Positions 1 to 64,000 of a stretch of DNA of 64,000 bases are shown here, in pieces. Made by a program: the position numbers and the translations under genes. Under the pieces are notes generated by a model. The model saw only the letters and a program-made list of their open reading frames with translations, was not told the origin of the DNA and searched no databases. The stretch is from Streptomyces sp. P3 (lineage in GTDB: Bacteria > Actinomycetota > Actinomycetes > Streptomycetales > Streptomycetaceae). How positions within the stretch are numbered: position 1 is the stretch's first letter; every line of letters begins with the position of its first letter. The stretch is from the NCBI RefSeq assembly GCF_003032475.1, contig NZ_CP028369.1, positions 3,720,001 through 3,784,000 of the forward strand, given 5' to 3'.

Positions 1-289
1 GGCGGCGTTCGACCAGGCCGCGGGATTCCAGGCGGTCGACGATGCCGGTCACGTTGGACGGCTCGCACTTCAGCTTCTGCGCCAGCTTGCGCATCGGCAG
101 CGGCTCCAGCGAGAGCAGACTCAGCAGCCGGGCCTGTGCGCCGGTGAGGGAGTGGCCGGCGGCGGCCTCCTCGTAGTCCTCGTAGAAGCGCGCCACGACC
201 TCGCCGATCAGCTCGACGACTTCCATGGTCAGGGCGTCGGGCAGCGGGGGCGGACCAGCTGGACGAGAGGTCGGATGTGAGGCGGGCAT
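1..289 (-). CDS. MarR-family transcriptional regulator, C-terminal part cut by window edge
   Basis: The reading frame runs off the left edge, so only about 96 N-terminal residues are visible. It starts at the ATG at 289. After a proline-rich start it has the MarR helical segment, then the winged helix-turn-helix with MRKLAQKLKCEPSNVTGIVD as recognition region. MarR proteins are dimeric repressors that usually release DNA on binding a phenolic or lipophilic ligand or on cysteine oxidation. It is divergent from the oxidoreductase at 404, and a 17-bp palindrome lies between them, so the likely target is that gene plus itself. The ligand cannot be inferred. Confidence 0.85.
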   Translation of the reverse strand, partial: MPASHPTSRPAGPPPLPDALTMEVVELIGEVVARFYEDYEEAAAGHSLTGAQARLLSLLSLEPLPMRKLAQKLKCEPSNVTGIVDRLESRGLVERR

Positions 290-310
290 GGATCCAGGGT
301 ACCCGTTTAC

Positions 311-340
311 TTGACATCCTGAAATATTCAGGAGCATGGT
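311..340 (+). promoter_or_regulatory. Promoter with overlapping MarR-type operator
   Basis: A consensus -35 box TTGACA sits at 311-316, with a weak -10 (CATGGT) at 335-340. A perfect palindrome TCCTGAA-ATA-TTCAGGA at 317-333 fills the spacer. This AT-rich dyad stands out from its GC-rich surroundings and lies between a marR gene and a divergent oxidoreductase, the classic autoregulatory arrangement. A further half-site like TTCAGG occurs near 344. Binding by the adjacent MarR protein is inferred. Confidence 0.6.
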
Positions 341-403
341 TGTTTCAGGTAGTGAAGCATTTCCGTACCGACGTAATCTCCCGCACGTGAAAGGCAGCCC
401 CCC

Positions 404-1423
404 ATGACTGACTCGGCCCTCCCCGCCACCGGCCGCGAATGGCGTCTGCTCAGCCGTCCCGTCGGCTGGCCGAAGCCCGAGGACTTCGAGCTGGCCGAGA
501 CGGAGATCCGCCGGCCCGGTCCGGGTGAGGTGCTGGTGCGCAACGCGTACGTCTCCGTCGACCCCTACATGCGCGGCCGTATGAGCAGCGCCAAGTCCTA
601 TGTCGCCCCCTTCGAGCTGGGCAAGGCCATGCAGGGCGGGGCGGTGGGCGAGGTCGTCGCCTCCGAGGCCGAGGGCATCGTGGCCGGCGACCACGTCCTG
701 CACTTCGGCGGCTGGCGCGAGTACGCGGTGTTCGACGCCAAGCAGGCCGTCAAGGTCGACCCCGACGCCGCGCCGCTGTCCACCTACCTGGGCGTCCTCG
801 GCATGACCGGCCTCACCGCCTACGCCGGACTGCTGCGCACCGCCGCCTTCAAGGAGGGCGACTCCGTCTTCGTGTCGGGCGCGGCCGGCGCCGTCGGCAG
901 CCAGGTCGGCCAGATCGCCCGGCTCAAGGGCGCTTCCCGGGTCATCGGTTCGGCCGGCTCCGACGAGAAGGTCAAGCTCCTGGTCGAGGAGTACGGCTTC
1001 GACGCCGCCTTCAACTACAAGAACGGCCCGGTCGCGGAGCAGCTGCGCGCCGCCGCCCCCGGCGGGATCGACGTCTACTTCGACAACGTCGGCGGCGATC
1101 ACCTCGAGGCGGCCATCGGCTCCCTCAACGAGAAGGGCCGCATAGCGATCTGCGGCATGATCTCCGTCTACAACAACACCGAGCCGGCCCCCGGCCCGAA
1201 GAACCTCGCCCGCCTCATCCAGACCCGCGGCCGCATCGAGGGACTCCTCGTGGGCGACCACTACGACCTGCAGCCGCAGTTCGTCCAGGAGGTCGGCGCC
1301 TGGGTCCGCTCCGGCGAGCTGAAGTACCGCGAGACGGTCGTCGAGGGCATCGAGAACAACCTCGAGGCGTTCCTCGGCGTCCTGCGCGGCGACAACACCG
1401 GCAAGATGATCGTCAAGCTCTGA
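404..1423 (+). CDS. NADP-dependent zinc-independent MDR oxidoreductase (CurA/leukotriene B4 dehydrogenase-like)
   Basis: 339 residues, the usual length for zinc-independent medium-chain dehydrogenases that reduce enones or quinones with NADPH. The N-terminal GroES-like domain carries the motif VDPYMRGRM typical of the CurA/LTB4DH subgroup. The Rossmann domain has SGAAGAVGS near residue 158, and the C terminus ends in the family-typical GKMIVKL. Zinc-ligand cysteines of classical alcohol dehydrogenases are absent. The start is the ATG after a weak GAAAGG. The divergent MarR gene and operator suggest induction by reactive electrophiles or quinones; the true substrate is unknown. Confidence 0.88.
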   Translation: MTDSALPATGREWRLLSRPVGWPKPEDFELAETEIRRPGPGEVLVRNAYVSVDPYMRGRMSSAKSYVAPFELGKAMQGGAVGEVVASEAEGIVAGDHVLHFGGWREYAVFDAKQAVKVDPDAAPLSTYLGVLGMTGLTAYAGLLRTAAFKEGDSVFVSGAAGAVGSQVGQIARLKGASRVIGSAGSDEKVKLLVEEYGFDAAFNYKNGPVAEQLRAAAPGGIDVYFDNVGGDHLEAAIGSLNEKGRIAICGMISVYNNTEPAPGPKNLARLIQTRGRIEGLLVGDHYDLQPQFVQEVGAWVRSGELKYRETVVEGIENNLEAFLGVLRGDNTGKMIVKL

Positions 1424-1501
1424 CCCGGCCGGCCCTCGGGCCACGTCGGCAGGGCCGCGCCTTCGGCCGGCCCGTGACGTGCGGCCCGGTGGTCACGCGC
1501 C

Positions 1502-1540
1502 GCGCGGGCCGCACCCCTGGACGTGGGGTGCGGCCCGCGC
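1502..1540. terminator. Bidirectional hairpin terminator
   Basis: Perfect 16-bp arms (1502-1517 and 1525-1540) with a 7-nt loop, placed between the convergent ends of the oxidoreductase (1423) and the serine hydrolase (1605). There is no T-run, as is common for Streptomyces terminators. Confidence 0.7.
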
Positions 1541-1604
1541 CGCCGCAGGCCGTGAGACCTCGTCGTGCACCGCCCGCCCTGTCGCCCCCACCGGCCACCC
1601 GCCG

Positions 1605-2780
1605 TCAGGAGTGTGCCAGGGCCGCGGTGTGCGCCGCCTTCGCCAGCCGGTCGTTCTCCGGCGCCGCGCCGCCCGGGAAGGCGAACCGGCGGCGCGTGTA
1701 GCCGTAGGCCAGAGCGCTGCGCGGGTCGGCGAAGGCCTGGCAGCCGCCCGCCCCGCTGTGCCCGAACGCGCCGGCGCCCAGGAACGGGTACCAGGTGTCC
1801 GCGGTCGCCTGGAAGCCCAGCCCGTACGCCTTGTGCGAGCGGGCCACCACGTCGTAGCCCACCGAGTGCAGCTGCCCGAACTCCGCCGCCGTGTCCTCCT
1901 TCAGCAGCGGGGCCTTCCCGTCGGTCTCGCTGATCGCCGCCGCGTACATGCCGGCCAGCCCGCGCGCCGACGCCACCCCGCCCACCGAGGCCGGGCCCCG
2001 GGCCCGGATCAGCGGGTCGTTGGGCAGCAGCTCGAGGTCGGTCGGCTGGGCGCCGTGGCGGTTGAAGGCGATGGCGGCCAGGGTGTGCGGTCCGCCGGGC
2101 AGGGCGTCCAGCAGCGCCCGCTGCTCGGCGGTCGGCGCCATCGGCTGCGCGGTGCGGAACCGTGGTTCGTGCGCCGGCGGCAGCCCCAGGAAGAAGTCCA
2201 GCCCGTACGGGACGCGCACCCGCTCCGCGTACACCTCCTGGAGGGTGCGCCCGGTGGCCCGCCGGACGACCTCGCCGGTGAGCGCCCCGATGACCAGCGC
2301 GTGGTAGCCGAAAGCGGTGCCCGGCCGCCAGAACGGCCGCTGGTCGGCCAGGCGTTCGGCGAGCTGCCGGTCGTCGGCCAGCTCCTGCGGCGAGAATCCG
2401 CCGTCCGTGCCCACCACCCCCGCCCGGTGCGCGAGCAGCTCCCGCAGGGTCAGCGCCCCCTTGCCCTCGGCGGCGAACTCCGGCCAGTAGTAGGTGACTT
2501 TGCGGTCCAGTTCCAGGGTGCCCTCCTGGACCAGCAGTGCGACCACCAGATGGGCGGCGCCCTTGGTCGAGGAGTAGACGCCGTAGAGGGAGTCGGGTCC
2601 GGCGCCGTCCGCGGACGCCCACAGGTCGACGACCCGGCGGCCGTGCACATACACGCACAACTGGCCTTCGTAGTCGGGCTGTTCCTCCGCCACGAACGCG
2701 GCGAACTCCTCCCGCACCGCTTCGAATCCGTCGGCGACGCTGCCGTGGATCTCCTTCGTCGTCCGAGTCAATCGAGTCAT
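1605..2780 (-). CDS. Serine hydrolase, beta-lactamase/esterase EstB superfamily
   Basis: 391 residues of the class C beta-lactamase-like fold (PF00144). The catalytic SxxK is S70-S-T-K73. No signal peptide is visible, which favours an intracellular esterase or lipase rather than a periplasmic beta-lactamase. The sequence HSGAGGCQAFADP near the C terminus is the usual family HxG-type third motif. The start ATG is preceded by GAGGAGAA. It is transcribed alone, divergent from the EI24 gene across a 253-bp spacer. Substrate unknown; similar proteins hydrolyse short-chain esters. Confidence 0.85.
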   Translation of the reverse strand: MTRLTRTTKEIHGSVADGFEAVREEFAAFVAEEQPDYEGQLCVYVHGRRVVDLWASADGAGPDSLYGVYSSTKGAAHLVVALLVQEGTLELDRKVTYYWPEFAAEGKGALTLRELLAHRAGVVGTDGGFSPQELADDRQLAERLADQRPFWRPGTAFGYHALVIGALTGEVVRRATGRTLQEVYAERVRVPYGLDFFLGLPPAHEPRFRTAQPMAPTAEQRALLDALPGGPHTLAAIAFNRHGAQPTDLELLPNDPLIRARGPASVGGVASARGLAGMYAAAISETDGKAPLLKEDTAAEFGQLHSVGYDVVARSHKAYGLGFQATADTWYPFLGAGAFGHSGAGGCQAFADPRSALAYGYTRRRFAFPGGAAPENDRLAKAAHTAALAHS

Positions 2781-2859
2781 CCGTTCTCCTCAACCAGCCC
2801 GCTGCTTGCGTGTGTCCTGATGATCGACGCCTGTGCGACCTGCGGGAACTGCCCTTCGG

Positions 2860-2889
2860 ACGATCCCGGACATGAGCTTCCGGGATCGT
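2860..2889. promoter_or_regulatory. Inverted repeat in divergent intergenic region, possible operator
   Basis: Perfect 11-bp arms ACGATCCCGGA (2860-2870) and TCCGGGATCGT (2879-2889), separated by 8 nt. It lies between two divergent starts (2780 and 3034), so a regulator-binding site or leader hairpin of the serine hydrolase transcript is more likely than a terminator. No adjacent regulator gene is present. Confidence 0.4.
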
Positions 2890-3033
2890 TGCTTCCGGAG
2901 ATCGGTACGGCGAGGTGTGCCTGTTCGACTCAACTGCGGCAGGGAGGCGTTGGTGTCACCCATGCCCCGGATGGCCCATCGGGGCCCCTCGGGCGCCCGG
3001 TTGTGAGGTGAGCATGGCCGATAGAGTTCGGTC

Positions 3034-3879
3034 ATGCGCGATCTCGGGGTGGGTTTCCGGTACCTGTTGAAGGGCCAGCGGTGGGTGGCCCGGCACGGTA
3101 GGCAGTACGGGTTCGGGCTGGTCCCCGGCCTGATCACGCTCGTCCTCTACGTCGCGGCCCTGGTGGCGCTCGCGGTGTGGGGCGAGGACTTCGTGGGGTG
3201 GGCGACACCGTTCGCGGACGACTGGTCCAGCCCCTGGAGCGGACTGTTCCGCGGTTTCCTCACGGCCGTGCTGTTCGCTCTCGGCCTTCTCCTCGCAGTC
3301 CTGACCTTCACCGCCGTGACCCTGCTGATCGGGCAGCCCTTCTACGAGAGCCTCTCCGAGCGGGTCGACCGGGACGTCTCGCCCGACGGCACGGCCCCCG
3401 AGTCCGGGCTGCCGCTCTGGCGGGAACTGTGGATCTCCGCCCGGGACAGCCTGCGCGTGCTGGCCCGCGCGCTGGTGTGGGCGGTGCTGCTGTTCGCCCT
3501 CGGGTTCGTCCCGGTCGTCGGCCAGACGGTCGTGCCGGTGCTCGGCTTCTTCGTCACCGGCTTCTTCCTCACCGAGGAGCTCGCCGCCGTCGCCCTCCAG
3601 CGCCGTGACGTCGACCTGCGCGCCCGGCTCGCCCTGTTCCGCTCCCGCAAGACGCTGATCTGGGGCTTCGGCACTCCCCTCGGGCTGGCCTTCCTGGTGC
3701 CCTTCGTCGCCGTGTTCCTGATGCCGGGCGCGGTCGCCGGCGCCACCCTGCTCGCCCGTGAGCTGCTCGGCGAGGAGATCTCCGAAGGAGACGAGCCGGA
3801 CGACGCGGACGCGGCGGACGACGGGGACGGCGCCGCCGCGTCCCACGCGTCCGGGCGGCCCGGCGCGGCGTACCGGTGA
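3034..3879 (+). CDS. EI24/CysZ-like integral membrane protein
   Basis: 281 residues of the EI24 domain family (PF07264), related to CysZ sulfate permeases. There are several hydrophobic segments, including ones near residues 25-50, 75-100, 150-185 and 215-250. The N terminus GFRYLLKGQRWVARHG is characteristic of the actinobacterial group. The tail from about residue 250 is rich in Asp, Glu and Ala and probably cytoplasmic. The start codon has little visible Shine-Dalgarno sequence. The stop overlaps the next start (GTGA), so the two genes are translationally coupled. Transported substrate is not known. Confidence 0.8.
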   Translation: MRDLGVGFRYLLKGQRWVARHGRQYGFGLVPGLITLVLYVAALVALAVWGEDFVGWATPFADDWSSPWSGLFRGFLTAVLFALGLLLAVLTFTAVTLLIGQPFYESLSERVDRDVSPDGTAPESGLPLWRELWISARDSLRVLARALVWAVLLFALGFVPVVGQTVVPVLGFFVTGFFLTEELAAVALQRRDVDLRARLALFRSRKTLIWGFGTPLGLAFLVPFVAVFLMPGAVAGATLLARELLGEEISEGDEPDDADAADDGDGAAASHASGRPGAAYR

Positions 3880-4208
3880 CACCGTCGCCCGTGAAGGCAG
3901 CCAACCTGGGCCTCCTCTTCCTGATCGAGCTGGGCGCCCTCGCGGCCGTCTCCTACTGGGGCTTCTCCACCGCCCACCCCTGGCTGCTGGGGCTCACGGC
4001 CCCGGCGACGCTGATCGCGCTCTGGGCGCTGTGCGGATCGCCGCAGGCCCGGTTCAAGACGCGCGGCGCGGTCCGGGCCGGTTTCGAACTGGCCTGGTTC
4101 GGCAGCGGCGTCGTCGCACTCTGGGCCGCCGGCGCCCATGGACTCGCGTCGGCCTTCGCGCTCGTCTGCGCGGCGAGCAAGGTGCTCGCCCTCAAGTGGG
4201 ACCAGTAG
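3876..4208 (+). CDS. YrdB/DUF2568 family small membrane protein
   Basis: 110 residues, almost entirely hydrophobic, with about four transmembrane segments. It matches the YrdB family (DUF2568), short membrane proteins without an assigned function. The start is GTG overlapping the stop of the EI24 gene in GTGA, so expression is coupled to it. The pair probably works in the same membrane process, but nothing in the sequence names it. Confidence 0.75.
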   Translation: MTPSPVKAANLGLLFLIELGALAAVSYWGFSTAHPWLLGLTAPATLIALWALCGSPQARFKTRGAVRAGFELAWFGSGVVALWAAGAHGLASAFALVCAASKVLALKWDQ

Positions 4209-4418
4209 CGCGAGCGTTCAGCGGTGCAGGTCCGGGGGAGGGCGCAGAGCCCGTCGTCGTGCGGCTCTCGGCCGCGCCCCCGGGACGGGGGAGGAGGCGG
4301 ACGGCCGGTGGTTCGTTGTGAAGGGTTCGTACGAAATCCAGGCGGGCCGCTCGAACGCCGACCGGGGGATCGCCGCGACGGTTAACGTGTGATCAGGTGA
4401 TCGTCGCCTCCTTGAACA

Positions 4419-4452
4419 GCCCCGGTCCGGGACCTGACCCCTGGACCGGGGC
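4419..4452. terminator. Hairpin in the 319-bp convergent spacer
   Basis: The spacer 4209-4527 separates the convergent ends of the DUF2568 and aldose-epimerase genes. It holds an inverted repeat with perfect 10-bp arms GCCCCGGTCC (4419-4428) and GGACCGGGGC (4443-4452), consistent with a terminator used from either side. No credible gene was seen in the rest of the spacer. Confidence 0.55.
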
Positions 4453-4527
4453 AATGTCGTTCCCGGCCCGGTCGCCGGAGTCTCCCCGGGCGTTCCCGGG
4501 CCTGTCCGTCCCCTCGGCCTCCGCGGC

Positions 4528-5505
4528 CTACCGGGCCGAGAAGCCGTACACCGTCTGCGACCGGTAGACCCCGCCCGGCCGCAGGACGGTGCTCGGGAAC
4601 TCCGGGCGGTTCGGCGAGTCGGGGAAGTGCTGGGTCTCCAGCGCGACGCCGTCGCCGGGCGCGAACGGCTCGCCGAGGTGGTCGGCGGTGTACAGCTGGA
4701 GCCCCGGCTCGGTCGTCGCCACCGTCAGCACCCGCCCGGACGCCGGGTCGTGCAGCTCGGCCACCTCGACCGGCGCGTGGGTGACGCCCTTGTCGAGCAC
4801 GAAGTTGTGGTCGTAGCCGGCGTCGACCTTGCGCGACGCGCGGAAGTCGAAGCGGGTGTCCGCGACCGTCGCGAGCTCACCGGTCGGGATCAGGTCGGCG
4901 TCCACCGGCGTGTAACGGGAGGCGGCCAGCCGCAGCTCGTGCCCGGCGGCGCCGCCGCTGCCGGGGCCGCCGAGGTCGAAGTAGCTGTGGTTGGTCAGGT
5001 TGACCGTCGTCGGCGCGTCCGTGACCGCCTCGTACGCGAGGCACAGCGCCCCCGACGCGTCCAGCGTGTACGTCGCCGACACCTCCAGACGGCCGGGGAA
5101 GCCCTCCTCACCGTGCGCGCTGACCCGGCTCAGCCGCAGCCCGTGCTCGACCGGCTCCACCTCCCACACCCGTTTGTCGAAGCCGCGGGCGCCGCCGTGC
5201 AGGGAGTTCGGCGCGTTGTTGGGCTCCAGCGCGTACGTCAGGCCGTCGAGGTGGAAGCGGGCGTGCGCGATCCGGTTGGCGTAACGCCCGACCAGCGCGC
5301 CGAGGTAGGGCTCGGGGTGGGCGAGATAACCGTCCAGATCCGCGAACCCCAGGACCACGTTCGCCGGGTGGCCGTCGCGGTCGGGGACCTCTACGGACTG
5401 CACGATCCCCCCGTAGGACAGCACCCGCACCCGGGTGCCCGCCCGCTCCAGGGTCCAGCGGTGCACCGGAGTGCCGTCGGAAAGTGTTCCGAAGTGTTCG
5501 CTCAT
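4528..5505 (-). CDS. galM: Aldose 1-epimerase (galactose mutarotase)
   Basis: 325 residues, the normal length of GalM. It interconverts alpha and beta anomers of hexoses such as galactose. Family motifs are visible: NRIAHARF early, NLTNHSYFDLGG and YDHNFVLD around the sugar-binding histidines, and LETQHFPDSPN near residue 290 with the catalytic glutamate. No signal peptide, so cytoplasmic. It starts at ATG 5505, only 15 bp after the stop of the GDSL lipoprotein on the same strand, so the two are probably cotranscribed. There is no gal operon nearby; a general sugar-catabolism role is likely. Confidence 0.9.
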   Translation of the reverse strand: MSEHFGTLSDGTPVHRWTLERAGTRVRVLSYGGIVQSVEVPDRDGHPANVVLGFADLDGYLAHPEPYLGALVGRYANRIAHARFHLDGLTYALEPNNAPNSLHGGARGFDKRVWEVEPVEHGLRLSRVSAHGEEGFPGRLEVSATYTLDASGALCLAYEAVTDAPTTVNLTNHSYFDLGGPGSGGAAGHELRLAASRYTPVDADLIPTGELATVADTRFDFRASRKVDAGYDHNFVLDKGVTHAPVEVAELHDPASGRVLTVATTEPGLQLYTADHLGEPFAPGDGVALETQHFPDSPNRPEFPSTVLRPGGVYRSQTVYGFSAR

Positions 5506-5520
5506 GGGCGGAACTTTAGG

Positions 5521-6414
5521 TCACGAGGTCTTCGCGGTGACCTTGCGATACGCCATCTCCGCGAGCCGCGCCTGCCCGTCCTTGCTCGGATGGAACCAGT
5601 CCCAGTGACTCAGCTGGTCCGTGCCGAACCGGAAGTCGTACACCGCACCGCCGTCGAACCGGCACCGCGCGTCCTTCGCGCAGACCTCCTTCAGCACCCT
5701 GTTGTACTCCTCCACCCGTTTCTGGACGGTCGCCCGCCGCAGCGTCGCCGCCGAGTCCAGCGCGTCCGCGTCGCCCAGCATCGACGGGCAGATGCCCAGC
5801 TTCCACACCTGCTTGCCCAGCGCGTTCGTGCGCCCCTGCGACCACAGCCGCTTGAGGTTCGGCACGCTCGCCACGTACACCTGCGTCCTCGGCAGCGCGC
5901 GCCGCAGCGTGCGGAGCGCCTCCTCGAACTGGGCGCGGAAGTCCGCCACCGGCGTCATCGCCGCCGTCGACCGCCGGCACGCGTCGTTCGCGCCCGCCAT
6001 CACCGCCACCAACTGCGGCTTCTGCGCCGCCGCCCGGACCATCTGGGCCGGCAGGTCCGCCATCCGCGCCCCGGTCTCGGCATGGTTCCAACTGTGCGTG
6101 GCCGCCTTCGCGGCGCCCAGCAGCCGGACGGCGAGACTGTTCACCTCGGCGCTGCTGCCGGTCGCCCAGGACACCTCGGGACAGTCCGCGAGGACGCCGC
6201 AGGCGTCGAAGCCGCGGGTGATCGAGTCACCCACCGCCGCCACCGAGTCGGGGCTGGCGTCCCACAGCGACGTCGGCGACGGCTTCGCCTGCCGGGCCCG
6301 GGTGGCGGACGCCCCCGCGTCGTCGCCTCCCTGGGCGTCACAGCCGGCCAGCCCCAGGACGGCCGCCGTCGTGCCCGCGAGCAGGGCCCGCGCGTGCCGG
6401 TTTCGCATCCGCAT
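5521..6414 (-). CDS. SGNH/GDSL-family secreted lipoprotein hydrolase
   Basis: About 297 residues from the ATG at 6414 (an alternative ATG is at 6408). The first 30 residues are a lipoprotein signal peptide with lipobox LAGC. The SGNH motifs are present: block I AVGDSITRGFD with the catalytic serine, block III GAND, and the C-terminal DWFHPSKDG carrying the Asp-His pair. Such proteins hydrolyse esters of lipids or polysaccharides at the outer membrane surface. AGGGGAA precedes the start by 11 nt. A longer frame upstream lacks a signal peptide, so the later start was chosen. It is followed at 15 bp by galM. Confidence 0.85.
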   Translation of the reverse strand: MRMRNRHARALLAGTTAAVLGLAGCDAQGGDDAGASATRARQAKPSPTSLWDASPDSVAAVGDSITRGFDACGVLADCPEVSWATGSSAEVNSLAVRLLGAAKAATHSWNHAETGARMADLPAQMVRAAAQKPQLVAVMAGANDACRRSTAAMTPVADFRAQFEEALRTLRRALPRTQVYVASVPNLKRLWSQGRTNALGKQVWKLGICPSMLGDADALDSAATLRRATVQKRVEEYNRVLKEVCAKDARCRFDGGAVYDFRFGTDQLSHWDWFHPSKDGQARLAEMAYRKVTAKTS

Positions 6415-6695
6415 CCGCTGGTGTTCCCCTCGACTCCGCCGACTCTGTCCGATCTTCGAACACGCTCTCCTCATGACAACGCGCGGGAGTTCCCGGCGAA
6501 TGACACCCACAAGATGGAACGCTCCATGCCCGCACAGGCGTCCTGCCGAGTGAAAGGCGGACGCTAAACGGCACCTGGACCGACGGTACGTCACACTCCT
6601 TGCGCCGCCGCACGGTAGCCTCGCCATCAGCGCGGCTGCCTGCCACCGCCGCCATGTCAGCCTGCAAGACTGTCCCGCTCTGCCCGGAGGTCCCG

Positions 6696-7190
6696 GTGAC
6701 GACACGTGGAGTTCTGTACGTGCACTCCGCGCCGCGCGCGCTGTGCCCGCACGTCGAATGGGCCGTCGCCGGGGTGCTCGGCACGCGCGTCAGCCTCGAC
6801 TGGATCCGGCAGCCCGCCGCGCCCGGCACCTGGCGCTCGGAGTTCTCCTGGAAGGGCGAGCCCGGTACGGCCTCCAAGCTGGCCTCCGCGCTGCGCGGCT
6901 GGCAGATGCTGCGCTTCGAGGTCACCGCCGAGCCCTGCGCCACCGCCGAGGGCGAGCGCTACAGCTGCACGCCGGACCTCGGCATCTTCCACGCCGTCAC
7001 CGGCATCCACGGCGACATCCTGATCCCGGAGGACCGGCTGCGCGCCGCCCTGCTGCGCAGCAGGCGCGGCGAGACGGACCTCGAGGCCGAACTCGCCAAG
7101 CTCCTCGGCAAGCCCTGGGACGACGAGCTGGAATCGTTCCGGCACGCGGGCGAGGGAGCTCCGGTGCGCTGGCTGCACCAGGTGGTGTGA
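6696..7190 (+). CDS. DUF3145 family protein
   Basis: 164 residues from the GTG at 6696, which has GGAGG five bases upstream; longer starts lack a ribosome site. DUF3145 is a conserved actinobacterial family of unknown function, often found beside the fab operon as here. The protein begins MTTRGVLYVHSAPRALCPHV and looks soluble, with no membrane segment. It converges on fabF with a 60-bp palindrome between them, so it is not part of the fatty acid operon even though the neighbourhood is conserved. Confidence 0.85.
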   Translation: MTTRGVLYVHSAPRALCPHVEWAVAGVLGTRVSLDWIRQPAAPGTWRSEFSWKGEPGTASKLASALRGWQMLRFEVTAEPCATAEGERYSCTPDLGIFHAVTGIHGDILIPEDRLRAALLRSRRGETDLEAELAKLLGKPWDDELESFRHAGEGAPVRWLHQVV

Positions 7191-7250
7191 CCCGCCCGTC
7201 TCCCGGAGGCGCGCAGAACCGCCCGATCAGCCCCGCCGGCTCACGACCGG

Positions 7251-7310
7251 CCCCCGACGCGCAGTGGCCCGGACCCCCCGCGGGGGGTCCGGGCCACTGC
7301 GCGTCGGGGG
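7251..7310. terminator. Perfect 60-bp palindrome, bidirectional terminator
   Basis: Bases 7251-7280 are the exact reverse complement of 7281-7310, with no unpaired loop base required by the sequence. It lies 60 bp after the DUF3145 stop and 6 bp after the end of fabF on the other strand. The position between two converging genes and the extreme stem stability support a terminator for both transcripts. Confidence 0.85.
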
Positions 7311-7316
7311 CGCGGA

Positions 7317-8597
7317 TCAGACCGTCCGGAACGCCAGGACGACGTTGTGCCCGCCGAACCCGAACGAGTCGTTCAGGGCGGCGATACGGCCCTCGACGGG
7401 CAGCTTGCGCGCCTCGCCGCGCACGATGTCCGCGTTCGCCTCGGCCTCGGGGTCGAGGTTCTCGACGTTGATGGTGGGCGGGGCGATCCGGTTGTACAGC
7501 GCGAGCACCGTGGCGACGGACTCGACACCGCCCGCGCCGCCCAGCAGGTGACCGGTCATGGACTTGGTCGCGGAGACCGCGAAGTGGTCCGCGTCGTCGC
7601 CGAAGACCTTGCGCAGCGCCTTGAGTTCGGCCACGTCACCGGCCGGCGTGGAGGTGGCGTGCGCGTTGACGTGCACGATCTCCGCCGGGTTCAGGTCGGT
7701 GTTGTCCAGCAGGTTCTGCAGGGCGTGCGCGATGCCGCGGCCCTCCGGCTCCGGCTGCACGATGTCGTGGCTGTCGGCGGAGATGCCCTGGCCGACGGCC
7801 TCGGCGTAGACCCGGGCGCCGCGCGCGGCGGCGTGCTCCGCGGACTCCAGGACGATCACGCCGGCGCCCTCGCCCATGACGAAGCCGTCGCGGGCGACGT
7901 CGTAGGGCCGTGATGCCGCCTGCGGGTTCTCGTTGTTCTTGGACATCGCCATCATGTTGCCGAACGCGGCGATGGGCAGCGGGTGGATCGCCGCCTCCGT
8001 GCCGCCGGCCACGACGACGTCGGCGCGGCCCGTGCGGATCATCTCGATGGCGTAGCCGATGGCCTCAGCGCCCGACGCGCACGCCGAGACCGGCGTGTGC
8101 ACGCCCGCGCGGGCGCCCACGAGCAGGCCCACGTTGGCGGACGGGCTGTTCGGCATCAGCATGGGCACGGTGTGCGGGGAGACGCGGCGGACGCCCTTGT
8201 CCTTCAGCACGTCGTACTGGTCGAGCAGGGTGGTCACGCCGCCGATGCCGGAGGCGATGACCGCGCCGAGCCGGTCGGGGTCGACCTTGCCGTCGCTGCC
8301 GTCCTCACCGGCCTTGCCGGAGAACCCGGCGTCCTTCCAGGCTTCCTGGGCCGCGATCAGCGCGAACTGCGCCGAGCGGTCCAGCTTGCGGGCCTGCGGC
8401 CGCGGAATGACCTCGAGGGGCTCCACCGCGACCGGGGCCGCGATCCGGACGGCCTGTTCGGCCGCCCACTCCTGGTCCAGTGCCTTGACGCCGGACTTGC
8501 CGGCGACGAGGCCCTCCCAGGTAGAGGCTGCGTCGCCACCCAGCGGTGTGGTTGCGCCGATACCGGTGACGACCACGGTGCGATTGGTCGGGCTCAC
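7317..8597 (-). CDS. fabF: 3-oxoacyl-ACP synthase II
   Basis: About 426 residues. KAS II condenses malonyl-ACP with growing acyl-ACP chains. The thiolase-fold triad is visible: Cys173 in VSACASGAEA, His313 in VNAHATSTPAGD and His350 in KSMTGHLLGGAGG, with Lys345 beside it. The start is taken as GTG 8597, preceded by GGAGAAAG; a TTG 15 bases upstream would place that ribosome site inside the gene. It is the last gene of the minus-strand operon fasR-fabD-fabH-acpP-fabF, about 100 bp after acpP, and ends at the 60-bp palindrome. Confidence 0.95.
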   Translation of the reverse strand: MSPTNRTVVVTGIGATTPLGGDAASTWEGLVAGKSGVKALDQEWAAEQAVRIAAPVAVEPLEVIPRPQARKLDRSAQFALIAAQEAWKDAGFSGKAGEDGSDGKVDPDRLGAVIASGIGGVTTLLDQYDVLKDKGVRRVSPHTVPMLMPNSPSANVGLLVGARAGVHTPVSACASGAEAIGYAIEMIRTGRADVVVAGGTEAAIHPLPIAAFGNMMAMSKNNENPQAASRPYDVARDGFVMGEGAGVIVLESAEHAAARGARVYAEAVGQGISADSHDIVQPEPEGRGIAHALQNLLDNTDLNPAEIVHVNAHATSTPAGDVAELKALRKVFGDDADHFAVSATKSMTGHLLGGAGGVESVATVLALYNRIAPPTINVENLDPEAEANADIVRGEARKLPVEGRIAALNDSFGFGGHNVVLAFRTV

Positions 8598-8699
8598 GGA
8601 TTCTTTCTCCAACGTTGCGAGGAGGACTGCCCCCGCCTCAGCGGGGAGAACGGCGCCACCGCCGGGTGGCGGGGCAGTTCAGCCCAGGTGATCGGTAGA

Positions 8700-8948
8700 T
8701 CAGGCCTGGTGCTTGAGGATGTAGCTCGTCGCGTCGCCGACGGTCTTGAGGTTCTTGACGTCCTCGTCCGGGATCTTGACGTCGAAGCGCTCTTCGGCGG
8801 CGACGACGACCTCGACCATGGACAGCGAGTCGACGTCCAGGTCGTCGGTGAAGGACTTGTCCAGCTGGACGTCCTCAACCGGGATGCCGGCGATCTCGTT
8901 CACGATGTCGGCGAGACCGGCGACGATCTCTTCCTGAGTGGCGGCCAT
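8700..8948 (-). CDS. acpP: Acyl carrier protein of fatty acid synthesis
   Basis: 82 residues, acidic, with the phosphopantetheine attachment motif DVDSLSMVEVV and Ser41 as the attachment site. The length and the conserved hydrophobic second half (AAEERFDVKIPDEDVKNLKT) fit a primary-metabolism ACP rather than a polyketide one. It sits between fabH and fabF in the fab operon, which fixes its role as carrier of the growing acyl chain. The ATG is preceded by AAGGAGCG. Confidence 0.96.
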   Translation of the reverse strand: MAATQEEIVAGLADIVNEIAGIPVEDVQLDKSFTDDLDVDSLSMVEVVVAAEERFDVKIPDEDVKNLKTVGDATSYILKHQA

Positions 8949-9029
8949 GTGGCGCTCCTTCTTTACTGTTCCAGAGGGTGTGGCATGGGCTGTTTTCCGT
9001 CCCGGACCGGATGATCCGGCACGGAGTGC

Positions 9030-10031
9030 CTAGGGGAGGGTAACGACAGTGGCGGCGTAGACGAGACCCGCCCCGAATCCGATGACGAGCGCGGTGTCGC
9101 CGCTCTTCGCCTGACCGGTCGCCAGAAGCCGCTCCATCGCGAGCGGGATCGAGGCGGCCGAGGTGTTGCCGGTGGTGCGCACGTCACGGGCGACCGTGAC
9201 CGTCTCCGGCAGTTTGAGGGTCTTCACCATCGAGTCGATGATCCGCTCGTTGGCCTGGTGCGGGATGAAGACGTCCAGTTCGTCGGCGGTGATGCCGGCG
9301 GCGTCCAGCGCCTCCTTGGCGACCTTCGCCATCTCGAACACGGCCCAGCGGAAGACCGCCTGGCCCTCCTGCGTGATGGCGGGGAACTTCGCGACGTGGC
9401 CGTCGCGGTAGTCCGTCCACGGCACGGTCTGCTTGATGGTCTCCGACTTGTCGCCCTCGGAGCCCCACACCGTCGGTCCGATGGCCGGTTCGGAGGAGGG
9501 GCCGACGACGACCGCGCCCGCGCCGTCGCCGAACAGGAAGGCCGTCGCACGGTCCTCCAGGTCGGTCAGGTCGGACAGCCGTTCCACGCCGATGACGAGC
9601 ACGTACTCGGCGGAACCCTCCACCACCATGCCCTTGGCGAGGGTCAGGCCGTAGCCGAAGCCCGCGCAGCCGGCCGAGATGTCGAAGGCGGCGGCTTTGT
9701 TCGTGCCGAGCTTGTCGGCGATCTCGGTCGCCACGGCCGGCGTCTGCTTGAAGTGCGAGACGGTCGAGACGATCACCGCGCCGATCTGCTCGGCGGTGAT
9801 CCCGGCGTCGGCGATCGCCTTGCCGGACGCCTCGACCGACATGGCGGCGACGGTCTCCCCGTCGTTCGCCCAGTGCCGGGTCTCGATGCCGGAGCGCGAG
9901 CGGATCCATTCGTCGGACGAGTCGATCGTCTCCAGGATCACCTCGTTGGGCACGACGCGGGTCGGCCGGTAGCCGCCGACGCCCAGGATGCGCGCGTACG
10001 GGGAGCCCTTACTGGGCTTGATCTTCGCCAT
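9030..10031 (-). CDS. fabH: 3-oxoacyl-ACP synthase III
   Basis: 333 residues. KAS III starts fatty acid synthesis by condensing acetyl-CoA or branched acyl-CoA starters with malonyl-ACP; in Streptomyces it sets the iso/anteiso/straight ratio. The triad is Cys122 in ISAGCAGFGYG, His258 in FIPHQANERI and Asn289 in TTGNTSAAS. The N terminus ARILGVGGYRPTRVVPN is the standard KAS III opening. It starts at ATG 10031, nine bases after the fabD stop, so translation is probably coupled. Confidence 0.96.
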   Translation of the reverse strand: MAKIKPSKGSPYARILGVGGYRPTRVVPNEVILETIDSSDEWIRSRSGIETRHWANDGETVAAMSVEASGKAIADAGITAEQIGAVIVSTVSHFKQTPAVATEIADKLGTNKAAAFDISAGCAGFGYGLTLAKGMVVEGSAEYVLVIGVERLSDLTDLEDRATAFLFGDGAGAVVVGPSSEPAIGPTVWGSEGDKSETIKQTVPWTDYRDGHVAKFPAITQEGQAVFRWAVFEMAKVAKEALDAAGITADELDVFIPHQANERIIDSMVKTLKLPETVTVARDVRTTGNTSAASIPLAMERLLATGQAKSGDTALVIGFGAGLVYAATVVTLP

Positions 10032-10040
10032 CAGGGCTCC

Positions 10041-10964
10041 TCAGGCGACGCCGTGCTCGGCGATGAGCTCGCGAGCGGCGTCGAGATCGTCGGGGGTCTT
10101 CAGCGCGAGCGTCTTCACGCCGGGCAGGGCGCGCTTGGCGAGGCCGACCAGGGTGCCGCCGGGGGAGACCTCGATGATCGCGGTCACGCCGAGCTCCTTG
10201 AAGGTCTCCATGCACAGGTCCCAGCGGACCGGGTTGGCGACCTGGCCGACCAGCCGGTCCAGGATCTCCGCGCCGGTGGACACGGCCTGCCCGTCCTTGT
10301 TGGAGACGTAACGGACCGTCGGGTCGGCCGGCGTGAGCTCCGCGGCCGCCTTCGCCAGGGACTCGACGGCCGGCGCCATGTGGCGGGTGTGGAACGCGCC
10401 GGCGACCTTCAGCGGGACGACCTTGCGGACGCCCTCCGGCTTGTCCTCGGTCAGCGCGGCGAGTTGCTCCAGCGTGCCCGCGGCGACGATCTGGCCCGCG
10501 CCGTTGATGTTCGCCGGGGTCAGCCCCAGCTTCTCCAGGTGCGCCACGGAGACCTCGGGGTCGCCGCCGAGCAGCGCCGACATGCCGGTCTCGGTGATCG
10601 CGGCGGCGTCGGCCATGGCCAGGCCGCGCCTGCGGACCAGGCTCAGCGCGGCGGTGTCGTCGAGGACGCCCGCGAAGACGGCCGCGGTGATCTCGCCGAC
10701 GCTGTGGCCCGCGACGGCGCCGGGCGTGACGTCGCCGAGTGCCGTGGCGGAGACGAGCCCGGCCGCCACGAGCAGCGGCTGGGCGATCGCGGTGTCGCGG
10801 ATCTCGTCCGCGTCGGCGTTCGTGCCGTAGTGCACCAGGTCGAGGTCGATGGCCGCCGACAGGGTACGCAGACGGTCCTCGACACCGGGAAGGTCGAGCC
10901 AGGGAGTCAGGAAGCCGGGCGTCTGGGCGCCCTGGCCGGGAGCGACGAGTACGAGCACTCTCAC
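10041..10964 (-). CDS. fabD: Malonyl-CoA:ACP transacylase
   Basis: 307 residues. It loads malonyl groups from malonyl-CoA onto ACP. The nucleophile is Ser88 in AGHSVGEI; His192 in AGAFHTRHM completes the dyad. The N terminus APGQGAQTPGF is the family oxyanion-hole motif. The GTG start at 10964 is followed by the hydrophobic first strand. It is the first fab gene after fasR, separated by 83 bp that hold inverted repeats. In Streptomyces such transacylases may also serve polyketide synthases that lack their own. Confidence 0.95.
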   Translation of the reverse strand: MRVLVLVAPGQGAQTPGFLTPWLDLPGVEDRLRTLSAAIDLDLVHYGTNADADEIRDTAIAQPLLVAAGLVSATALGDVTPGAVAGHSVGEITAAVFAGVLDDTAALSLVRRRGLAMADAAAITETGMSALLGGDPEVSVAHLEKLGLTPANINGAGQIVAAGTLEQLAALTEDKPEGVRKVVPLKVAGAFHTRHMAPAVESLAKAAAELTPADPTVRYVSNKDGQAVSTGAEILDRLVGQVANPVRWDLCMETFKELGVTAIIEVSPGGTLVGLAKRALPGVKTLALKTPDDLDAARELIAEHGVA

Positions 10965-11047
10965 ACTCTCTCTTGGGGACGGCCGAAGCCGCCCGTGGGG
11001 ACAGGGACGAAGAACGGCAGGGGGTTTTGTGGACCCCCGACAAAAAG
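10965..11047 (-). promoter_or_regulatory. fasR-fabD intergenic region with dyads, probable FasR target
   Basis: This 83-bp spacer lies upstream of fabD. It contains GGGGGT/ACCCCC arms at 11020-11025 and 11033-11038, and the perfect palindrome AAAGCTAGCTTT at 11044-11055, which overlaps the fasR stop codon. In S. coelicolor the PucR-like FasR activates the fab operon by binding upstream of fabD (established). That these dyads are its site here is inferred. Confidence 0.5.
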
Positions 11048-12253
11048 CTAGCTTTGGGGATCTCCGTCGACCAGACGCCCCAGGATCAGCGCGATCCGGA
11101 GCGTGAACGCGGAGCGTACATCCGAAGGCGACCAGCCGGTGACGTCAGTCACACGTCGAAGCCGGTAGCGCACGGTGTTCGGATGCACGAAGAGCATCCG
11201 GGCGGCCCCTTCGAGACTGGACGCCTGTTCGAGATAGACGGAGAGCGTCTCCAGGAGCGCCGACCCCGCCTCCTCCAGCGGTCTGTAGATCTCCTCCACC
11301 AACTGCTCACGCGCGCCGGGATCGCCGGCGATCGCGCGCTCCGGGAGGAGATCGTCCGCCAGGACCGGCCGGGGTGCGTCCTGCCAGGCGGAACACGCCT
11401 TGAGTCCGGCCGCGGCGGCCTGTGCGGACCGGGTCGCCGCGAGCAGGTCGGGCACGACGGGCCCGGCCACCACCGGGCCGGCGGCGAACGGCCCGATGAG
11501 GGACTTGGCGACGGCCAGCGGGTTGTCGCTGCCGCCGGCGATCACCACCAGCCGGGAGCCGAGGACCCCGGTGAGCACCTGGAGCTTGGAGTGCCGCGAG
11601 GCCCGCCGGATGGCCTCCACGGTCAGTTCGGAGTCGCCGTCCGGGGCGTTGCCGAGGACGACGCACACGTGCTCCGGCGAGTTCCAGCCGAGCGCGGCGG
11701 CCCGGCTCACGGCCCCCTCGTCGGCCTCGCCGCTGAGGACGGCGTTCACGACGAGCGACTCGAGCCGGGCGTCCCAGGCGCCGCGGGCCTCGGCGGCCTG
11801 GGCGTAGACCTGGGCGGTGGCGAACGCGATCTCCCGGGCGTACACCAGCAGCGCCTCGCGCAGCACGTTCTCGTCACCGGGGGCCGCGACCTCGTCGATC
11901 GCGGACTCCATGACCTCGATGGTGGTGCGCACCATCTCCACCGTCTGCCGCAGCGTGATGGCCCGGGTCAGCTCGCGCGGCGCCGTGCCGAACACGTCCG
12001 TGGAGATGGCCTGCGGGGCGTCCGGATGCCGGAACCACTCGGTGAAGGCGGCGATGCCCGCCTGGGCGACCAGCCCGATCCAGGAACGGTTCTCCGGTGG
12101 CATCGCCCGGTACCACGGCAGGGTCTCGTCCATCCTCGCGATGGCCTGGGCGGCGAGGCTCCCGGAGGACTTCACCAGCCGCTTCAGCGTCGCGGGGTGG
12201 GAGTGGACGGCGTGCGCCGCGGGTTCGGGATGACTGGTTTCGGGTTCGGGCAC
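11048..12253 (-). CDS. fasR: PucR-family regulator of fatty acid synthesis, FasR-like
   Basis: About 401 residues from GTG 12253; ATG 12271 is possible and the choice is uncertain because ribosome sites are weak. The C terminus carries the PucR helix-turn-helix: ARMLFVHPNTVRYRLRRVTD then LRIALILGRL. The centre contains the GGDEF-like CdaR module. Position directly upstream of fabD matches FasR, which activates fabDHPF in S. coelicolor; the homologous gene in M. tuberculosis is Rv2242, next to aceE and fabD. A deletion-type phenotype cannot be read from sequence, but orthology is strong. Confidence 0.88.
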   Translation of the reverse strand: MPEPETSHPEPAAHAVHSHPATLKRLVKSSGSLAAQAIARMDETLPWYRAMPPENRSWIGLVAQAGIAAFTEWFRHPDAPQAISTDVFGTAPRELTRAITLRQTVEMVRTTIEVMESAIDEVAAPGDENVLREALLVYAREIAFATAQVYAQAAEARGAWDARLESLVVNAVLSGEADEGAVSRAAALGWNSPEHVCVVLGNAPDGDSELTVEAIRRASRHSKLQVLTGVLGSRLVVIAGGSDNPLAVAKSLIGPFAAGPVVAGPVVPDLLAATRSAQAAAAGLKACSAWQDAPRPVLADDLLPERAIAGDPGAREQLVEEIYRPLEEAGSALLETLSVYLEQASSLEGAARMLFVHPNTVRYRLRRVTDVTGWSPSDVRSAFTLRIALILGRLVDGDPQS

Positions 12254-12421
12254 GGGACAAGACTGCCTCATCGGGGCGGTGGCGTGTGCCGCCGGGTCGC
12301 AGGTGGGGACGTCCCGCCGCGGCCGGACGGACCTCTTGCGGCCCGCTCCCGGCCTTTTCCTCCGCGCGCCCCTCGCGGCCCGGCCCCGGACGACCGGTGG
12401 CGGGTCTACCGTGGTCGCGTG

Positions 12422-13078
12422 ATGGACGTACGGCGCGCCGACGAGCGTTTCCGGGGCGGGGACCTGGCGGCCGGGATCGAGACCCGGCACGCCTTCTCCT
12501 TCGGCCCCCACTACGACCCCGACAACCTGCGCTTCGGCGCGCTGATCGCCTGCAACGAGGAACGCCTCGCGCCCGGGGCCGGCTTCGACGAGCATCCGCA
12601 CAGCCACACCGAGATCGTGACCTGGGTGATCGAGGGGGAGCTGACCCACCGCGACTCGGCCGGCCACGAGACGCGGGTCCGGCCCGGCGACGTGCAGCGG
12701 CTCAGCTCCGCGGCCGGCGTACGGCACGTGGAACGCAACGACGCCGACGTCCCGCTGGTCTTCGTGCAGATGTGGCTGGCCCCGCTGGACGACGGCGGCG
12801 ACCCGGCCTACGAGATCGTCCGCGGCATCGCCGACTCCACCCCGTACGCCGTCCCCGGGGCCGGCGCGATGCTGCACGTGCGGCGCCTCGGAGCGGGGGA
12901 GCGGACGGCCGTCCCGGACGGGGAGCACGTGTACGTGCACGTCGTGCGCGGCGAGGTGCGGCTGGACGGCGAGACGCTGGGACCGGGCGACGCGGCCCGG
13001 GTCACGGACGCGAAGGACCTCGAGGCGCTGGGGCTGGGCAACGCCGAGCTGCTGGTCTGGGAGATGACAGCCGGGTAG
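12422..13078 (+). CDS. Pirin family bicupin protein
   Basis: 218 residues. The N-terminal cupin carries the metal-ligand motif EHPHSHTEIVTWVIEGE, and the partner residues follow in VRPGDVQRLSSAAGVRHVE. Pirins bind Fe or Ni; some are quercetinases and others are redox-sensitive cofactors. The C-terminal cupin (HVYVHVVRGEVRLDGETLGPG) looks like a degraded metal site. The start is ATG 12422, with GTG immediately before it; neither has a good ribosome site, so the transcript may be nearly leaderless. It is divergent from fasR and converges on the next gene. Confidence 0.85.
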   Translation: MDVRRADERFRGGDLAAGIETRHAFSFGPHYDPDNLRFGALIACNEERLAPGAGFDEHPHSHTEIVTWVIEGELTHRDSAGHETRVRPGDVQRLSSAAGVRHVERNDADVPLVFVQMWLAPLDDGGDPAYEIVRGIADSTPYAVPGAGAMLHVRRLGAGERTAVPDGEHVYVHVVRGEVRLDGETLGPGDAARVTDAKDLEALGLGNAELLVWEMTAG

Positions 13079-13090
13079 CCCGCCCGCGCA

Positions 13091-13906
13091 CTACACCTCG
13101 GCCAGCACCGCGTCCGTGAACGGCGGCCAGGCCTCGACGGCCCACGGTCCGAAGGCGCGGTCGGTGAGCGCGACGGCCGCGACGCCGGCCCCGGGGTCCA
13201 CCCACAGGAACGTGCCGGACTGACCGAAGTGCCCAAACGTGCGCGGTGACGACGAACTCCCGGTCCAGTGCGGCGACTTGGAGTCGCGGATCTCGAAGCC
13301 GAGTCCCCAGTCGTTGGGGTTCTGGTGCCCGTACCCCGGCAGGACGCCCTTCGTCCCCGGGTACTGCACGGTCGTCGCCGCCGCCACCGTCCGCGGATCC
13401 AGCAGCCGCGGCGCCTGCAGTTCGGCAGCGAACCGCAGCAGGTCCGTGACGGTCGACACGCCGTCCTTGGCCGGCGAGCCCTCCAGGGAGGTCTGCGTCA
13501 TCCCGAGCGGCTCCAGCACCGCCTGCCGCAGGTACTCCGCGAACGGGATGTCCGCCGCCTTCGCGATGTGGTCGCCGAGCTGCTCGAAACCGGCGTTGGA
13601 GTACAGCCGCCGTTCGCCCGGGGCGGCGGTCGTCCGGTGCTCGTCGAAGGCCAGCCCGGAGGTGTGCGCGAGCAGATGACGCACCGTGGAACCGGCCGGC
13701 CCCGCGGGCTCGTCCAGCTCCACCGCGCCCTCCTCGTACGCGACGAGGGCGGCGTACGCGGCGAGCGGCTTGGTGACGGAGGCCAGCGGGAAGCGCCGGC
13801 CGACCGGCCCGTGGGTCCCGAGGACCGTGCCGTCGGCCCGTACGACGCCCGCCGAGGCGGAGGGAACCGGCCAGTTGTCGATCAACGCGAGGCTCTTCAG
13901 CGACAT
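13091..13906 (-). CDS. Serine hydrolase, beta-lactamase-related (PF00144)
   Basis: 271 residues, shorter than usual for the family. The SxxK nucleophile is S43-V-T-K46 in FPLASVTKPLAAYAALV, and YSNAGFEQLGDH provides the YxN motif. FGHFGQSGTFLWVDPGAG is the C-terminal HxG-like motif. There is no signal peptide. It is one of three serine hydrolases of this family in the window, none closely alike. It ends 13 bp from the convergent pirin gene. Substrate unknown. Confidence 0.85.
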   Translation of the reverse strand: MSLKSLALIDNWPVPSASAGVVRADGTVLGTHGPVGRRFPLASVTKPLAAYAALVAYEEGAVELDEPAGPAGSTVRHLLAHTSGLAFDEHRTTAAPGERRLYSNAGFEQLGDHIAKAADIPFAEYLRQAVLEPLGMTQTSLEGSPAKDGVSTVTDLLRFAAELQAPRLLDPRTVAAATTVQYPGTKGVLPGYGHQNPNDWGLGFEIRDSKSPHWTGSSSSPRTFGHFGQSGTFLWVDPGAGVAAVALTDRAFGPWAVEAWPPFTDAVLAEV

Positions 13907-14132
13907 GCGGACGAGCCTATGCCGTCCGCTCCGCGCGCCTCACGGCAGCAGCTCCGTCAAGGCCGCCGGGGGCGGGGCCGGCGGGCCGGGGGCCGGCGCG
14001 GAGCGGAAGCCCGGCGACGCGTACCAAGGTTCCCGGACCGCCCGGTCCGGTACCGGGACGTCCCGCGGCCGGCGTGGGCCACGCAGACCGGCGCGATCTC
14101 GCCGCGACGCCCGGTTTTCTTACCGGGTTCGC

Positions 14133-14163
14133 TTGCTTCGAGCGCACTCCAAGGCCATAGCGT
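14133..14163 (+). promoter_or_regulatory. MerR-type promoter with 19-bp spacer
   Basis: -35 TTGCTT at 14133-14138 and -10 TAGCGT at 14158-14163 are separated by 19 bp, the overlong spacing typical of promoters activated by MerR regulators. The spacer carries a CTTG...CAAG dyad (14132-14153). Seven bases separate the -10 from the merR ATG, so the transcript is likely leaderless. Control by the adjacent MerR protein is inferred. Confidence 0.55.
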
Positions 14164-14170
14164 GGTGGCC

Positions 14171-14659
14171 ATGACGGTGTTGCAGACCACGCCCGTGACC
14201 ATCGAGCAAAACCCGAGCCCCGCAGACGTCTGCTCCGCGCCACCCCCGCGGCACCCGCGCCCCGACGGACAGGACAGCTACACGATCAGCGAGGTCGTCG
14301 CCTTCACCGGGCTCACGGCCCACACCCTGCGCTGGTACGAGCGGATCGGGCTGATGTCCCACATCGACCGCTCGCACACCGGCCAGCGTCGCTACAGCAA
14401 CCGCGACCTGGACTGGCTGGACCTCGTCGGCAAGCTGCGGCTCACCGGCATGCCGGTCGCCGACATGGTGCGGTACGCCGAGCTGGTGCGCGAGGGCGAG
14501 AGCACGTTCGCCGAGCGTCACGAGCTTCTCGAGGCGACCCGGCGGGACGTCCGGGCCCGGATCGCCGAACTCCAGGACACGCTGGCCGTGCTCGACCGGA
14601 AGATCATGTTCTACGCGGACGCCACCCGCGCCCCCGAAGGCGAAAGGACCGACCGATGA
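14171..14659 (+). CDS. MerR-family transcriptional regulator
   Basis: 162 residues. The DNA-binding domain begins at YTISEVVAFTGLTAHTLRWY near residue 37 and continues through the wing (GQRRYSNRDLDWL). The C-terminal half is a dimerisation coiled coil. No cysteine cluster for metal sensing is present, so an organic ligand is more likely. It overlaps the aldo-keto reductase start by ATGA, so the pair forms one operon. The promoter upstream has a 19-bp spacer, which fits autoregulation. Confidence 0.88.
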   Translation: MTVLQTTPVTIEQNPSPADVCSAPPPRHPRPDGQDSYTISEVVAFTGLTAHTLRWYERIGLMSHIDRSHTGQRRYSNRDLDWLDLVGKLRLTGMPVADMVRYAELVREGESTFAERHELLEATRRDVRARIAELQDTLAVLDRKIMFYADATRAPEGERTDR

Positions 14660-15672
14660 CCGACCGCAGGATACCGACGGCACCACTCGGCGAGCACGGC
14701 CCCGAGGTCGGCGTCCAGGGACTCGGCTGCATGGGGATGAGCTTCGCCTACGGCCCCGCCGACGCCGACGCGTCCCGGGCCACCCTGGAACGCGCCCTCG
14801 AACTCGGCGTCACCCTCTACGACACGGCGGACGCGTACGGCGCGGGCGAGAACGAGAAGTTCCTCTCCCCGTTCTTCAGGGCGCACCGCGACGAGGTCGT
14901 GATCGCGACGAAGTTCGCCCTGGCGATCCCGCCGGACGACCCGACCCGGCGGGTCATCCGCAACGACGCGCCCTACATCCGTGAGGCCGTCGAGGCGAGC
15001 CTGCGGCGCCTGGACGTCGACGTCATCGACCTTTACTACATGCACCGGCGCGATGTGAGCGTGCCGATCGAGGACACCGTCGGCGTGATGGCGGAACTGG
15101 TGCGCGAGGGCAAGGTGAAGCAGCTCGGCCTGAGCGAGGTGACCGCCGCCGAGCTGCGGGCGGCGCACGGTGTGCACCCCATCGCCGCCGTCCAGTCGGA
15201 GTGGTCCCTGTTCAGTCGCGACATCGAGGCGCAGGTCGTCCCGGCGGCCCGCGAGCTCGGTGTGACACTGGTGCCGTACTCGCCGCTCGGCCGGGGGTTC
15301 CTCACGGGCTCCTTCGCCGACGCCGCGACGGACCTGACCGCCGGTGACTTCCGCCGCCAGCAGCCCCGCTACCACGGTGCCAACGCGGCCGCCAACGCCG
15401 TACTCCTGGAGCCGATCCGCGCGGTCGCCGAGGCCCATTCGGTGACGCCGGCCCAGATCGCCCTGGGCTGGGTCCAGCAGCAGGTCCGGGTGCACGGCCT
15501 GCCGGTCGTCCCCATCCCGGGCACCCGCAGGCCGGGCCGGGTGGAGGAGAACGCGGCGGCGACGGCCGTCGAGCTGACGCGGCAGGAACTGGCGCTGCTG
15601 GAGCCGATCGCGGACAGGGTGGCCGGCGACCGGTACGCGGACATGTCGTTCGCGTCCGCCGGCCGCGAGTGA
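14656..15672 (+). CDS. Aldo/keto reductase
   Basis: 338 residues of the AKR superfamily, closest by motif to the YajO/AKR13-like group. The catalytic tetrad is Asp56 and Tyr61 in LYDTADAYGAGENEK, Lys86 in VVIATKFAL and His130 in DLYYMHRRD. The C-terminal region VVPIPGTRRPGRVEENAAA binds the NADP phosphate. Its start overlaps the merR stop (ATGA). MerR-AKR pairs commonly respond to aldehydes or other carbonyls, an inference here. Confidence 0.92.
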   Translation: MTDRRIPTAPLGEHGPEVGVQGLGCMGMSFAYGPADADASRATLERALELGVTLYDTADAYGAGENEKFLSPFFRAHRDEVVIATKFALAIPPDDPTRRVIRNDAPYIREAVEASLRRLDVDVIDLYYMHRRDVSVPIEDTVGVMAELVREGKVKQLGLSEVTAAELRAAHGVHPIAAVQSEWSLFSRDIEAQVVPAARELGVTLVPYSPLGRGFLTGSFADAATDLTAGDFRRQQPRYHGANAAANAVLLEPIRAVAEAHSVTPAQIALGWVQQQVRVHGLPVVPIPGTRRPGRVEENAAATAVELTRQELALLEPIADRVAGDRYADMSFASAGRE

Positions 15673-16515
15673 TCACAGCTCCGACAGCAGCTCCGCCTTC
15701 TTCACGGAGAACTCCTCGTCGGTGACGAGTCCGGCCCGGTGCAGCTCCCCGAGGTGACGGATGCGTTCGGCGATGCCGGAGGGATCGCGACGGGGGACCG
15801 AGGCCGTCACCATGGCCGCGGGCCCCCGGTTGCGCACGGCCGCCAGCACCGCCGCCGCGAACGGCAGCGACTCGTGCACCGGTCCGTAGCCGAGGCCGAA
15901 GACGACCGTCGCCGGGTCCTGGTCGGCCGCCGCCGTGGCGGGCTCGCCGCCCAGCAGCCGCAGATGCCCCTCGAACAGCTCCGGCGAGCGCCACTCCACG
16001 CCGGTCAGCTCGGACACGGCGAAACTCTGGTCGCCTGCCTTCCACTTCGCCGACGACGCGCCCGTCCAGAACCACCGGAAGCGCACCGTGCGCCCGTCGA
16101 ACGAGGCCTTGCCGTCGTACGCCTTGAACGACAGCGGCCCCTCGGGGGCGTCCACCAGGAAGCGGTCCGCAGGACCGGAGCCGGTCAGCCGCGCCCGCAG
16201 CTCGTCGGCGTAGTACTCGGCGAGCGTCTCCCGTTCGGCGGGCAGCACCAGCCGGTACGGATCGCACCCCTCCTTCAGCTGCCCCGCGGCCGCCTCCATC
16301 AGCGGATCGGCGCCGGGCCGCGGCTCCGCGCGCAGCACGACCGTCCCGCGCCGTCCCGGGGTCAGCGTCACCCGGGCGATGGCCGCCACCGGGATGCGGC
16401 GCTCTCCCAGCGCCGACAGCAGCTTGGGCGTGCGCAGCCCCCGTTCATGACGGATGAGGACGGAGTCGGAATCGAACTCCCAGGCGGCATGAAATCCGGC
16501 CAGTACGTCACCCAT
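15673..16515 (-). CDS. DUF4429 protein with C-terminal SHOCT-like motif
   Basis: About 280 residues from ATG 16515; ATG 16524 is three codons longer and equally possible. Two DUF4429 repeats are recognisable by sequence (AWEFDSDSVLIRHERG near the start and LSFKAYDGKASFDGRTVRF in the middle). The last 30 residues, IRHLGELHRAGLVTDEEFSV and following, match the short SHOCT motif often found at C termini. No membrane segment or enzyme motif is visible. Function unknown. It lies downstream of the DUF1023 hydrolase on the same strand with a gap of about 60 bp. Confidence 0.8.
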   Translation of the reverse strand: MGDVLAGFHAAWEFDSDSVLIRHERGLRTPKLLSALGERRIPVAAIARVTLTPGRRGTVVLRAEPRPGADPLMEAAAGQLKEGCDPYRLVLPAERETLAEYYADELRARLTGSGPADRFLVDAPEGPLSFKAYDGKASFDGRTVRFRWFWTGASSAKWKAGDQSFAVSELTGVEWRSPELFEGHLRLLGGEPATAAADQDPATVVFGLGYGPVHESLPFAAAVLAAVRNRGPAAMVTASVPRRDPSGIAERIRHLGELHRAGLVTDEEFSVKKAELLSEL

Positions 16516-16582
16516 GCGGCTCATCGTATGCGGGACACCCATTTCCCGTCCCCTCCCCGCGCGCACCGCAGTTCCTGCGTCT

Positions 16583-17800
16583 CTACGCGCGTCCGGCCTT
16601 CGTCGTGTCGGACAAACCCGTCGTGCAGGCGTCATCGTCGCGGGCGCACTCCACCGAGTCGTACGCCCCGGTGCCGATCTCGGCGAAGTTGCGCAGGCTG
16701 TCGGTCCCCGGCTCGAAGTAGCCGCCGTGACCCTTGGCCCCCCGGGCCGACAGCACCCGCGCGCCGAACTCCCGCGCCATCGGGTCCTCGCCGTGCCCGA
16801 GGCCGCCGACCTCCAGGTGCGGAACGTCCTGGATCCAGTCGTCGGCGTCCCGCATCGCCCACACCCGGGCGTCGGTGCCCAGCTCGGCGGCGTTCTCCAC
16901 ACGCATCCCGGGACTGCCCGCCACCGCGATGTCGGCCACCCGCTCGGCCATCGTGCGGGCGGCGACCCCGCAGACCACGGAGCCGTAGCTGTGGCAGAAC
17001 ATCGACACGGGCGCGCTGCCCGGCAACGCGCCGACGAGGGCGTTCAGTCGGACCGCGCCGTTCACGGCGCGCATCGCGGTGGCCGAGTCGATGCCCAGCC
17101 CGTCGGGAGAGGTGTAGTCGGCCCAGGCGATCACGGCCGTGCGCGTCGAGGGGCTCGCCTCGCGCTCGGCCGAGTACAGCGCCTGGGCCATGCCCACCGG
17201 CGCCGAGTACCTGCGGTTGGTGCGCTGGAAGGTGAGCAGGTCGGTGTCGACGCCGGGGACGACGATCGAGATCCGGTCCGCCTCGTCGAGGCCGCCGAAC
17301 ACCTCGGCGGCCCGGCCCGAGCCCGCCGGATCGAAGGCGAGGATCTGCCGGTCCGGGGCGCTCAGCGCCTCGTAGCGGTGCATCCGGCGTTCGGCCAACT
17401 GCTGCCCGGCGGGCGAGAGCCGGCTGTCGCGCGTCCGGGTCCGCTCGATCGCCACCTGCCGCAGCAGCGCGAGGCGGTTGGCGTGATAGCGCAGCCGGGT
17501 GGGGGCGCCGTTCATGTTGCCGACGGCGAGCGGGTACTCCCGCGCGAGGGCGGTGCGCTGCGCCGCGCTGAGCGAGGCGAAGAAGCGGGCGAGCCGCGCG
17601 GGGCCGGAGTCGGGGTCCGGCAGCGGGCGGCCGGCGAGCCGGCCGTGCTCCCAGGCGGTGCGCGAGGTGTACAGGGCCCCGGTGTCGTGTTGCTGGCGGA
17701 CGGCGGTCCAGCCGGTGGTCGCCAGCATCACGAACACCACGGCCAGGGTGGCCAGGGTGCGCCAGACGCCGAGTTGCGGGGAGGTGTCGAAGGAAGTCAC
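16583..17800 (-). CDS. DUF1023 alpha/beta hydrolase, membrane-anchored
   Basis: 405 residues. A single hydrophobic N-terminal segment (about residues 12-30) acts as anchor or signal. The C-terminal half is the DUF1023 alpha/beta hydrolase domain, with nucleophile elbow FCHSYGSVVCG and the catalytic His near GHGGYFEPGTDSL. The domain is widespread in actinobacteria, and substrates are unknown. The region between anchor and hydrolase is helical and charged. It probably heads a transcript that continues into the DUF4429 gene. Confidence 0.82.
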   Translation of the reverse strand: MTSFDTSPQLGVWRTLATLAVVFVMLATTGWTAVRQQHDTGALYTSRTAWEHGRLAGRPLPDPDSGPARLARFFASLSAAQRTALAREYPLAVGNMNGAPTRLRYHANRLALLRQVAIERTRTRDSRLSPAGQQLAERRMHRYEALSAPDRQILAFDPAGSGRAAEVFGGLDEADRISIVVPGVDTDLLTFQRTNRRYSAPVGMAQALYSAEREASPSTRTAVIAWADYTSPDGLGIDSATAMRAVNGAVRLNALVGALPGSAPVSMFCHSYGSVVCGVAARTMAERVADIAVAGSPGMRVENAAELGTDARVWAMRDADDWIQDVPHLEVGGLGHGEDPMAREFGARVLSARGAKGHGGYFEPGTDSLRNFAEIGTGAYDSVECARDDDACTTGLSDTTKAGRA

Positions 17801-17916
17801 TGAAAGGACACACTAGGAGAACGAGACGGTCTCGAGTGACCTGAGTGACAGGGATCACGTTTCGTTCGGGGTGGGAATGGTCATAAAGACCTTCAGGCCT
17901 TGCGCCGGAAGCCGGT

Positions 17917-18546
17917 TCAGGCCGTGCGCCAGTCTCCCAGCAGTGCGGGTCCCACCCCGTCGAGGTACTCCGCGGTCAGCGCGCGGATCCCCTCCAGGCT
18001 GAAGTCGTCGCCGGTGGACCACTGTCGCTCCGTCACCCGCATCACGCCGCTGAAGACGGCCACCGCCAGCCGGGGCCGGGGATCGCCGTCCATGTCGAGC
18101 CCCTCGCGTGCGGCGATCACCCCGGCGAGGTCCTCCTCGACCTCCGCGGACCGCCGCAGATGTGCGGCGAGCAGCACCGGCGTCGACTCGATCACCCGGT
18201 ACATGCGCAGATACAGCTCCACCGGCGCGACCGACTCCACGACCTCGTTGATCGAGTCCCAGCCGTCCAGCACGGCCTGCCGCAGTGCCTCCAGCGGCGG
18301 CTCGTGCGGCGGACGTGCGCGCACCGCCTCCACGAACCGGTCCACCGTCATCTCCACCAGCGCGAGCGCCGCCTCCTCCTTGCCGGCGAAGTAGCGGAAG
18401 AAGGTGCGCTGCGAGACGTCGACCGCCTCGGCGATCTGGTCGACCGTCGTCTCGTCGTACCCGTGGGAGGTGAACAGCTCCACGGCGGCTCGCAGCAGCG
18501 CGTCCCGGGTGCGCCGTTTCTTGCGTTCGCGCAGTGTCGTCGGCAT
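17917..18546 (-). CDS. TetR-family transcriptional regulator
   Basis: 209 residues. The helix-turn-helix is at about residues 30-50 in TVDQIAEAVDVSQRTFFRYF, a standard TetR recognition helix. The ligand domain follows. It is divergent from an MFS drug-efflux gene with only 66 bp between start codons, so it most likely represses that pump and itself. Its own -10 box lies seven bases from the ATG, predicting a leaderless mRNA. The inducing compound is unknown. Confidence 0.9.
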   Translation of the reverse strand: MPTTLRERKKRRTRDALLRAAVELFTSHGYDETTVDQIAEAVDVSQRTFFRYFAGKEEAALALVEMTVDRFVEAVRARPPHEPPLEALRQAVLDGWDSINEVVESVAPVELYLRMYRVIESTPVLLAAHLRRSAEVEEDLAGVIAAREGLDMDGDPRPRLAVAVFSGVMRVTERQWSTGDDFSLEGIRALTAEYLDGVGPALLGDWRTA

Positions 18547-18553
18547 GTGTGTC

Positions 18554-18582
18554 AGTTACCGACTTGTGAACTCGTTTGTCAA
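18554..18582 (-). promoter_or_regulatory. Promoter of tetR, leaderless
   Basis: On the minus strand, -35 TTGACA (18577-18582) and -10 GTAACT (18554-18559) are separated by 17 bp; seven bases later comes the ATG at 18546. The 66-bp divergent region also contains repeated TGTCA/TGACA elements that could be the TetR operator. Confidence 0.6.
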
Positions 18583-18612
18583 TTGTCAGCGGCTGTCACT
18601 AGCCTCGAACAC

Positions 18613-20232
18613 ATGACTAGTCAGACCACCATCGACTCGACGGGCCCGGGGGGCAAGGCGCCGGCGGACCGGTCGGACGGGCCGCCCGCGAAGGGGCTGC
18701 GCGGCCACCCGTGGCTCACCCTCATCACCGTCGCCGTCGGCGTCATGATGGTGGCCCTCGACGGCACCATCGTGGCCATCGCCAACCCGGCCATCGCCAG
18801 CGACCTGGGCGCCACCTTCGCCGAGGTGCAGTGGATCACCAACGCCTACTTCCTCGCCCTCGCGGTCTCCCTGATCACCGCGGGCAAGCTCGGTGACCGC
18901 TTCGGCCACCGCCAGACGTTCCTGATAGGCGTGGTGGGCTTCGCCGCAGCCTCCGGCGCGATCGGCCTCTCCGGCAGCATCGGCGCGGTCGTCGCCTTCC
19001 GGGCGCTCCAGGGTCTGTTCGGCGCCCTGTTGATGCCGGCCGCGCTCGGCCTGCTGCGCGCGACCTTCCCGGCGGAGAAGCTCAACATGGCCATCGGCCT
19101 GTGGGGCATGGTCATCGGCGCCTCCACCGCCGGCGGCCCGATCCTCGGCGGCGTCCTCGTCGAGCAGGTCAACTGGCAGTCGGTGTTCTTCATCAACGTG
19201 CCGGTCGGCGCCCTCGCCCTGGTGCTCGGCGTGCTGATCCTGCTCGACCACCGGGCGGAGAACGCCCCGCGCTCCTTCGACGTCCCCGGCATCGCCCTGC
19301 TCTCCGGCGCGATGTTCTGCCTCGTCTGGGCCCTGATCAAGGCTCCGGCCTGGGGCTGGGGCGACGGGCGGACGTGGGCGTTCGTCCTCGGCTCCGCGGT
19401 GCTCTTCACGGCCTTCGCCGTGTGGGAGTCGAAGGTGCGCGAGCCGCTGATCCCGCCGGCGCTCTTCCGGTCGGTCCCGCTCTCGGCGGGTGTGGTCCTC
19501 ATGGTGCTGATGGCGATCGCCTTCATGGGCGGCCTGTTCTTCGTGACGTTCTACCTCCAGAACGTGCACGGCATGAGCCCCATCGACGCGGGCCTGCACC
19601 TGCTTCCGCTGACCGGCATGATGATCGTCGGCTCCCCGGTGGCCGGCGTGCTGATCACCAGGCTCGGCCCGCGCATCCCGCTGGCCGGCGGCATGGCGGC
19701 CACCGCGATCGCCATGTACGGCATGTCCACCCTGGAGACGGACACCGGCAGCGGTGTCATGTCCGTGTGGTTCGCGCTGCTGGGCTTCGGTCTCGCCCCC
19801 GTCATGGTCGGCGCGACCGAGGTCATCGTCGGCAACGCCCCGATGGAGCTGTCGGGCGTGGCGGGCGGTCTCCAGCAGGCCGCCATGCAGATCGGGGGCA
19901 GCCTCGGCACGGCCGTGCTGGGCGCCGTGATGGCCTCCAAGGTGGACGGCGACCTGCCGGGAAACTGGAAGGACGCGGGCCTGCCCGAGCTCACCCCCGC
20001 CCAGCTGGACCAGGCCTCCGAGGCGGTCCAGGTCGGCGTGGCGCCGGTGGCCAAGGGCACCCCCGAGGCGGTCGCCGCGAAGATCGCGGACGTCGCGCAC
20101 GACACGTTCATCTCCGGCATGAGCCTGGCCTCGCTGGTCGCGGCCGGAGTGGCGGTCGTCGCCGTCTTCGTCGCGCTGCTCACCAAGCGCGGCGAGAACG
20201 CGGAGGCGGGCGCGGGCGTCGGTCACATCTGA
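18613..20232 (+). CDS. MFS multidrug transporter, DHA2 (EmrB/QacA) family
   Basis: 539 residues with 14 predicted membrane segments, as expected for DHA2 drug:proton antiporters. Motif A appears as GKLGDRFGHRQ after TM2, and motif C-like glycine-rich GASTAGGPILGG in TM5. The early segment MMVALDGTIVAIANPAIASD carries the family D1 motif with the membrane Asp. It is divergent from and presumably controlled by the TetR gene. The protein would export toxic organic compounds at the cytoplasmic membrane. Confidence 0.92.
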   Translation: MTSQTTIDSTGPGGKAPADRSDGPPAKGLRGHPWLTLITVAVGVMMVALDGTIVAIANPAIASDLGATFAEVQWITNAYFLALAVSLITAGKLGDRFGHRQTFLIGVVGFAAASGAIGLSGSIGAVVAFRALQGLFGALLMPAALGLLRATFPAEKLNMAIGLWGMVIGASTAGGPILGGVLVEQVNWQSVFFINVPVGALALVLGVLILLDHRAENAPRSFDVPGIALLSGAMFCLVWALIKAPAWGWGDGRTWAFVLGSAVLFTAFAVWESKVREPLIPPALFRSVPLSAGVVLMVLMAIAFMGGLFFVTFYLQNVHGMSPIDAGLHLLPLTGMMIVGSPVAGVLITRLGPRIPLAGGMAATAIAMYGMSTLETDTGSGVMSVWFALLGFGLAPVMVGATEVIVGNAPMELSGVAGGLQQAAMQIGGSLGTAVLGAVMASKVDGDLPGNWKDAGLPELTPAQLDQASEAVQVGVAPVAKGTPEAVAAKIADVAHDTFISGMSLASLVAAGVAVVAVFVALLTKRGENAEAGAGVGHI

Positions 20233-20314
20233 CGGGATCTCGACGACTTTCCCCCATCAGGGTGACGCGCCAAAGGTTTCTCGCCTCCGGCACGCGTCGC
20301 AGGTCACAGTGGGT

Positions 20315-20378
20315 CAGGCCCTCCGGATGGCAGGGCCTGCCAGGGCCGTGGCGCGCTGTCGGAGGGGGACAGCGCGCC
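20315..20378 (+). terminator. Two hairpins downstream of the MFS gene
   Basis: The first hairpin has 8-bp arms (20315-20322 and 20332-20339). The second has perfect 11-bp arms (20350-20360 and 20368-20378) with a 7-nt loop. They lie 80-150 bp after the MFS stop and before the small membrane protein gene at 20464, so they probably terminate efflux-gene transcription. Confidence 0.55.
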
Positions 20379-20463
20379 GACCGCCCGCCGACTTGCGGGG
20401 CATGGACCGCGTGCCACGGGTTACCCGTTCATCGAAACATCCCCGGAATCCAGGGAGTTGACG

Positions 20464-20769
20464 ATGGCCGGATTCGGAAACGGCGCCCGCAGGTACCCCC
20501 GCTCGCCTGGCCGCACCAGGTCAGGGACCGGGCCGGACAGCGCGACGCTCGGCATCATCGGCCTCGTCTGCGCGGTCGCCGGATTCTTCGCGCTGGGGAT
20601 CGTCCTCGGCCCCGCAGCGATCGTGTGCGGCTGGCTGGCCATGGGCCGCACCTGGGCGGGCCCCCGCCCGGTACCGGCCCTGGTCGCCGTCGTCCTCGGC
20701 GCGATCGACACCCTGCTGGCCCTCGTCTGGCTGACCGGAGCGGGCGGCCCGGGCAACGGGCTGCTCTGA
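20464..20769 (+). CDS. Small DUF4190-like membrane protein
   Basis: 101 residues. After a basic Gly/Arg-rich N terminus come two hydrophobic segments joined by GLVCAVAGFFALGIVLGPAA and LAMGRTWAG, the pattern of DUF4190 proteins. The ATG at 20464 has AGGGAG upstream at good spacing; a TTG two codons earlier is less likely. No enzymatic residue is visible. Function unknown; family members occur as stand-alone small membrane proteins in actinobacteria. Confidence 0.7.
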   Translation: MAGFGNGARRYPRSPGRTRSGTGPDSATLGIIGLVCAVAGFFALGIVLGPAAIVCGWLAMGRTWAGPRPVPALVAVVLGAIDTLLALVWLTGAGGPGNGLL

Positions 20770-20883
20770 CCCCGCCTCGGCCGCCACAGCCCCCGCCGCC
20801 CCGGCCTCCGGCTCGCCCCCGTCGCCGGCCCGCAGCGGTCGTGAACGGTCGCGGTGGCTCCCGTCCGCCGCCGTGGCTCTCCG

Positions 20884-21687
20884 CTAACGGGGCGGATGGC
20901 CGGCGGTCAGGGACGGGGCCTTGCGGGCGCCGTCCCGCAGCGCCGCGACCTCGCGCCGCAGCGCCCTCACCTCCTCGGTCAACGCCAGGATCGCCTCCGT
21001 CTGCGCACGTTCCTCGACGTCGTCCTTCTCGAACCGCTCGATGAACCACGCCGCGATGTTCGCGGTCACCACACCCAGCAGAGCGATTCCGGAGAGCATC
21101 AGCCCGACGGCGATGATCCGCCCCAGGCCGGTGGTCGGCGAGTGGTCCCCGTACCCCACGGTCGTCATCGTGGTGAACGACCACCACAGCGCGTCACCCA
21201 GTGTCCGGATGTTCCCGCCCGGCGACCCGCGCTCGACCGACAGCACGGCGAGCGAGCCGAACATCAGCAGTCCGACGACCGCGCCCACGACGTAGGTCGT
21301 CATCCTGATCTGCGAGGCCATCCGCGCCCGCCGGCCCACCAGCAGCAGCGTCGAGACCAGTCGCAGCAGCCGCAACGGCTGGAGCAGCGGCAGCACGACC
21401 GCGCACAGGTCCAGCCAGTGCGTGCGGACGAACCGTCGCCGATCGGTCGTCAGGGACAGCCGTATCAGGTAGTCCGCGGCGAACGCCCCCCACACCGACC
21501 ACTCGACCGCGGTGCACACCAGCGTCGTCGAGTGGGCGGCCGAGGTGTCCACGATCGGCACCGCGTAGGCGACGGCGTACATCACGGCGAGGGCCAGCAA
21601 CGGCCGTTGCGTCCACTGTTCCCACCGGTCCTGCCGGTCCTGCCGGTCCTGCAGGGTCTGCAGGGTCTGCGCCGTTCCTTCGTGCAT
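20884..21687 (-). CDS. Voltage-gated-like potassium channel
   Basis: 267 residues. The selectivity filter TTVGYGD lies near residue 174 between the pore helix (ALWWSFTTMT) and the last membrane segment. Preceding segments make six transmembrane helices in all, and the S4-like region QPLRLLRLVSTLLLVGRRAR has regularly spaced arginines. A C-terminal coiled coil (EERAQTEAILALTEEVRALR) probably forms the tetramer. The N-terminal 20 residues come from a 9-bp tandem repeat. It converges with the small membrane protein. Function: K+ flux across the cytoplasmic membrane. Confidence 0.9.
   Translation of the reverse strand: MHEGTAQTLQTLQDRQDRQDRWEQWTQRPLLALAVMYAVAYAVPIVDTSAAHSTTLVCTAVEWSVWGAFAADYLIRLSLTTDRRRFVRTHWLDLCAVVLPLLQPLRLLRLVSTLLLVGRRARMASQIRMTTYVVGAVVGLLMFGSLAVLSVERGSPGGNIRTLGDALWWSFTTMTTVGYGDHSPTTGLGRIIAVGLMLSGIALLGVVTANIAAWFIERFEKDDVEERAQTEAILALTEEVRALRREVAALRDGARKAPSLTAGHPPR
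21625..21669 (-). repeat. 9-bp tandem repeats inside the K+ channel gene
   Basis: Three copies of CCGGTCCTG (21625-21651) followed by two of CAGGGTCTG (21652-21669). They encode the repeated Gln-Asp-Arg/Leu-Gln-Thr stretch at the channel N terminus. Copy number may vary between strains without frameshift because the unit is three codons. Confidence 0.8.
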
Positions 21688-21781
21688 GCTCGCATCGTAA
21701 AGAACGCGTAAGGGCGGTGAAGCCCGAAGGGCGGTGGAGCCCGAAGACTCCACCGCCCCTCGTCCGCCCGTCGCGCGGAGG

Positions 21782-24529
21782 CTACGCGTCGCCCCCGGCG
21801 GCCCCCGGGTCCGCCGCCGAGACGTCCAGCAGCTGGTACCGGTCGATGGCCTGCTTCAGCAGCGACCGGTCGACCTTGCCCTCCCGCGCCAGCTCGGTCA
21901 GCACCGCCACGACTACCGACTCGGCGTCGATGTGGAAGAAGCGGCGTGCCGCCCCGCGGGTGTCGGCGAAGCCGAAGCCGTCCGCGCCCAGCGACTGGTA
22001 CGTGCCCGGCACCCAGCGGGCGATCTGGTCCGGCACCGACCGCATCCAGTCCGAGACGGCCACGAACGGCCCCTCGGCCCCGGAGAGCTTGCGCGTCACG
22101 TAGGGCACCTGCTGCTCCTCCTCGGGGTGCAGCAGGTTGTGCCGCTCGACCTCGACGGCCTCGCGCCGCAGCTCGTTCCAGGAGGTCGCCGACCAGACGT
22201 CGGCCTTGACGTTCCAGTCCTCGGCGAGGATCTTCTGCGCCTGGAGTGCCCACGGGACGGCCACGCCGGACGCGATGATCTGCGCCGGGATGGACCCCGA
22301 GGTGCCCGCGCTGAAGCGGTGGATGCCCTTGAGGATGCCCTCGGCGTCCACGTTCTCCGGCTCGGCGGGGTGCCGGATGGGCTCGTTGTAGACGGTGAGG
22401 TAGTAGAAGACGTCCTCGCCGTGCGGGTGCTCGGCGGAGCTGCCGTACATCCTGCGGAGCCCGTCCTGCACGATGTGCGCGATCTCGAAACCGAAGGCCG
22501 GGTCGTAGGCGACGCAGCCCGGGTTGGTCGAGGCGAGCAGCTGGGAGTGGCCGTCCGCGTGCTGGAGGCCCTCACCGGTCAGGGTCGTACGACCCGCGGT
22601 GGCGCCCAGTACGAAACCGCGCGCCAACTGGTCCGACATCTGCCAGAACTGGTCACCGGTGCGCTGGAAACCGAACATCGAGTAGAAGACGTAGACCGGG
22701 ATCAGCGGCTCGCCATGTGTGGCGTAGGCCGAGCCGGCCGCGATCAGGGAGGCCGTGCAGCCCGCCTCGGAGATGCCGTCGTGCAGCATCTGCCCGGTCG
22801 GCGACTCCTTGTACGCGAGCAGCAGCTCCCGGTCGACCGACTCGTACTGCTGGCCGAGCGGGTTGTAGATCTTCGCACTCGGGAAGAAGGAGTCCATGCC
22901 GAAGGTGCGGTACTCGTCCGGCGCGATCAGCACGAACCGCTTGCCGAGCTCCTTGTCCCGCATGAGGTCCTTGAGGAGCCGCACAAAGGCCATGGTCGTC
23001 GCGATGGACTGCTGACCCGAGCCCTTCTTCACCGTCGCGTACGTCTTGTCGTCGGGCAGCGCGAGCGGCTTGGAGCGCACCACACGGGTCGGGACGTAGC
23101 CGCCGCAGCTCTTGCGGCGGTCGTGCATGTACTGGATCTCCTCCGAGTCGCGGCCGGGGTGGAAGTACGGCGGCGCGCCGCCCTCCAGCTCCTTGTCGGA
23201 GATCGGCAGGTGCAGCCGGTCGCGGAAGGCCTTCAGGTCGGCGGCCGTCAGCTTCTTCATCTGGTGCGTGGCGTTGCGGCCCTCGAAGTTCGGGCCCAGT
23301 GTCCAGCCCTTGACCGTCTTGGCGAGGATGACCGTCGGCTGGCCGGTGTGCTCCACGGCCGCCTTGAACGCCGCGTAGATCTTGCGGTGGTCGTGACCGC
23401 CGCGGCCCAGGTGCAGGATCTGGTCGTCGGTCATGCCCTCGACCATCGCGCGCAGCCGGTGGTCGTCACCGAAGAAGTGGTCCCGGATGTAGGCGCCGGA
23501 CTCGGTGGCGTACGTCTGGAACTGACCGTCCGGCGTCGTGTTCATCCGGTTGACGAGCGTGCCGTCGCGGTCCTGGGCGAGCAGCGGGTCCCACGACCGG
23601 TCCCAGATCAGCTTGATCACGTTCCAGCCGGCGCCCCGGAAGACCGACTCCAGCTCCTGGATGACCTTGCCGTTGCCGCGCACCGGCCCGTCGAGCCGCT
23701 GGAGGTTGCAGTTGACCACGAAGGTCAGGTTGTCCAGGCCCTCCCGCGCGGCGATCGTCAACTGGCCGAGCGACTCCGGCTCGTCCATCTCGCCGTCACC
23801 GAGGAACGCCCACACGCGCGACTTCGACGTGTCGGCGATCCCGCGCGCGTGCATGTAGCGGTTCATCCGCGCCTGGTAGATGGCGCCGATCGGGCCGAGG
23901 CCCATCGACACCGTCGGGAACTCCCAGAAGTCGGGCATCAGACGCGGGTGCGGATACGAGGACAGCCCGTGCGGCGCCTTCGACTTCTCCTGGCGGAACC
24001 CGTCGAGGTTGTCCTCGCTGAGCCGGTCGAGAAGGAACGCGCGCGCGTAGATGCCCGGTGAGGCGTGGCCCTGGAAGAAGACCTGGTCGCCGCCGTCGCC
24101 CTCGTCCTTGCCGCGGAAGAAGTGGTTGAAGCCGACGTCGTAGAGGGACGCCGAGGAGGCGAAGGTGGCGATGTGGCCGCCCACGCCGATGCCCGGCCGC
24201 TGAGCCCTGGACACCATCACAGCCGCGTTCCAGCGGGTGGCGTTGAGGATCTTGCGCTCGATCTCCTCGTTGCCCGGGAAGAACGGCTCGGCCCTGGTGG
24301 GGATGGTGTTGACGTAGTCCGTGCTGCGCATCTCGGGCACGGCCACGCGCTTCTCGCGGGCCCGCTCGATCAGGCGCAGCATGAGATAGCGGGCCCGCTC
24401 CCGGCCGCGCTCGTCGATCGCGGCGTCGAGGGAGTCGAGCCACTCCTGGGTTTCCTCGGGATCGAAGTCAGGAACCTGACTCGGAAGGCCGCCAATGATG
24501 ATCGGGTTGCGATCGGATCCGGAAGCCAC
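21782..24529 (-). CDS. aceE: Pyruvate dehydrogenase E1 component, homodimeric type
   Basis: 915 residues, the length of single-chain AceE. It decarboxylates pyruvate with thiamine diphosphate and transfers the acetyl group to the E2 lipoyl domain. The ThDP motif is present as [13 protein letters not shown] followed by [13 protein letters not shown]. The N terminus [20 protein letters not shown] matches the segment that binds E2. It stands alone, divergent from the DUF3052 gene across 449 bp. Its product acetyl-CoA feeds the fab operon encoded 11 kb away; the same linkage is seen in mycobacteria. Confidence 0.97.
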
Positions 24530-24978
24530 GCTGTTCCTTACCTGTCAGAGGGGCGGTGTGGGGGCTGGGTGGGTCTATGGGTCCCGCTCGGTGCCTCGCG
24601 GGCGTCACGCGGATGGCTCCGCCTGTTTCTCGGGCGTATGCACCGCCCCATCGTGTACCTACGCGCCGCAAACGTCATCTCTACCCCTAGGTAACAGCAG
24701 CCCGTTCGGATCTCGTACCCTTGGATGGTTCTCAAATGCGCAAACAGGGCAGATAGGTGTGGTGTACGTCACGATCCGTCCGCACCGTGTGCCTGGAGTT
24801 GCGTCGAGACGGCCAGGATCGTCACCGTTTCGGCGGTCCGAACCGCCGGGTACTTGCGCGATCCGTCCCGTCCGTGTGGACTACGGCCAATGCCTCGCGC
24901 ACGCGCGTGGCTGAGTTTCCCCCCAGCCCTGGACGGGCCCGGGGGAACCCCATCCGAATCAAGATCAGGAGGCAACCC
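24530..24978. other. 449-bp divergent regulatory region between aceE and the DUF3052 gene
   Basis: No credible gene is seen. The region is less GC-rich around 24655-24775, where promoters for both directions are expected. It contains the palindromic CCTAGG core (24688-24693) within TACCCCTAGGTAAC. A ribosome site AGGAGG at 24967-24972 serves the DUF3052 gene. The long leader in front of that gene (about 200 bp after the AT-richer zone) could hold regulatory RNA, but no known class was recognised. Confidence 0.45.
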
Positions 24979-25416
24979 GTGAGCGCGACCGCGGACCACG
25001 CGGAGGAGCGGACCAGCCCTGCCGTCAGGCTGGGTTTCCAGCCCGAGCAGGTGGTCCAGGAGATCGGCTACGACGACGACGTCGACCAGGAGCTCCGCGA
25101 GTCCATCGAGGAAGTCATCGGCAGCGATCTGGTGGACGAGGACTACGACGACGTCGCCGACGCCGTGGTGCTCTGGTTCCGCGACGATGACGGAGACCTG
25201 ACGGATGCGCTGGTGGACGCCACCACGTACATCGAAGAAGGCGGGTCGATCCTCCTCCTGACGCCGAAGACCGGCCGTACGGGATACGTGGAGCCGAGCG
25301 ACATCTCCGAAGCCGCGACGACTGCGGGTCTGTCGGCCAGCAAGAGCGTCAGCGTCGGCAAGGACTGGAGCGGCAGCCGGCTGGTGACGCCCAAGGCGGC
25401 CAAGTCCAAGAAGTGA
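24979..25416 (+). CDS. DUF3052 family protein
   Basis: 145 residues from a GTG with AGGAGG seven bases upstream. The protein is strongly acidic in the first half ([19 protein letters not shown]) and basic at the very C terminus (PKAAKSKK). DUF3052 is confined to actinobacteria. In M. tuberculosis the homologue Rv2239c lies between aceE and ahpE, the same order as here. No catalytic motif is visible. Biochemical role is not established; linkage suggests central metabolism or redox stress. Confidence 0.85.
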
Positions 25417-25528
25417 TGTGACGTGCGGACGGGCCGGGCTCACGCCTTCGGCCCGTCCGTCGGCCTTCGGCGGGGCGCTGCGTAGGGTGGGTCTCACCCA
25501 GACAGCCCATCCGAAGGGACATCCAGGC

Positions 25529-25987
25529 ATGGCGATCCAGGTCGGCGACAAGGCCCCCGACTTCGAGCTCAAGGACAACCACGGCCGGGCCGTGAAGCTC
25601 TCCGACTTCCGGGGCGACAAGAACGTCGTCCTGCTCTTCTACCCCTTCGCCTTCACCGGCGTGTGCACCGGGGAGCTGTGCGAGGTGCGCGACCACCTGC
25701 CGCAGTTCGCCGACCGCGACACCCAGGTGCTCGCCGTTTCCAACGACTCGATCCACACCCTGCGCGTCTTCGCCGAACAGGAGGGCCTGGAGTACCCGCT
25801 GCTGAGCGACTTCTGGCCGCACGGCGAGGTGTCCCGCGCCTACGGCGTCTTCGCCGAGGACAAGGGCTGCGCGGTGCGCGGCACCTTCGTCATCGACAAG
25901 GAGGGCGTCGTGCGCTGGACGGTCGTCAACGCCCTGCCGGACGCGCGTGACCTCGGCGAGTACGTCAAGGCGCTCGACACCCTGTGA
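25529..25987 (+). CDS. Peroxiredoxin, AhpE-like
   Basis: 152 residues, the length of 1-Cys AhpE/BCP-type peroxiredoxins. The peroxidatic Cys46 is in [14 protein letters not shown], with the conserved Pro/Thr at the family positions. Cys51 follows closely, so a two-Cys mechanism is possible, unlike mycobacterial AhpE where that position is not Cys. It reduces hydroperoxides in the cytoplasm. The ATG is preceded by GAAGGGAC. It follows the DUF3052 gene by 112 bp; the pairing is conserved in actinobacteria. Confidence 0.9.
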
Positions 25988-26100
25988 TTCTTCGGCCCCA
26001 GGGCCTGCGTGCTTCGGGAACCCGTCACTAGGATCGACTCGTTGATCCGATATCCGACGCATCACGGGGCTCCCCGCCCCGGAAACCAATGGAGGAGCTC

Positions 26101-26676
26101 GTGGGAGTCAGCCTCAGCAAGGGCGGCAACGTATCGCTGACCAAGGAGGCCCCGGGCCTGACCGCGGTCATCGTCGGTCTGGGGTGGGACGTCCGCACCA
26201 CGACCGGCACCGACTTCGACCTGGACGCCAGCGCGCTGCTGGTGAACAACGCCGGCAAGGTCGCCAGTGACGCCAACTTCGTCTTCTTCAACAACCTGAA
26301 GAGCCCCGACGGCTCGGTCGAGCACACCGGTGACAACACCACCGGTGAGGGCGAGGGCGACGACGAGGCGATCAAGGTCAACCTCGCCACGGTCCCCGCC
26401 GACGTCGACAAGATCGTCTTCCCGGTGTCGATCTACGACGCCGAGAACCGGCAGCAGTCCTTCGGGCAGGTCCGCAACGCGTTCATCCGCGTCGTGAACC
26501 AGGCCGGCGGGGCCGAGATCGCCCGCTACGACCTCAGCGAGGACGCGAGCACGGAGACCGCGATGGTCTTCGGCGAGCTGTACCGGCACGGCGCCGAGTG
26601 GAAGTTCCGTGCCATCGGCCAGGGCTACGCCTCAGGCCTGCGCGGCATCGCGCAGGACTTCGGCGTCAACGTCTGA
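26101..26676 (+). CDS. TerD-family calcium-binding stress protein (copy 1)
   Basis: 191 residues, the canonical TerD length. It opens [20 protein letters not shown] (GTG start) and carries the acidic metal-binding signatures DLDASALL and [14 protein letters not shown]. It ends with [19 protein letters not shown]. TerD proteins bind Ca2+ through these aspartates and act in the tellurite, colicin and phage stress response. The GTG at 26101 has GGAGG five bases upstream; the ATG four codons earlier overlaps that site and is rejected. It is the first gene of the Ter module; a hairpin follows it. Confidence 0.93.
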
Positions 26677-26708
26677 GTCACCCGCGCAGGACCCGATTCA
26701 TCTGGACG

Positions 26709-26743
26709 CCAGGCGCCGCACCGTCTCTACGGGCGGCGCCTGG
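26709..26743 (+). terminator. Hairpin between the two terD copies
   Basis: Perfect 11-bp arms (26709-26719 and 26733-26743) with a 13-nt loop, 33 bp after the first terD stop. A shorter TCCCCC/GGGGGA stem follows. It could terminate, or act as a processing or attenuation site giving different levels of the two TerD proteins. Confidence 0.55.
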
Positions 26744-26816
26744 GGGGTCCCCCTCCGGGGGAGTCCAGGACAACCGAAGAGACTGCCTGAGCATGACCTA
26801 GGGGAGGACCAGCAAT

Positions 26817-27392
26817 ATGGGCGTCACGCTCGCCAAGGGGGGCAACGTCTCCCTGTCCAAGGCCGCGCCGAACCTCACGCAGGTGATGGTCGGACTCGGC
26901 TGGGACGCGCGCTCCACCACCGGAGCCCCCTTCGACCTGGACGCCAGCGCCCTGCTGTGCACCGGCGGGCGGGTCATGGGGGACGAGTGGTTCGTCTTCT
27001 ACAACCAGCTCCAGAGCCCGGACGGCTCGGTGGAGCACACCGGCGACAACCTGACCGGCGAGGGCGAGGGCGACGACGAGTCGCTGATCGTGAACCTCCT
27101 CAAGGTTCCGCCGCAGTGCGACAAGATCGTCTTTCCCGTCTCCATCCACATGGCCGACGAGCGGGGCCAGACCTTCGGTCAGGTCTCCAACGCGTTCATC
27201 CGCGTCGTCAACCAGGCCGACGGCCAGGAGCTCGCCCGCTACGACCTCAGCGAGGACGCCGGCACGGAGACCGCGATGATCTTCGGCGAGTTGTACCGGT
27301 ATCAGGGCGAGTGGAAGTTCAGGGCCGTGGGACAGGGGTACGCGTCGGGTCTGCGGGGCATCGCCCTCGACTTCGGGGTGAACGTCTCCTAG
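26817..27392 (+). CDS. TerD-family calcium-binding stress protein (copy 2)
   Basis: 191 residues, paralogous to copy 1 along its full length. The same acidic signatures occur ([22 protein letters not shown]) and the same ending ([13 protein letters not shown]). Copy 2 carries two cysteines, in LLCTGGR and PPQCDKI, that copy 1 lacks, so redox sensitivity could differ. The ATG has GGGGAGGA upstream. It precedes the TerC-like gene by 183 bp of structured leader. Together the two copies look like a tandem duplication followed by divergence. Confidence 0.93.
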
Positions 27393-27528
27393 CAGTCCCG
27401 GATTCCGCACGGAGGCCGACTACCGATCGGTACGGGGCCCGCCCGCCCCTTACGGAGCAGTCGACCCTTAGACTTCGCAGCTGAAAGTCAATGTTTCGTA
27501 AAGCCGAGTACGGCGCGGGGGAGACCCG

Positions 27529-27569
27529 CCCTCAGATCCGTCTGAGGGGACCCCCAACACAGGATTGGG
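27529..27569 (+). promoter_or_regulatory. Double-hairpin leader of the TerC-like gene
   Basis: Hairpin 1 has 8-bp arms CCCTCAGA/TCTGAGGG around a TCCG tetraloop (27529-27548). Hairpin 2 has CCCAA/TTGGG arms (27553-27569). The GTG start follows six bases later, and the only purine-rich stretch that could serve as ribosome site is GGATTGGG, part of it inside hairpin 2. A translational switch or a terminator plus reinitiation are both possible. Confidence 0.45.
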
Positions 27570-27575
27570 TAGCCA

Positions 27576-28724
27576 GTGCTTCTGAAAACTTTCGGCTGGT
27601 CGTTCGCGATCACCGCGCTCGGCCTGGTCGCAGCGGCCTTCTACGGGGGGTGGGAGGCGCTCGGCATCGTGGCGATCCTCTGCATCCTGGAGATCTCGCT
27701 GTCGTTCGACAACGCGGTGGTCAACGCCGGGATCCTGAAGAAGATGAACGCCTTCTGGCAGAAGATCTTCCTCACGATCGGCGTGCTGATCGCGGTCTTC
27801 GGCATGCGGCTGGTCTTCCCCGTCGTCATCGTCGCCATCAGCGCCAAGATCGGTCCGATCGACGCGGTCGACCTCGCGCTCAACGACAAGGACCAGTACC
27901 AGCAGCTCGTCACCGACGCCCACCCGTCGATCGCCGCGTTCGGTGGCATGTTCCTGTTGATGATCTTCCTGGACTTCATCTTCGAGGACCGGGACATCCA
28001 GTGGCTGCGCTGGATCGAGCGCCCGCTCGCCAAGCTCGGCAAGGTCGACATGCTGTCGGTCTGCATCGCCCTGATCGTCCTGCTGATCACCTCCTTCACC
28101 TTCGCCGCCCACGCCCACCAGCACGGCGGGGCGCACGTCGACAAGGCGGAGACGGTCCTGATCTCGGGCATCGCCGGCCTGATCACGTACATGATCGTCG
28201 GCGGCCTCTCCGGCTACTTCGAGGACAAGCTCGAGGAAGAGGAGGAGCGGGAGCACGAGGAAGAGGAGGAGGCCGCGCGCACCGGTAAGCAGCGCCCGGC
28301 GATCGTCCTCGCCGGCCAGGCCGCCTTCTTCATGTTCCTCTACCTCGAGGTCCTCGACGCCTCCTTCTCCTTCGACGGAGTGATCGGCGCGTTCGCGGTC
28401 ACCAACGACATCGTCCTGATGGCCCTCGGCCTCGGCGTCGGCGCCATGTACGTCCGGTCCCTCACCGTGTACCTGGTCCGCCAGGGCACCCTCGACGACT
28501 ACGTCTACCTGGAGCACGGCGCCCACTACGCCATCGGCGCCCTGGCCGTGCTCCTCCTGGTCACCATCCAGTACCAGATCCACGAGGTCATCACCGGCCT
28601 GATCGGCGTTCTGCTGATCGCCTGGTCCTTCTGGTCCTCCGTACGACGCAACAAGGCGCTGGCAGCGGCAGAGGGAAAAGCGACGGCCTCGGACGAGAAG
28701 ACTGAGGTGTCGTCCGGGGTGTGA
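27576..28724 (+). CDS. TerC-like DUF475 integral membrane protein
   Basis: 382 residues with seven to nine membrane segments. The paired TerC/DUF475 signatures are visible: LEISLSFDNAVVNAGILKK near residue 40 and LEVLDASFSFDGVIGAF near residue 260, each with membrane aspartates thought to bind metal. A highly acidic cytoplasmic loop (EEEEREHEEEEEA) sits between the halves. TerC proteins are linked to Mn2+ export and to metallation of exported proteins. The GTG start has no good Shine-Dalgarno. It ends at a strong terminator. Confidence 0.9.
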   Translation: MLLKTFGWSFAITALGLVAAAFYGGWEALGIVAILCILEISLSFDNAVVNAGILKKMNAFWQKIFLTIGVLIAVFGMRLVFPVVIVAISAKIGPIDAVDLALNDKDQYQQLVTDAHPSIAAFGGMFLLMIFLDFIFEDRDIQWLRWIERPLAKLGKVDMLSVCIALIVLLITSFTFAAHAHQHGGAHVDKAETVLISGIAGLITYMIVGGLSGYFEDKLEEEEEREHEEEEEAARTGKQRPAIVLAGQAAFFMFLYLEVLDASFSFDGVIGAFAVTNDIVLMALGLGVGAMYVRSLTVYLVRQGTLDDYVYLEHGAHYAIGALAVLLLVTIQYQIHEVITGLIGVLLIAWSFWSSVRRNKALAAAEGKATASDEKTEVSSGV

Positions 28725-28751
28725 TCACCTTCTGCGTGAGGAACGCTCTGA

Positions 28752-28800
28752 GCGGGGCGGCCGGTGAGGAAACTGTCCTCCACGGCCGCCCCGCCGGTTT
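28752..28800 (+). terminator. Intrinsic terminator after the TerC-like gene
   Basis: Perfect 12-bp GC-rich arms (28752-28763 and 28783-28794), followed by CGGTTTT. A T-run is rare in this genome, so this is one of the clearest intrinsic terminators in the window. Confidence 0.75.
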
Positions 28801-28824
28801 TCATCGTGGACGTGGGGGCGGGGA

Positions 28825-29562
28825 ATGGGCATCTTCGACGGGCTGCTGGGCAGCCGCGCGACCGACTTCGACTCGGGCAACGCGGCCACGAACGCGATCG
28901 AGCTGACCAAACGGCACAGCCAGGTCTCCCTCACCAAACAGGGGGCCGCCACCGGCAACCTGCGCGTCAACCTCGCCTGGCGGATGCGGACGTCCGACAT
29001 CGGCGGGCCGCAGCGGGAGAGCCTGCTGCGCCACCCCTTCAAGGCGCTGCGGCCCCCGGAGGTCGTCGGGCACAGCCAGAGCATGGTCAACGTCGACCTC
29101 GACCTCGGCTGCCTGTACGAACTGGCCGACGGCACGAAGGGCGTCGTGCAGCCGCTCGGCGGACTGCTGGGCGACGTGAACGCGGCGCCGTACGTGAAGC
29201 TCAGCGGCGACGACCGGTTCGGCTCGGCGTCCGGCGAGACGATGTACGTCAACCTCGACCACCGCGACGAGATCAAACGGCTGCTGGTCTTCGTGTACAT
29301 CTACGACCAGACACCGGCGTTTGACCGCACCCACGCGATCGTCACGCTGTACCCGAGCAACGGGCCGCGGATCGAGATAGGCCTCGACGAGCGGCACCCG
29401 CAGGCCCGCTCCTGCGCGGTGGTGATGATAGAGAACGTCAAGGGCGAGCTGATGGTGCGACGCGAGGTGCGGTTCGTCTACGGCTTCCAGGCGGAGCTGG
29501 ACCGACTGTACGGGTGGGGGCTGCAGTGGGGGCGCGGCTACAAGACGAAGGCCGAGCGGTAG
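28825..29562 (+). CDS. TerD-domain protein, extended form (TerA/TerF-like)
   Basis: 245 residues, longer than canonical TerD. The N-terminal 35 residues (MGIFDGLLGSRATDFDSG) are an extra segment; the TerD fold follows with VNVDLDLGCLYELADGTKG and GLDERHPQARSCAVVMIENV. The acidic repeat [14 protein letters not shown] of the two canonical copies is replaced by LSGDDRFGSASGETM, so calcium binding may differ. It starts 24 bp after the intrinsic terminator and converges on the tailed TerD gene. Probably part of a membrane-associated Ter complex with the TerC-like protein. Confidence 0.85.
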   Translation: MGIFDGLLGSRATDFDSGNAATNAIELTKRHSQVSLTKQGAATGNLRVNLAWRMRTSDIGGPQRESLLRHPFKALRPPEVVGHSQSMVNVDLDLGCLYELADGTKGVVQPLGGLLGDVNAAPYVKLSGDDRFGSASGETMYVNLDHRDEIKRLLVFVYIYDQTPAFDRTHAIVTLYPSNGPRIEIGLDERHPQARSCAVVMIENVKGELMVRREVRFVYGFQAELDRLYGWGLQWGRGYKTKAER

Positions 29563-29587
29563 GGGCCCGGCCGGGGCCTTCCGCCCC

Positions 29588-30334
29588 TCACCGTCCGACG
29601 AACTGCGGCCCCTGCGGCGGCAGCCGGAACGAACCGTCGGGGTAGCCGTAGCCGTAGGTCGGCAGGCTGGCCGGGTAGCCGTAGGCCGGCGGCTGCTGCG
29701 GGACGGCCGACGTGGGCCGCTCCGGCGGCAGCGGCTGCGACAGGCTGGGCGTGCGCGGAGCCGACGCGGCGGCCTCGGGGACGTCGGCCTCCTCGGACTC
29801 GTCGACCGAGATGCCGAAGTCGGTGGCCAGCCCCTTGAGGCCGTTGGAGTAGCCCTCACCCAGTGCGCGGAACTTCCAGCCCTCCCCGCGCCGGTAGAGC
29901 TCGCCGCAGATGAGAGCCGTCTCCTGGCCCGTCTCCGGGCGGATGTCGAAGGTGGCCAGCGGCTCCCCGTCGGTCGTCGCGTCGTACAGCGCGATGGTGA
30001 GGGAACGTACGCGGTCGAAGGTGACGCCGTCCGCCGAAGCGGTCAGGAGAATACGGCCGACACCGGACTCGACACCGGACAGATCGGTCTGGATCGTGTC
30101 GGTGAGGCCCTCGGCAACCCGCTTCTTGCCGAGCCGCCACACCTTCCCGGAGGGGTGCCGGGGCTGGTTGTAGAAGACGAAGTCCTCGTCGGAGCGCACA
30201 CGACCGTCGAGACCGAGGAGCAGCGCGGAGGCATCGACGTCCGGGACCCCCTGCCCGGGGGTCCAGCGCAGCACGGCGCGCACCGTGGTGGCTTTCAGCG
30301 GGACGTTCGACCCCTTCAGCATCGCGTGCGTCAT
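29588..30334 (-). CDS. TerD-family protein with disordered Pro/Tyr/Gly-rich tail
   Basis: 248 residues. The TerD domain fills residues 1-180 ([55 protein letters not shown]). The last 65 residues are low-complexity and rich in Pro, Tyr and Gly ([17 protein letters not shown]). Such tails may mediate assembly. It is on the opposite strand from the other ter genes, divergent from the CitE-like gene, so one intergenic region may control both. The calcium-binding acidic cluster is weaker than in copies 1 and 2. Confidence 0.88.
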
Positions 30335-30509
30335 GCGGTCATCCTGCCTTCTCGGGCCTGCTCACGACAACGCGGGGTACTCGGCGACCTACATGGTCGA
30401 GTTACCTGAAATTCATGCCCCGGGGGAACCTGGGACATGGATCCCTACGTACTATTACCGGCCACCTCTTGCCGAATCCATGCCATACCTTGCACCACGG
30501 GGGAGATTT

Positions 30510-31676
30510 ATGCGTCATTTCGGGCACCTCGCCCCTGAGGTGCGGCAGCGCCTCTTTCACCGGGAGCCGTGCGTCTTCACGGCGGACTCACCGGCCAGGC
30601 TGCTCTCCGCGGCCCTGGGCGCCACGCTCTACAGCCCGGCCACCCGGCCCCGGCTGGCGGACGACGTCGTCAAGCAGACCGGGCGCGGCGTGGTGTCGAT
30701 GGTGCTGTGCCTGGAGGACTCCATCGGCGACGAGGACGTCGCGGCCGGCGAGGAGAACCTCGTCCGCCAGTTCGCCGAGCTCGCGGACCGCACGGACGGG
30801 GAGCTGCCGCTGCTCTTCATCCGGGTGCGCACGCCCGAACAGATCCCCGACCTGGTCCGGCGACTCGGCGGCAACGCCGGGCTGCTCAGCGGGTTCGTGT
30901 TCCCGAAGTTCACCGAGGAGCGCGGCGTCCCGTTCCTGGAGGCGCTGGCCGGCGCGGAGGCGGCGAGCGGGCACCGCCTGTTCGGCATGCCCGTGCTGGA
31001 GACGCCGGAGCTGATGTACCGCGAGTCGCGGGTGGACGCTCTGGAGGGCATCGCCCGTGCCGTCGACAAGTACCGCAGCCGGGTCCTCGCCCTGCGCCTC
31101 GGCGTGACCGACTTCTGTTCCGCGTACGGACTGCGCCGGGCGCCCGACATGACCGCCTACGACGTCCAGATCGTCGCCTCGGTGATCGCCGACGTGGTGA
31201 ACATGCTGGGACGGGCCGACGGCAGCGGGTTCACCGTGACCGGACCGGTGTGGGAGTACTTCCGGGTCCCCGAGCGCATGTTCAAGCCGATGCTGCGCCA
31301 CAGTCCCTTCCTGGAGGGGCAGGCGGTGGAGCTGCGCGAGAGACTGATCGAGCACGCGATGGACGGTCTGCTGCGCGAGATCTCCCTCGACCAGGCCAAC
31401 GGCCTGCTCGGCAAGACCTGCATCCACCCCTCGCACGTGCCGGCCGTGCACGCGCTGTCCGTGGTCAGTCACGAGGAGTACAGCGACGCGGCGGACATCC
31501 TGCGGCCGGAACGCGGCGGTGGGGGTGTACTGCGGTCGCAGTACACGAACAAGATGAACGAGGTGAAGCCGCACCGCGCCTGGGCCGAGCGCACCATGCT
31601 GCGCGCGGAGGTCTTCGGCGTCGCGCACGAGGACGTCAGCTTCGTCGACCTGCTCGCAGCCGGCATACCCGGCTAG
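30510..31676 (+). CDS. HpcH/HpaI aldolase-citrate lyase (CitE-like) protein of the Ter module
   Basis: 388 residues from an ATG with GGGGGAG four bases upstream. The TIM-barrel CitE superfamily forms or breaks C-C bonds next to a CoA thioester or keto acid. Visible features include the Arg-containing RLGVTDFCSAYGLRRAP, the acidic metal motif in LCLEDSIGDEDV, and HPSHVPAVHALSVV near the C terminus. It is larger than CitE lyases and is the form found in Ter biosynthetic modules. It begins a plus-strand operon with the phosphoribosyltransferase fusion (103 bp) and the HAD gene. Substrate unknown. Confidence 0.85.
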   Translation: MRHFGHLAPEVRQRLFHREPCVFTADSPARLLSAALGATLYSPATRPRLADDVVKQTGRGVVSMVLCLEDSIGDEDVAAGEENLVRQFAELADRTDGELPLLFIRVRTPEQIPDLVRRLGGNAGLLSGFVFPKFTEERGVPFLEALAGAEAASGHRLFGMPVLETPELMYRESRVDALEGIARAVDKYRSRVLALRLGVTDFCSAYGLRRAPDMTAYDVQIVASVIADVVNMLGRADGSGFTVTGPVWEYFRVPERMFKPMLRHSPFLEGQAVELRERLIEHAMDGLLREISLDQANGLLGKTCIHPSHVPAVHALSVVSHEEYSDAADILRPERGGGGVLRSQYTNKMNEVKPHRAWAERTMLRAEVFGVAHEDVSFVDLLAAGIPG

Positions 31677-31779
31677 GGTCTCCTGTTCGGGTCGGGGCGG
31701 TCGGGGCGCGATGCCGGGGCCCGCGAGCCCGGTCCGGCCCGAACGAGAGCCCCTCACCCACCTCACGATCTAGGGACGC

Positions 31780-34314
31780 ATGAGAAACGCAGTGAACAAC
31801 GGGGTCTGGTCCGGGACCTGGGTCGCCGAGCGGCTCGGACTGGAGCTGGTGGGCGACGACGCGCTGCCGGAGATGCTGGGGCTGGCCCTGCGCCGCAACC
31901 CCAAGCGGGCGCATCTGCTGGTCTCCCACGTCCTGGGCAAGCACGTCCCGCAGTCGCCGGCGGTCGTCCACGGCCACGGCCTCGCCCTCGGCCGCCGGGT
32001 GCGGGAGCTGCTCGGCCCCGAGGAGGCGGCGAGGGCGGTCGTCCTCGGCTACGCGGAGACGGCCACCGGTCTCGGCCACAGCGTCGCCGACGGCGTCGGC
32101 GTCGCCCCGTACCTGCACTCCACCCGGCGTCCGGTCCCGGGCGTCGCGACGGCGGGCGGTTTCGAGGAGTCCCACTCCCACGCCACCTCCCACCTGCTGC
32201 TGCCGGAGGACCCGACCCTGCTGGTCGGCGACGGCCCGCTGGTGCTGGTGGACGACGAGTTCTCCACCGGCAACACCGTGCTGAACACGATCCGCGACCT
32301 GCACGGGCGCTATCCGCGGGACCGGTACGTCGTCGTCGCCCTCGTCGACATGCGCTCGGCGGCCGACGCGGGCCGCCTCGACGACTTCGCCCGCGAGATC
32401 GGCGCCCGGGTGGACCTGGTCGCCACCGCCTCGGGCGCGGTCCGCCTCCCGGAAGGGGTGCTGGAGAAGGGGCAGGCCCTGGTCGCCCGGTACGAGGCCG
32501 CGGCCGCCGCGAGCGGTGAGCGGTCGTCCGCGGGCTCGTCGGGGCCGGCCGCACCGGACCCGCACCCGGCGGACGACCGCACCGGGCAGCCGGGCGCCCG
32601 GGACAGCGCGACCCGCGTGGACCTGCACTGGCCGCGCGGCCTGCCGGACGGCGGCCGGCACGGCTTCACCCCCGCCCACCGGGGCCGGCTCGAGGCCGCC
32701 CTCCCCGCCATGGCGGCCCGCCTCGCGGAAGCGATACCCGCCGACGCGCGGAGCGTCCTGGTGCTCGGCTTCGAGGAGCTGATGTACACGCCGCTGCGGC
32801 TGGCGCGGGAGCTGGGGGAGACCGTCTCCGCCGAGGTGCGCTACTCGACCACCACCCGCTCGCCCGTCCTCGCGGTCGACGACCCCGGCTACGCGATACG
32901 CAGCCGGATCGTCTTCCCCGCCCACGACGACCCCGCAGACGGCCCCGGCGAGCGCTATGCCTACAACGTCGCAGGCGGCGGCTTCGACGCCGTCGTCGCC
33001 GTCGTGGACTCGGTGGCGGACACCCCGCCGCTGCACGCCCCCGACGGCCTTCTGTCCCGGCTGGCCGCGCACACCCCGCACGTCGTCCTCGCGGTCGTCC
33101 CCTCGTACGTCCCCGAGCCGCTGTACGCAGCCGCACTGCCCGAAAAGAGACCCGTCATGCTGCCCGAGCCCCTTCGCGGCCCCGCCTTCTCCTCGTACGC
33201 GCCCGAGGAGGTCGGCTGGCTGCTCCAGGACCTCTCGGACGTGACGCTGGAGGCGCCGACCGAGGAGCGGGAGGAGGCCATCCAGAGCGGCGGCGCGCAC
33301 TACGCCGAGTCGCTGCCCGTCGAGTACCAGCCCAGCGAGCAGTACCAGGAGCTGTTCCACGCGGCCCTCGAGACCTCGGCGGAGCGGATCGCGCGGGCCG
33401 TGGGCGTCGTCACCGAGACCGTGATCGCGGAGCGCTCGCCGCGGCCCGTCCTCGTCTCGCTGGCCCGGGCCGGGACCCCGGTCGGCGTGCTGATGCGCCG
33501 CTGGGCGCAGTTCCGGCACGGCCTCGACCTGCCGCACTACGCCGTGTCGATCGTGCGCGGCCGGGGCATCGACGCCAACGCGCTGCGCTGGCTCGCGGCC
33601 CATCACGACCCGCGGGACGTCGTGTTCGTCGACGGCTGGACCGGCAAGGGCGCGATCACCCGGGAACTGGCCGCGGCGATCGAGGAGTTCGAGGCGGGCG
33701 GCGGCGCGGCCGGCTTCGACCCGGAGATCGCGGTGCTGGCCGACCCCGGCTCGTGCGTGCGGACGTACGGCACCCGGGAGGACTTCCTCATCCCGTCCGC
33801 CTGCCTCAACTCGACCGTCTCCGGGCTGATCTCACGGACCGTCCTGCGCGCCGACCTGGTCGGGCCGGACGACTTCCACGGCGCGAAGTTCTACCGGGAG
33901 CTCGCCGGCGTGGACGTCTCTGCGGACTTCCTGGACGCCGTGGCCGCCCGCTTCCCCGAGGTCGCGGAAGCCGTCGGCGGCGCGGTGAAGGAGCTGCTCG
34001 CCGGTGACCGCACGCCGAGCTGGCAGGGCTGGGCGGCGGTGGAGCGGATCAGCGAGGAGTACGGCATCCACGACGTGAACCTGGTCAAGCCGGGCGTCGG
34101 AGAGACCACGCGGGTGCTGCTGCGCCGGGTGCCGTGGAAGATCCTGGCGCGGGCCGGGGCGGGCGCCGACCTGGACCACGTACGGCTGCTCGCCGGACAG
34201 CGAGGGGTGCCCGTCGAGGAGGTCGGTGACCTGCCGTACACCTGCGTGGGTCTGATCCACCCGCAGTTCACCCGCGGTGCGACCGGCGCCGACGGCAAGG
34301 CGGTGACGGTCTGA
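31780..34314 (+). CDS. Fused phosphoribosyltransferase-TRSP-phosphoribosyltransferase protein of the Ter module
   Basis: 844 residues with three recognisable parts. Residues 1-240 are a phosphoribosyltransferase domain with PRPP loop LVLVDDEFSTGNTV (154-167). Residues 280-455 are the TRSP domain, named for T-R-S-P, seen here at 359-362 in YSTTTRSPVLAVDD. Residues 460-844 are a second phosphoribosyltransferase-like domain with LVSLARAGTPVGVLMRRW and VVFVDGWTGKGA (614-625). A low-complexity linker (241-275) follows the first domain. In many bacteria the second unit is a separate gene beginning near the equivalent of Met460, so this looks like a gene fusion. It overlaps the HAD start by one base. 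Predicted product: a ribosylated metabolite. Confidence 0.85.
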   Translation: MRNAVNNGVWSGTWVAERLGLELVGDDALPEMLGLALRRNPKRAHLLVSHVLGKHVPQSPAVVHGHGLALGRRVRELLGPEEAARAVVLGYAETATGLGHSVADGVGVAPYLHSTRRPVPGVATAGGFEESHSHATSHLLLPEDPTLLVGDGPLVLVDDEFSTGNTVLNTIRDLHGRYPRDRYVVVALVDMRSAADAGRLDDFAREIGARVDLVATASGAVRLPEGVLEKGQALVARYEAAAAASGERSSAGSSGPAAPDPHPADDRTGQPGARDSATRVDLHWPRGLPDGGRHGFTPAHRGRLEAALPAMAARLAEAIPADARSVLVLGFEELMYTPLRLARELGETVSAEVRYSTTTRSPVLAVDDPGYAIRSRIVFPAHDDPADGPGERYAYNVAGGGFDAVVAVVDSVADTPPLHAPDGLLSRLAAHTPHVVLAVVPSYVPEPLYAAALPEKRPVMLPEPLRGPAFSSYAPEEVGWLLQDLSDVTLEAPTEEREEAIQSGGAHYAESLPVEYQPSEQYQELFHAALETSAERIARAVGVVTETVIAERSPRPVLVSLARAGTPVGVLMRRWAQFRHGLDLPHYAVSIVRGRGIDANALRWLAAHHDPRDVVFVDGWTGKGAITRELAAAIEEFEAGGGAAGFDPEIAVLADPGSCVRTYGTREDFLIPSACLNSTVSGLISRTVLRADLVGPDDFHGAKFYRELAGVDVSADFLDAVAARFPEVAEAVGGAVKELLAGDRTPSWQGWAAVERISEEYGIHDVNLVKPGVGETTRVLLRRVPWKILARAGAGADLDHVRLLAGQRGVPVEEVGDLPYTCVGLIHPQFTRGATGADGKAVTV

Positions 34315-35132
34315 TGCCGGTTCTGGTGGCGAGCGACCTCGACCGTACGCTCATCTACTCGGCGGCGGCGCTGGCGCTGACCATGCCGGACGCCCGGGCT
34401 CCGCGGCTGCTGTGCGTGGAGGTGCACGAGGCGAGACCGCTGTCGTTCATGACCGAGACGGCGGCGCAGCTGCTCACCGACCTCGGGGACGCGGCGCTGT
34501 TCATGCCGACGACGACCCGGACGCGCAAGCAGTACCAGCGCATCAACCTCCCCGGGCCGCCGCCGAAGTACGCGATCTGCGCCAACGGCGGCCATCTCCT
34601 CGTCGACGGGGCGACCGACCACGACTGGCACGCGCGCGTGCTCGCGCGGCTGGCCGACGAGTGCGCGCCGCTCGCGGAGGTGCAGGAGTACCTGGCGAAG
34701 ACGGCGGACCCGCTCTGGCTGCGCAAGCAGCGGGTCGCCGAGGACCTGTTCGCCTACCTCGTCGTGGAGCGCGAGCTGCTGCCCGAGGAGTGGGTGAAGG
34801 AACTGGCGGCCTGGGCGGAGAACCGCGGCTGGACCGTGTCGCTCCAGGGCCGCAAGATCTACGCCGTGCCGAAGCCGCTCACCAAGAGCGCCGCCGTGCG
34901 TGAGGTGGTCCGCCGCACCGGCGCCGAACTGACGCTGGCGGCGGGCGACTCGCTGCTCGACGCCGACCTGCTGCTGGCCGCGGACCGCGGCTGGCGTCCG
35001 GGCCACGGCGAGCTGGCGGACGCGGCCTGGGCGGCCCCGCAGATCACCGCCCTGCCGGAGCGTGGCGTGCTGGCCGGGGAGCGCATTCTGCGGGAGTTCC
35101 TCAGGGATTGTCGCGGAATCCGACCCGCGTAA
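34314..35132 (+). CDS. HAD-superfamily phosphatase of the Ter module
   Basis: 272 residues. Motif I is DLDRTLIY with Asp8 as nucleophile and Asp10 as acid; motif III Lys lies near KPLTKSAAV and motif IV is GDSLLDADLLLAADRG. The large cap between motifs I and III resembles the Cof/sucrose-phosphatase type, which dephosphorylates sugar phosphates or nucleotides. TGATG overlap couples it to the fused phosphoribosyltransferase. It would remove a phosphate from the intermediate made by its partner. It ends at a strong hairpin. Confidence 0.88.
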   Translation: MPVLVASDLDRTLIYSAAALALTMPDARAPRLLCVEVHEARPLSFMTETAAQLLTDLGDAALFMPTTTRTRKQYQRINLPGPPPKYAICANGGHLLVDGATDHDWHARVLARLADECAPLAEVQEYLAKTADPLWLRKQRVAEDLFAYLVVERELLPEEWVKELAAWAENRGWTVSLQGRKIYAVPKPLTKSAAVREVVRRTGAELTLAAGDSLLDADLLLAADRGWRPGHGELADAAWAAPQITALPERGVLAGERILREFLRDCRGIRPA

Positions 35133-35152
35133 AGGGCTGCCGCGGCACATGG

Positions 35153-35175
35153 CCGACGGAAAGGGTTTCCGTCGG
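35153..35175. terminator. Terminator between HAD and FmdB genes
   Basis: Perfect 10-bp arms CCGACGGAAA/TTTCCGTCGG around GGG, between convergent stops at 35132 and 35184. It can serve both directions and closes the Ter operon. Confidence 0.75.
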
Positions 35176-35183
35176 TAACACGG

Positions 35184-35402
35184 TCAGGAGCAGCAGCCCC
35201 CGCCGCAGCAACCGCCTCCGCCCCCGCCGCCCGCTTGTGGCGCGGGGGCGGATTTCGTGCCGCCGACTGCCACCGTGGACAGGAGTTTGACCGTATCGTC
35301 GTGCCCGGCGGGGCAGTCCGCGGGGTCGGCGGACTGCGCCATCGGACGGCTCAGTTCGAAGGTGTCGCCGCAGGTCCGGCAGCGGTACTCGTAGCGAGGC
35401 AT
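35184..35402 (-). CDS. FmdB-family zinc ribbon protein
   Basis: 72 residues. The N-terminal zinc ribbon is MPRYEYRCRTCGDTFELSRP with CxxC, and a second pair comes from the DCPAGH region. The C terminus is a Gly/Cys tail GGGGGGGCCGGGCCS with two vicinal cysteine pairs, which could bind metal or form disulfides. FmdB proteins are thought to be small regulatory or assembly proteins; the role in Streptomyces is unknown. It converges on the HAD gene. Confidence 0.85.
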   Translation of the reverse strand: MPRYEYRCRTCGDTFELSRPMAQSADPADCPAGHDDTVKLLSTVAVGGTKSAPAPQAGGGGGGGCCGGGCCS

Positions 35403-35639
35403 GCGGTCAGACTAAGCCCCTATGCTCGGAGACGGTGTCAGCAGTTTTACCTCTGTTCGCTTCTGTCACTTTCTTATGTGGAGAATTTGCGAAGAGCGCT
35501 GGTAATTTGAGAGCGCCGCGCTGGACCCCTAGGTCGGAGGGTTCACTGTTTGCGGCCGCGTCAACGGCAACCATGTCAGGCCCTCGGAAGTCTGTACGTC
35601 TGCCTGCGAGCAATACGGAGTGCGGGAGGGAGACGGGTC

Positions 35640-37865
35640 GTGACCCAGGCGGGGCAGGGGGAGGAGCCCCAAGAACCGGACGCCACCATGCAGTTGAAGG
35701 TGCCGGCCGCTTTCCAGGCGGACGAGACCATGCAGCTGCGCGTGTCGGACATACCGGTCGACGCGGATATATTCCAGGGGGGTGCCGACGGCGAGGCACG
35801 TTCGTCGAAGAATCGGCGCAAGGCCCCCCGCCCTCCCCTGCATGTCCGCATTTCTGCGGCTCTGGGCCCTCGACTCGCCCCGCTCCTCGCCGTGCTGGCG
35901 CCGTATGTGTCTCGTGTCACTCCGTACGTCCGCAAACTGCGCCCGCAGTACCCGCGGCCCGGCCGTGACGGCTGGCGGCGCTGGATACCCTCCTGGCGTC
36001 AGTGGCTCGGCGGGGTCCTCGGCTCCATAGGTCTGACCGGCATGTTCCTGGCCGTTGCCTACGCCGCCACCGACATCCCGGACAATCTCAACACCTATGC
36101 CACACAGCAGGACAACGTGTACTTCTGGGCCGACGGGACGCCGATGGCCCGCACCGGCTGGGTGCAGCGGCAGGCGATGCCGCTGAAGGACATCCCCGAG
36201 GACGTCCGCTGGGCCGTGCTCTCCGCGGAGAACGCGAGCTTCTACAGCGACCCCGGCATCTCCTTCAAGGGCATCAGCCGGGCCCTGTTCCGCACCATCG
36301 GCCAGGGCGACACCCAGGGCGGCTCCACGATCACCCAGCAGTACGTGAAGAACGTCTACCTGAACCAGAACCAGACGATCAGCCGCAAGTTCACCGAGGC
36401 GATGATCTCCCTCAAGCTCGACAACCAGATGAGCAAGGACGACATCCTCGAGGGCTATCTCAACACCAGCTGGTTCGGCCGCGGCACCTACGGCATCCAG
36501 CGCGCCGCCCAGGCCTACTACGGCAAGGACGTCGGCGAGCTCAACGCCAGCGAGGCCGCGTTCCTCGCCTCGCTCCTCAAGGGCGCCGGCCTGTACGACC
36601 CGACCCTCAACTCCGCCAACCGCGCCAGGGCCGTCGAGCGCTGGTCGTGGACCCTGGACCGGATGGTCGAGATCGGCAAGCTGTCGAAGGCCGAGCGTGC
36701 CACCTACAGGAAGTTCCCCGAGCCGCTCAAGGCCAACCCGCTGTACGACACCGGTGAGCAGAGCGACTACCTGGTGGAACTCGCCGCCCAGTACGCCAAG
36801 AAGGCCGGGAACATCTCCGACAAGGACTTCGACCTCGGCGGCTACCAGATCTACACGACCTTCGACAAGAAGCGCGAGGCCCAGCTCACCGAGGCCGTCA
36901 CCAAGGCCCGCGACAAGGCCCTCAAGGGCGATCCGAAGAACGCGAAGGCCGCCCACTACGGCGCGTCCTCGGTGGCCGCCGACGGGCGGATCCTCGCCGT
37001 GTACGGCGGCCCCGACCACCGTACGCAGGGCTACAACGAGTCCAACGCCACCACCGTCCCGGCCGGCAGCGCCTTCCTGCCGTTCGTCTACGCGGCCGGC
37101 CTGGAGCACGGCGTCCACAAGACCCGCGAGGGGGGAACCACGCCTGTCACCGGGGAGTCGCTGTACGACGGCAACGACAAGGTGCTGGTGAAGACGCCCG
37201 AGGGCCCCTACTGGGACCGCAGCGGCAATCCGGTGGCCGCGAAGAACGACGGGGGCAGGTCCTACGGGCAGATCTCCCTGCGGCGGGCGCTGGAGCTGTC
37301 GGTGAACACGCCGTTCATGCAGCTCGGCATGGACACCGGCCTGGACCTGGTGCGTGCCACCGCCGAGAAGTCCGGGCTGCTGCCCTCCAGCTTCGGGGCG
37401 CAGGTGCCGGCCCTGACCACGGGCAGCGCCACGCCCAGCGCGATCCGCATGGCCAGCGGCTACGCCACCTTCGCCGCGGACGGCAAGCACACCGAGCCGT
37501 ACTCGGTGCGGCTGATCACCAAGAACGGCGCCAAGCTCGTCCTGGAGACCCCGAGCGCCGACCGGGCGATGAGCGCGCGCGTGGCCAGGGAGGTCAGCTC
37601 GGCGCTCGCCGACTCCTTCCGCACGGCCCACCCCGGGGACACGCCCGACACGCCGTCCCGGGTGGCCGGGAAGGCGGGCACCACCCAGAACGACACCGCC
37701 GCCTGGTTCGTCGGCACCGCCAAGTCCGTCTCCACGGCGGTCGTCGTCTACCGCATCGACCTCACCAAGAGCCTCGAACCGCTTCCCCTGAAAGGCATCG
37801 CAGGCACGTCCCAGAAAAGCGTCCCGTACGGCATCTGGTCAGGTGCCATGAGCCCGCTCGGCTGA
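35640..37865 (+). CDS. Bifunctional class A penicillin-binding protein with altered catalytic motifs
   Basis: 741 residues from a GTG with GGAGGG upstream. A cytoplasmic tail with two TMQL repeats (residues 16-19 and 30-33) precedes one membrane segment near 126-142. The glycosyltransferase domain (150-340) has SAENASFYSDPG with Glu197 and GGSTITQQYVKN, although EDxxFxxH is changed to ENASFYSD. The transpeptidase domain (400-720) shows S477-A-F-L480 where SxxK is expected, so the catalytic lysine is absent. S554-V-N and K678-A-G-T are near-normal. It is followed within 50 bp by a deacetylase-like gene, suggesting a cell-wall operon. Confidence 0.88.
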   Translation: MTQAGQGEEPQEPDATMQLKVPAAFQADETMQLRVSDIPVDADIFQGGADGEARSSKNRRKAPRPPLHVRISAALGPRLAPLLAVLAPYVSRVTPYVRKLRPQYPRPGRDGWRRWIPSWRQWLGGVLGSIGLTGMFLAVAYAATDIPDNLNTYATQQDNVYFWADGTPMARTGWVQRQAMPLKDIPEDVRWAVLSAENASFYSDPGISFKGISRALFRTIGQGDTQGGSTITQQYVKNVYLNQNQTISRKFTEAMISLKLDNQMSKDDILEGYLNTSWFGRGTYGIQRAAQAYYGKDVGELNASEAAFLASLLKGAGLYDPTLNSANRARAVERWSWTLDRMVEIGKLSKAERATYRKFPEPLKANPLYDTGEQSDYLVELAAQYAKKAGNISDKDFDLGGYQIYTTFDKKREAQLTEAVTKARDKALKGDPKNAKAAHYGASSVAADGRILAVYGGPDHRTQGYNESNATTVPAGSAFLPFVYAAGLEHGVHKTREGGTTPVTGESLYDGNDKVLVKTPEGPYWDRSGNPVAAKNDGGRSYGQISLRRALELSVNTPFMQLGMDTGLDLVRATAEKSGLLPSSFGAQVPALTTGSATPSAIRMASGYATFAADGKHTEPYSVRLITKNGAKLVLETPSADRAMSARVAREVSSALADSFRTAHPGDTPDTPSRVAGKAGTTQNDTAAWFVGTAKSVSTAVVVYRIDLTKSLEPLPLKGIAGTSQKSVPYGIWSGAMSPLG

Positions 37866-37914
37866 CCACCGAGCAGGCCGCCCGTGTCCCCAGAATCCGG
37901 AGAATGAGCCGCAC

Positions 37915-39201
37915 ATGAAGTCACCGTCGGGCCGCCGCCGCAAGGCCCCGGCAACAACGCGCCGCCCCGCTGCCACGCACCCGGGGTTCCTGACGCTGGC
38001 GGCGCTGCTCGTCGTCGCGTCCCTGGTGGCCGGATATCTGGTGCTCAACAGCACAACGAACACCGAGCCGACCGCGTCGTCGGGGGACAGCAAGAAGGCG
38101 TCGGCGGGGGCGACCGAGGAGCCGGCGTGGGACGGCAAGACGCATGTGCTGGGGGACGGATCCACCTCGTACACCGGTCCGCAGAAGGGCGAGCTGAAGC
38201 CGGTCCCGCTCAAGCCGGGGGAGAAGCCGCCCCAGTTCGTGGTCTTCTCCTGGGACGGCGCGCTCATGGGCGACGACGGTCTCTTCGAGCACTACCGGAA
38301 GATGGCCGAGCAGTACAACGCGCACATGACCTTCTTCCTCACCGGCATCTACCTGCTGCCCAAGAGCAAGAAGGACCTGTACTCCCCGCCGCAGCACCCC
38401 AAGGGCTCCGCCGCGATCAGCTTCCCCACCGACGAACACATCCGCACCACGCTGGAGCAGCTCGGCGAGGCGTGGAAGGAGGGGAACGAGATCGGCACCC
38501 ACTTCAACGGCCACTTCTGCGGCGCCAAGGGCGGCAAGGACTGGAGCGTCGAGGAGTGGAAGAGCGAGATCGACCAGTTCTACAAGTTCGTGGAGAACTG
38601 GAAGACCAACACCGGCTACCAGGACATCGCCCCGCTGCCCTTCGACTTCAAGAAGGCGGTCGTCGGCGGCCGGGCGCCCTGCCTGGAGGGACAGGCGAAC
38701 CTGCTGAAGGCCGCCAAGGGCTACGGCTGGCGCTACGACGCGTCCTCCGCCGGCGACTTCCAGATCTGGCCGACGAAGAAGAACGGCATCTGGGACTTCC
38801 CGCTGCAGATGCTCCCGTACGAGGGCGGCAAGTACCAGGGCCTGTCCATGGACTTCAACTTCCTGTACAACCAGACCAAGGGGGAGGTCCACGGCAACCC
38901 GGCCGAGTACCCGCAGTGGGAACAGGAGACCGCCGACGCCTACATGGCGGGCTTCAACCGCGTGTACTACGGCAGCAGGGCGCCGCTCTTCATCGGCAAC
39001 CACTTCGAGGACTGGAACGGCGGCATCTACATGAAGGCCGTCGACCGGACCATCGAGAACGTGTGCACCAAGAAGGACGTCAAGTGCGTCTCCTTCAAGG
39101 AGCTCGCCGACTGGATGGACGTCCAGACACCCGCCACCCTGGAGCGGCTGCGCACGCTGGATCCCGCGCAGAGCCCGGACTGGTCCACGGTCGTCAAGTG
39201 A
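37915..39201 (+). CDS. Secreted polysaccharide-deacetylase-like protein
   Basis: 428 residues. A basic N terminus and one hydrophobic segment (about 25-45) anchor it; a flexible Ser/Thr/Lys linker follows. The NodB-like domain starts with FVVFSWDGALMGDDG, where the usual first Asp pair is reduced to WD-G. The zinc-type HxxxH motif is present in EIGTHFNGHFCG. Other NodB motifs are hard to place, so activity may differ from peptidoglycan or chitin deacetylation. The ATG has CCGGAGAA upstream. It lies 50 bp after the penicillin-binding protein and probably shares its transcript. Confidence 0.8.
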   Translation: MKSPSGRRRKAPATTRRPAATHPGFLTLAALLVVASLVAGYLVLNSTTNTEPTASSGDSKKASAGATEEPAWDGKTHVLGDGSTSYTGPQKGELKPVPLKPGEKPPQFVVFSWDGALMGDDGLFEHYRKMAEQYNAHMTFFLTGIYLLPKSKKDLYSPPQHPKGSAAISFPTDEHIRTTLEQLGEAWKEGNEIGTHFNGHFCGAKGGKDWSVEEWKSEIDQFYKFVENWKTNTGYQDIAPLPFDFKKAVVGGRAPCLEGQANLLKAAKGYGWRYDASSAGDFQIWPTKKNGIWDFPLQMLPYEGGKYQGLSMDFNFLYNQTKGEVHGNPAEYPQWEQETADAYMAGFNRVYYGSRAPLFIGNHFEDWNGGIYMKAVDRTIENVCTKKDVKCVSFKELADWMDVQTPATLERLRTLDPAQSPDWSTVVK

Positions 39202-39324
39202 CCGCCGGGGGACGGCGGGTGAAGTAACCAAACCTCAACCGCAACCCCCTTCACAACAGCCACACACCCCGTGCGAGGATGCCCTCCTCGGCATCCCATC
39301 GCCGGGGCAAGAGGGGAAACATCA

Positions 39325-40497
39325 GTGAAGTCAAGGAAATTGAAGGCGACACGCCGCCGCGTCGCGATACTCGGGGCCGCCGCCACCTCGGTCGTCGCCG
39401 GAGTGGCGTTGCTGCCCAACTGGTCCGCGGGCGCCGCGGTCGTCGACGACCCCAAGGTCGACGCCAGGACGAAGGCCACCTTCCAGAGGCTGGCCGACGC
39501 GGTCTTCACCGACCGTACCGACGCGCTGGTCACCGGCGCGCAGGGTGACCGGTCGAAGCCGCTGACCAACGGTTTCTCGGGCGACGTCAAGCTGAGCTCC
39601 GGCACCGCCCGCACGGAGGACGCCGCGCTCTCCACGCTCGGCGAGCGCAAGGACAAGCTGGCGAAGGCCGGCGAGAAGTACAGCAAGGCCACCACCACCG
39701 TCACCCTGAACGCCACGCGCGTGACGGGCCGTACGGCCAAGGCCGCGGTCACCGAGACCACGACGCTGACCTACGCCCAGACGCGCGGCAACGCCCCGAA
39801 GACCACCGGGTTCCAGGCCAAGCACGAGCTGACGTTCAAGGCCGACCGGCAGGGCAACTGGCAGCTCACCACCATCCGGGACACCGACCAGGGTGGCCTC
39901 GCGGTGAACACGCTCTCCAAGCCGACGCCCACGGTGAAGGTGACGACCGCGGACGACACCATGCCGAACGCCCCGCGCGCGGCGACCACCCGCAATCCGG
40001 CCGCCGCCCCGAAGACCGGCACCGCCTACGACTACAAGGCGATGGCGGCCTACGCCGAGAAGTACGTGTACACGTACAACAAGGACTACCCGGACTTCAA
40101 CAACCACACCGCGGGCGGCGACTGCACCAACTTCGTCAGCCAGTCCCTCAAGGCCGGCGGCTGGAAGCACGTCCCGGGCTACGTGTACGACTACACCCGG
40201 TGGTTCGGCAACGCCGACATCCAGTCCGACTCGTTCGTCGGCGTCAACGAGTGGTCCTGGTTCGCCCAGAACTCCAAGCGCACCACCCCGCTCGCCAACG
40301 TCTACCAGCTCGAGGTCGGCGACGTCCTCCAGATGGACTTCGACCGCGACGGGTCCAAGGACCACACGATGATCGTCACCGCCAAGAGCAACGGCGTGCC
40401 GTACGTGACGTACCACTCGAACAACACGCTGCGTAAGTCGTTGTCGAGCCTCCTCGCGCAGAACCCCAACGCGTACTACTACGCCTACCGCACCTGA
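39325..40497 (+). CDS. Secreted amidase-domain protein (Amidase_6)
   Basis: 390 residues from a GTG with GAGGGGAA upstream. A signal peptide covers about residues 1-38, with cleavage likely after SAGA. The C-terminal Amidase_6 domain (PF12671) has the catalytic Cys267 in GGDCTNFVSQSLKAGGW and His347 in KDHTMIVTAK. The middle region is beta-rich without a named domain. Related proteins cleave peptide or amide bonds in the wall. Its stop overlaps the convergent DUF4383 gene by 13 bp. It may form part of the wall-modifying group with the two upstream genes. Confidence 0.85.
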   Translation: MKSRKLKATRRRVAILGAAATSVVAGVALLPNWSAGAAVVDDPKVDARTKATFQRLADAVFTDRTDALVTGAQGDRSKPLTNGFSGDVKLSSGTARTEDAALSTLGERKDKLAKAGEKYSKATTTVTLNATRVTGRTAKAAVTETTTLTYAQTRGNAPKTTGFQAKHELTFKADRQGNWQLTTIRDTDQGGLAVNTLSKPTPTVKVTTADDTMPNAPRAATTRNPAAAPKTGTAYDYKAMAAYAEKYVYTYNKDYPDFNNHTAGGDCTNFVSQSLKAGGWKHVPGYVYDYTRWFGNADIQSDSFVGVNEWSWFAQNSKRTTPLANVYQLEVGDVLQMDFDRDGSKDHTMIVTAKSNGVPYVTYHSNNTLRKSLSSLLAQNPNAYYYAYRT

Positions 40498-41036
40498 TCG
40501 GGGCCCACCGCCCCGGATCCGGCCGGCCCGTCACTCCCCTCGGGGTGGCGGGCCCGCCAGTACGGGTTGTCGTGCGGCAGGGCGGACCCCACCCTGCCGT
40601 ACATCCCGAACACCATCAGCAGAATGCCGATCACGAAGCTGAGCATGCAGTTCTGGATCTCGAAGGCCAGGAAGTTGTAGTCCGTCTCCAGCAGGGCCAT
40701 GTTCAGGAACCCGCTGAGGATGAACAGCACCCCGAAGACCATGTTCAGCGTGGACGCGACGTTCCCGCCGATCACCAAGCCCGCGAAGAGCAGCAGCCCG
40801 ACCGCGACCGACAGCCAGCTCAGCGCGCCGTTGGTGTTGAGGCTCCACACCTCGTCCCCGCCGGTGTCGAAGAAGCCGATCCTGTCGATGATCCCGAAGA
40901 CGCCGAAGACGATCAGACCCAGGCCCATCAGCCCGGCGCCGATCCGGTAGACCAGGTTCAGCCGGTGGTCGACCGGCAGATGGTCGTCGATCCTGATCCG
41001 CCGTTTCGAGCCGGAACGCAGTGCGTGCGTCGCCAT
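40485..41036 (-). CDS. DUF4383 four-helix membrane protein
   Basis: 183 residues with four transmembrane segments, the DUF4383 pattern. A basic N-terminal segment (KRRIRIDDHLPVDHRLN) and a polar C-terminal tail lie inside. The ATG at 41036 is chosen over an in-frame ATG 63 bases upstream because only the former gives a family-typical N terminus. It converges on the amidase gene with a 13-bp overlap of stop regions. Function unknown. Confidence 0.8.
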   Translation of the reverse strand: MATHALRSGSKRRIRIDDHLPVDHRLNLVYRIGAGLMGLGLIVFGVFGIIDRIGFFDTGGDEVWSLNTNGALSWLSVAVGLLLFAGLVIGGNVASTLNMVFGVLFILSGFLNMALLETDYNFLAFEIQNCMLSFVIGILLMVFGMYGRVGSALPHDNPYWRARHPEGSDGPAGSGAVGPDQVR

Positions 41037-41145
41037 CTCCGCCTCCCGATAGGTGAGACATGCCGACAGAAGGACGTCACGTGCCCGGAACGTCCGCACG
41101 TGTCCTCGTCATCCAATATCCGCCCGTCGAGCGGCGGGGGCAATG

Positions 41146-42528
41146 TCAGTGCCCGGTGCCGCGCTCCTCGCGGATCCGGGCCACCGTGCCGGCGACCGCC
41201 TGCCGGACGGCCTCCGTCTCGGTGAGGAAGTGCCAGTAGTCGGGGTGCCGGCCCTCCAGCGTGGCGATCGCCCGCTCCAGCCGCGCCACCGACTCGTCCA
41301 GCGGACGCGCGTGCCGGGGGTCGGGCGTGTTGCGCCCCGCCATGGCCAGCCGCTGGGCGTCCCGGATCGCGAACCGGGTCCGGTCGATCTCCGCCCGCGG
41401 ATCCTTCTGTACCGCGTTCAGCCTGGTCAGCCGATCTCCGGCGGCCGACACCGCCTCGTCCGTGGTGTTCAGCAGCGCCCGCACCGTGGACAGCAGCGCG
41501 GTGGCGTCGGGCCAGCGCTGAGCGTCCCGTGCGGCCTGCGCCTCGGACAGCTTCTCCTCGGCCTGCCGGACGTTCTCCCCGGCCTGGTCGGGAACGTGCT
41601 GGAGATCCTGCCAGCAGGCCGCCGTGAACCGCCGGCGCAGCTCGCTGAGCACCGGATCCACCTGTCCCGAGCGGGTGGTCAGCGCCTGCGCGCGGGTACG
41701 CAACGAGACCAGCCGGTGGTCGATCTCGGCGGCCCGCTCCGGCAGCCGTCCGGCCTCCGCGCGGACCGCCTCCGCCTCCCGCGCGACCCGCTCGGCGCGC
41801 TCCAGGGTCTGTGGCAGCCCGTGTTTGCCCGCACCCTGGTTCAGCATCGTCAGCTCCGGCGCGAGCGCCGCCAGCCGGGCCGCCAGGTCGTCCGCCCGCA
41901 GGCCGCTTCCCCGGGCCGCGTCCAGTGCGCCGGAGGCGGCCAGCAGCGCCTGCCGGGCCCGCTCCACGGCCGGCGCGAGCCGGGCCAGTTGCGTCTCGGC
42001 CTTGCCGAGCAGCGGGCCCAGTCCGGCGGCGAACCGGTCCAGCTCCTGCTTGACCCGGCCCAGCTCCTCCTTGGCGCGGGTCAGCCGGTCGCGCGCCTGG
42101 GCGGCCGCCGACGCCTCCAGGTCGTCCCGGTCGAGATCGTGGGCGTCCACCGCTTCGATGTACTGGTGGCTGGCCTCGTCGATGCGCCGGCCGACGGCCT
42201 CGAAGTCGGACACCGCGCGTCCGGCGGCCGGCGAGTCGTCCACCGCCTTGATGGTCTCGATCGAGATGCGCAGATCCCGCTGGGCGCTGTCCAGTTCGTA
42301 GAACGCGGCGGCCGCCGCGTCCTTCGCGGCCTGGGCCTCGGCGCGCTGCTCCTCCGAGCGCCCGCCGAACCAGCGCCGGGTGCCGCCGCCGGCGAACGCG
42401 GCGGGCAGCGCCAGCGCGACCGTCAGGGGAAGGGCGACGAGGATCAGGGTGTCCTTCAGCGCGGTGAGCGCGGGACGGTCCGCGCGCGACGGCGACGGCG
42501 AGTACGGCCGTACTGGTGTCGCCGTCAC
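41146..42528 (-). CDS. Membrane-anchored coiled-coil protein of unknown function
   Basis: 460 residues. One transmembrane helix lies near residues 24-46, followed by an Ala/Glu/Arg-rich region of about 370 residues predicted to be mainly coiled coil. No enzymatic motif or named domain was recognised. The GTG start has GGGAGAGGGA upstream. Such proteins in Streptomyces may act as structural or stress scaffolds, but that is a guess. It follows the DUF4097 lipoprotein on the same strand by 74 bp. Confidence 0.75.
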   Translation of the reverse strand: MTATPVRPYSPSPSRADRPALTALKDTLILVALPLTVALALPAAFAGGGTRRWFGGRSEEQRAEAQAAKDAAAAAFYELDSAQRDLRISIETIKAVDDSPAAGRAVSDFEAVGRRIDEASHQYIEAVDAHDLDRDDLEASAAAQARDRLTRAKEELGRVKQELDRFAAGLGPLLGKAETQLARLAPAVERARQALLAASGALDAARGSGLRADDLAARLAALAPELTMLNQGAGKHGLPQTLERAERVAREAEAVRAEAGRLPERAAEIDHRLVSLRTRAQALTTRSGQVDPVLSELRRRFTAACWQDLQHVPDQAGENVRQAEEKLSEAQAARDAQRWPDATALLSTVRALLNTTDEAVSAAGDRLTRLNAVQKDPRAEIDRTRFAIRDAQRLAMAGRNTPDPRHARPLDESVARLERAIATLEGRHPDYWHFLTETEAVRQAVAGTVARIREERGTGH

Positions 42529-42602
42529 ATCCCTCTCCCGTGCTGTGATCCGCCCTGCCCGGTGTCATTCTCCCACCGGTTAAGGACGAACACACGGGCC
42601 GA

Positions 42603-43376
42603 TCAGTTCGCGTTCCGGACGGTGACTTTGCCGTCGGCGGTGCGCGCGTTCACCACATGGGCGCTGGACTCGTCGCGCGGCACGGACACGTCCACCCCGC
42701 CGTCGTCCGTCTCGGTCGTCACCCGGTACGTGGCCGCGGGCAGCGCGATGGTCACCGAGCCGTCGTCGCTGACGGACTCCACCCGGTCCGGGACGGTGCT
42801 GAGGGTGAGGCGCACCGAGCCGTCCTGGGTGTGCGTGGTCACCGAGCGGGAGGCGACCTCGGCGCGGACCGAACCGTCGTCCGTGCGCAGCTCCAGCGGT
42901 CCCGTGGAGTCGGTGACGTGTACGGAGCCGTCCTCGGAGTGGACGCTCAGCGCGTCCCGGAAACCGCGCGCCAGGACGCTGCCGTCGTCGTCCTCGACCT
43001 TCACCGCGACCCCCCGGGGCACTTCGATGCGGTGCTTGGCCGAGCAGTCGGCGACCAGGCCGGAGCAGTGCGTGCGCAGCGTCAGCCGGTCGTCCTTCAT
43101 CGACCAGGTCACCCTCGGATTCCCGCCGAGGACGACCGAGCCCTCGAACCATCGCGTGACGTCGACCTTGCCCGCCTCGGCGTCCTTGGAGGCGACGATC
43201 TCCAGCGCCGAGTCGTCGGAGTCGATGGTGAGGGTGGCGCCCGAGATGCCGAACGTCCGGTGGTCGGGGTGGTCGTCGTCCGCGGCGGAGGCGCCGCAGG
43301 CGGTCACGCCTGCCGCGAGGGCCACGACGGCCCCGGCGACGAGGACCGAGCGGGCTGAACGGGTGGTGCGGACCAT
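42603..43376 (-). CDS. DUF4097 beta-strand repeat lipoprotein
   Basis: 257 residues. The signal peptide ends in lipobox VTAC at about residue 27. The mature protein is a chain of short beta repeats containing DGSV (VEDDDGSVLARG, HSEDGSVHVTD, RTDDGSVRAEV, HTQDGSVRLTL, SDDGSVTIAL), the DUF4097 pattern of a right-handed beta-helix. It is anchored at the cell surface. The ATG is preceded by GGGGGAGAT. Function unknown. It is transcribed away from the tRNA gene. Confidence 0.82.
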   Translation of the reverse strand: MVRTTRSARSVLVAGAVVALAAGVTACGASAADDDHPDHRTFGISGATLTIDSDDSALEIVASKDAEAGKVDVTRWFEGSVVLGGNPRVTWSMKDDRLTLRTHCSGLVADCSAKHRIEVPRGVAVKVEDDDGSVLARGFRDALSVHSEDGSVHVTDSTGPLELRTDDGSVRAEVASRSVTTHTQDGSVRLTLSTVPDRVESVSDDGSVTIALPAATYRVTTETDDGGVDVSVPRDESSAHVVNARTADGKVTVRNAN

Positions 43377-43534
43377 GGCGATCTCCCCCTGCGCTGTCTG
43401 ACGATGCACTGACGACGGTAGGCAGCCGCGGGCCCTGGGACGATCCGGCACACTCCCGGATCCGAGGTGGGGGTAACCCCCGATACGGGTTTGCGGGGCA
43501 CGTGCCGCGGCCATGTAGGCTGTCGACTCGTCCT

Positions 43535-43609
<75 letters not shown>

Positions 43610-43614
43610 AGGAC

Positions 43615-43637
43615 GACGACCCGCCTCCCGGGTCGTC
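43615..43637 (+). terminator. Terminator after tRNA-Val
   Basis: Perfect 9-bp arms GACGACCCG/CGGGTCGTC around CCTCC, followed by a second stem ACGGCCC/GGGCCGT (43645-43651 and 43665-43671). Position just past the tRNA 3' end fits termination. Confidence 0.65.
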
Positions 43638-43684
43638 GCCACCGACGGCCCTCCGTTTCCCGGGGGGCCGTTCTCGTGTCGGGG

Positions 43685-44038
43685 TCAGGCCTGTCCGGCA
43701 GCGGGGTCGGGGGGTGGGTCGGGGGTGTGCTTGAGGGCCATGCGGGCCTCGACGCGGTCCGCCGCCGCGACCTCCGCCCAGAAGCGGTGGCAGGTCACGA
43801 ACACCGCGAGCTCGTGCTCCCGCCGCCGCAGCTTCTCCACCTCCGCCTGCTCGTCCGCCGTCCAGCCGGGCGAGGCGGGCCGCTCGGCCTTGCGCCAGCC
43901 GCCGGTGTCGCTGTAGCCGTCCAGGGGCTCCACCGACCAGGGAAGCCGCTTCAGCAGGGCCGACAGCTCGGCCCGGACCTGATGCAGCTCCTCCTGACCG
44001 GCGCGCAGGTCGCTGGGAAAGTCATAGGTCGTAGCCAC
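43685..44038 (-). CDS. Hypothetical protein, helical and tryptophan-containing
   Basis: 117 residues from a GTG at 44038. It has no signal peptide or membrane segment. The sequence is mainly helical (EELHQVRAELSALLKRLPW, AEVEKLRRREHELAVFV) and ends in a proline-rich tail DPPPDPAAGQA. No named domain recognised. It is monocistronic, converging on the tRNA gene. Codon use is normal for the window, supporting a real gene. Confidence 0.65.
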   Translation of the reverse strand: MATTYDFPSDLRAGQEELHQVRAELSALLKRLPWSVEPLDGYSDTGGWRKAERPASPGWTADEQAEVEKLRRREHELAVFVTCHRFWAEVAAADRVEARMALKHTPDPPPDPAAGQA

Positions 44039-44141
44039 ACGGCAATGGTACGCCTGTTCGATTTTGAGTAGCGAGCTCCTTTGGGGTGTTCGTGTGAACG
44101 AGTGTTCGAATTAACGGGGTCTGGAGCGAGGGTGGGATGGC

Positions 44142-45050
44142 TCAGTCGGCGGTCCGGTCCTGCCCCGGCTCCCGGCCCCTGCCCTGGCCGAGCAGCGTGA
44201 CGCCCAGCCGGTCCGTCTCCTCCGGTTCCGCGTTGAGGCGGTGGACGACCACCCAGCTCCCGTCGTCCTCGGCCCCGGCGAACAGTGAAGCGAGACGGGT
44301 CGCCCCGTTGTGCCAGACCAGCGAGCCGGTCCGTATCCAGGAGGGCGCGGGGTCACCCAGCCGCCGCTCCACGAGCAGTCGCACGACCAGGTCGGCCACG
44401 GCGCGGGGAGTCGCCCACAGGCCCCCCGCCGGCAGGATCGCCCCGTCCATCGTCCAGGGCCTGCGGGAAGCGCCGAACAGCCCCGGGGCCTGCAGGCACC
44501 GCTCGGGGGCGGGGCGTGCGGTCATCTCCACGATGTCCAGCGGGCCCAGCACGTACGCCGTCGCCAGCTCCTCGTAGGTCGTCCCGGCCGCGGCGGTCAG
44601 GGCAGCGCCCAGGATCGCGTAGCCGAAGTTGGAGTACTCCTCCCTGCTCCCCGGCGGAGCGTCGGCCAGCGTGTCCAGCCGGGGGAGGAGCGCGTGCAGT
44701 GCGGGGAGGTCGAAGGCGGCGTACGGATCCCGGTCCGGCAGGGGGCCCGGCGGCAGCCTGGGGAGGCCGGAGGTGTGCCGGGCGAGGTCGAGCAGGGTGA
44801 TCCCGGTGGCGGGGGCCGCGGGCAGCCACCGCTCGACCGGATCGTCGAGGGCGAGCACTCCCGCCGCGGCCATCCGGGTCAGCGCCGTGCCGGTGACGAC
44901 CTTGGTCAGCGAGGCGATCGGCACATAGCGGTCGACGGCGTGCCCGTCGCCGAGAGACGGCGGACCTGCGTTGCCGAGCACACAGGTCGGAACGCGGCGG
45001 CGCATGAGCGACGCCGCCCGCGACACGGCGCCGAGAACGGGAACGGGCAT
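44142..45050 (-). CDS. Serine hydrolase, beta-lactamase-related (PF00144)
   Basis: 302 residues. The SxxK is S47-L-T-K50 in VPIASLTKVVTG, and YSNFGYAILGAAL supplies the YxN motif. Family members include D-aminopeptidases, esterases and resistance-unrelated carboxypeptidases. The N-terminal 25 residues are basic but lack a clear signal peptide. It is the third enzyme of this family in the window, with low similarity to the other two. Substrate unknown; it is unlikely to be a true beta-lactamase. Confidence 0.85.
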   Translation of the reverse strand: MPVPVLGAVSRAASLMRRRVPTCVLGNAGPPSLGDGHAVDRYVPIASLTKVVTGTALTRMAAAGVLALDDPVERWLPAAPATGITLLDLARHTSGLPRLPPGPLPDRDPYAAFDLPALHALLPRLDTLADAPPGSREEYSNFGYAILGAALTAAAGTTYEELATAYVLGPLDIVEMTARPAPERCLQAPGLFGASRRPWTMDGAILPAGGLWATPRAVADLVVRLLVERRLGDPAPSWIRTGSLVWHNGATRLASLFAGAEDDGSWVVVHRLNAEPEETDRLGVTLLGQGRGREPGQDRTAD

Positions 45051-45215
45051 GCGTCATTCTTCCTTCGGTCGTGAACGGGGCGACGGCGGGGCCGAGTTCG
45101 CCCGGGAGCCTCATGATCGTAACGACCCGCCGTCACGACCGCCGCCCGTGTCGTACCCCATACCTGGGATGACGGCCATGGAGGGCAAGGGGACGCGTAC
45201 GGCCCGCCCCCGCTC

Positions 45216-46166
45216 CTACCGAGGAGCGCCGGGCGGGGTGGCGCCCGGTCGGGCAACGGCCGCTCCGTGGGCGTCCGTCAACTCCCTCACCAGACGCGCC
45301 GTCACCGGCGCCGGCACCCCCTGCCGTGCGGCCGCGCGCAGCAACGCCCCGCCGATCGCGTCCAGTTCGAGAGGCCGGCCGGCCTCGGCGTCGCGCTGCA
45401 TGGAGGACTTCATGGCCGGGGCGAAGACGTCGTAGCGTGCGAGGGCCGTCGCCGGGTCCACGGGTGCGCCGCAGGCGGTGCTGACGGCGGCGGTCTCCTC
45501 GACCAGCGCGGCCAGCTCCTCGCGATGCCGGGTGCGCACCTCGCCCAAGGGCAGTGCGTGGCGGGTGGTGAGCAGGGCGAAGGGCGCGAGGAACGACATC
45601 TTCGCCCACAGGGCGGCCGTCTCGTCCGGCAGGACGCGGACCGTCGGGCCGGCCGCCGTCAGCGTCCGCGCGAGCGCGACCAGACGCGGGCGCGGCACGG
45701 TGTCGCCGGTCAGGTCGATCTCCGCGAACGAGCTCCCGTGTTCGATCACTCCCGGGGCGACCCGGGTGGACTCCACGCGGATCACGGCGGGGGCCACCCC
45801 GTCGGGGCGGTGGTGCGCGCGCAGGGCGGCCGGGTGCTCGACGCCGTTCAGCAACGGCACGAGCAGGGTGTCCTCGGCGAGCGCCGAGGCGGGGATGCGG
45901 GCCAGAGCCGCGTCGAGCGCCGTCTGCTTGACGGCGATCAGGACCGCGTCGACCGGAGCGCGCAGTTCGGTGTCCGCGTCGACGGGGGCGGTGAACTCCC
46001 CGAACGTGGCGCTGTGCACGCGGATGCCCTGGGTGCGCAGGACCTTCGCGGTGTCCTCGCCGGCCAGGCAGGTCACCCGGAGCCCGGCGCGGGACAGCAG
46101 GGCGGCGAGCAGTCCGCCCACCCCGCCGGGGCCGAGGACGGCGACGGTGCGTATGTCGTGCGGCAT
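45216..46166 (-). CDS. Ketopantoate reductase family protein (PanE/ApbA-like)
   Basis: 316 residues from ATG 46166 with GAGGAACG upstream. The N-terminal Rossmann motif is LGPGGVGGLLAALLSRAG, and the catalytic Lys lies in ALWAKMSFLAPF. Other conserved parts are VKQTALDAAL and LNGVEH. PanE reduces 2-dehydropantoate with NADPH in pantothenate synthesis. Streptomyces often encode several paralogues, so this may act on another keto acid. No pan genes lie nearby. Confidence 0.85.
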   Translation of the reverse strand: MPHDIRTVAVLGPGGVGGLLAALLSRAGLRVTCLAGEDTAKVLRTQGIRVHSATFGEFTAPVDADTELRAPVDAVLIAVKQTALDAALARIPASALAEDTLLVPLLNGVEHPAALRAHHRPDGVAPAVIRVESTRVAPGVIEHGSSFAEIDLTGDTVPRPRLVALARTLTAAGPTVRVLPDETAALWAKMSFLAPFALLTTRHALPLGEVRTRHREELAALVEETAAVSTACGAPVDPATALARYDVFAPAMKSSMQRDAEAGRPLELDAIGGALLRAAARQGVPAPVTARLVRELTDAHGAAVARPGATPPGAPR

Positions 46167-46264
46167 GGTGCTGTCGTTCCTCTCGTCGGTCGGCCCCGCG
46201 GGAGCGGTGGCCGCCACAGAGGCGATCGTGGCACAGGAGGGGGACGCGGGGGCAGACTGTGGGC

Positions 46265-46504
46265 ATGTGCCGGAGTATCAAGACGTTGCGTCCGCCCGCG
46301 TTGCCCGAGGAGGCGACCGAGGACGAGGTGCGCGCCGCAGCGCTGCAGTACGTCCGCAAGGTGTCCGGTTTCCGGGCCCCGGCCGAGCACAACCGGGAGG
46401 TGTTCGAGCGGGCGGTGGACGCCGTCGCCGCGGCCACGGCGGAACTCCTGGACGGCCTCGAGGTGCGCGGCGCGTCCCGCGGTGACGCCGCGGCGCGGGC
46501 GTAG
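46265..46504 (+). CDS. DUF2277 domain small protein
   Basis: 79 residues, beginning MCRSIKTLRPPALPEEATED, the hallmark of DUF2277. The ATG at 46265 follows GTG-GGC; the ATG is favoured because family members start MCR-[SN]-IKTLRP. The protein is helical and soluble. Function unknown; the conserved N-terminal Cys-Arg pair may bind a ligand or metal. It is divergent from the ketopantoate reductase by 98 bp. Confidence 0.82.
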   Translation: MCRSIKTLRPPALPEEATEDEVRAAALQYVRKVSGFRAPAEHNREVFERAVDAVAAATAELLDGLEVRGASRGDAAARA

Positions 46505-46841
46505 TCGGCCCGGCCACGGCGGTCGGCCGCCACCACCCGTCCTGGACGGCCTGTGCCGTGCGGGCTTGCGCCGCGCGATCGGCCCGGCGGGCCCTGCCCG
46601 GTCCACCCGGGGCCGCTCAGGGCGTCCGGGCGGCTTGATGTCCGCCGTGGCGGCCCGCGGCGCCTGGCGCACGGCCCCGGAGCAGGGACGTGGGCCGGTT
46701 CGGGTAAACGGCTCCCGCCCGGGGCGGTCCCGGCCCGCGTGCCACCGTGCCGAGCTGCCCGAGCCCGTACCGGCGACCCCGTGGCGCGGTCGGTGGACCG
46801 CGTGGTGCCTGGGGCCGGCCGCGCGGGGCCCGGCCGGGCCC
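46505..46841. other. 337-bp gap without recognised gene
   Basis: Very GC-rich spacer between the convergent DUF2277 and DedA genes. Open frames exist on both strands but show Arg/Pro/Gly-rich random composition and no ribosome site. No clear repeat or RNA was recognised. It could be the remains of a lost gene. Confidence 0.5.
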
Positions 46842-47453
46842 TTACGCCGGCTGGCGGCGCATGACGAAGCCGGCGGCGGCGCCCGCGCCGAACAGGGCGA
46901 GGACCGACACCCCCGTCGCCAGCCAGGTCGTGCCCAGCCAGTGGGCGCCGAAGTAGCCGAGGGCGGCGCTGTAGCCCGCCCAGGACAGGCCGGCCAGCGC
47001 GGACCACGGGAGGAACTCGCGCGGGCGGCGGTGCGCGGCGCCCGCGATCAGCGAGACGACGGAGCGGCCCGCCGGGGCGAACCGGGCCAGCACGACCAGG
47101 GCGCCGCCGCCACGGGCCAGTGCCTCACCGAGGCGTTCCTGCGCGGTGGTCAGCCGACGGGAGCGGGAGATCGCCCGGTCCAGGCGCTCGCCGCCGCGCC
47201 AGGCGAGCCGGTAGGCCACCAGGTCGCCCAGCACCGAGGCGGTCGCCGCGGAGAGGATCAGGACCATGACGTCGGGCACGTCGTGCGGGACCTGTCCGGT
47301 CGCCGCGCCCGAACCCGCCGCGGCGGCCGTGGCCGCCGTGATGACGAGCACCCCGCTGGGCAGCACCGGCAGGAACACGTCCAGGAGGACCGACAGGCCC
47401 ACCACCGCGTAGATCCAGGGGCTGGCGAGCAACGCCCCCACACTCTCGAACAC
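46842..47453 (-). CDS. DedA family membrane protein
   Basis: 203 residues from GTG 47453, which has GGGGAG six bases upstream. The DedA (SNARE-associated, PF09335) pattern is visible: two re-entrant regions with the arginine motif RFAPAGRSVVSLIAGAAHRR and several hydrophobic helices. DedA proteins flip phospholipids or undecaprenyl phosphate and support proton motive force. The version here is short and lacks the usual acidic-Gly motif at the first re-entrant loop, LPSGVLVITAATAA standing in its place. Confidence 0.83.
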   Translation of the reverse strand: MFESVGALLASPWIYAVVGLSVLLDVFLPVLPSGVLVITAATAAAAGSGAATGQVPHDVPDVMVLILSAATASVLGDLVAYRLAWRGGERLDRAISRSRRLTTAQERLGEALARGGGALVVLARFAPAGRSVVSLIAGAAHRRPREFLPWSALAGLSWAGYSAALGYFGAHWLGTTWLATGVSVLALFGAGAAAGFVMRRQPA

Positions 47454-47725
47454 CGCGAACTCCCCGTGTCTCCCCCGTGACGACCGACCGGTGCCGCTGT
47501 GTCGCGGGGGAGCGGCAGATGCGGCCAATGACAGCCATACAGCGTACGCCCGGGGTGTGACAGCGGATTCACGGGGGGCTCGTGTGTTCGGCACACCACA
47601 TTCACCCTTGGGATGCCCCGCCCCCCCCGACAGCCGCCCGGCAGCCATCTGGGCGGGCGGCTGCCGGGGGGCGGGACGGCGTGCTCGTGGGACGCCGTGC
47701 TCGTGGGACGGGCGCGCCGGCCGGG

Positions 47726-48175
47726 TCAGACGGAGACCGTGGCCTGCTGCGAGGCGGGCTCCCGCCTCGTGGCCGTGCGGCTCGCGACCAGGCGGTCCAG
47801 GCCGAGGGCTCCGGAACCGGTGAACACCAGCAGCAGGAAGGCCCAGCAGAACATCGCCGACGCCTCGCCGCCGTTCTCCATCGGCCACAGGGCGTTGGGC
47901 TGGTGCACCTTGAAGTACGCGTACGCCATGGAGCCCGAGGCGAGTAGGGCGGCGGGCCGTGTGCCGAGGCCGACCAGCACCAGGCTGCCGCAGACGAGCT
48001 GGATCACGGCCGCGTACCAGCCGGGCCAGGCGCCGGTGTCGACGGTGCGGCCGGCGGCCTCCGCGCCGAGGACGCCGAAGAGCGAGGCCGCGCCGTGGCA
48101 GGTGAAGAGCAGGCCGACGACGATGCGGTAGAGACCGACCGCGTACGGCTGTGCGGTGTCGAGACGAGCGGACAT
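47726..48175 (-). CDS. DoxX family membrane protein
   Basis: 149 residues, four transmembrane helices. The DoxX motif begins GLYRIVVGLLFTCHGAASLFG. DoxX proteins belong to membrane oxidoreductase complexes linked to thiosulfate oxidation or resistance to oxidative stress. The gene is monocistronic. An AT-rich region upstream (48250-48400) holds a dyad that may be an operator. No signs of transfer. Confidence 0.85.
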   Translation of the reverse strand: MSARLDTAQPYAVGLYRIVVGLLFTCHGAASLFGVLGAEAAGRTVDTGAWPGWYAAVIQLVCGSLVLVGLGTRPAALLASGSMAYAYFKVHQPNALWPMENGGEASAMFCWAFLLLVFTGSGALGLDRLVASRTATRREPASQQATVSV

Positions 48176-48285
48176 GGTGGGGGGTGCTCCTTCGGTGTCG
48201 GGCGGGCCGGTCCTGAAAAGGGGAGTGGACCGGACCCGTCGTCGGGGGCGGCGGTACCGAACGAGCCGTCAACGCTAGGGGGAGC

Positions 48286-48305
48286 GAACTGATGCTTGCT
48301 AGTTC
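48286..48305 (-). promoter_or_regulatory. Possible HxlR/MarR-type operator upstream of doxX-like gene
   Basis: GAACT-(10)-AGTTC dyad with the core TGATGCTTGCTAG, placed in an AT-rich stretch 110 bp upstream of the DoxX start. HxlR or MarR regulators often control DoxX genes through AT-rich dyads. No adjacent regulator gene is present, so this remains tentative. Confidence 0.35.
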
Positions 48306-48401
48306 AACTTGAGCCATCACTGACGCATAAGAGGGCAACCACCTTACGTTTTACCCTTTTTGACGAGTAATCAGATGACTGTCCGTCGTAGATCGAACGC
48401 C

Positions 48402-50072
48402 TCAGGAGGTGAGGTCGGACTCCGCCACCGTCGCGAGCGCCCCGTCCTTCTGCGCCTGCTCCAGCCGCAACCGGGCGGAACGGCCGCGCAGGGTCAGCGA
48501 CATGAGCTGGTTGCCGAACCACGGCCCGCCCTTCCTGCGCCAGCTGACGGGAAGCCGCGGGCAGCGGCCGTGCCGGCGCAGCCGCCGGCCGAGCGCGCGG
48601 GCCACGGCGCTCCAGCCGAAACGGAAGCCCACCCGGATCGACAGGGGGACCGAGTTGTGGACGGGGGAGCAGGTGAGCTGCAGCACCCGGGCGGCCGGTC
48701 CGGGCGTGTCGCGCCAGCGCGCCTCGGCCACGTAGGCGTGGTGCACGTCCCCGGAGAGCACCAGCACGCTCGCCGGCGCGTCCGCCCCGGCCCCCGTGTC
48801 GGCGATCAGCTCCGCCAGCTCGGTGAAGGACTCGGGGAAGGCCGCCCAGTGCTCCAGGTCCGCGCCGCGCCGCAGCTTCTCCCCGAAGCGGGCCCAGCGC
48901 GCGCCGCGCTCGCCCCGGCACAGGGCCGCGTCCCATTCCTCGGCGTCGTGCACCAGGTGCGGCAGCAGCCAGGGCAGCGAGGAGCCGAGGAGAAGGTGGT
49001 CGTAGGAGCCGGGACGGTCGAGCACCTGGTCGCGCAGCCAGGCCCGCTCGCCCTCGTCGAGCATGGCGCGCCGGCCCTCGTCGAGGACCCGCGCCGCCCG
49101 GCTGTCGACGATCAGCAGCCGCACCCGCCCGAAGTCGCGCCGGTAGCTCCACCGCACGGACGCCGGGTCGGTGTCCGCCCGGTCGGCGAAGGCGCGCAGC
49201 ACGTCGGTGCCGTCGGGCGCGTCGCGTACGGCCGCGTAGAGCGGGTCGGTGGCCAGTTCGGCCGGTGACAGGTTCCCCAGGTGCTGGTGCACCCAGTACG
49301 ACATCAGACCGCTCAGCACCCGCTCGCGCCACCAGGCGGTGCCCCGCATGTCGGCCAGCCATGCCACGGAGGTGTTCCAGTCGTCGATCACGTCATGGTC
49401 GTCGAAGACCATGCACGTCGGCACGGTGGACAGCAGCCAGCGCACCCCGGGGTCGCGCCAGGACTCGTAGTAGAGCCAGGTGTACTCCTCGTAGTCCGCG
49501 ACCTCGGCGCCCGGCGGATCGGTCAGGCCGCGGCGGGCGTCGATCCGCTCCCGGGTCGCGTCGGAGACCTCGTCGGCGTACACCTGGTCGCCCAGCAGCA
49601 GCAGGACGTCCGGGCGTTCGGCGGTCGGGTCGGCGGCGAGGCGCGCCGCCAGGCCGTCCAGGGCGTCGGGGCCGACCGGGTCGTTCCCGCCGGCCGGGGG
49701 CGCCGCCCAGCGGCAGGAGCCGAACGCCACCCGGACGGCGTCGCCGCCGGGCGCGTCCCCGTCCCCGTCCCCGTCCTCGTCGCGTTCGGCGGCGGGGGAG
49801 TGGATCTCGGAGGGCGGGAAGGGGGAGTCGGGCGGCGGCCACACGCGTGACCCGTCGAGGAGGACCTCGTAGGCCGTCGAGGTGCCGGCCGTCAGGCCGC
49901 TCACCTCGACCAGCGCGTAGTGGTGGCCCGCCACCTGGAAGGTGCGGGCGGCGCCGCCCGCACCGTCGGCGCAGCGCACCTCGGCGGCGCACGGACGGCT
50001 CGCCTCGACCCATACGGTCGCGGACGAGCCGTCGGCGTATCTCAGCAGTGGTCCCAGCCGCAGTCCGGCCAC
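48402..50072 (-). CDS. PhoD-like alkaline phosphatase family protein
   Basis: 556 residues. After an N-terminal fibronectin-like domain come metallophosphatase motifs: VAFGSCRWA, LLLGDQVYADEVS near residue 162, VFDDHDVIDDWNTS near 230 and LVLSGDVHHAYVAEA near 445. PhoD enzymes use Ca2+ and Fe3+ to hydrolyse phosphodi- and monoesters outside the cell. There is no signal or twin-arginine peptide here, so this member is probably intracellular and may act on another ester. It stands alone, followed by the DoxX gene. Confidence 0.85.
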   Translation of the reverse strand: MAGLRLGPLLRYADGSSATVWVEASRPCAAEVRCADGAGGAARTFQVAGHHYALVEVSGLTAGTSTAYEVLLDGSRVWPPPDSPFPPSEIHSPAAERDEDGDGDGDAPGGDAVRVAFGSCRWAAPPAGGNDPVGPDALDGLAARLAADPTAERPDVLLLLGDQVYADEVSDATRERIDARRGLTDPPGAEVADYEEYTWLYYESWRDPGVRWLLSTVPTCMVFDDHDVIDDWNTSVAWLADMRGTAWWRERVLSGLMSYWVHQHLGNLSPAELATDPLYAAVRDAPDGTDVLRAFADRADTDPASVRWSYRRDFGRVRLLIVDSRAARVLDEGRRAMLDEGERAWLRDQVLDRPGSYDHLLLGSSLPWLLPHLVHDAEEWDAALCRGERGARWARFGEKLRRGADLEHWAAFPESFTELAELIADTGAGADAPASVLVLSGDVHHAYVAEARWRDTPGPAARVLQLTCSPVHNSVPLSIRVGFRFGWSAVARALGRRLRRHGRCPRLPVSWRRKGGPWFGNQLMSLTLRGRSARLRLEQAQKDGALATVAESDLTS

Positions 50073-50150
50073 GTGATCGCCCTCCTCCGTCGCACCGTAC
50101 GGTACGGAACGGCGAGGGTCCGCGGGGAGTGCCGGGCGGCCGCGGACCGG

Positions 50151-50795
50151 TCAGCAGGCGGCGAGATAGCTCGTCAGCGCGCTCTTCTCGGCGGAGTCCA
50201 CCGAGAGGCCGTAGTAGTACTTCACCTGCACCCAGGCGCGCACGTAGGTGCAGCGGTACGAGGTGACCGACGGCATCCACTCGGCCGGGTCCTGGTCGCT
50301 CTTGGACTGGTTCACGTTGTCCGTGACGGCGATGAGCTGCGGGCGGGTCACGTCGTTGGCGAAGGACTGGCGCCGGGCGGTGGTCCAGGCGCTCGCCCCG
50401 GAGTCCCAGGCTTCGGCGAGCGGGACCAGGTGGTCGATGTCGAGGTCGGAGGCGGCGGTCCAGGTGGCGCCGTCGTAGGGGCTGTACCAGCTGCCGCTGG
50501 TGGCGGTGCAGGCGGAGTTGGTGACGACGTTCGTGCCGTCCCGCTTGAGGATGTACTCACGGGTGTTGCAGGTGCCGCTGATGGTGATCCAGGTGGGGAA
50601 CAGGTCGCGGTCGTAGCCGGTGCGGTTCTCGGCCTTCACGGTGAGTGAGGCGAGGTAGGTGCGGGCGGTGGCGGCGGAGACCGGGGTGGGGAGGGCGGCG
50701 GAGGCGGTCGGGGACTGGAACAGCCCGACCGAGGCTATGAGGGCGGTGAGGACGGCTGTTGCGCTCAGCCGTCCACGCGCGTAGAACTTCGACAT
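50151..50795 (-). CDS. Secreted HNH-type nuclease (DUF1524)
   Basis: 214 residues. A signal peptide of about 33 residues ends at ASA. The catalytic motif is DLDIDHLVPLAEAW with Asp121-His122, followed by DNVNQSKSDQDP (Asn162, Lys165, Asp167) as the second half of the HNH beta-beta-alpha fold. Four cysteines (in GTCNTRE, SACTAT, YRCTYV and the C-terminal AAC) suggest disulfides, which suits an extracellular enzyme. The ATG has CGGAG upstream. Probable role: digestion of external DNA for phosphate or nucleotides. Confidence 0.88.
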   Translation of the reverse strand: MSKFYARGRLSATAVLTALIASVGLFQSPTASAALPTPVSAATARTYLASLTVKAENRTGYDRDLFPTWITISGTCNTREYILKRDGTNVVTNSACTATSGSWYSPYDGATWTAASDLDIDHLVPLAEAWDSGASAWTTARRQSFANDVTRPQLIAVTDNVNQSKSDQDPAEWMPSVTSYRCTYVRAWVQVKYYYGLSVDSAEKSALTSYLAAC

Positions 50796-50944
50796 GCGAA
50801 CTCCGTTGGGGAGGCGGGGTGTTGCGGTGCGGGCATGGGAATGCTCGCGCCGCCGCGTTGCGGGGAGATGTGCGTTCGATGAGAAGCTAGTGACGAGTGC
50901 ATGACACGACAAGGTCTACGGCGGAACGATCTCGTACACTGGAC

Positions 50945-51092
50945 GGCGCAGAAGGGGAGTAGCTCTTCGCCGGGACCGTCGACATACTGCTCAGCTCGTC
51001 TGAGCCGGCGCCCGGAGGCGAGTCCGTGATGACGGGGCCCGCCGGCGAGACCTTCGGCAAGCAGTGCCCATCCGTGCCGCACGGCACGGATG
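50945..51092 (+). ncRNA. yybP-ykoY-type (Mn2+) riboswitch with hairpin expression platform
   Basis: The aptamer spans about 50945-51068. It contains the conserved GGGGAGTAGC (50954-50963), GTCGACATACTGC (50978-50990) and CCGGCGAGACCTTC (51042-51055), and is closed by GGCGC (50945-50949) against GTGCC (51064-51068). A hairpin with perfect 10-bp arms (51069-51078 and 51083-51092) follows and may be the expression platform. The gene behind it is a GDT1-type transporter, a known target of this manganese-sensing class. Confidence 0.78.
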
Positions 51093-51182
51093 ACGTGTGC
51101 TGCCGTGCCGAGGCGTCTTCGTGAGGATCTTCGCAAGGACTGCAGCACTCTCGGCGGGGCGGCCCCGACCGATAGAGGAACC

Positions 51183-51764
51183 TTGATCAGCATTACCGTG
51201 ACGGCGCTCGTCTTCGGCGTCGTCTTCCTGGCGGAGCTGCCGGACAAGACCGCCCTGGCCGGGCTCGTCCTCGGCACCCGCTACCGCGCCTCGTACGTCT
51301 TCGCCGGCATCGCCGCCGCCTTCGCCCTGCACGTCACGCTCGCCGTCGCGGCGGGCAGCGTGCTCACCCTGCTGCCACAGCAGATCGTGCACGCGCTGAC
51401 CGGCGTCCTCTTCCTCGGCGGCGCGGCCGTGCTGCTGCTGAAGAAGGACGAGGGCGACGAGGAGGTCCGGCGGCCGCAGGGCCAGTCCTTCTGGAAGGTC
51501 GCCGGTGCGGGCTTCATGCTGATCCTCGTCGCCGAGTTCGGCGACCTCACCCAGATCATGACGGCCAACCTGGCCGCCCGTTACGACGACCCGCTCTCCG
51601 TGGGCCTGGGCGCGGTGCTGGCGCTGTGGGCGGTGGCCGGGCTCGGCATCGTCGGTGGAAAGGCCCTGATGAAGCGGGTGCCGCTGAAGCTGATCACCCG
51701 CATCGCGGCCCTGCTGATGCTGCTGCTGGGCGTGTGGAGTCTCTGGGAGGCGATCACCGGCTGA
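51183..51764 (+). CDS. TMEM165/GDT1 family Mn2+/Ca2+ exporter
   Basis: 193 residues from TTG 51183, which has AGAGG upstream; GTG 51198 is an alternative. The duplicated family signature is seen as FLAELPDKTALAGL and LVAEFGDLTQIMTANLAA, each with the acidic residues that coordinate metal in the membrane. Six transmembrane helices are expected. An acidic loop (KKDEGDEEVRR) separates the halves. Control by the upstream riboswitch indicates induction by excess manganese. It would export Mn2+ or Ca2+ by proton antiport. Confidence 0.9.
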   Translation: MISITVTALVFGVVFLAELPDKTALAGLVLGTRYRASYVFAGIAAAFALHVTLAVAAGSVLTLLPQQIVHALTGVLFLGGAAVLLLKKDEGDEEVRRPQGQSFWKVAGAGFMLILVAEFGDLTQIMTANLAARYDDPLSVGLGAVLALWAVAGLGIVGGKALMKRVPLKLITRIAALLMLLLGVWSLWEAITG

Positions 51765-51992
51765 GGCGCGACGAGGGGTGCCGGGCGACGCAGGGTGCCG
51801 GGCGCCGTGCGGATCCGGGGCGCCGGGCGGGGTGGCGCCGGGGGGCCATTGTTTTGTACCGTAGGGGAACAAAGTGGCTCCCGCTCGTTTTCCCTGACCG
51901 GCGGGCGGGGCCGCCTTGTCTTTGGTGCGAGAGCCGCCGACGCGAGGTACGAGAGCCGTCCGAGAGTCACTGATGACGTACGGGAGTCACTG

Positions 51993-52652
51993 ATGCCGGT
52001 CCTCACCGCCCACGCCCTCCTGCTCGACATGGACGGCACCCTCGTGAACTCCGACGCCGTCGTGGAGCGGATCTGGCGGCGCTGGGCCGACGCGCACGGA
52101 CTCGACGGCGACGAGGTCATGAAGGTCGTCCACGGTCGGCAGGGGCATGCCTCGATGGCTTTGCTGCTGCCCGGCCGGCCCATGCGGCTGAACCTCGAGG
52201 ACAACGCGCGGATGCTGGCGGCGGAGACCGCCGACCTCGACGGCGTCGTCCCGGTGCCCGGCGCACCCGAGTTCCTCGCCTCCCTGCGCGGTGTCCGGCA
52301 CGCGCTGGTCACCTCGGCGGACGTTCCGCTGTCGACGGCCCGGATGGCCGCGGCGGGGCTGGAACTCCCCGAGGTGCGCGTGACCGCGGAATCGGTGGGC
52401 GCGAGCAAGCCGGACCCCGAGGGCTTCCTGAAGGGTGCGGCGGAGCTTGGGGTCGACCCGGCGCAGTGCGTCGTCTTCGAGGACTCCGGTGCGGGCGTCG
52501 CCGCGGGGCGGGCCGCCGGGATGCGGGTCGTCGGCGTGGGGGCGCGAGCGGCGGCACACGGGCCGGACGCGGTCGTGCGTGATCTCCGCGAGGTGCGGGT
52601 GGAGGCCGCGGGGGGCGCGGAGGAGGCGGCGGTACGGATCCGGGTCGGCTGA
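51993..52652 (+). CDS. HAD-IA family phosphatase
   Basis: 219 residues. Motif I LLLDMDGTLVNSDAVVER, motif II LVTSADVP, motif III Lys in GASKPDPEGF and motif IV VVFEDSGAGVAAGRAAGM are all present. The cap region resembles sugar-phosphate phosphatases of the DOG/YfbT type. The ATG lies in TGATG after a six-codon leader frame. It is 228 bp downstream of the GDT1 gene, not obviously cotranscribed. Substrate likely a small sugar phosphate. Confidence 0.9.
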   Translation: MPVLTAHALLLDMDGTLVNSDAVVERIWRRWADAHGLDGDEVMKVVHGRQGHASMALLLPGRPMRLNLEDNARMLAAETADLDGVVPVPGAPEFLASLRGVRHALVTSADVPLSTARMAAAGLELPEVRVTAESVGASKPDPEGFLKGAAELGVDPAQCVVFEDSGAGVAAGRAAGMRVVGVGARAAAHGPDAVVRDLREVRVEAAGGAEEAAVRIRVG

Positions 52653-52698
52653 GCCGTCCTGGGCCCGCGCCCTGGTCGTCCTCCGGTTCCGAGGGCGG

Positions 52699-53811
52699 CT
52701 ACGGCTCCTTCGTCTCCGATTCCAGGCGGGCCCGGGTCACCGGGCCGTACACGCCCGGTCCGTCCTCCGTCGTCCCCCGGGACCACTGGTAGTTGCGCAG
52801 GGCGTCCTCGACCTCGCCGCCGAAGGAGCCGTCGGCCTCGCCGTCGTAGAAGAACAACGCCTTCAGCCGCAGTTGCAGTTCGGTCACCTCGGCGCCCTGG
52901 TCGCCGCGCCGCAGGGAGACGACGCCGACGGAGCCGTTCTGGGCCGCGTCGGCCGCCTTGTCGGGGCCCGGGGCGCGGGAGGCGTCGGCGCTCGGAGTCG
53001 CCGGGCTCGCCCCGGTCGACGGGGACGCGGACGGCGAGGCGCTCTCCGGTGTCGCGGACGGCGACGGGCGCTCGCTCTCGGGGGGCGGCGGCGGGGCCTC
53101 GGAGGCGGACGGGGACGCGGAGCGGCTCGCCGACGGTGACGCGGAGGCCGCGCTGACACTCGGGGCGGGCACGGCGGCCCGCACGTCTTCGGGGGCGGCG
53201 CTCTCGCGGGTCGGCTTCTCGTAGGAGAACAGCCCGGCGGCGAACCCGGCCGCCGTCACCACGGCGACGACGGCGCCGGTCGTCGCGACCAGCAGGAGCC
53301 GGCGGCGGCGCGGACGGGGGCGCGCTTCCTCGTCGTCGGAATGGGCCGCACCGGCGTACGCCGTTTCGAACAGTCGTAGATCGGTCGTGCTGGGCTCGGA
53401 GCCCGCGGGGGTGAGCGGTGTGGGCAGCGCCGCCGTGGCGTCCGGCGGCGGCCCTGCCGGTTCCACGCGGCGCAGGGGCATCGTCGCGTCGGCCGGAACC
53501 GCCGCCATCGGCATCGTCACGTCGGCCGCACCGGGAACGTCGCTCGCGCCGGTCGTGCCCCGCCCGTTCACGCCCCGCCCGTTCACCCCGTCAGGTTCTG
53601 CCTCGTCGAGTTCCACGTATGGACGTATGCGCAACGGATCGAAGTCCTCCGCGGCGGCCGCCTCCGCCGTCCGCGTGTCACGCAGGGCGTCGGAGGCCCG
53701 CCGGGCGCAGGCGCAGGACGGGGTGTTGTCGGGCGCGCGGAGCGCTCCGCACTCCGGGCAGGGCAGTCCCGACCGTCCCGGTCGCCTCTGCCGCCCCGTC
53801 GGATCGATCAC
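52699..53811 (-). CDS. Membrane protein with N-terminal zinc ribbon and C-terminal peptidoglycan-binding domain
   Basis: 370 residues. A cytoplasmic zinc-ribbon-like segment has Cys18, Cys21, Cys33 and Cys35 (LPCPECGALRAPDNTPSCACA). A polar linker follows with TMPM/TMPL repeats. One transmembrane helix lies near 168-195, then a Ser/Pro-rich extracellular stalk, then a PG_binding_1 domain from about 295 (GVVSLRRGDQGAEVTELQLR, GGEVEDALRNYQWSRGTT). The protein therefore bridges cytoplasm and wall. It could be a wall-sensing adaptor. It is divergent from the MFS fusion gene. Confidence 0.82.
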   Translation of the reverse strand: MIDPTGRQRRPGRSGLPCPECGALRAPDNTPSCACARRASDALRDTRTAEAAAAEDFDPLRIRPYVELDEAEPDGVNGRGVNGRGTTGASDVPGAADVTMPMAAVPADATMPLRRVEPAGPPPDATAALPTPLTPAGSEPSTTDLRLFETAYAGAAHSDDEEARPRPRRRRLLLVATTGAVVAVVTAAGFAAGLFSYEKPTRESAAPEDVRAAVPAPSVSAASASPSASRSASPSASEAPPPPPESERPSPSATPESASPSASPSTGASPATPSADASRAPGPDKAADAAQNGSVGVVSLRRGDQGAEVTELQLRLKALFFYDGEADGSFGGEVEDALRNYQWSRGTTEDGPGVYGPVTRARLESETKEP

Positions 53812-53930
53812 GTGTTCGGCCCTCCCCTTTCAAACTCCAGAGATTATGCAGATCCTCCACACAATCGGTCGTCCACGGCCCCCGGAACGTCAAATTCCGT
53901 TAGGAGTCGGGAGGACTCAAGAGGCCATAA

Positions 53931-56577
<2,647 letters not shown>

Positions 56578-56820
56578 GCGGACATTGTCGGGAGACGGCC
56601 CGGCCGCCCCGCAAGCGAATTCGCCCGGCCGCCGGGGGTCCGTTCCGAAGGCCGTGGACGCTCGCGCCGAGCCCGTTCCGGGGCCGTGCGGAGCCCGTTC
56701 CGGGGGCGGCGCGGGGGCTGTTCCGGGGCCGGCTCCCCGGTCCGCGTCGTTTGGGAGAGGCCGTCCGGGCAACCCGAGTCAGGAACCGGCCCGTGGGGCC
56801 GACACACCGGAAGGCAAGGC

Positions 56821-57525
56821 ATGTCCACAGGAGTGATCATCGCTCTGATCGTGGTCGTGGCGGCCGTAGTCGCCGTCGCGGCCGTCCTGGCCGTGCGGGC
56901 CCGCGGCTCGCACGGCGGACGCAGCCTGAAGCACCGCTTCGGGCCCGAGTACGACCGGGCGGTTGCCCGGCACGACGGAGACGTCAAGGCCGCGGAGCGG
57001 GAGCTCGACGCTCGCGTGGAGCGGCACGGCGGGCTGCGCGCGCGTCCGCTGGAGGCCGCCGAACGCGAGCGCTTCGAGGCTCGTTGGACGGCCGCCCAGG
57101 AGCGGTTCGTCGACTCGCCCCGCGAAGCGGTCGCCGAAGCGGACCGGCTGATCGCGGAAGTCGCCGGCGCCCGGGGCTTCCCGGACGGAGGCCAGTACGA
57201 GGAGCAGCTCGCCGCGATCTCCGTCCACCGCGCGCACCGCGTCGACGGCTACCGCCGGGTCCACCGAGTCGCCCGCTTCTCCGCAGGCGGCGACGGCACG
57301 CGGCACCCGGGCTCGGCCGACGTCCCGGGGGCCGACGGCGGGCACGCACCCGGCACCGAGGACATGCGGGCCGCCATGGTCGAGGCCCGCGCCCTCTTCG
57401 ACGACCTCGTCGGCCCGGCCGGCCGCGACCCCGGCCACGACCGCGCGGCCCGGCCCGCGACCACCGGGGAGCGCTCCGGCCACCAGCTGCCGTGGGGCTT
57501 CCACCGCCACGCGAAGGAAGGCTGA
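56821..57525 (+). CDS. Membrane-anchored protein with FVDxPRxAVxEAD domain
   Basis: 234 residues. One N-terminal transmembrane helix (residues 5-27) is followed by a charged helical region. The motif FVDSPREAVAEAD occupies 96-108, next to EARWTAAQERF and the GGQYEEQLAAISVHRAHRVD segment. The same motif occurs in the next gene, which indicates homology. In actinobacteria this helical family is common but without a known role. The C-terminal 50 residues look disordered. It lies 5 bp before the next gene, forming an operon. Confidence 0.75.
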   Translation: MSTGVIIALIVVVAAVVAVAAVLAVRARGSHGGRSLKHRFGPEYDRAVARHDGDVKAAERELDARVERHGGLRARPLEAAERERFEARWTAAQERFVDSPREAVAEADRLIAEVAGARGFPDGGQYEEQLAAISVHRAHRVDGYRRVHRVARFSAGGDGTRHPGSADVPGADGGHAPGTEDMRAAMVEARALFDDLVGPAGRDPGHDRAARPATTGERSGHQLPWGFHRHAKEG

Positions 57526-57530
57526 CCGCC

Positions 57531-58301
57531 ATGCCGGACATGACACCGAACAAGGGCACCGGCCCGGAGGACCGCGGTCAGGCGGCCACAACCCCCGCTC
57601 CCGACGCCCCCCTCACGACAGCGCCCGACACCATCGCCGGTGCCGCCGATCGGACCGGTACCGTCGACCCGACCGGCACTGCCGACCGGACCGGCGCCAC
57701 CGGCTCGGCCGGGGCCGACCGTGCGCCCGGCGCGGCGGCGGGTGCGGCGGCCGTGAAGCCGAAGCCGCTCCGCCCCGAGCCCGGTACATCCGCGAACGGC
57801 GCGGACGGAACGGGAATCGCCCCCGGTACGGACGCCGGTGCTACAGGCACGGGCGCCGACGGTGCCGGCACCGGCCGTACAGGCGTTGGCGGTACCGTCA
57901 GCAGTCGTACAGGCGCCGGCGGCAGTACGGCGGCCGCGACCCGCGACGTGGTCGACGCGGCCGGTCGTCACGACGCCCGCGGCGCGTCGTCCCTGCTCCC
58001 GGACGAGGAGTGCGACCGGATGGCCACCCGTCTGCGGCACGCCGTCGTCGGGTTCGTCGACGGTCCCCGGGACGCCGTGGTGGAGGCCGACGAGGTGCTG
58101 GAGGAGCTCGCCGGGCGCCTCACCGAGGCGGTGGACCGCCGCCGCCGTACCCTGCGCGGCTCATGGCAGCAGGAGGACGGCGGAAAAGCGCACGGCAGCA
58201 AGGACCGTGGGCCGGCGGCCGCCACGGCCGTCGACACCGAGCAACTGCGGCTCGCCCTGCGGGACTACCGCGAGCTCACCGAGCGGCTGCTGCACCTCTG
58301 A
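57531..58301 (+). CDS. Low-complexity protein with C-terminal FVDxPRxAVxEAD domain
   Basis: 256 residues. Residues 1-140 are low-complexity, rich in Thr, Gly, Ala and Asp, and probably disordered. The folded part starts near 150 and carries FVDGPRDAVVEAD at 175-187, matching the motif of the upstream gene. The end DTEQLRLALRDYRELTERLL is a strong helix. No membrane segment. The gap to the upstream stop is 5 bp, so the proteins are cotranslated and may interact. Function unknown. Confidence 0.72.
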   Translation: MPDMTPNKGTGPEDRGQAATTPAPDAPLTTAPDTIAGAADRTGTVDPTGTADRTGATGSAGADRAPGAAAGAAAVKPKPLRPEPGTSANGADGTGIAPGTDAGATGTGADGAGTGRTGVGGTVSSRTGAGGSTAAATRDVVDAAGRHDARGASSLLPDEECDRMATRLRHAVVGFVDGPRDAVVEADEVLEELAGRLTEAVDRRRRTLRGSWQQEDGGKAHGSKDRGPAAATAVDTEQLRLALRDYRELTERLLHL

Positions 58302-58327
58302 CCGCTCCCTGACACCGCCGCCGCCGC

Positions 58328-58762
58328 TCAGTCCCGCGGCTCCCGCGGCACGTCCCCGGCCGCCGCCCGACGCTCCCGCCACTCCTGTACGACCGCTTCG
58401 GCGTCGTACGGTTTCATGCCCAGCGGGGGGCCGGGCGGCGGCTTGAACATCATGTCGCGCAGTTTCACGTTGACGTCCGTGATGATCTTCCGGACGAGGC
58501 GTTCCGACGGAGCCGCGTAGGCCGCCGCGAGGGCGTCCTCCGCCTCCTTGCGCAGTGCGAGGGTCGGCGGCAGCACGGAGAGCCCCTCGCGGGCCATCTT
58601 CCGCTTGATCCACCACAGTTCGTCGTACGACGTGTCGGTGACGGCGGGCAACGGCTTTCCCGCGCCCGGCAGTCGGTCGAACTCGCCGCGCCGCTGGGCG
58701 TCGCGGATCTGCTTGTCGACCCAAGACTCGAACGGCACACCCGGTGGCTTTCGCTCGGTCAT
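58328..58762 (-). CDS. DUF1992 (DnaJ-C28-like) domain protein
   Basis: 144 residues. The DUF1992 opening is ESWVDKQIRDAQRRGEFDRL followed by GAGKPL, then DELWWIKRKMAREGLSVLPP. This domain is found in bacterial proteins and in eukaryotic DNAJC28. It is soluble with no enzyme motif. Function unknown in bacteria. The start ATG is at 58762, divergent from the FHA gene across 117 bp. Confidence 0.88.
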   Translation of the reverse strand: MTERKPPGVPFESWVDKQIRDAQRRGEFDRLPGAGKPLPAVTDTSYDELWWIKRKMAREGLSVLPPTLALRKEAEDALAAAYAAPSERLVRKIITDVNVKLRDMMFKPPPGPPLGMKPYDAEAVVQEWRERRAAAGDVPREPRD

Positions 58763-58879
58763 GCGTCCATTGTGCCGGACGCCGTGGGCCCGGGCGATTT
58801 ATCATGCGGCGGCTGTACCCGCACACTTAGGACACAGGACGCCGACAGGCATGCCGCAGACATCTCAAGGGGAGCGCAC

Positions 58880-59272
58880 GTGCTCGAACTGACCATGGCC
58901 ACCGTCTCCGGGACGGAAGAGGGCGCCACGGCCGGCATGCTGATGGCCGACTCGCCGAGCGACCCGGGCGCCGTGCTGAGGGTGGGCCGGGACAGGTCCG
59001 TGTGCCGGCTGGCGACCCCCGACGACTGGCTGTTCGTCTCCCGTGTGCACCTGGAGTTCCTGTGCGGTCCCGACGGCACCTGGCAGGTGTCGTGGCTGCG
59101 CGGCTCGCAGGACGAGCCCTCCTCCGAGGTGCGGCTCCTCGTCGGTCAGCACACCCAGCCGCTCGCCTACGGGGGGACCGTGCCGCTCGCCCGCGGCGGT
59201 GCCGGTGAGATCGTCGTCCTCGACCGCACCGGGCCGCGCAGCGTCAACGTGGGCTTCTACCACGAGGCCTGA
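58880..59272 (+). CDS. FHA domain protein, minimal
   Basis: 130 residues from GTG 58880 with AAGGGGAG upstream. Almost the whole chain is a forkhead-associated domain: the phosphothreonine-binding core has LRVGRDRSVC and the SRVHLEF strand (Ser-Arg-x-His). It lacks any partner domain, so it is a stand-alone pThr reader. Streptomyces Ser/Thr kinases often regulate wall and division through such proteins. No kinase gene is in this window. It converges on the methyltransferase over a region with a 64-bp duplication. Confidence 0.82.
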   Translation: MLELTMATVSGTEEGATAGMLMADSPSDPGAVLRVGRDRSVCRLATPDDWLFVSRVHLEFLCGPDGTWQVSWLRGSQDEPSSEVRLLVGQHTQPLAYGGTVPLARGGAGEIVVLDRTGPRSVNVGFYHEA

Positions 59273-59379
59273 GCCCTCCGCCGGGCCGCCCTCCGCCCGC
59301 CCGCCCGCTCCGCCGCCCGCCCGTACGGTGTCTCGTCGTCCGCCAGGCGGTGCCGGAGCTCGACACGCGCTGTCGTGGG

Positions 59380-59507
59380 GCGGCGGCGGAGGGGCTACGC
59401 GAGGACGCGCGCCAGCGCGAAACCGTCGTAGCCCTTCGCTCCAGCGGCGGCGGAGGGGCTACGCGAGGACGCGCGCCAGCGCGAAACCGTCGTAGCCCTT
59501 CGCTCCA
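59380..59507. repeat. Perfect 64-bp tandem duplication spanning the 3' end of the methyltransferase gene
   Basis: Bases 59380-59443 and 59444-59507 are identical and directly adjacent. The second copy contains the last 16 codons and stop of the O-methyltransferase; the first is outside the coding region. The unit length (64) is not a multiple of three, yet the protein is unaffected because the stop in the inner copy is met first. Identity at every base implies recent origin or an assembly effect. Confidence 0.93.
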
Positions 59508-60130
59508 ACCGTCTGGATCGCCGTGCCGCTCAGCCGCGGATGCGAGCCGATCAGCTCGACCGCGCCGCGGCTGCCGCGCACGTCCTCCGCGTCGCTGTGC
59601 GCGTCGGCGACCCGGCCGCCGCGGACGACGTTGTCGACGACGATCAGACTGCCCGCGCTGGTGAGCCTCAGCGCCCACTCCAGATAGTGCACGTTGTTGC
59701 CCTTGTCGGCGTCGATGAAGACCAGGTCGAAGGGGGGCGGGTTCTCGTCCGCCAGCCGCGGCAGCGACTCCAGCGCCGCGCCGACCCGCACCTCGACCAC
59801 CTTGTCGAGGCCCGCGCGGGCGATGTTGCGGACGGCGACCTCCGCGTGCCGGGGGTCGTACTCCAGGGAGATCAGCCGGCCGTCGGCGGGCAGCGCGCGG
59901 GCCAGCCAGATCGTGCTGTAGCCGCCCAGCGTGCCGATCTCCAGGATCTGCCGGGCCCCCTGCACCTCGGCGAGGAGCTGCAGCAGCTTGCCCTGGTTCG
60001 CCGTCACGCTGATGTGCGGCAGCCCGGCGGCCTCGCTGTCCCGCAGCGCGGCCGCCATCACCTCGTCGTCCGGGGCGAGACGGCCGGTGAAGTAGGCGTC
60101 GACGGCGTCCCAGACCTGCGACTCGCTCAT
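59459..60130 (-). CDS. Class I SAM-dependent O-methyltransferase
   Basis: 223 residues, the length of the catechol/caffeoyl-CoA-like OMT family (PF01596). Motif I is ILEIGTLGGYSTIWLA, the metal/substrate region is FDLVFIDADKGNN, and SLIVVDNVVRGGRV follows. The ATG at 60130 gives a family-typical start; an ATG 39 bases upstream lies in the leader. It has its own promoter with an operator-like dyad. It methylates a phenolic hydroxyl; substrate unknown. Its last 16 codons are duplicated downstream. Confidence 0.9.
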   Translation of the reverse strand: MSESQVWDAVDAYFTGRLAPDDEVMAAALRDSEAAGLPHISVTANQGKLLQLLAEVQGARQILEIGTLGGYSTIWLARALPADGRLISLEYDPRHAEVAVRNIARAGLDKVVEVRVGAALESLPRLADENPPPFDLVFIDADKGNNVHYLEWALRLTSAGSLIVVDNVVRGGRVADAHSDAEDVRGSRGAVELIGSHPRLSGTAIQTVGAKGYDGFALARVLA

Positions 60131-60181
60131 GCGCTCAGCCTCTCGTGTGCCTGACATGTCGGGCGGCATGTCGCTGACAAA

Positions 60182-60210
60182 TGGTTAGGCATGCTAACAA
60201 GCCATGTCAA
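60182..60210 (-). promoter_or_regulatory. Methyltransferase promoter overlapped by palindrome
   Basis: On the minus strand, -35 TTGACA (60205-60210) and -10 TAACCA (60182-60187) are separated by exactly 17 bp. The dyad GTTAG-GCATG-CTAAC (60184-60198) covers the -10 and spacer. It resembles MarR-family operators. A ligand-controlled repressor is probable, but no regulator gene is adjacent. Confidence 0.6.
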
Positions 60211-60662
60211 CGACGCCCGCCGCGGACGACGCCCGTCCGCCCGCTCCATAGGGCTCCGTACGGCTGGAATTCACCCGTTCGGAGCAGGAGGAGCGGAGAA
60301 CTGTCGAAGGGGCTGCCCGGGGGACGGCCCGCGTGACGTGGCGGAGGTACCTGAGCCGGACGCGCCGCCGTGAACGCACCCCACCTCGTATCACTCCGCC
60401 ACTCTCCGTACTCCCCGCCGCGCGCGGGGTGCCACGAAGGTACGGCGCGGGAGCCCGTTCCGTCCGCGCGGTGATCCGGATACCGCCCCTCGCGGAAGCG
60501 CCGCGTCCGGGGGACGCACTATCCTCTACCGGACAAAAGGAGAGAAGACGTCAGGTGGAACGGGGGGCCGGCGTCTCCGTGCGGGGGGAGACGTGCGCCT
60601 CATGAGAGGCGCCGGACGATCCGCGCGACGCGCGTGGACGAACGGGCGGGAGGCCACAGAGC
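60211..60662. other. 452-bp region upstream of the GT87/PAP2 gene, no gene recognised
   Basis: Short frames exist on both strands, but they are Arg/Pro-rich and have no ribosome site. The stretch must contain the promoter for the gene at 60663, probably near 60510-60560 where AT content is higher (CTATCCTCTACCGGACAAAAGG). GGGAGG at about 60648-60653 is the ribosome site of that gene. Confidence 0.5.
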
Positions 60663-62831
60663 GTGGCGAATGCGGAACACAGCGGGCGGACGGCGGAACC
60701 CTTCCTCCCAGGGGCCGGCAGCACCGACCCGGCCGGGGCGCGGCTGCGCGCGGCCCGCCTCGGCCTCTGGCTGGTGGCGGCCCTCCTCGCCGTACGCCAG
60801 GTGGCCGCCGTCCTCGGCACCCCGCGCGGGGAACGGCTGACGGACCTCGGGACCTGGGTCGGACCCGACGGCGTGCTGCACGTCAACGGCTCGCTCTACG
60901 ACTCCGCACGCTTCACCGGCACCCCGTTCGGCGGGCTGGTGCTCAAACCCCTCACCCGGGCGGCCGAACAGGCCCTCGGGTGGGGCTGGACCTTCGGCAC
61001 GCTGCTGCTGGTCGCCGCCCTCGGGGTGATCGCCGCCCGCAACCTGCCCCGGCCGCTCGGCAGACGGACGTCGCTGCTCGCCGCCCCCGTCGCGACCAGC
61101 CTGCTCATGCTGTCGCTGCCCGTGCGCAACGCGTTCTGGCTCGGCCAGACCGGCATCATCACGGTCCTGCTCGTCGCCCTCGGCTGCTTCGTCGCCCGGG
61201 ACTGGCGGACCGCCGGCGTCCTCATCGGCGTGGCCGCCGCCCTGCAGCCCGCGGTCCTGCTCTTCGCCGCCCTGCTCTGGTTCACCGGCCGCCGCCGCGC
61301 CGCGGCCGCCTCCGGGGCCGCCTTCGCCGGCCTCACGCTGCTCACCTGGGCGGCCATGCCGCGCGACTCGTACATCTACTGGGTGCACCACATGGCGGGC
61401 GCCGGCCTCGGCGGCGAGGCGGACGCCCTCGCCAACCAGTCCCTGCACGGCGCCCTGCTGCGCCTCGGCCTCGCCGGGCCGCTGGAGATCGGTCTGTTCC
61501 TGTCGCTCGGCGCGGCGGTCGCGGTCCTCGGCGTGCGCCGGGCGGTCCGCTACGCACGCGACGGCCAGCTGCTCCTCGCGGTCGCCGTGACGGGCTGCGC
61601 GGCGATCGCCGTCTCGCCCACCACCTGGCAGCACCAACTGCTGTGGGTGCTGCCGGCGGTGGTCGGCCGGGTCGGCCGGCGCGCCGCCGACCGCTATGTC
61701 TGGCCGGTGGCGGTCATCGTGGTGATGACGCTCCCCGGGGCCATGCTGCTGCCGCACATGGCCGCCCTGTTCCCGCTGCGCGACAACGCGGTGCTGCTGG
61801 CCGCGGTCGCCGCCGCCACGGTCGTCCCGTTCCTGTCGCGGACGTCCCCTCGCTACCGGACGCCGATTCCGGCGGAGCAGACCCCGCCGGTTCCCGCGCG
61901 CTTGGGGCGCGTGCCGCTGCTGCCGTTCCTCGAACGCGTCCTGACCCGCCCCAACCTGCTGTTGGAGCTGCTGCTGATCCGTGTCACCTACGCGGCCTAC
62001 CAGCGGGTCCGGCTGGCGGCGACCGGCGGCACGAACTCCGGCGGGCGGGCGCGCGCGGAGACGCACGGACAGCAGATCCTCGACATCGAGCGGTTCCTGC
62101 ACCTCGACGTGGAGCGCGCGGTCAACCACTGGGTGACCGGCGTCGGTTGGCTGCGGGACTTCTTCGACTTCTACTACACGTCCTTCCACTTCGTCGTCCC
62201 GCTGACCCTCCTCGCGGTGCTGTACGTGCGCCGCCCGGCCGACTACCGCTGGGCCCGCGCGTCCCTCGGCTTCGCGACCCTGCTGGCCCTCGTCGGCTTC
62301 TGGCTCTACCCGCTGGCCCCGCCCCGCCTGATGCCCGGCCTGGGCGTCATCGACACGGTGCACGGCGTCCAGGACTTCTCCAAGCCGGACTACGGCACCC
62401 TCACCGCGCTCACCAACCAGTACGCGGCGATGCCGTCCCTGCACTTCGGCTGGTCCCTGTGGTGCGGGCTGGTCATCGCGATCGTCGCCCGGAGACGGTG
62501 GGTGAAGGCCCTCGGCCTGCTGCACCCGCTCCTCACCGTCTCGTCCATCGTGACCACCGGCAACCACTGGGTGCTGGACGCGGCCGGCGGCGCCACGGTG
62601 GTGCTGGCCGGCTTCGCCCTGTCCTACCTCCTGATGGGCCCCCGGGCGCAGGCCGCCACGGCGGCGACGGCGGCGGCGACGGCGAGGACGGCGATGACGG
62701 GCTCGGCGGCGGAGGCCGAAGTCGGGTCGGAGGCCGAAGTCGGGTCGGAGGTCGAGGCGGAGGCGGCGGCGAGGGGGAGGAGGGCGGCCGAGCCGGTGCG
62801 GGTGTCCCGGAAGGACCCGGCGCCGAGGTGA
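60663..62831 (+). CDS. Bifunctional GT87-type glycosyltransferase / PAP2 phosphatase membrane protein
   Basis: 722 residues from GTG 60663 with GGGAGG upstream. Residues 1-400 form the polytopic GT87 (DUF2029) mannosyltransferase-like unit, with several membrane helices. From about 430 comes a PAP2/Aur1-like unit: FYYTSFHFVVPLTLL, MPSLHFGWSLWCGL with His near 597 and TTGNHWVLDAAGG with His near 633. Fusions of this type act on lipid-linked sugars in actinobacterial envelope synthesis. The C-terminal 40 residues come from an 18-bp repeat and are acidic. It converges on the NACHT gene with no gap. Confidence 0.85.
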   Translation: MANAEHSGRTAEPFLPGAGSTDPAGARLRAARLGLWLVAALLAVRQVAAVLGTPRGERLTDLGTWVGPDGVLHVNGSLYDSARFTGTPFGGLVLKPLTRAAEQALGWGWTFGTLLLVAALGVIAARNLPRPLGRRTSLLAAPVATSLLMLSLPVRNAFWLGQTGIITVLLVALGCFVARDWRTAGVLIGVAAALQPAVLLFAALLWFTGRRRAAAASGAAFAGLTLLTWAAMPRDSYIYWVHHMAGAGLGGEADALANQSLHGALLRLGLAGPLEIGLFLSLGAAVAVLGVRRAVRYARDGQLLLAVAVTGCAAIAVSPTTWQHQLLWVLPAVVGRVGRRAADRYVWPVAVIVVMTLPGAMLLPHMAALFPLRDNAVLLAAVAAATVVPFLSRTSPRYRTPIPAEQTPPVPARLGRVPLLPFLERVLTRPNLLLELLLIRVTYAAYQRVRLAATGGTNSGGRARAETHGQQILDIERFLHLDVERAVNHWVTGVGWLRDFFDFYYTSFHFVVPLTLLAVLYVRRPADYRWARASLGFATLLALVGFWLYPLAPPRLMPGLGVIDTVHGVQDFSKPDYGTLTALTNQYAAMPSLHFGWSLWCGLVIAIVARRRWVKALGLLHPLLTVSSIVTTGNHWVLDAAGGATVVLAGFALSYLLMGPRAQAATAATAAATARTAMTGSAAEAEVGSEAEVGSEVEAEAAARGRRAAEPVRVSRKDPAPR
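62712..62747 (+). repeat. Direct repeat of 18 bp near the end of the GT87/PAP2 gene
   Basis: GAGGCCGAAGTCGGGTCG occurs twice in tandem (62712-62729 and 62730-62747), encoding repeated Glu-Ala-Glu-Val-Gly-Ser. It keeps frame, so copy number could vary harmlessly. Confidence 0.75.
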
Positions 62832-64000
62832 TCACCCCGCCGTGTCCCGCTCCCCTCGGGCCAGCCGTTCCTGGAGACGGGCGTGGCGGAACTGGTAGAC
62901 GGGGCCCGTCGCCCGCAGCAGGTTGCGGCGGCGGGCGTCCTCCAGGAAGTGCACCAGTCGTAGCGGAGTGCCCTCCTCGTAGTGGAGCTGCACGGCCGTC
63001 AGGGCGGTGGCGACGGCGAGGTTGCCGGCGAGGCCCGAGGTGGCGCCGGTCCACACCAGGGCCGTCACCCCGAACATCACCCCCAGCAGGGGGGACTGGG
63101 ACCAGGCCACGATCGGGCCGACGTACAGCGCGAGGGCGAGGCCGGTGAGCAGCCCCAGGAACAGGCGCAGCCCGAGGTGGTGGCGCCACACGTCGCGCGG
63201 TCCCACCGACCGGGTGTCGAGCACCGAGGGCCGAGAGTAGTGCTCGCGCACCGGATCGTAGTGACGGCCCGTTCCCAGGGAGAGGAACGGGGCGCCGGAG
63301 ACGATCTCGTATCCGCGGCCGGTGACCAGCACCTCGCTGAAGCCGAGCGGCAGCGTGACCAGATACCACAGCCACCACGGCGGAGTGTCGTCGATCAGCG
63401 GTACGACGGGTATGACAAGGCAGAGCAGGGTGCCCACGAACAGCCATTGTGTGATGCCGGAGCCGACCGTCCTCCGGGTGAAGATGTCGCGCCATCCCGC
63501 GCTCGACAGCGGCTGCGGGACGCTGAACCGGGCGAGACGCCGGGCGATCTCGTGCCCGCCGGCGATCGCCCCGAGAGGGACGACGACGGCCGTCAGGAGG
63601 GTCGGGCTGAGGCTCCAGGCCATGATCGCGCCGGGCGTGCCGCACACCACCGCGGCGACGATCCACACGGCGATCGTCCGGGGCCGCCGGCCCGTCCAGC
63701 CGGGGACATGCCACCAGCGCAGATCGCGCGTGCCCTCCGCGGTGAGGCGGGCGGCGATGTGGCGGAGCGTGCGCTCGGCGGTCCTGGCGGAGTAGCGGGG
63801 ACGTGGGTGCCCGGGACGCCGTGTGTAGGCAGCGGCCACCGCATGGTCGAGGAGATGGTTCTCCACGGCGCGAGCGGTGGGGAAGCGGGCGGTGTCGAGG
63901 AGTTCGTCGACGGGGTCGTCGTCGCCGTACACGTCACGCAGCAGGGCGATGGCGAGCGGCCCGGAGAGCGCGGCGGCGAGCGGGTCGGCGAGGGGGCCCG
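62832..64000 (-). CDS. NACHT-type NTPase, C-terminal membrane region, 5' part cut by window edge
   Basis: The frame remains open to the right edge; GTG 63932 is an internal codon, not a start, because the reading continues upstream with family-like sequence (DPLAAALSGPLAIALLRDV). About 389 C-terminal residues are visible. VENHLLDHAVAAAYTRR and VHFLEDARRRNLL-VYQFRHARLQERL are typical of the end of bacterial NACHT modules. Between them come eight or so transmembrane helices. NACHT NTPases are STAND proteins of signalling and, in some cases, phage defence. The NTP-binding P-loop lies outside the window. Confidence 0.75.
   Translation of the reverse strand, partial: GPLADPLAAALSGPLAIALLRDVYGDDDPVDELLDTARFPTARAVENHLLDHAVAAAYTRRPGHPRPRYSARTAERTLRHIAARLTAEGTRDLRWWHVPGWTGRRPRTIAVWIVAAVVCGTPGAIMAWSLSPTLLTAVVVPLGAIAGGHEIARRLARFSVPQPLSSAGWRDIFTRRTVGSGITQWLFVGTLLCLVIPVVPLIDDTPPWWLWYLVTLPLGFSEVLVTGRGYEIVSGAPFLSLGTGRHYDPVREHYSRPSVLDTRSVGPRDVWRHHLGLRLFLGLLTGLALALYVGPIVAWSQSPLLGVMFGVTALVWTGATSGLAGNLAVATALTAVQLHYEEGTPLRLVHFLEDARRRNLLRATGPVYQFRHARLQERLARGERDTAG

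What the first reader, a model, noticed from the sequence alone, without database searches (positions are those of the whole stretch)
26101..35132. Ter stress module with an attached metabolite-synthesis operon
Eight genes in about 9 kb combine two canonical TerD proteins, an extended TerD, a tailed TerD on the opposite strand and a TerC-like membrane protein with a CitE-like lyase, a fused double phosphoribosyltransferase and a HAD phosphatase. Seen: the gene order, intact motifs and TGATG coupling of the last two. Known: comparative genomics by Anantharaman, Iyer and Aravind proposed that such modules make a nucleoside-like metabolite. Inferred: PRPP-dependent ribosylation, C-C bond chemistry and dephosphorylation yield a signal or protectant sensed or carried by TerD/TerC. 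The product is, to my knowledge, not known.
Basis: partly seen in the sequence, partly recalled or inferred. Interest (0 to 1): 0.78.

Follow-up and report, generated by a model that had tools for sequence, protein, structure and literature searches.

The report
Streptomyces Ter stress module, ribose-transfer arm
This is the Streptomyces form of a known bacterial stress gene cluster whose enzymes are predicted to build a still unidentified ribose-containing molecule; the work here suggests what one apparently mislabelled enzyme does and adds an overlooked partner gene.

Summary
The eight genes are real and mostly correctly read. They are the Streptomyces form of the Ter module with its biosynthetic operon, proposed in 2012. 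It is near-universal in the genus (StiP in 119 of 121 genomes).

Added here:
(2) The ATP-grasp of proteobacterial modules is absent; a distal homologue occurs in only 41 of 121 Streptomyces genomes.
(3) A coiled-coil gene (41146-42528, minus) belongs to the actinobacterial module: in 149 genomes of the phylum it is in 5 of 6 with StiP, 0 of 143 without.
(4) The operon has a promoter-like element, one block kept in 76 of 76 loci, unmatched elsewhere in the genome.

The product remains unknown.

The parts
26101..26676 (+). TerD, canonical (GTG start; the ORF tool's 26089 ATG is less likely)
   Evidence: Pfam TerD 291 bits; start judged by eye from the sequence
26817..27392 (+). TerD, canonical
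   Evidence: Pfam TerD 271 bits
27576..28724 (+). TerC-family membrane protein, DUF475 type
   Evidence: DUF475 463 bits, TerC 72 bits
28825..29562 (+). TerA-like (divergent TerD) protein, 245 aa
   Evidence: PHROG 5698 3e-9; one-sequence profile matches Ter genes of other modules
29588..30334 (-). TerD with a Pro-rich C-terminal tail, divergent from the biosynthetic operon
   Evidence: Pfam TerD 153 bits
30401..30467 (+). Conserved promoter-like element of the biosynthetic operon (GTTACCnGAAnTTCATGCC ... GGGAAC ... CGTACTATTACCGG)
   Evidence: CGTACTATTACC in 76 of 76 loci, first block in 55 of 76 by a strict pattern, 47-nt spacing in 54 of those 55; exact match only here in the own genome
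30510..31676 (+). CitE-like lyase (C-C_Bond_Lyase)
   Evidence: Pfam 409 bits; profile hits solved CitE and malyl-CoA lyases, best 4e-10
31780..34314 (+). Fusion: PRTase_2, TRSP, StiP (second PRTase-fold domain), PELOTA_1 (L7Ae-like)
   Evidence: Pfam; AlphaFold2 models and fold comparisons
34314..35132 (+). HAD phosphatase, start overlapping the stop of the fusion
   Evidence: TGATG; DxD, T, K and GDxxxD residues in 26-27 of 27 sequences; 6d3v 2e-11
41146..42528 (-). Coiled-coil partner protein ('P396 family', my name), no Pfam family above its cut-off
   Evidence: 38% identity over 211 aa to the gene just upstream of CitE in Prescottella; Pfam scan; co-occurrence with StiP

Best explanation
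The operon is a PRPP-consuming biosynthetic unit. PRTase_2 and StiP are two phosphoribosyltransferase-fold enzymes on one chain; at least StiP most likely transfers 5-phosphoribose from PRPP to an acceptor, in the manner of CriT. The coupled HAD enzyme then removes the 5-phosphate, as CrpP does after CriT. The CitE-like lyase makes or trims the acceptor by C-C bond chemistry. The PELOTA domain gives the enzyme an RNA-binding or RNA-derived-substrate handle. The ribosylated product acts in the stress response of the TerD/TerA/TerC layer, with the coiled-coil protein as scaffold. Shown by computation: genes, domains, conservation, predicted folds, co-occurrence. Inferred: reaction, acceptor, order of steps, link of product to TerD/TerC, role of the coiled coil.
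Against: Foldseek on the StiP model gave no match below E 0.001; its first hit was MetC (0.0019, prob 0.51), and PLP enzymes are interleaved with phosphoribosyltransferases (prob up to 0.99) in its list; the aligner only re-ranks Foldseek's list. Profile-profile comparison of StiP with PRTase_2 gave E 0.0045 but probability only 7.7%, and no PRTase was found for StiP by sequence in the PDB. StiP has DG, not DD or DE, at the PRPP loop, and I see no clear counterpart of CriT's D680; no residue-by-residue superposition on Bcs3 was possible. The HAD's nearest solved relative by sequence is a trehalose phosphatase, not CrpP. One Cys of StiP (C217 of the fragment, in SACLNS) is kept in at least 90% of the 28 rows, which are mostly actinobacterial. 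HAD is not seen in two loci that have the other core enzymes (L021, L114). No metabolite data were found.
Confidence: 0.5

Rival explanations
1. StiP-PELOTA is a PRPP- or nucleotide-sensing RNA-binding regulator, like PyrR, rather than an enzyme of synthesis.
Against: HAD and CitE-like enzymes usually travel with it, which argues for a pathway; StiP keeps an acidic PRPP-loop residue and Ser/Arg loop residues in 27-30 of 30.
Confidence: 0.2
2. StiP is a cysteine protease, as Pfam and RefSeq name it, that acts on Ter proteins under stress.
For: The family name and RefSeq product names (and others); one Cys (in SACLNS) is kept in at least 90% of a 28-row alignment dominated by actinobacterial relatives.
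Against: In 30 diverse StiPs the best Cys column has 17 of 30; no Cys is invariant in 5 or in 21 aligned sequences; the 50 rows shown by the structural aligner are PRTase-fold proteins.
Confidence: 0.05
3. The biosynthetic genes and the TerD/TerC genes merely share a stable chromosomal neighbourhood and work independently.
For: The operon has its own divergent promoter-like element; a stable gene order is common among Streptomyces core genes (general knowledge); terZ-F alone gives E. coli tellurite resistance (PMC8115787, passage).
Against: The same combination recurs in other phyla and in a phage, in different orders.
Confidence: 0.12
4. The pathway makes a true N-nucleoside-like signal, with both PRTases acting on nucleobase-like substrates, as first proposed.
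For: PRTase_2 is nearest to purine and orotate PRTases; later description in PMC7824862 (passage).
Against: StiP's best fold match is an O-ribosyl transferase, not a base PRTase; the Streptomyces cluster has no ATP-grasp, so any ligation step would need another enzyme.
Confidence: 0.3

Closest known systems
Ter biosynthetic module of enterobacterial and Pseudomonas plasmids (L018, L022)
   Same: PRTase_2-TRSP, StiP-PELOTA, CitE-like lyase and HAD beside TerD/TerC genes
   Different: Plasmid version: ATP-grasp first, separate PRTase and StiP genes, order ATP-grasp/PRTase/HAD/StiP/CitE, TerB present. Window: no ATP-grasp or TerB found, PRTase and StiP fused, order CitE/PRTase-StiP/HAD, coiled-coil partner nearby
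Actinobacterial plasmid modules (Prescottella L019, Tsukamurella L116, Mycolicibacterium L118)
   Same: CitE-PRTase-StiP-HAD order, DUF475 TerC, no ATP-grasp found, coiled-coil gene
   Different: There the coiled-coil gene sits directly before CitE, PRTase and StiP are separate genes, and further TerD/vWA-like genes (and TerB in Prescottella) are present
CriT-CrpP pair of the capsule polymerase Bcs3
   Same: PRTase-fold transferase paired with a HAD phosphatase; Bcs3 is StiP's best fold match (PMC10299916 passages)
   Different: No sequence similarity detected; Bcs3 makes a polymer with a ribitol-phosphate transferase, none seen here; acceptor unknown here
Bacillota versions with YceG and TelA (Lactococcus L115; L021)
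   Same: CitE, PRTase, StiP and TerD genes; HAD and DUF475 in L115
   Different: YceG and TelA present there, not found in the Streptomyces cluster

Membership tests
Ter biosynthetic module | PRTase_2-TRSP, StiP-PELOTA, CitE-like lyase and HAD phosphatase next to TerD/TerC genes | tested here: met
Ter biosynthetic module | ATP-grasp enzyme of the ATPgrasp_Ter family in the operon (feature of the proteobacterial modules; whether the 2012 paper makes it defining could not be read) | tested here: not met
   None in the cluster; own-genome homologue is 3.9 Mb away and close orthologues are in 41 of 121 genomes; also not found in the 7 other actinobacterial and 4 Bacillota-type loci, so I treat it as an optional part
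Phosphoribosyltransferase fold (PRTase_2 domain) | type I PRTase fold with the PRPP motif | tested here: met
Phosphoribosyltransferase fold (StiP domain) | type I PRTase fold | tested here: met
CriT-like PRPP-dependent O-ribosyl transferases | sequence similarity and CriT active-site residues | tested here: inconclusive
   No sequence hit; order of Ser/Arg/acid motifs resembles CriT's loops by eye, not superposed
Cysteine protease (label of PF11202) | catalytic Cys conserved across the family | tested here: not met
   at most 17 of 30 diverse sequences; one Cys is at least 90% kept among nearer relatives
HAD phosphatase | DxD, T, K, GDxxxD motifs | tested here: met
   D8, D10, T67, K191, D212, D216 in 26-27 of 27
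CitE / malyl-CoA lyase superfamily | acidic residues and GKTxIHP signature; sequence similarity | tested here: met
   the substrate is untested
Tellurite resistance determinant | confers tellurite resistance | not testable with these tools
   needs a deletion strain

The most novel reading that the evidence does not exclude
StiP and the HAD enzyme are a free-standing, soluble counterpart of the CriT-CrpP ribofuranosylation pair: they put ribose from PRPP on a hydroxyl of a small molecule, protein or RNA (chosen with the PELOTA domain), so the long-sought Ter 'nucleoside-like metabolite' is an O-riboside or a ribosylated macromolecule. In actinobacteria a dedicated coiled-coil protein takes the place of the ATP-grasp part.
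Probability: 0.25. Interest if true: 0.8.

Novelty: new variant of a known kind. Interest (0 to 1): 0.55.

Why it matters
I found no identified product for the Ter biosynthetic arm, proposed in 2012, in the papers searched. The module sits in nearly every Streptomyces sampled, so it can be studied in a harmless, genetically tractable laboratory strain instead of clinical plasmids. Reading StiP as a PRPP enzyme rather than a protease changes which assay to run (PRPP turnover, ribose labelling), and many RefSeq entries carry the protease name (for example those named). The version without ATP-grasp defines a smaller enzyme core to reconstitute, and the co-occurring coiled-coil gene gives a new, concrete target.

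Tried and rejected
Distal ATP-grasp as the missing enzyme: the own-genome ATPgrasp_Ter homologue (C1:7672328-7673503; 26-27% identity to two plasmid Ter ATP-grasps) looked promising. With this protein 120 of 121 Streptomyces genomes have some match, but only 41 have a close one (71-100% identity; six of these 41 with one stop inside the matched stretch), four have a 35-42% relative, G149 a 38-residue piece, and the rest weak matches. StiP is in 119 of 121, and the two StiP-negative genomes (G179, G247) do have it. Rejected.

Prescottella gene before CitE as an ATP-grasp: no similarity to ATP-grasps; it proved to be the coiled-coil family. For the window member EzrA (2.9e-6, below Pfam's cut-off) was the only Pfam match under 0.001, which I read as generic coiled coil; the Prescottella member had none.

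Riboswitch: Rfam gave four matches between 24000 and 37000, all far below gathering score. A regulon sharing the promoter element: further sites at 2-3 mismatches were no more than the reversed control gave. Folding of the leader was considered and not done.

Sequence search of StiP in the PDB: best matches were L7Ae-type, to the PELOTA part; the few others (L24, bullous pemphigoid antigen, N37) had E above 0.4; no PRTase. The full fusion alone found nothing. Phage-defence models, six of the eight proteins scanned: nothing below 0.09. The fold search of the whole 844-aa model tested mainly the PRTase_2 domain (pTM 0.50, so its domain arrangement was not used), hence StiP was modelled alone.

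More StiP relatives in viral contigs: three loci, none in two further scans. Literature on 'cysteine protease StiP': one paper, listing only; tellurite or ter operon with ribofuranosyltransferase or gPRT: one listing, off target. I saw no paper linking StiP to CriT in searches; listings 43 and 132 were capped (40 of 45 and 20 of 742), and most subscription papers, the 2012 one included, are not held.

Mended on checking: StiP motifs are now written with only the positions that the count bears out; the Cys kept among near relatives is told, and for it the protease rival was raised from 0.04 to 0.05.
Full report
WHAT IS THERE. The window lies on a 9.85-Mb single-contig chromosome; its close relatives by protein and DNA are Streptomyces. 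Two refinements: the 'extended TerD' (28825-29562) is a divergent, TerA-like member, and the 'fused double phosphoribosyltransferase' (31780-34314) has four Pfam domains: PRTase_2, TRSP, StiP and PELOTA_1. The own genome has 18 TerD matches, three of them here, and one StiP match.

HOW CONSERVED. StiP is found in 119 of 121 sampled Streptomyces genomes (the two misses are assemblies of 560 and 1420 contigs) and in 74 of 81 sampled genomes of the family, 16 of 17 genera. The CitE-like family has a match in 120 of 121 Streptomyces genomes (in G218 only a weak one, and G197, an 82%-complete assembly, has none). In a sample drawn across the phylum it is rare: 6 of 149, of which four are the genus itself. 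Elsewhere it is often on plasmids: 2567 of 72,556 plasmid records hold a match to the fusion, some to a small part only, and four phage-collection records do, two of them the same phage. In 87 fetched loci the full order from TerD to HAD is complete in 67; PRTase and StiP lie in separate frames in one (L039). The fusion is not confined to Streptomyces: G050, of another family, has it as a 902-aa frame. Nor is it universal: six StiP hits lie in open frames of only 382-443 aa (G183, G195, G204, G218, G244, G256), not examined further.

NO ATP-GRASP. A profile of four proteobacterial Ter ATP-grasps found the gene in six loci of those printed: L018, L022, L120, L124 and the viral contigs L110 and L111 (besides the weak distal own-genome homologue in L103). 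It was not found in the window, in seven other actinobacterial loci (L019, L104, L105, L116-L119), in four Bacillota-type loci (L021, L113-L115), in phage ME3 (L020), or in five proteobacterial loci (L121-L123, L125, L126; several of these lie beside IS elements or at a record end). An earlier two-sequence profile found it in none of the 87 loci. The own-genome homologue 3.9 Mb away does not follow StiP (41 of 121).

A NEW PARTNER. The gene directly before CitE in Prescottella (L019) has 38% identity over 211 aa to window 41146-42528, minus strand. The family lies directly before CitE in L019, L104, L116, L118 and L119, and was not found in L105 and L117, where no CitE was found either. In Streptomyces it lies 2.3-10 kb from the start of StiP, past HAD and on the opposite strand (76 of 87 rows; rows with short flanks cannot show it). 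In the 149-genome sample of the phylum the family has a match in five, which are five of the six with StiP, and in none of the 143 without (the first look scored at most 12 candidates a genome). Four of the five are one genus, so the independent events are fewer than the counts; the fifth (G050) belongs to another family, and the plasmid and Nocardia loci are further cases. At least four genes (35550-41099) separate it from HAD in this window.

PROMOTER. The roughly 175-base space between the tailed TerD and CitE holds two conserved blocks: CGTACTATTACC in 76 of 76 loci, and GTTACCnGAAnTTCAyGCC in 55 of 76 by a strict pattern, 47 nt apart in 54 of those 55; by eye many of the 21 misses differ at one or two bases, L091 more. 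GGGAAC lies between in most rows printed. Each block has an exact match only here in the own genome. GGGAAC resembles an ECF-sigma -35 (recalled, not tested).

WHAT IT MOST LIKELY DOES. See Best explanation. Literature on the TerD/TerC side: three Streptomyces 'tellurium resistance proteins', one 92% identical to SCO2368, rise under oxidative stress in S. viridochromogenes (PMC3912134, passages); SCO2368 has been tied to calcium homeostasis (title in reference lists only); a TerC protein of Bacillus exports manganese (PMC12096827, passages). terZ-F alone suffices for tellurite resistance in E. coli MG1655 (PMC8115787, passage), so the biosynthetic arm is not needed for that phenotype there and probably does something else.

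VERDICT. A near-universal Streptomyces edition of a known, product-unknown module: new variant of a known kind. The parts worth following are the StiP-HAD ribosylation hypothesis and the overlooked coiled-coil partner.

Noticed in passing
window 35550-41099: Genes between HAD and the coiled-coil partner: a long ORF with penicillin-binding-protein-like sequence by eye (35550-37865), two secreted-looking ORFs (37915-39201, 39271-40497) and a small membrane-protein-like gene (40485-41099, minus). In many relatives the partner lies much nearer HAD, so this may be a lineage-specific spacer.
   Followed up: partly
G000 C1:7672328-7673503 (L103, L108): Stand-alone ATP-grasp gene of the ATPgrasp_Ter family, patchy in Streptomyces (41 of 121 genomes), with no other Ter-profile match in the 18-kb stretch L103.
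   Followed up: yes
L110, 3907-9381: IMG/VR contig with CitE, PRTase, StiP, HAD (weak, 69 bits) and an ATP-grasp on one strand, in the Gram-positive order plus ATP-grasp.
   Followed up: no
L021 (MT836648.1): Record labelled Bacteriophage sp. carries PRTase, StiP, CitE, YceG, TelA and three TerD genes next to housekeeping-like genes; it may be a bacterial chromosome fragment rather than a phage.
   Followed up: no
L105 8759-10977 (minus): Divergent PRTase_2/StiP pair with WTSGGG in place of WTGKGA in the StiP loop and no CitE found in the locus: possibly an early-branching version.
   Followed up: no
G170 C2:545643-546374: One Streptomyces genome of the 121 has a second, more divergent StiP (277 bits) in a 440-aa frame on another contig.
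   Followed up: no
window 24757-25987: Just upstream of the Ter genes, same strand: a DUF3052 protein and an AhpC/TSA peroxiredoxin.
   Followed up: no
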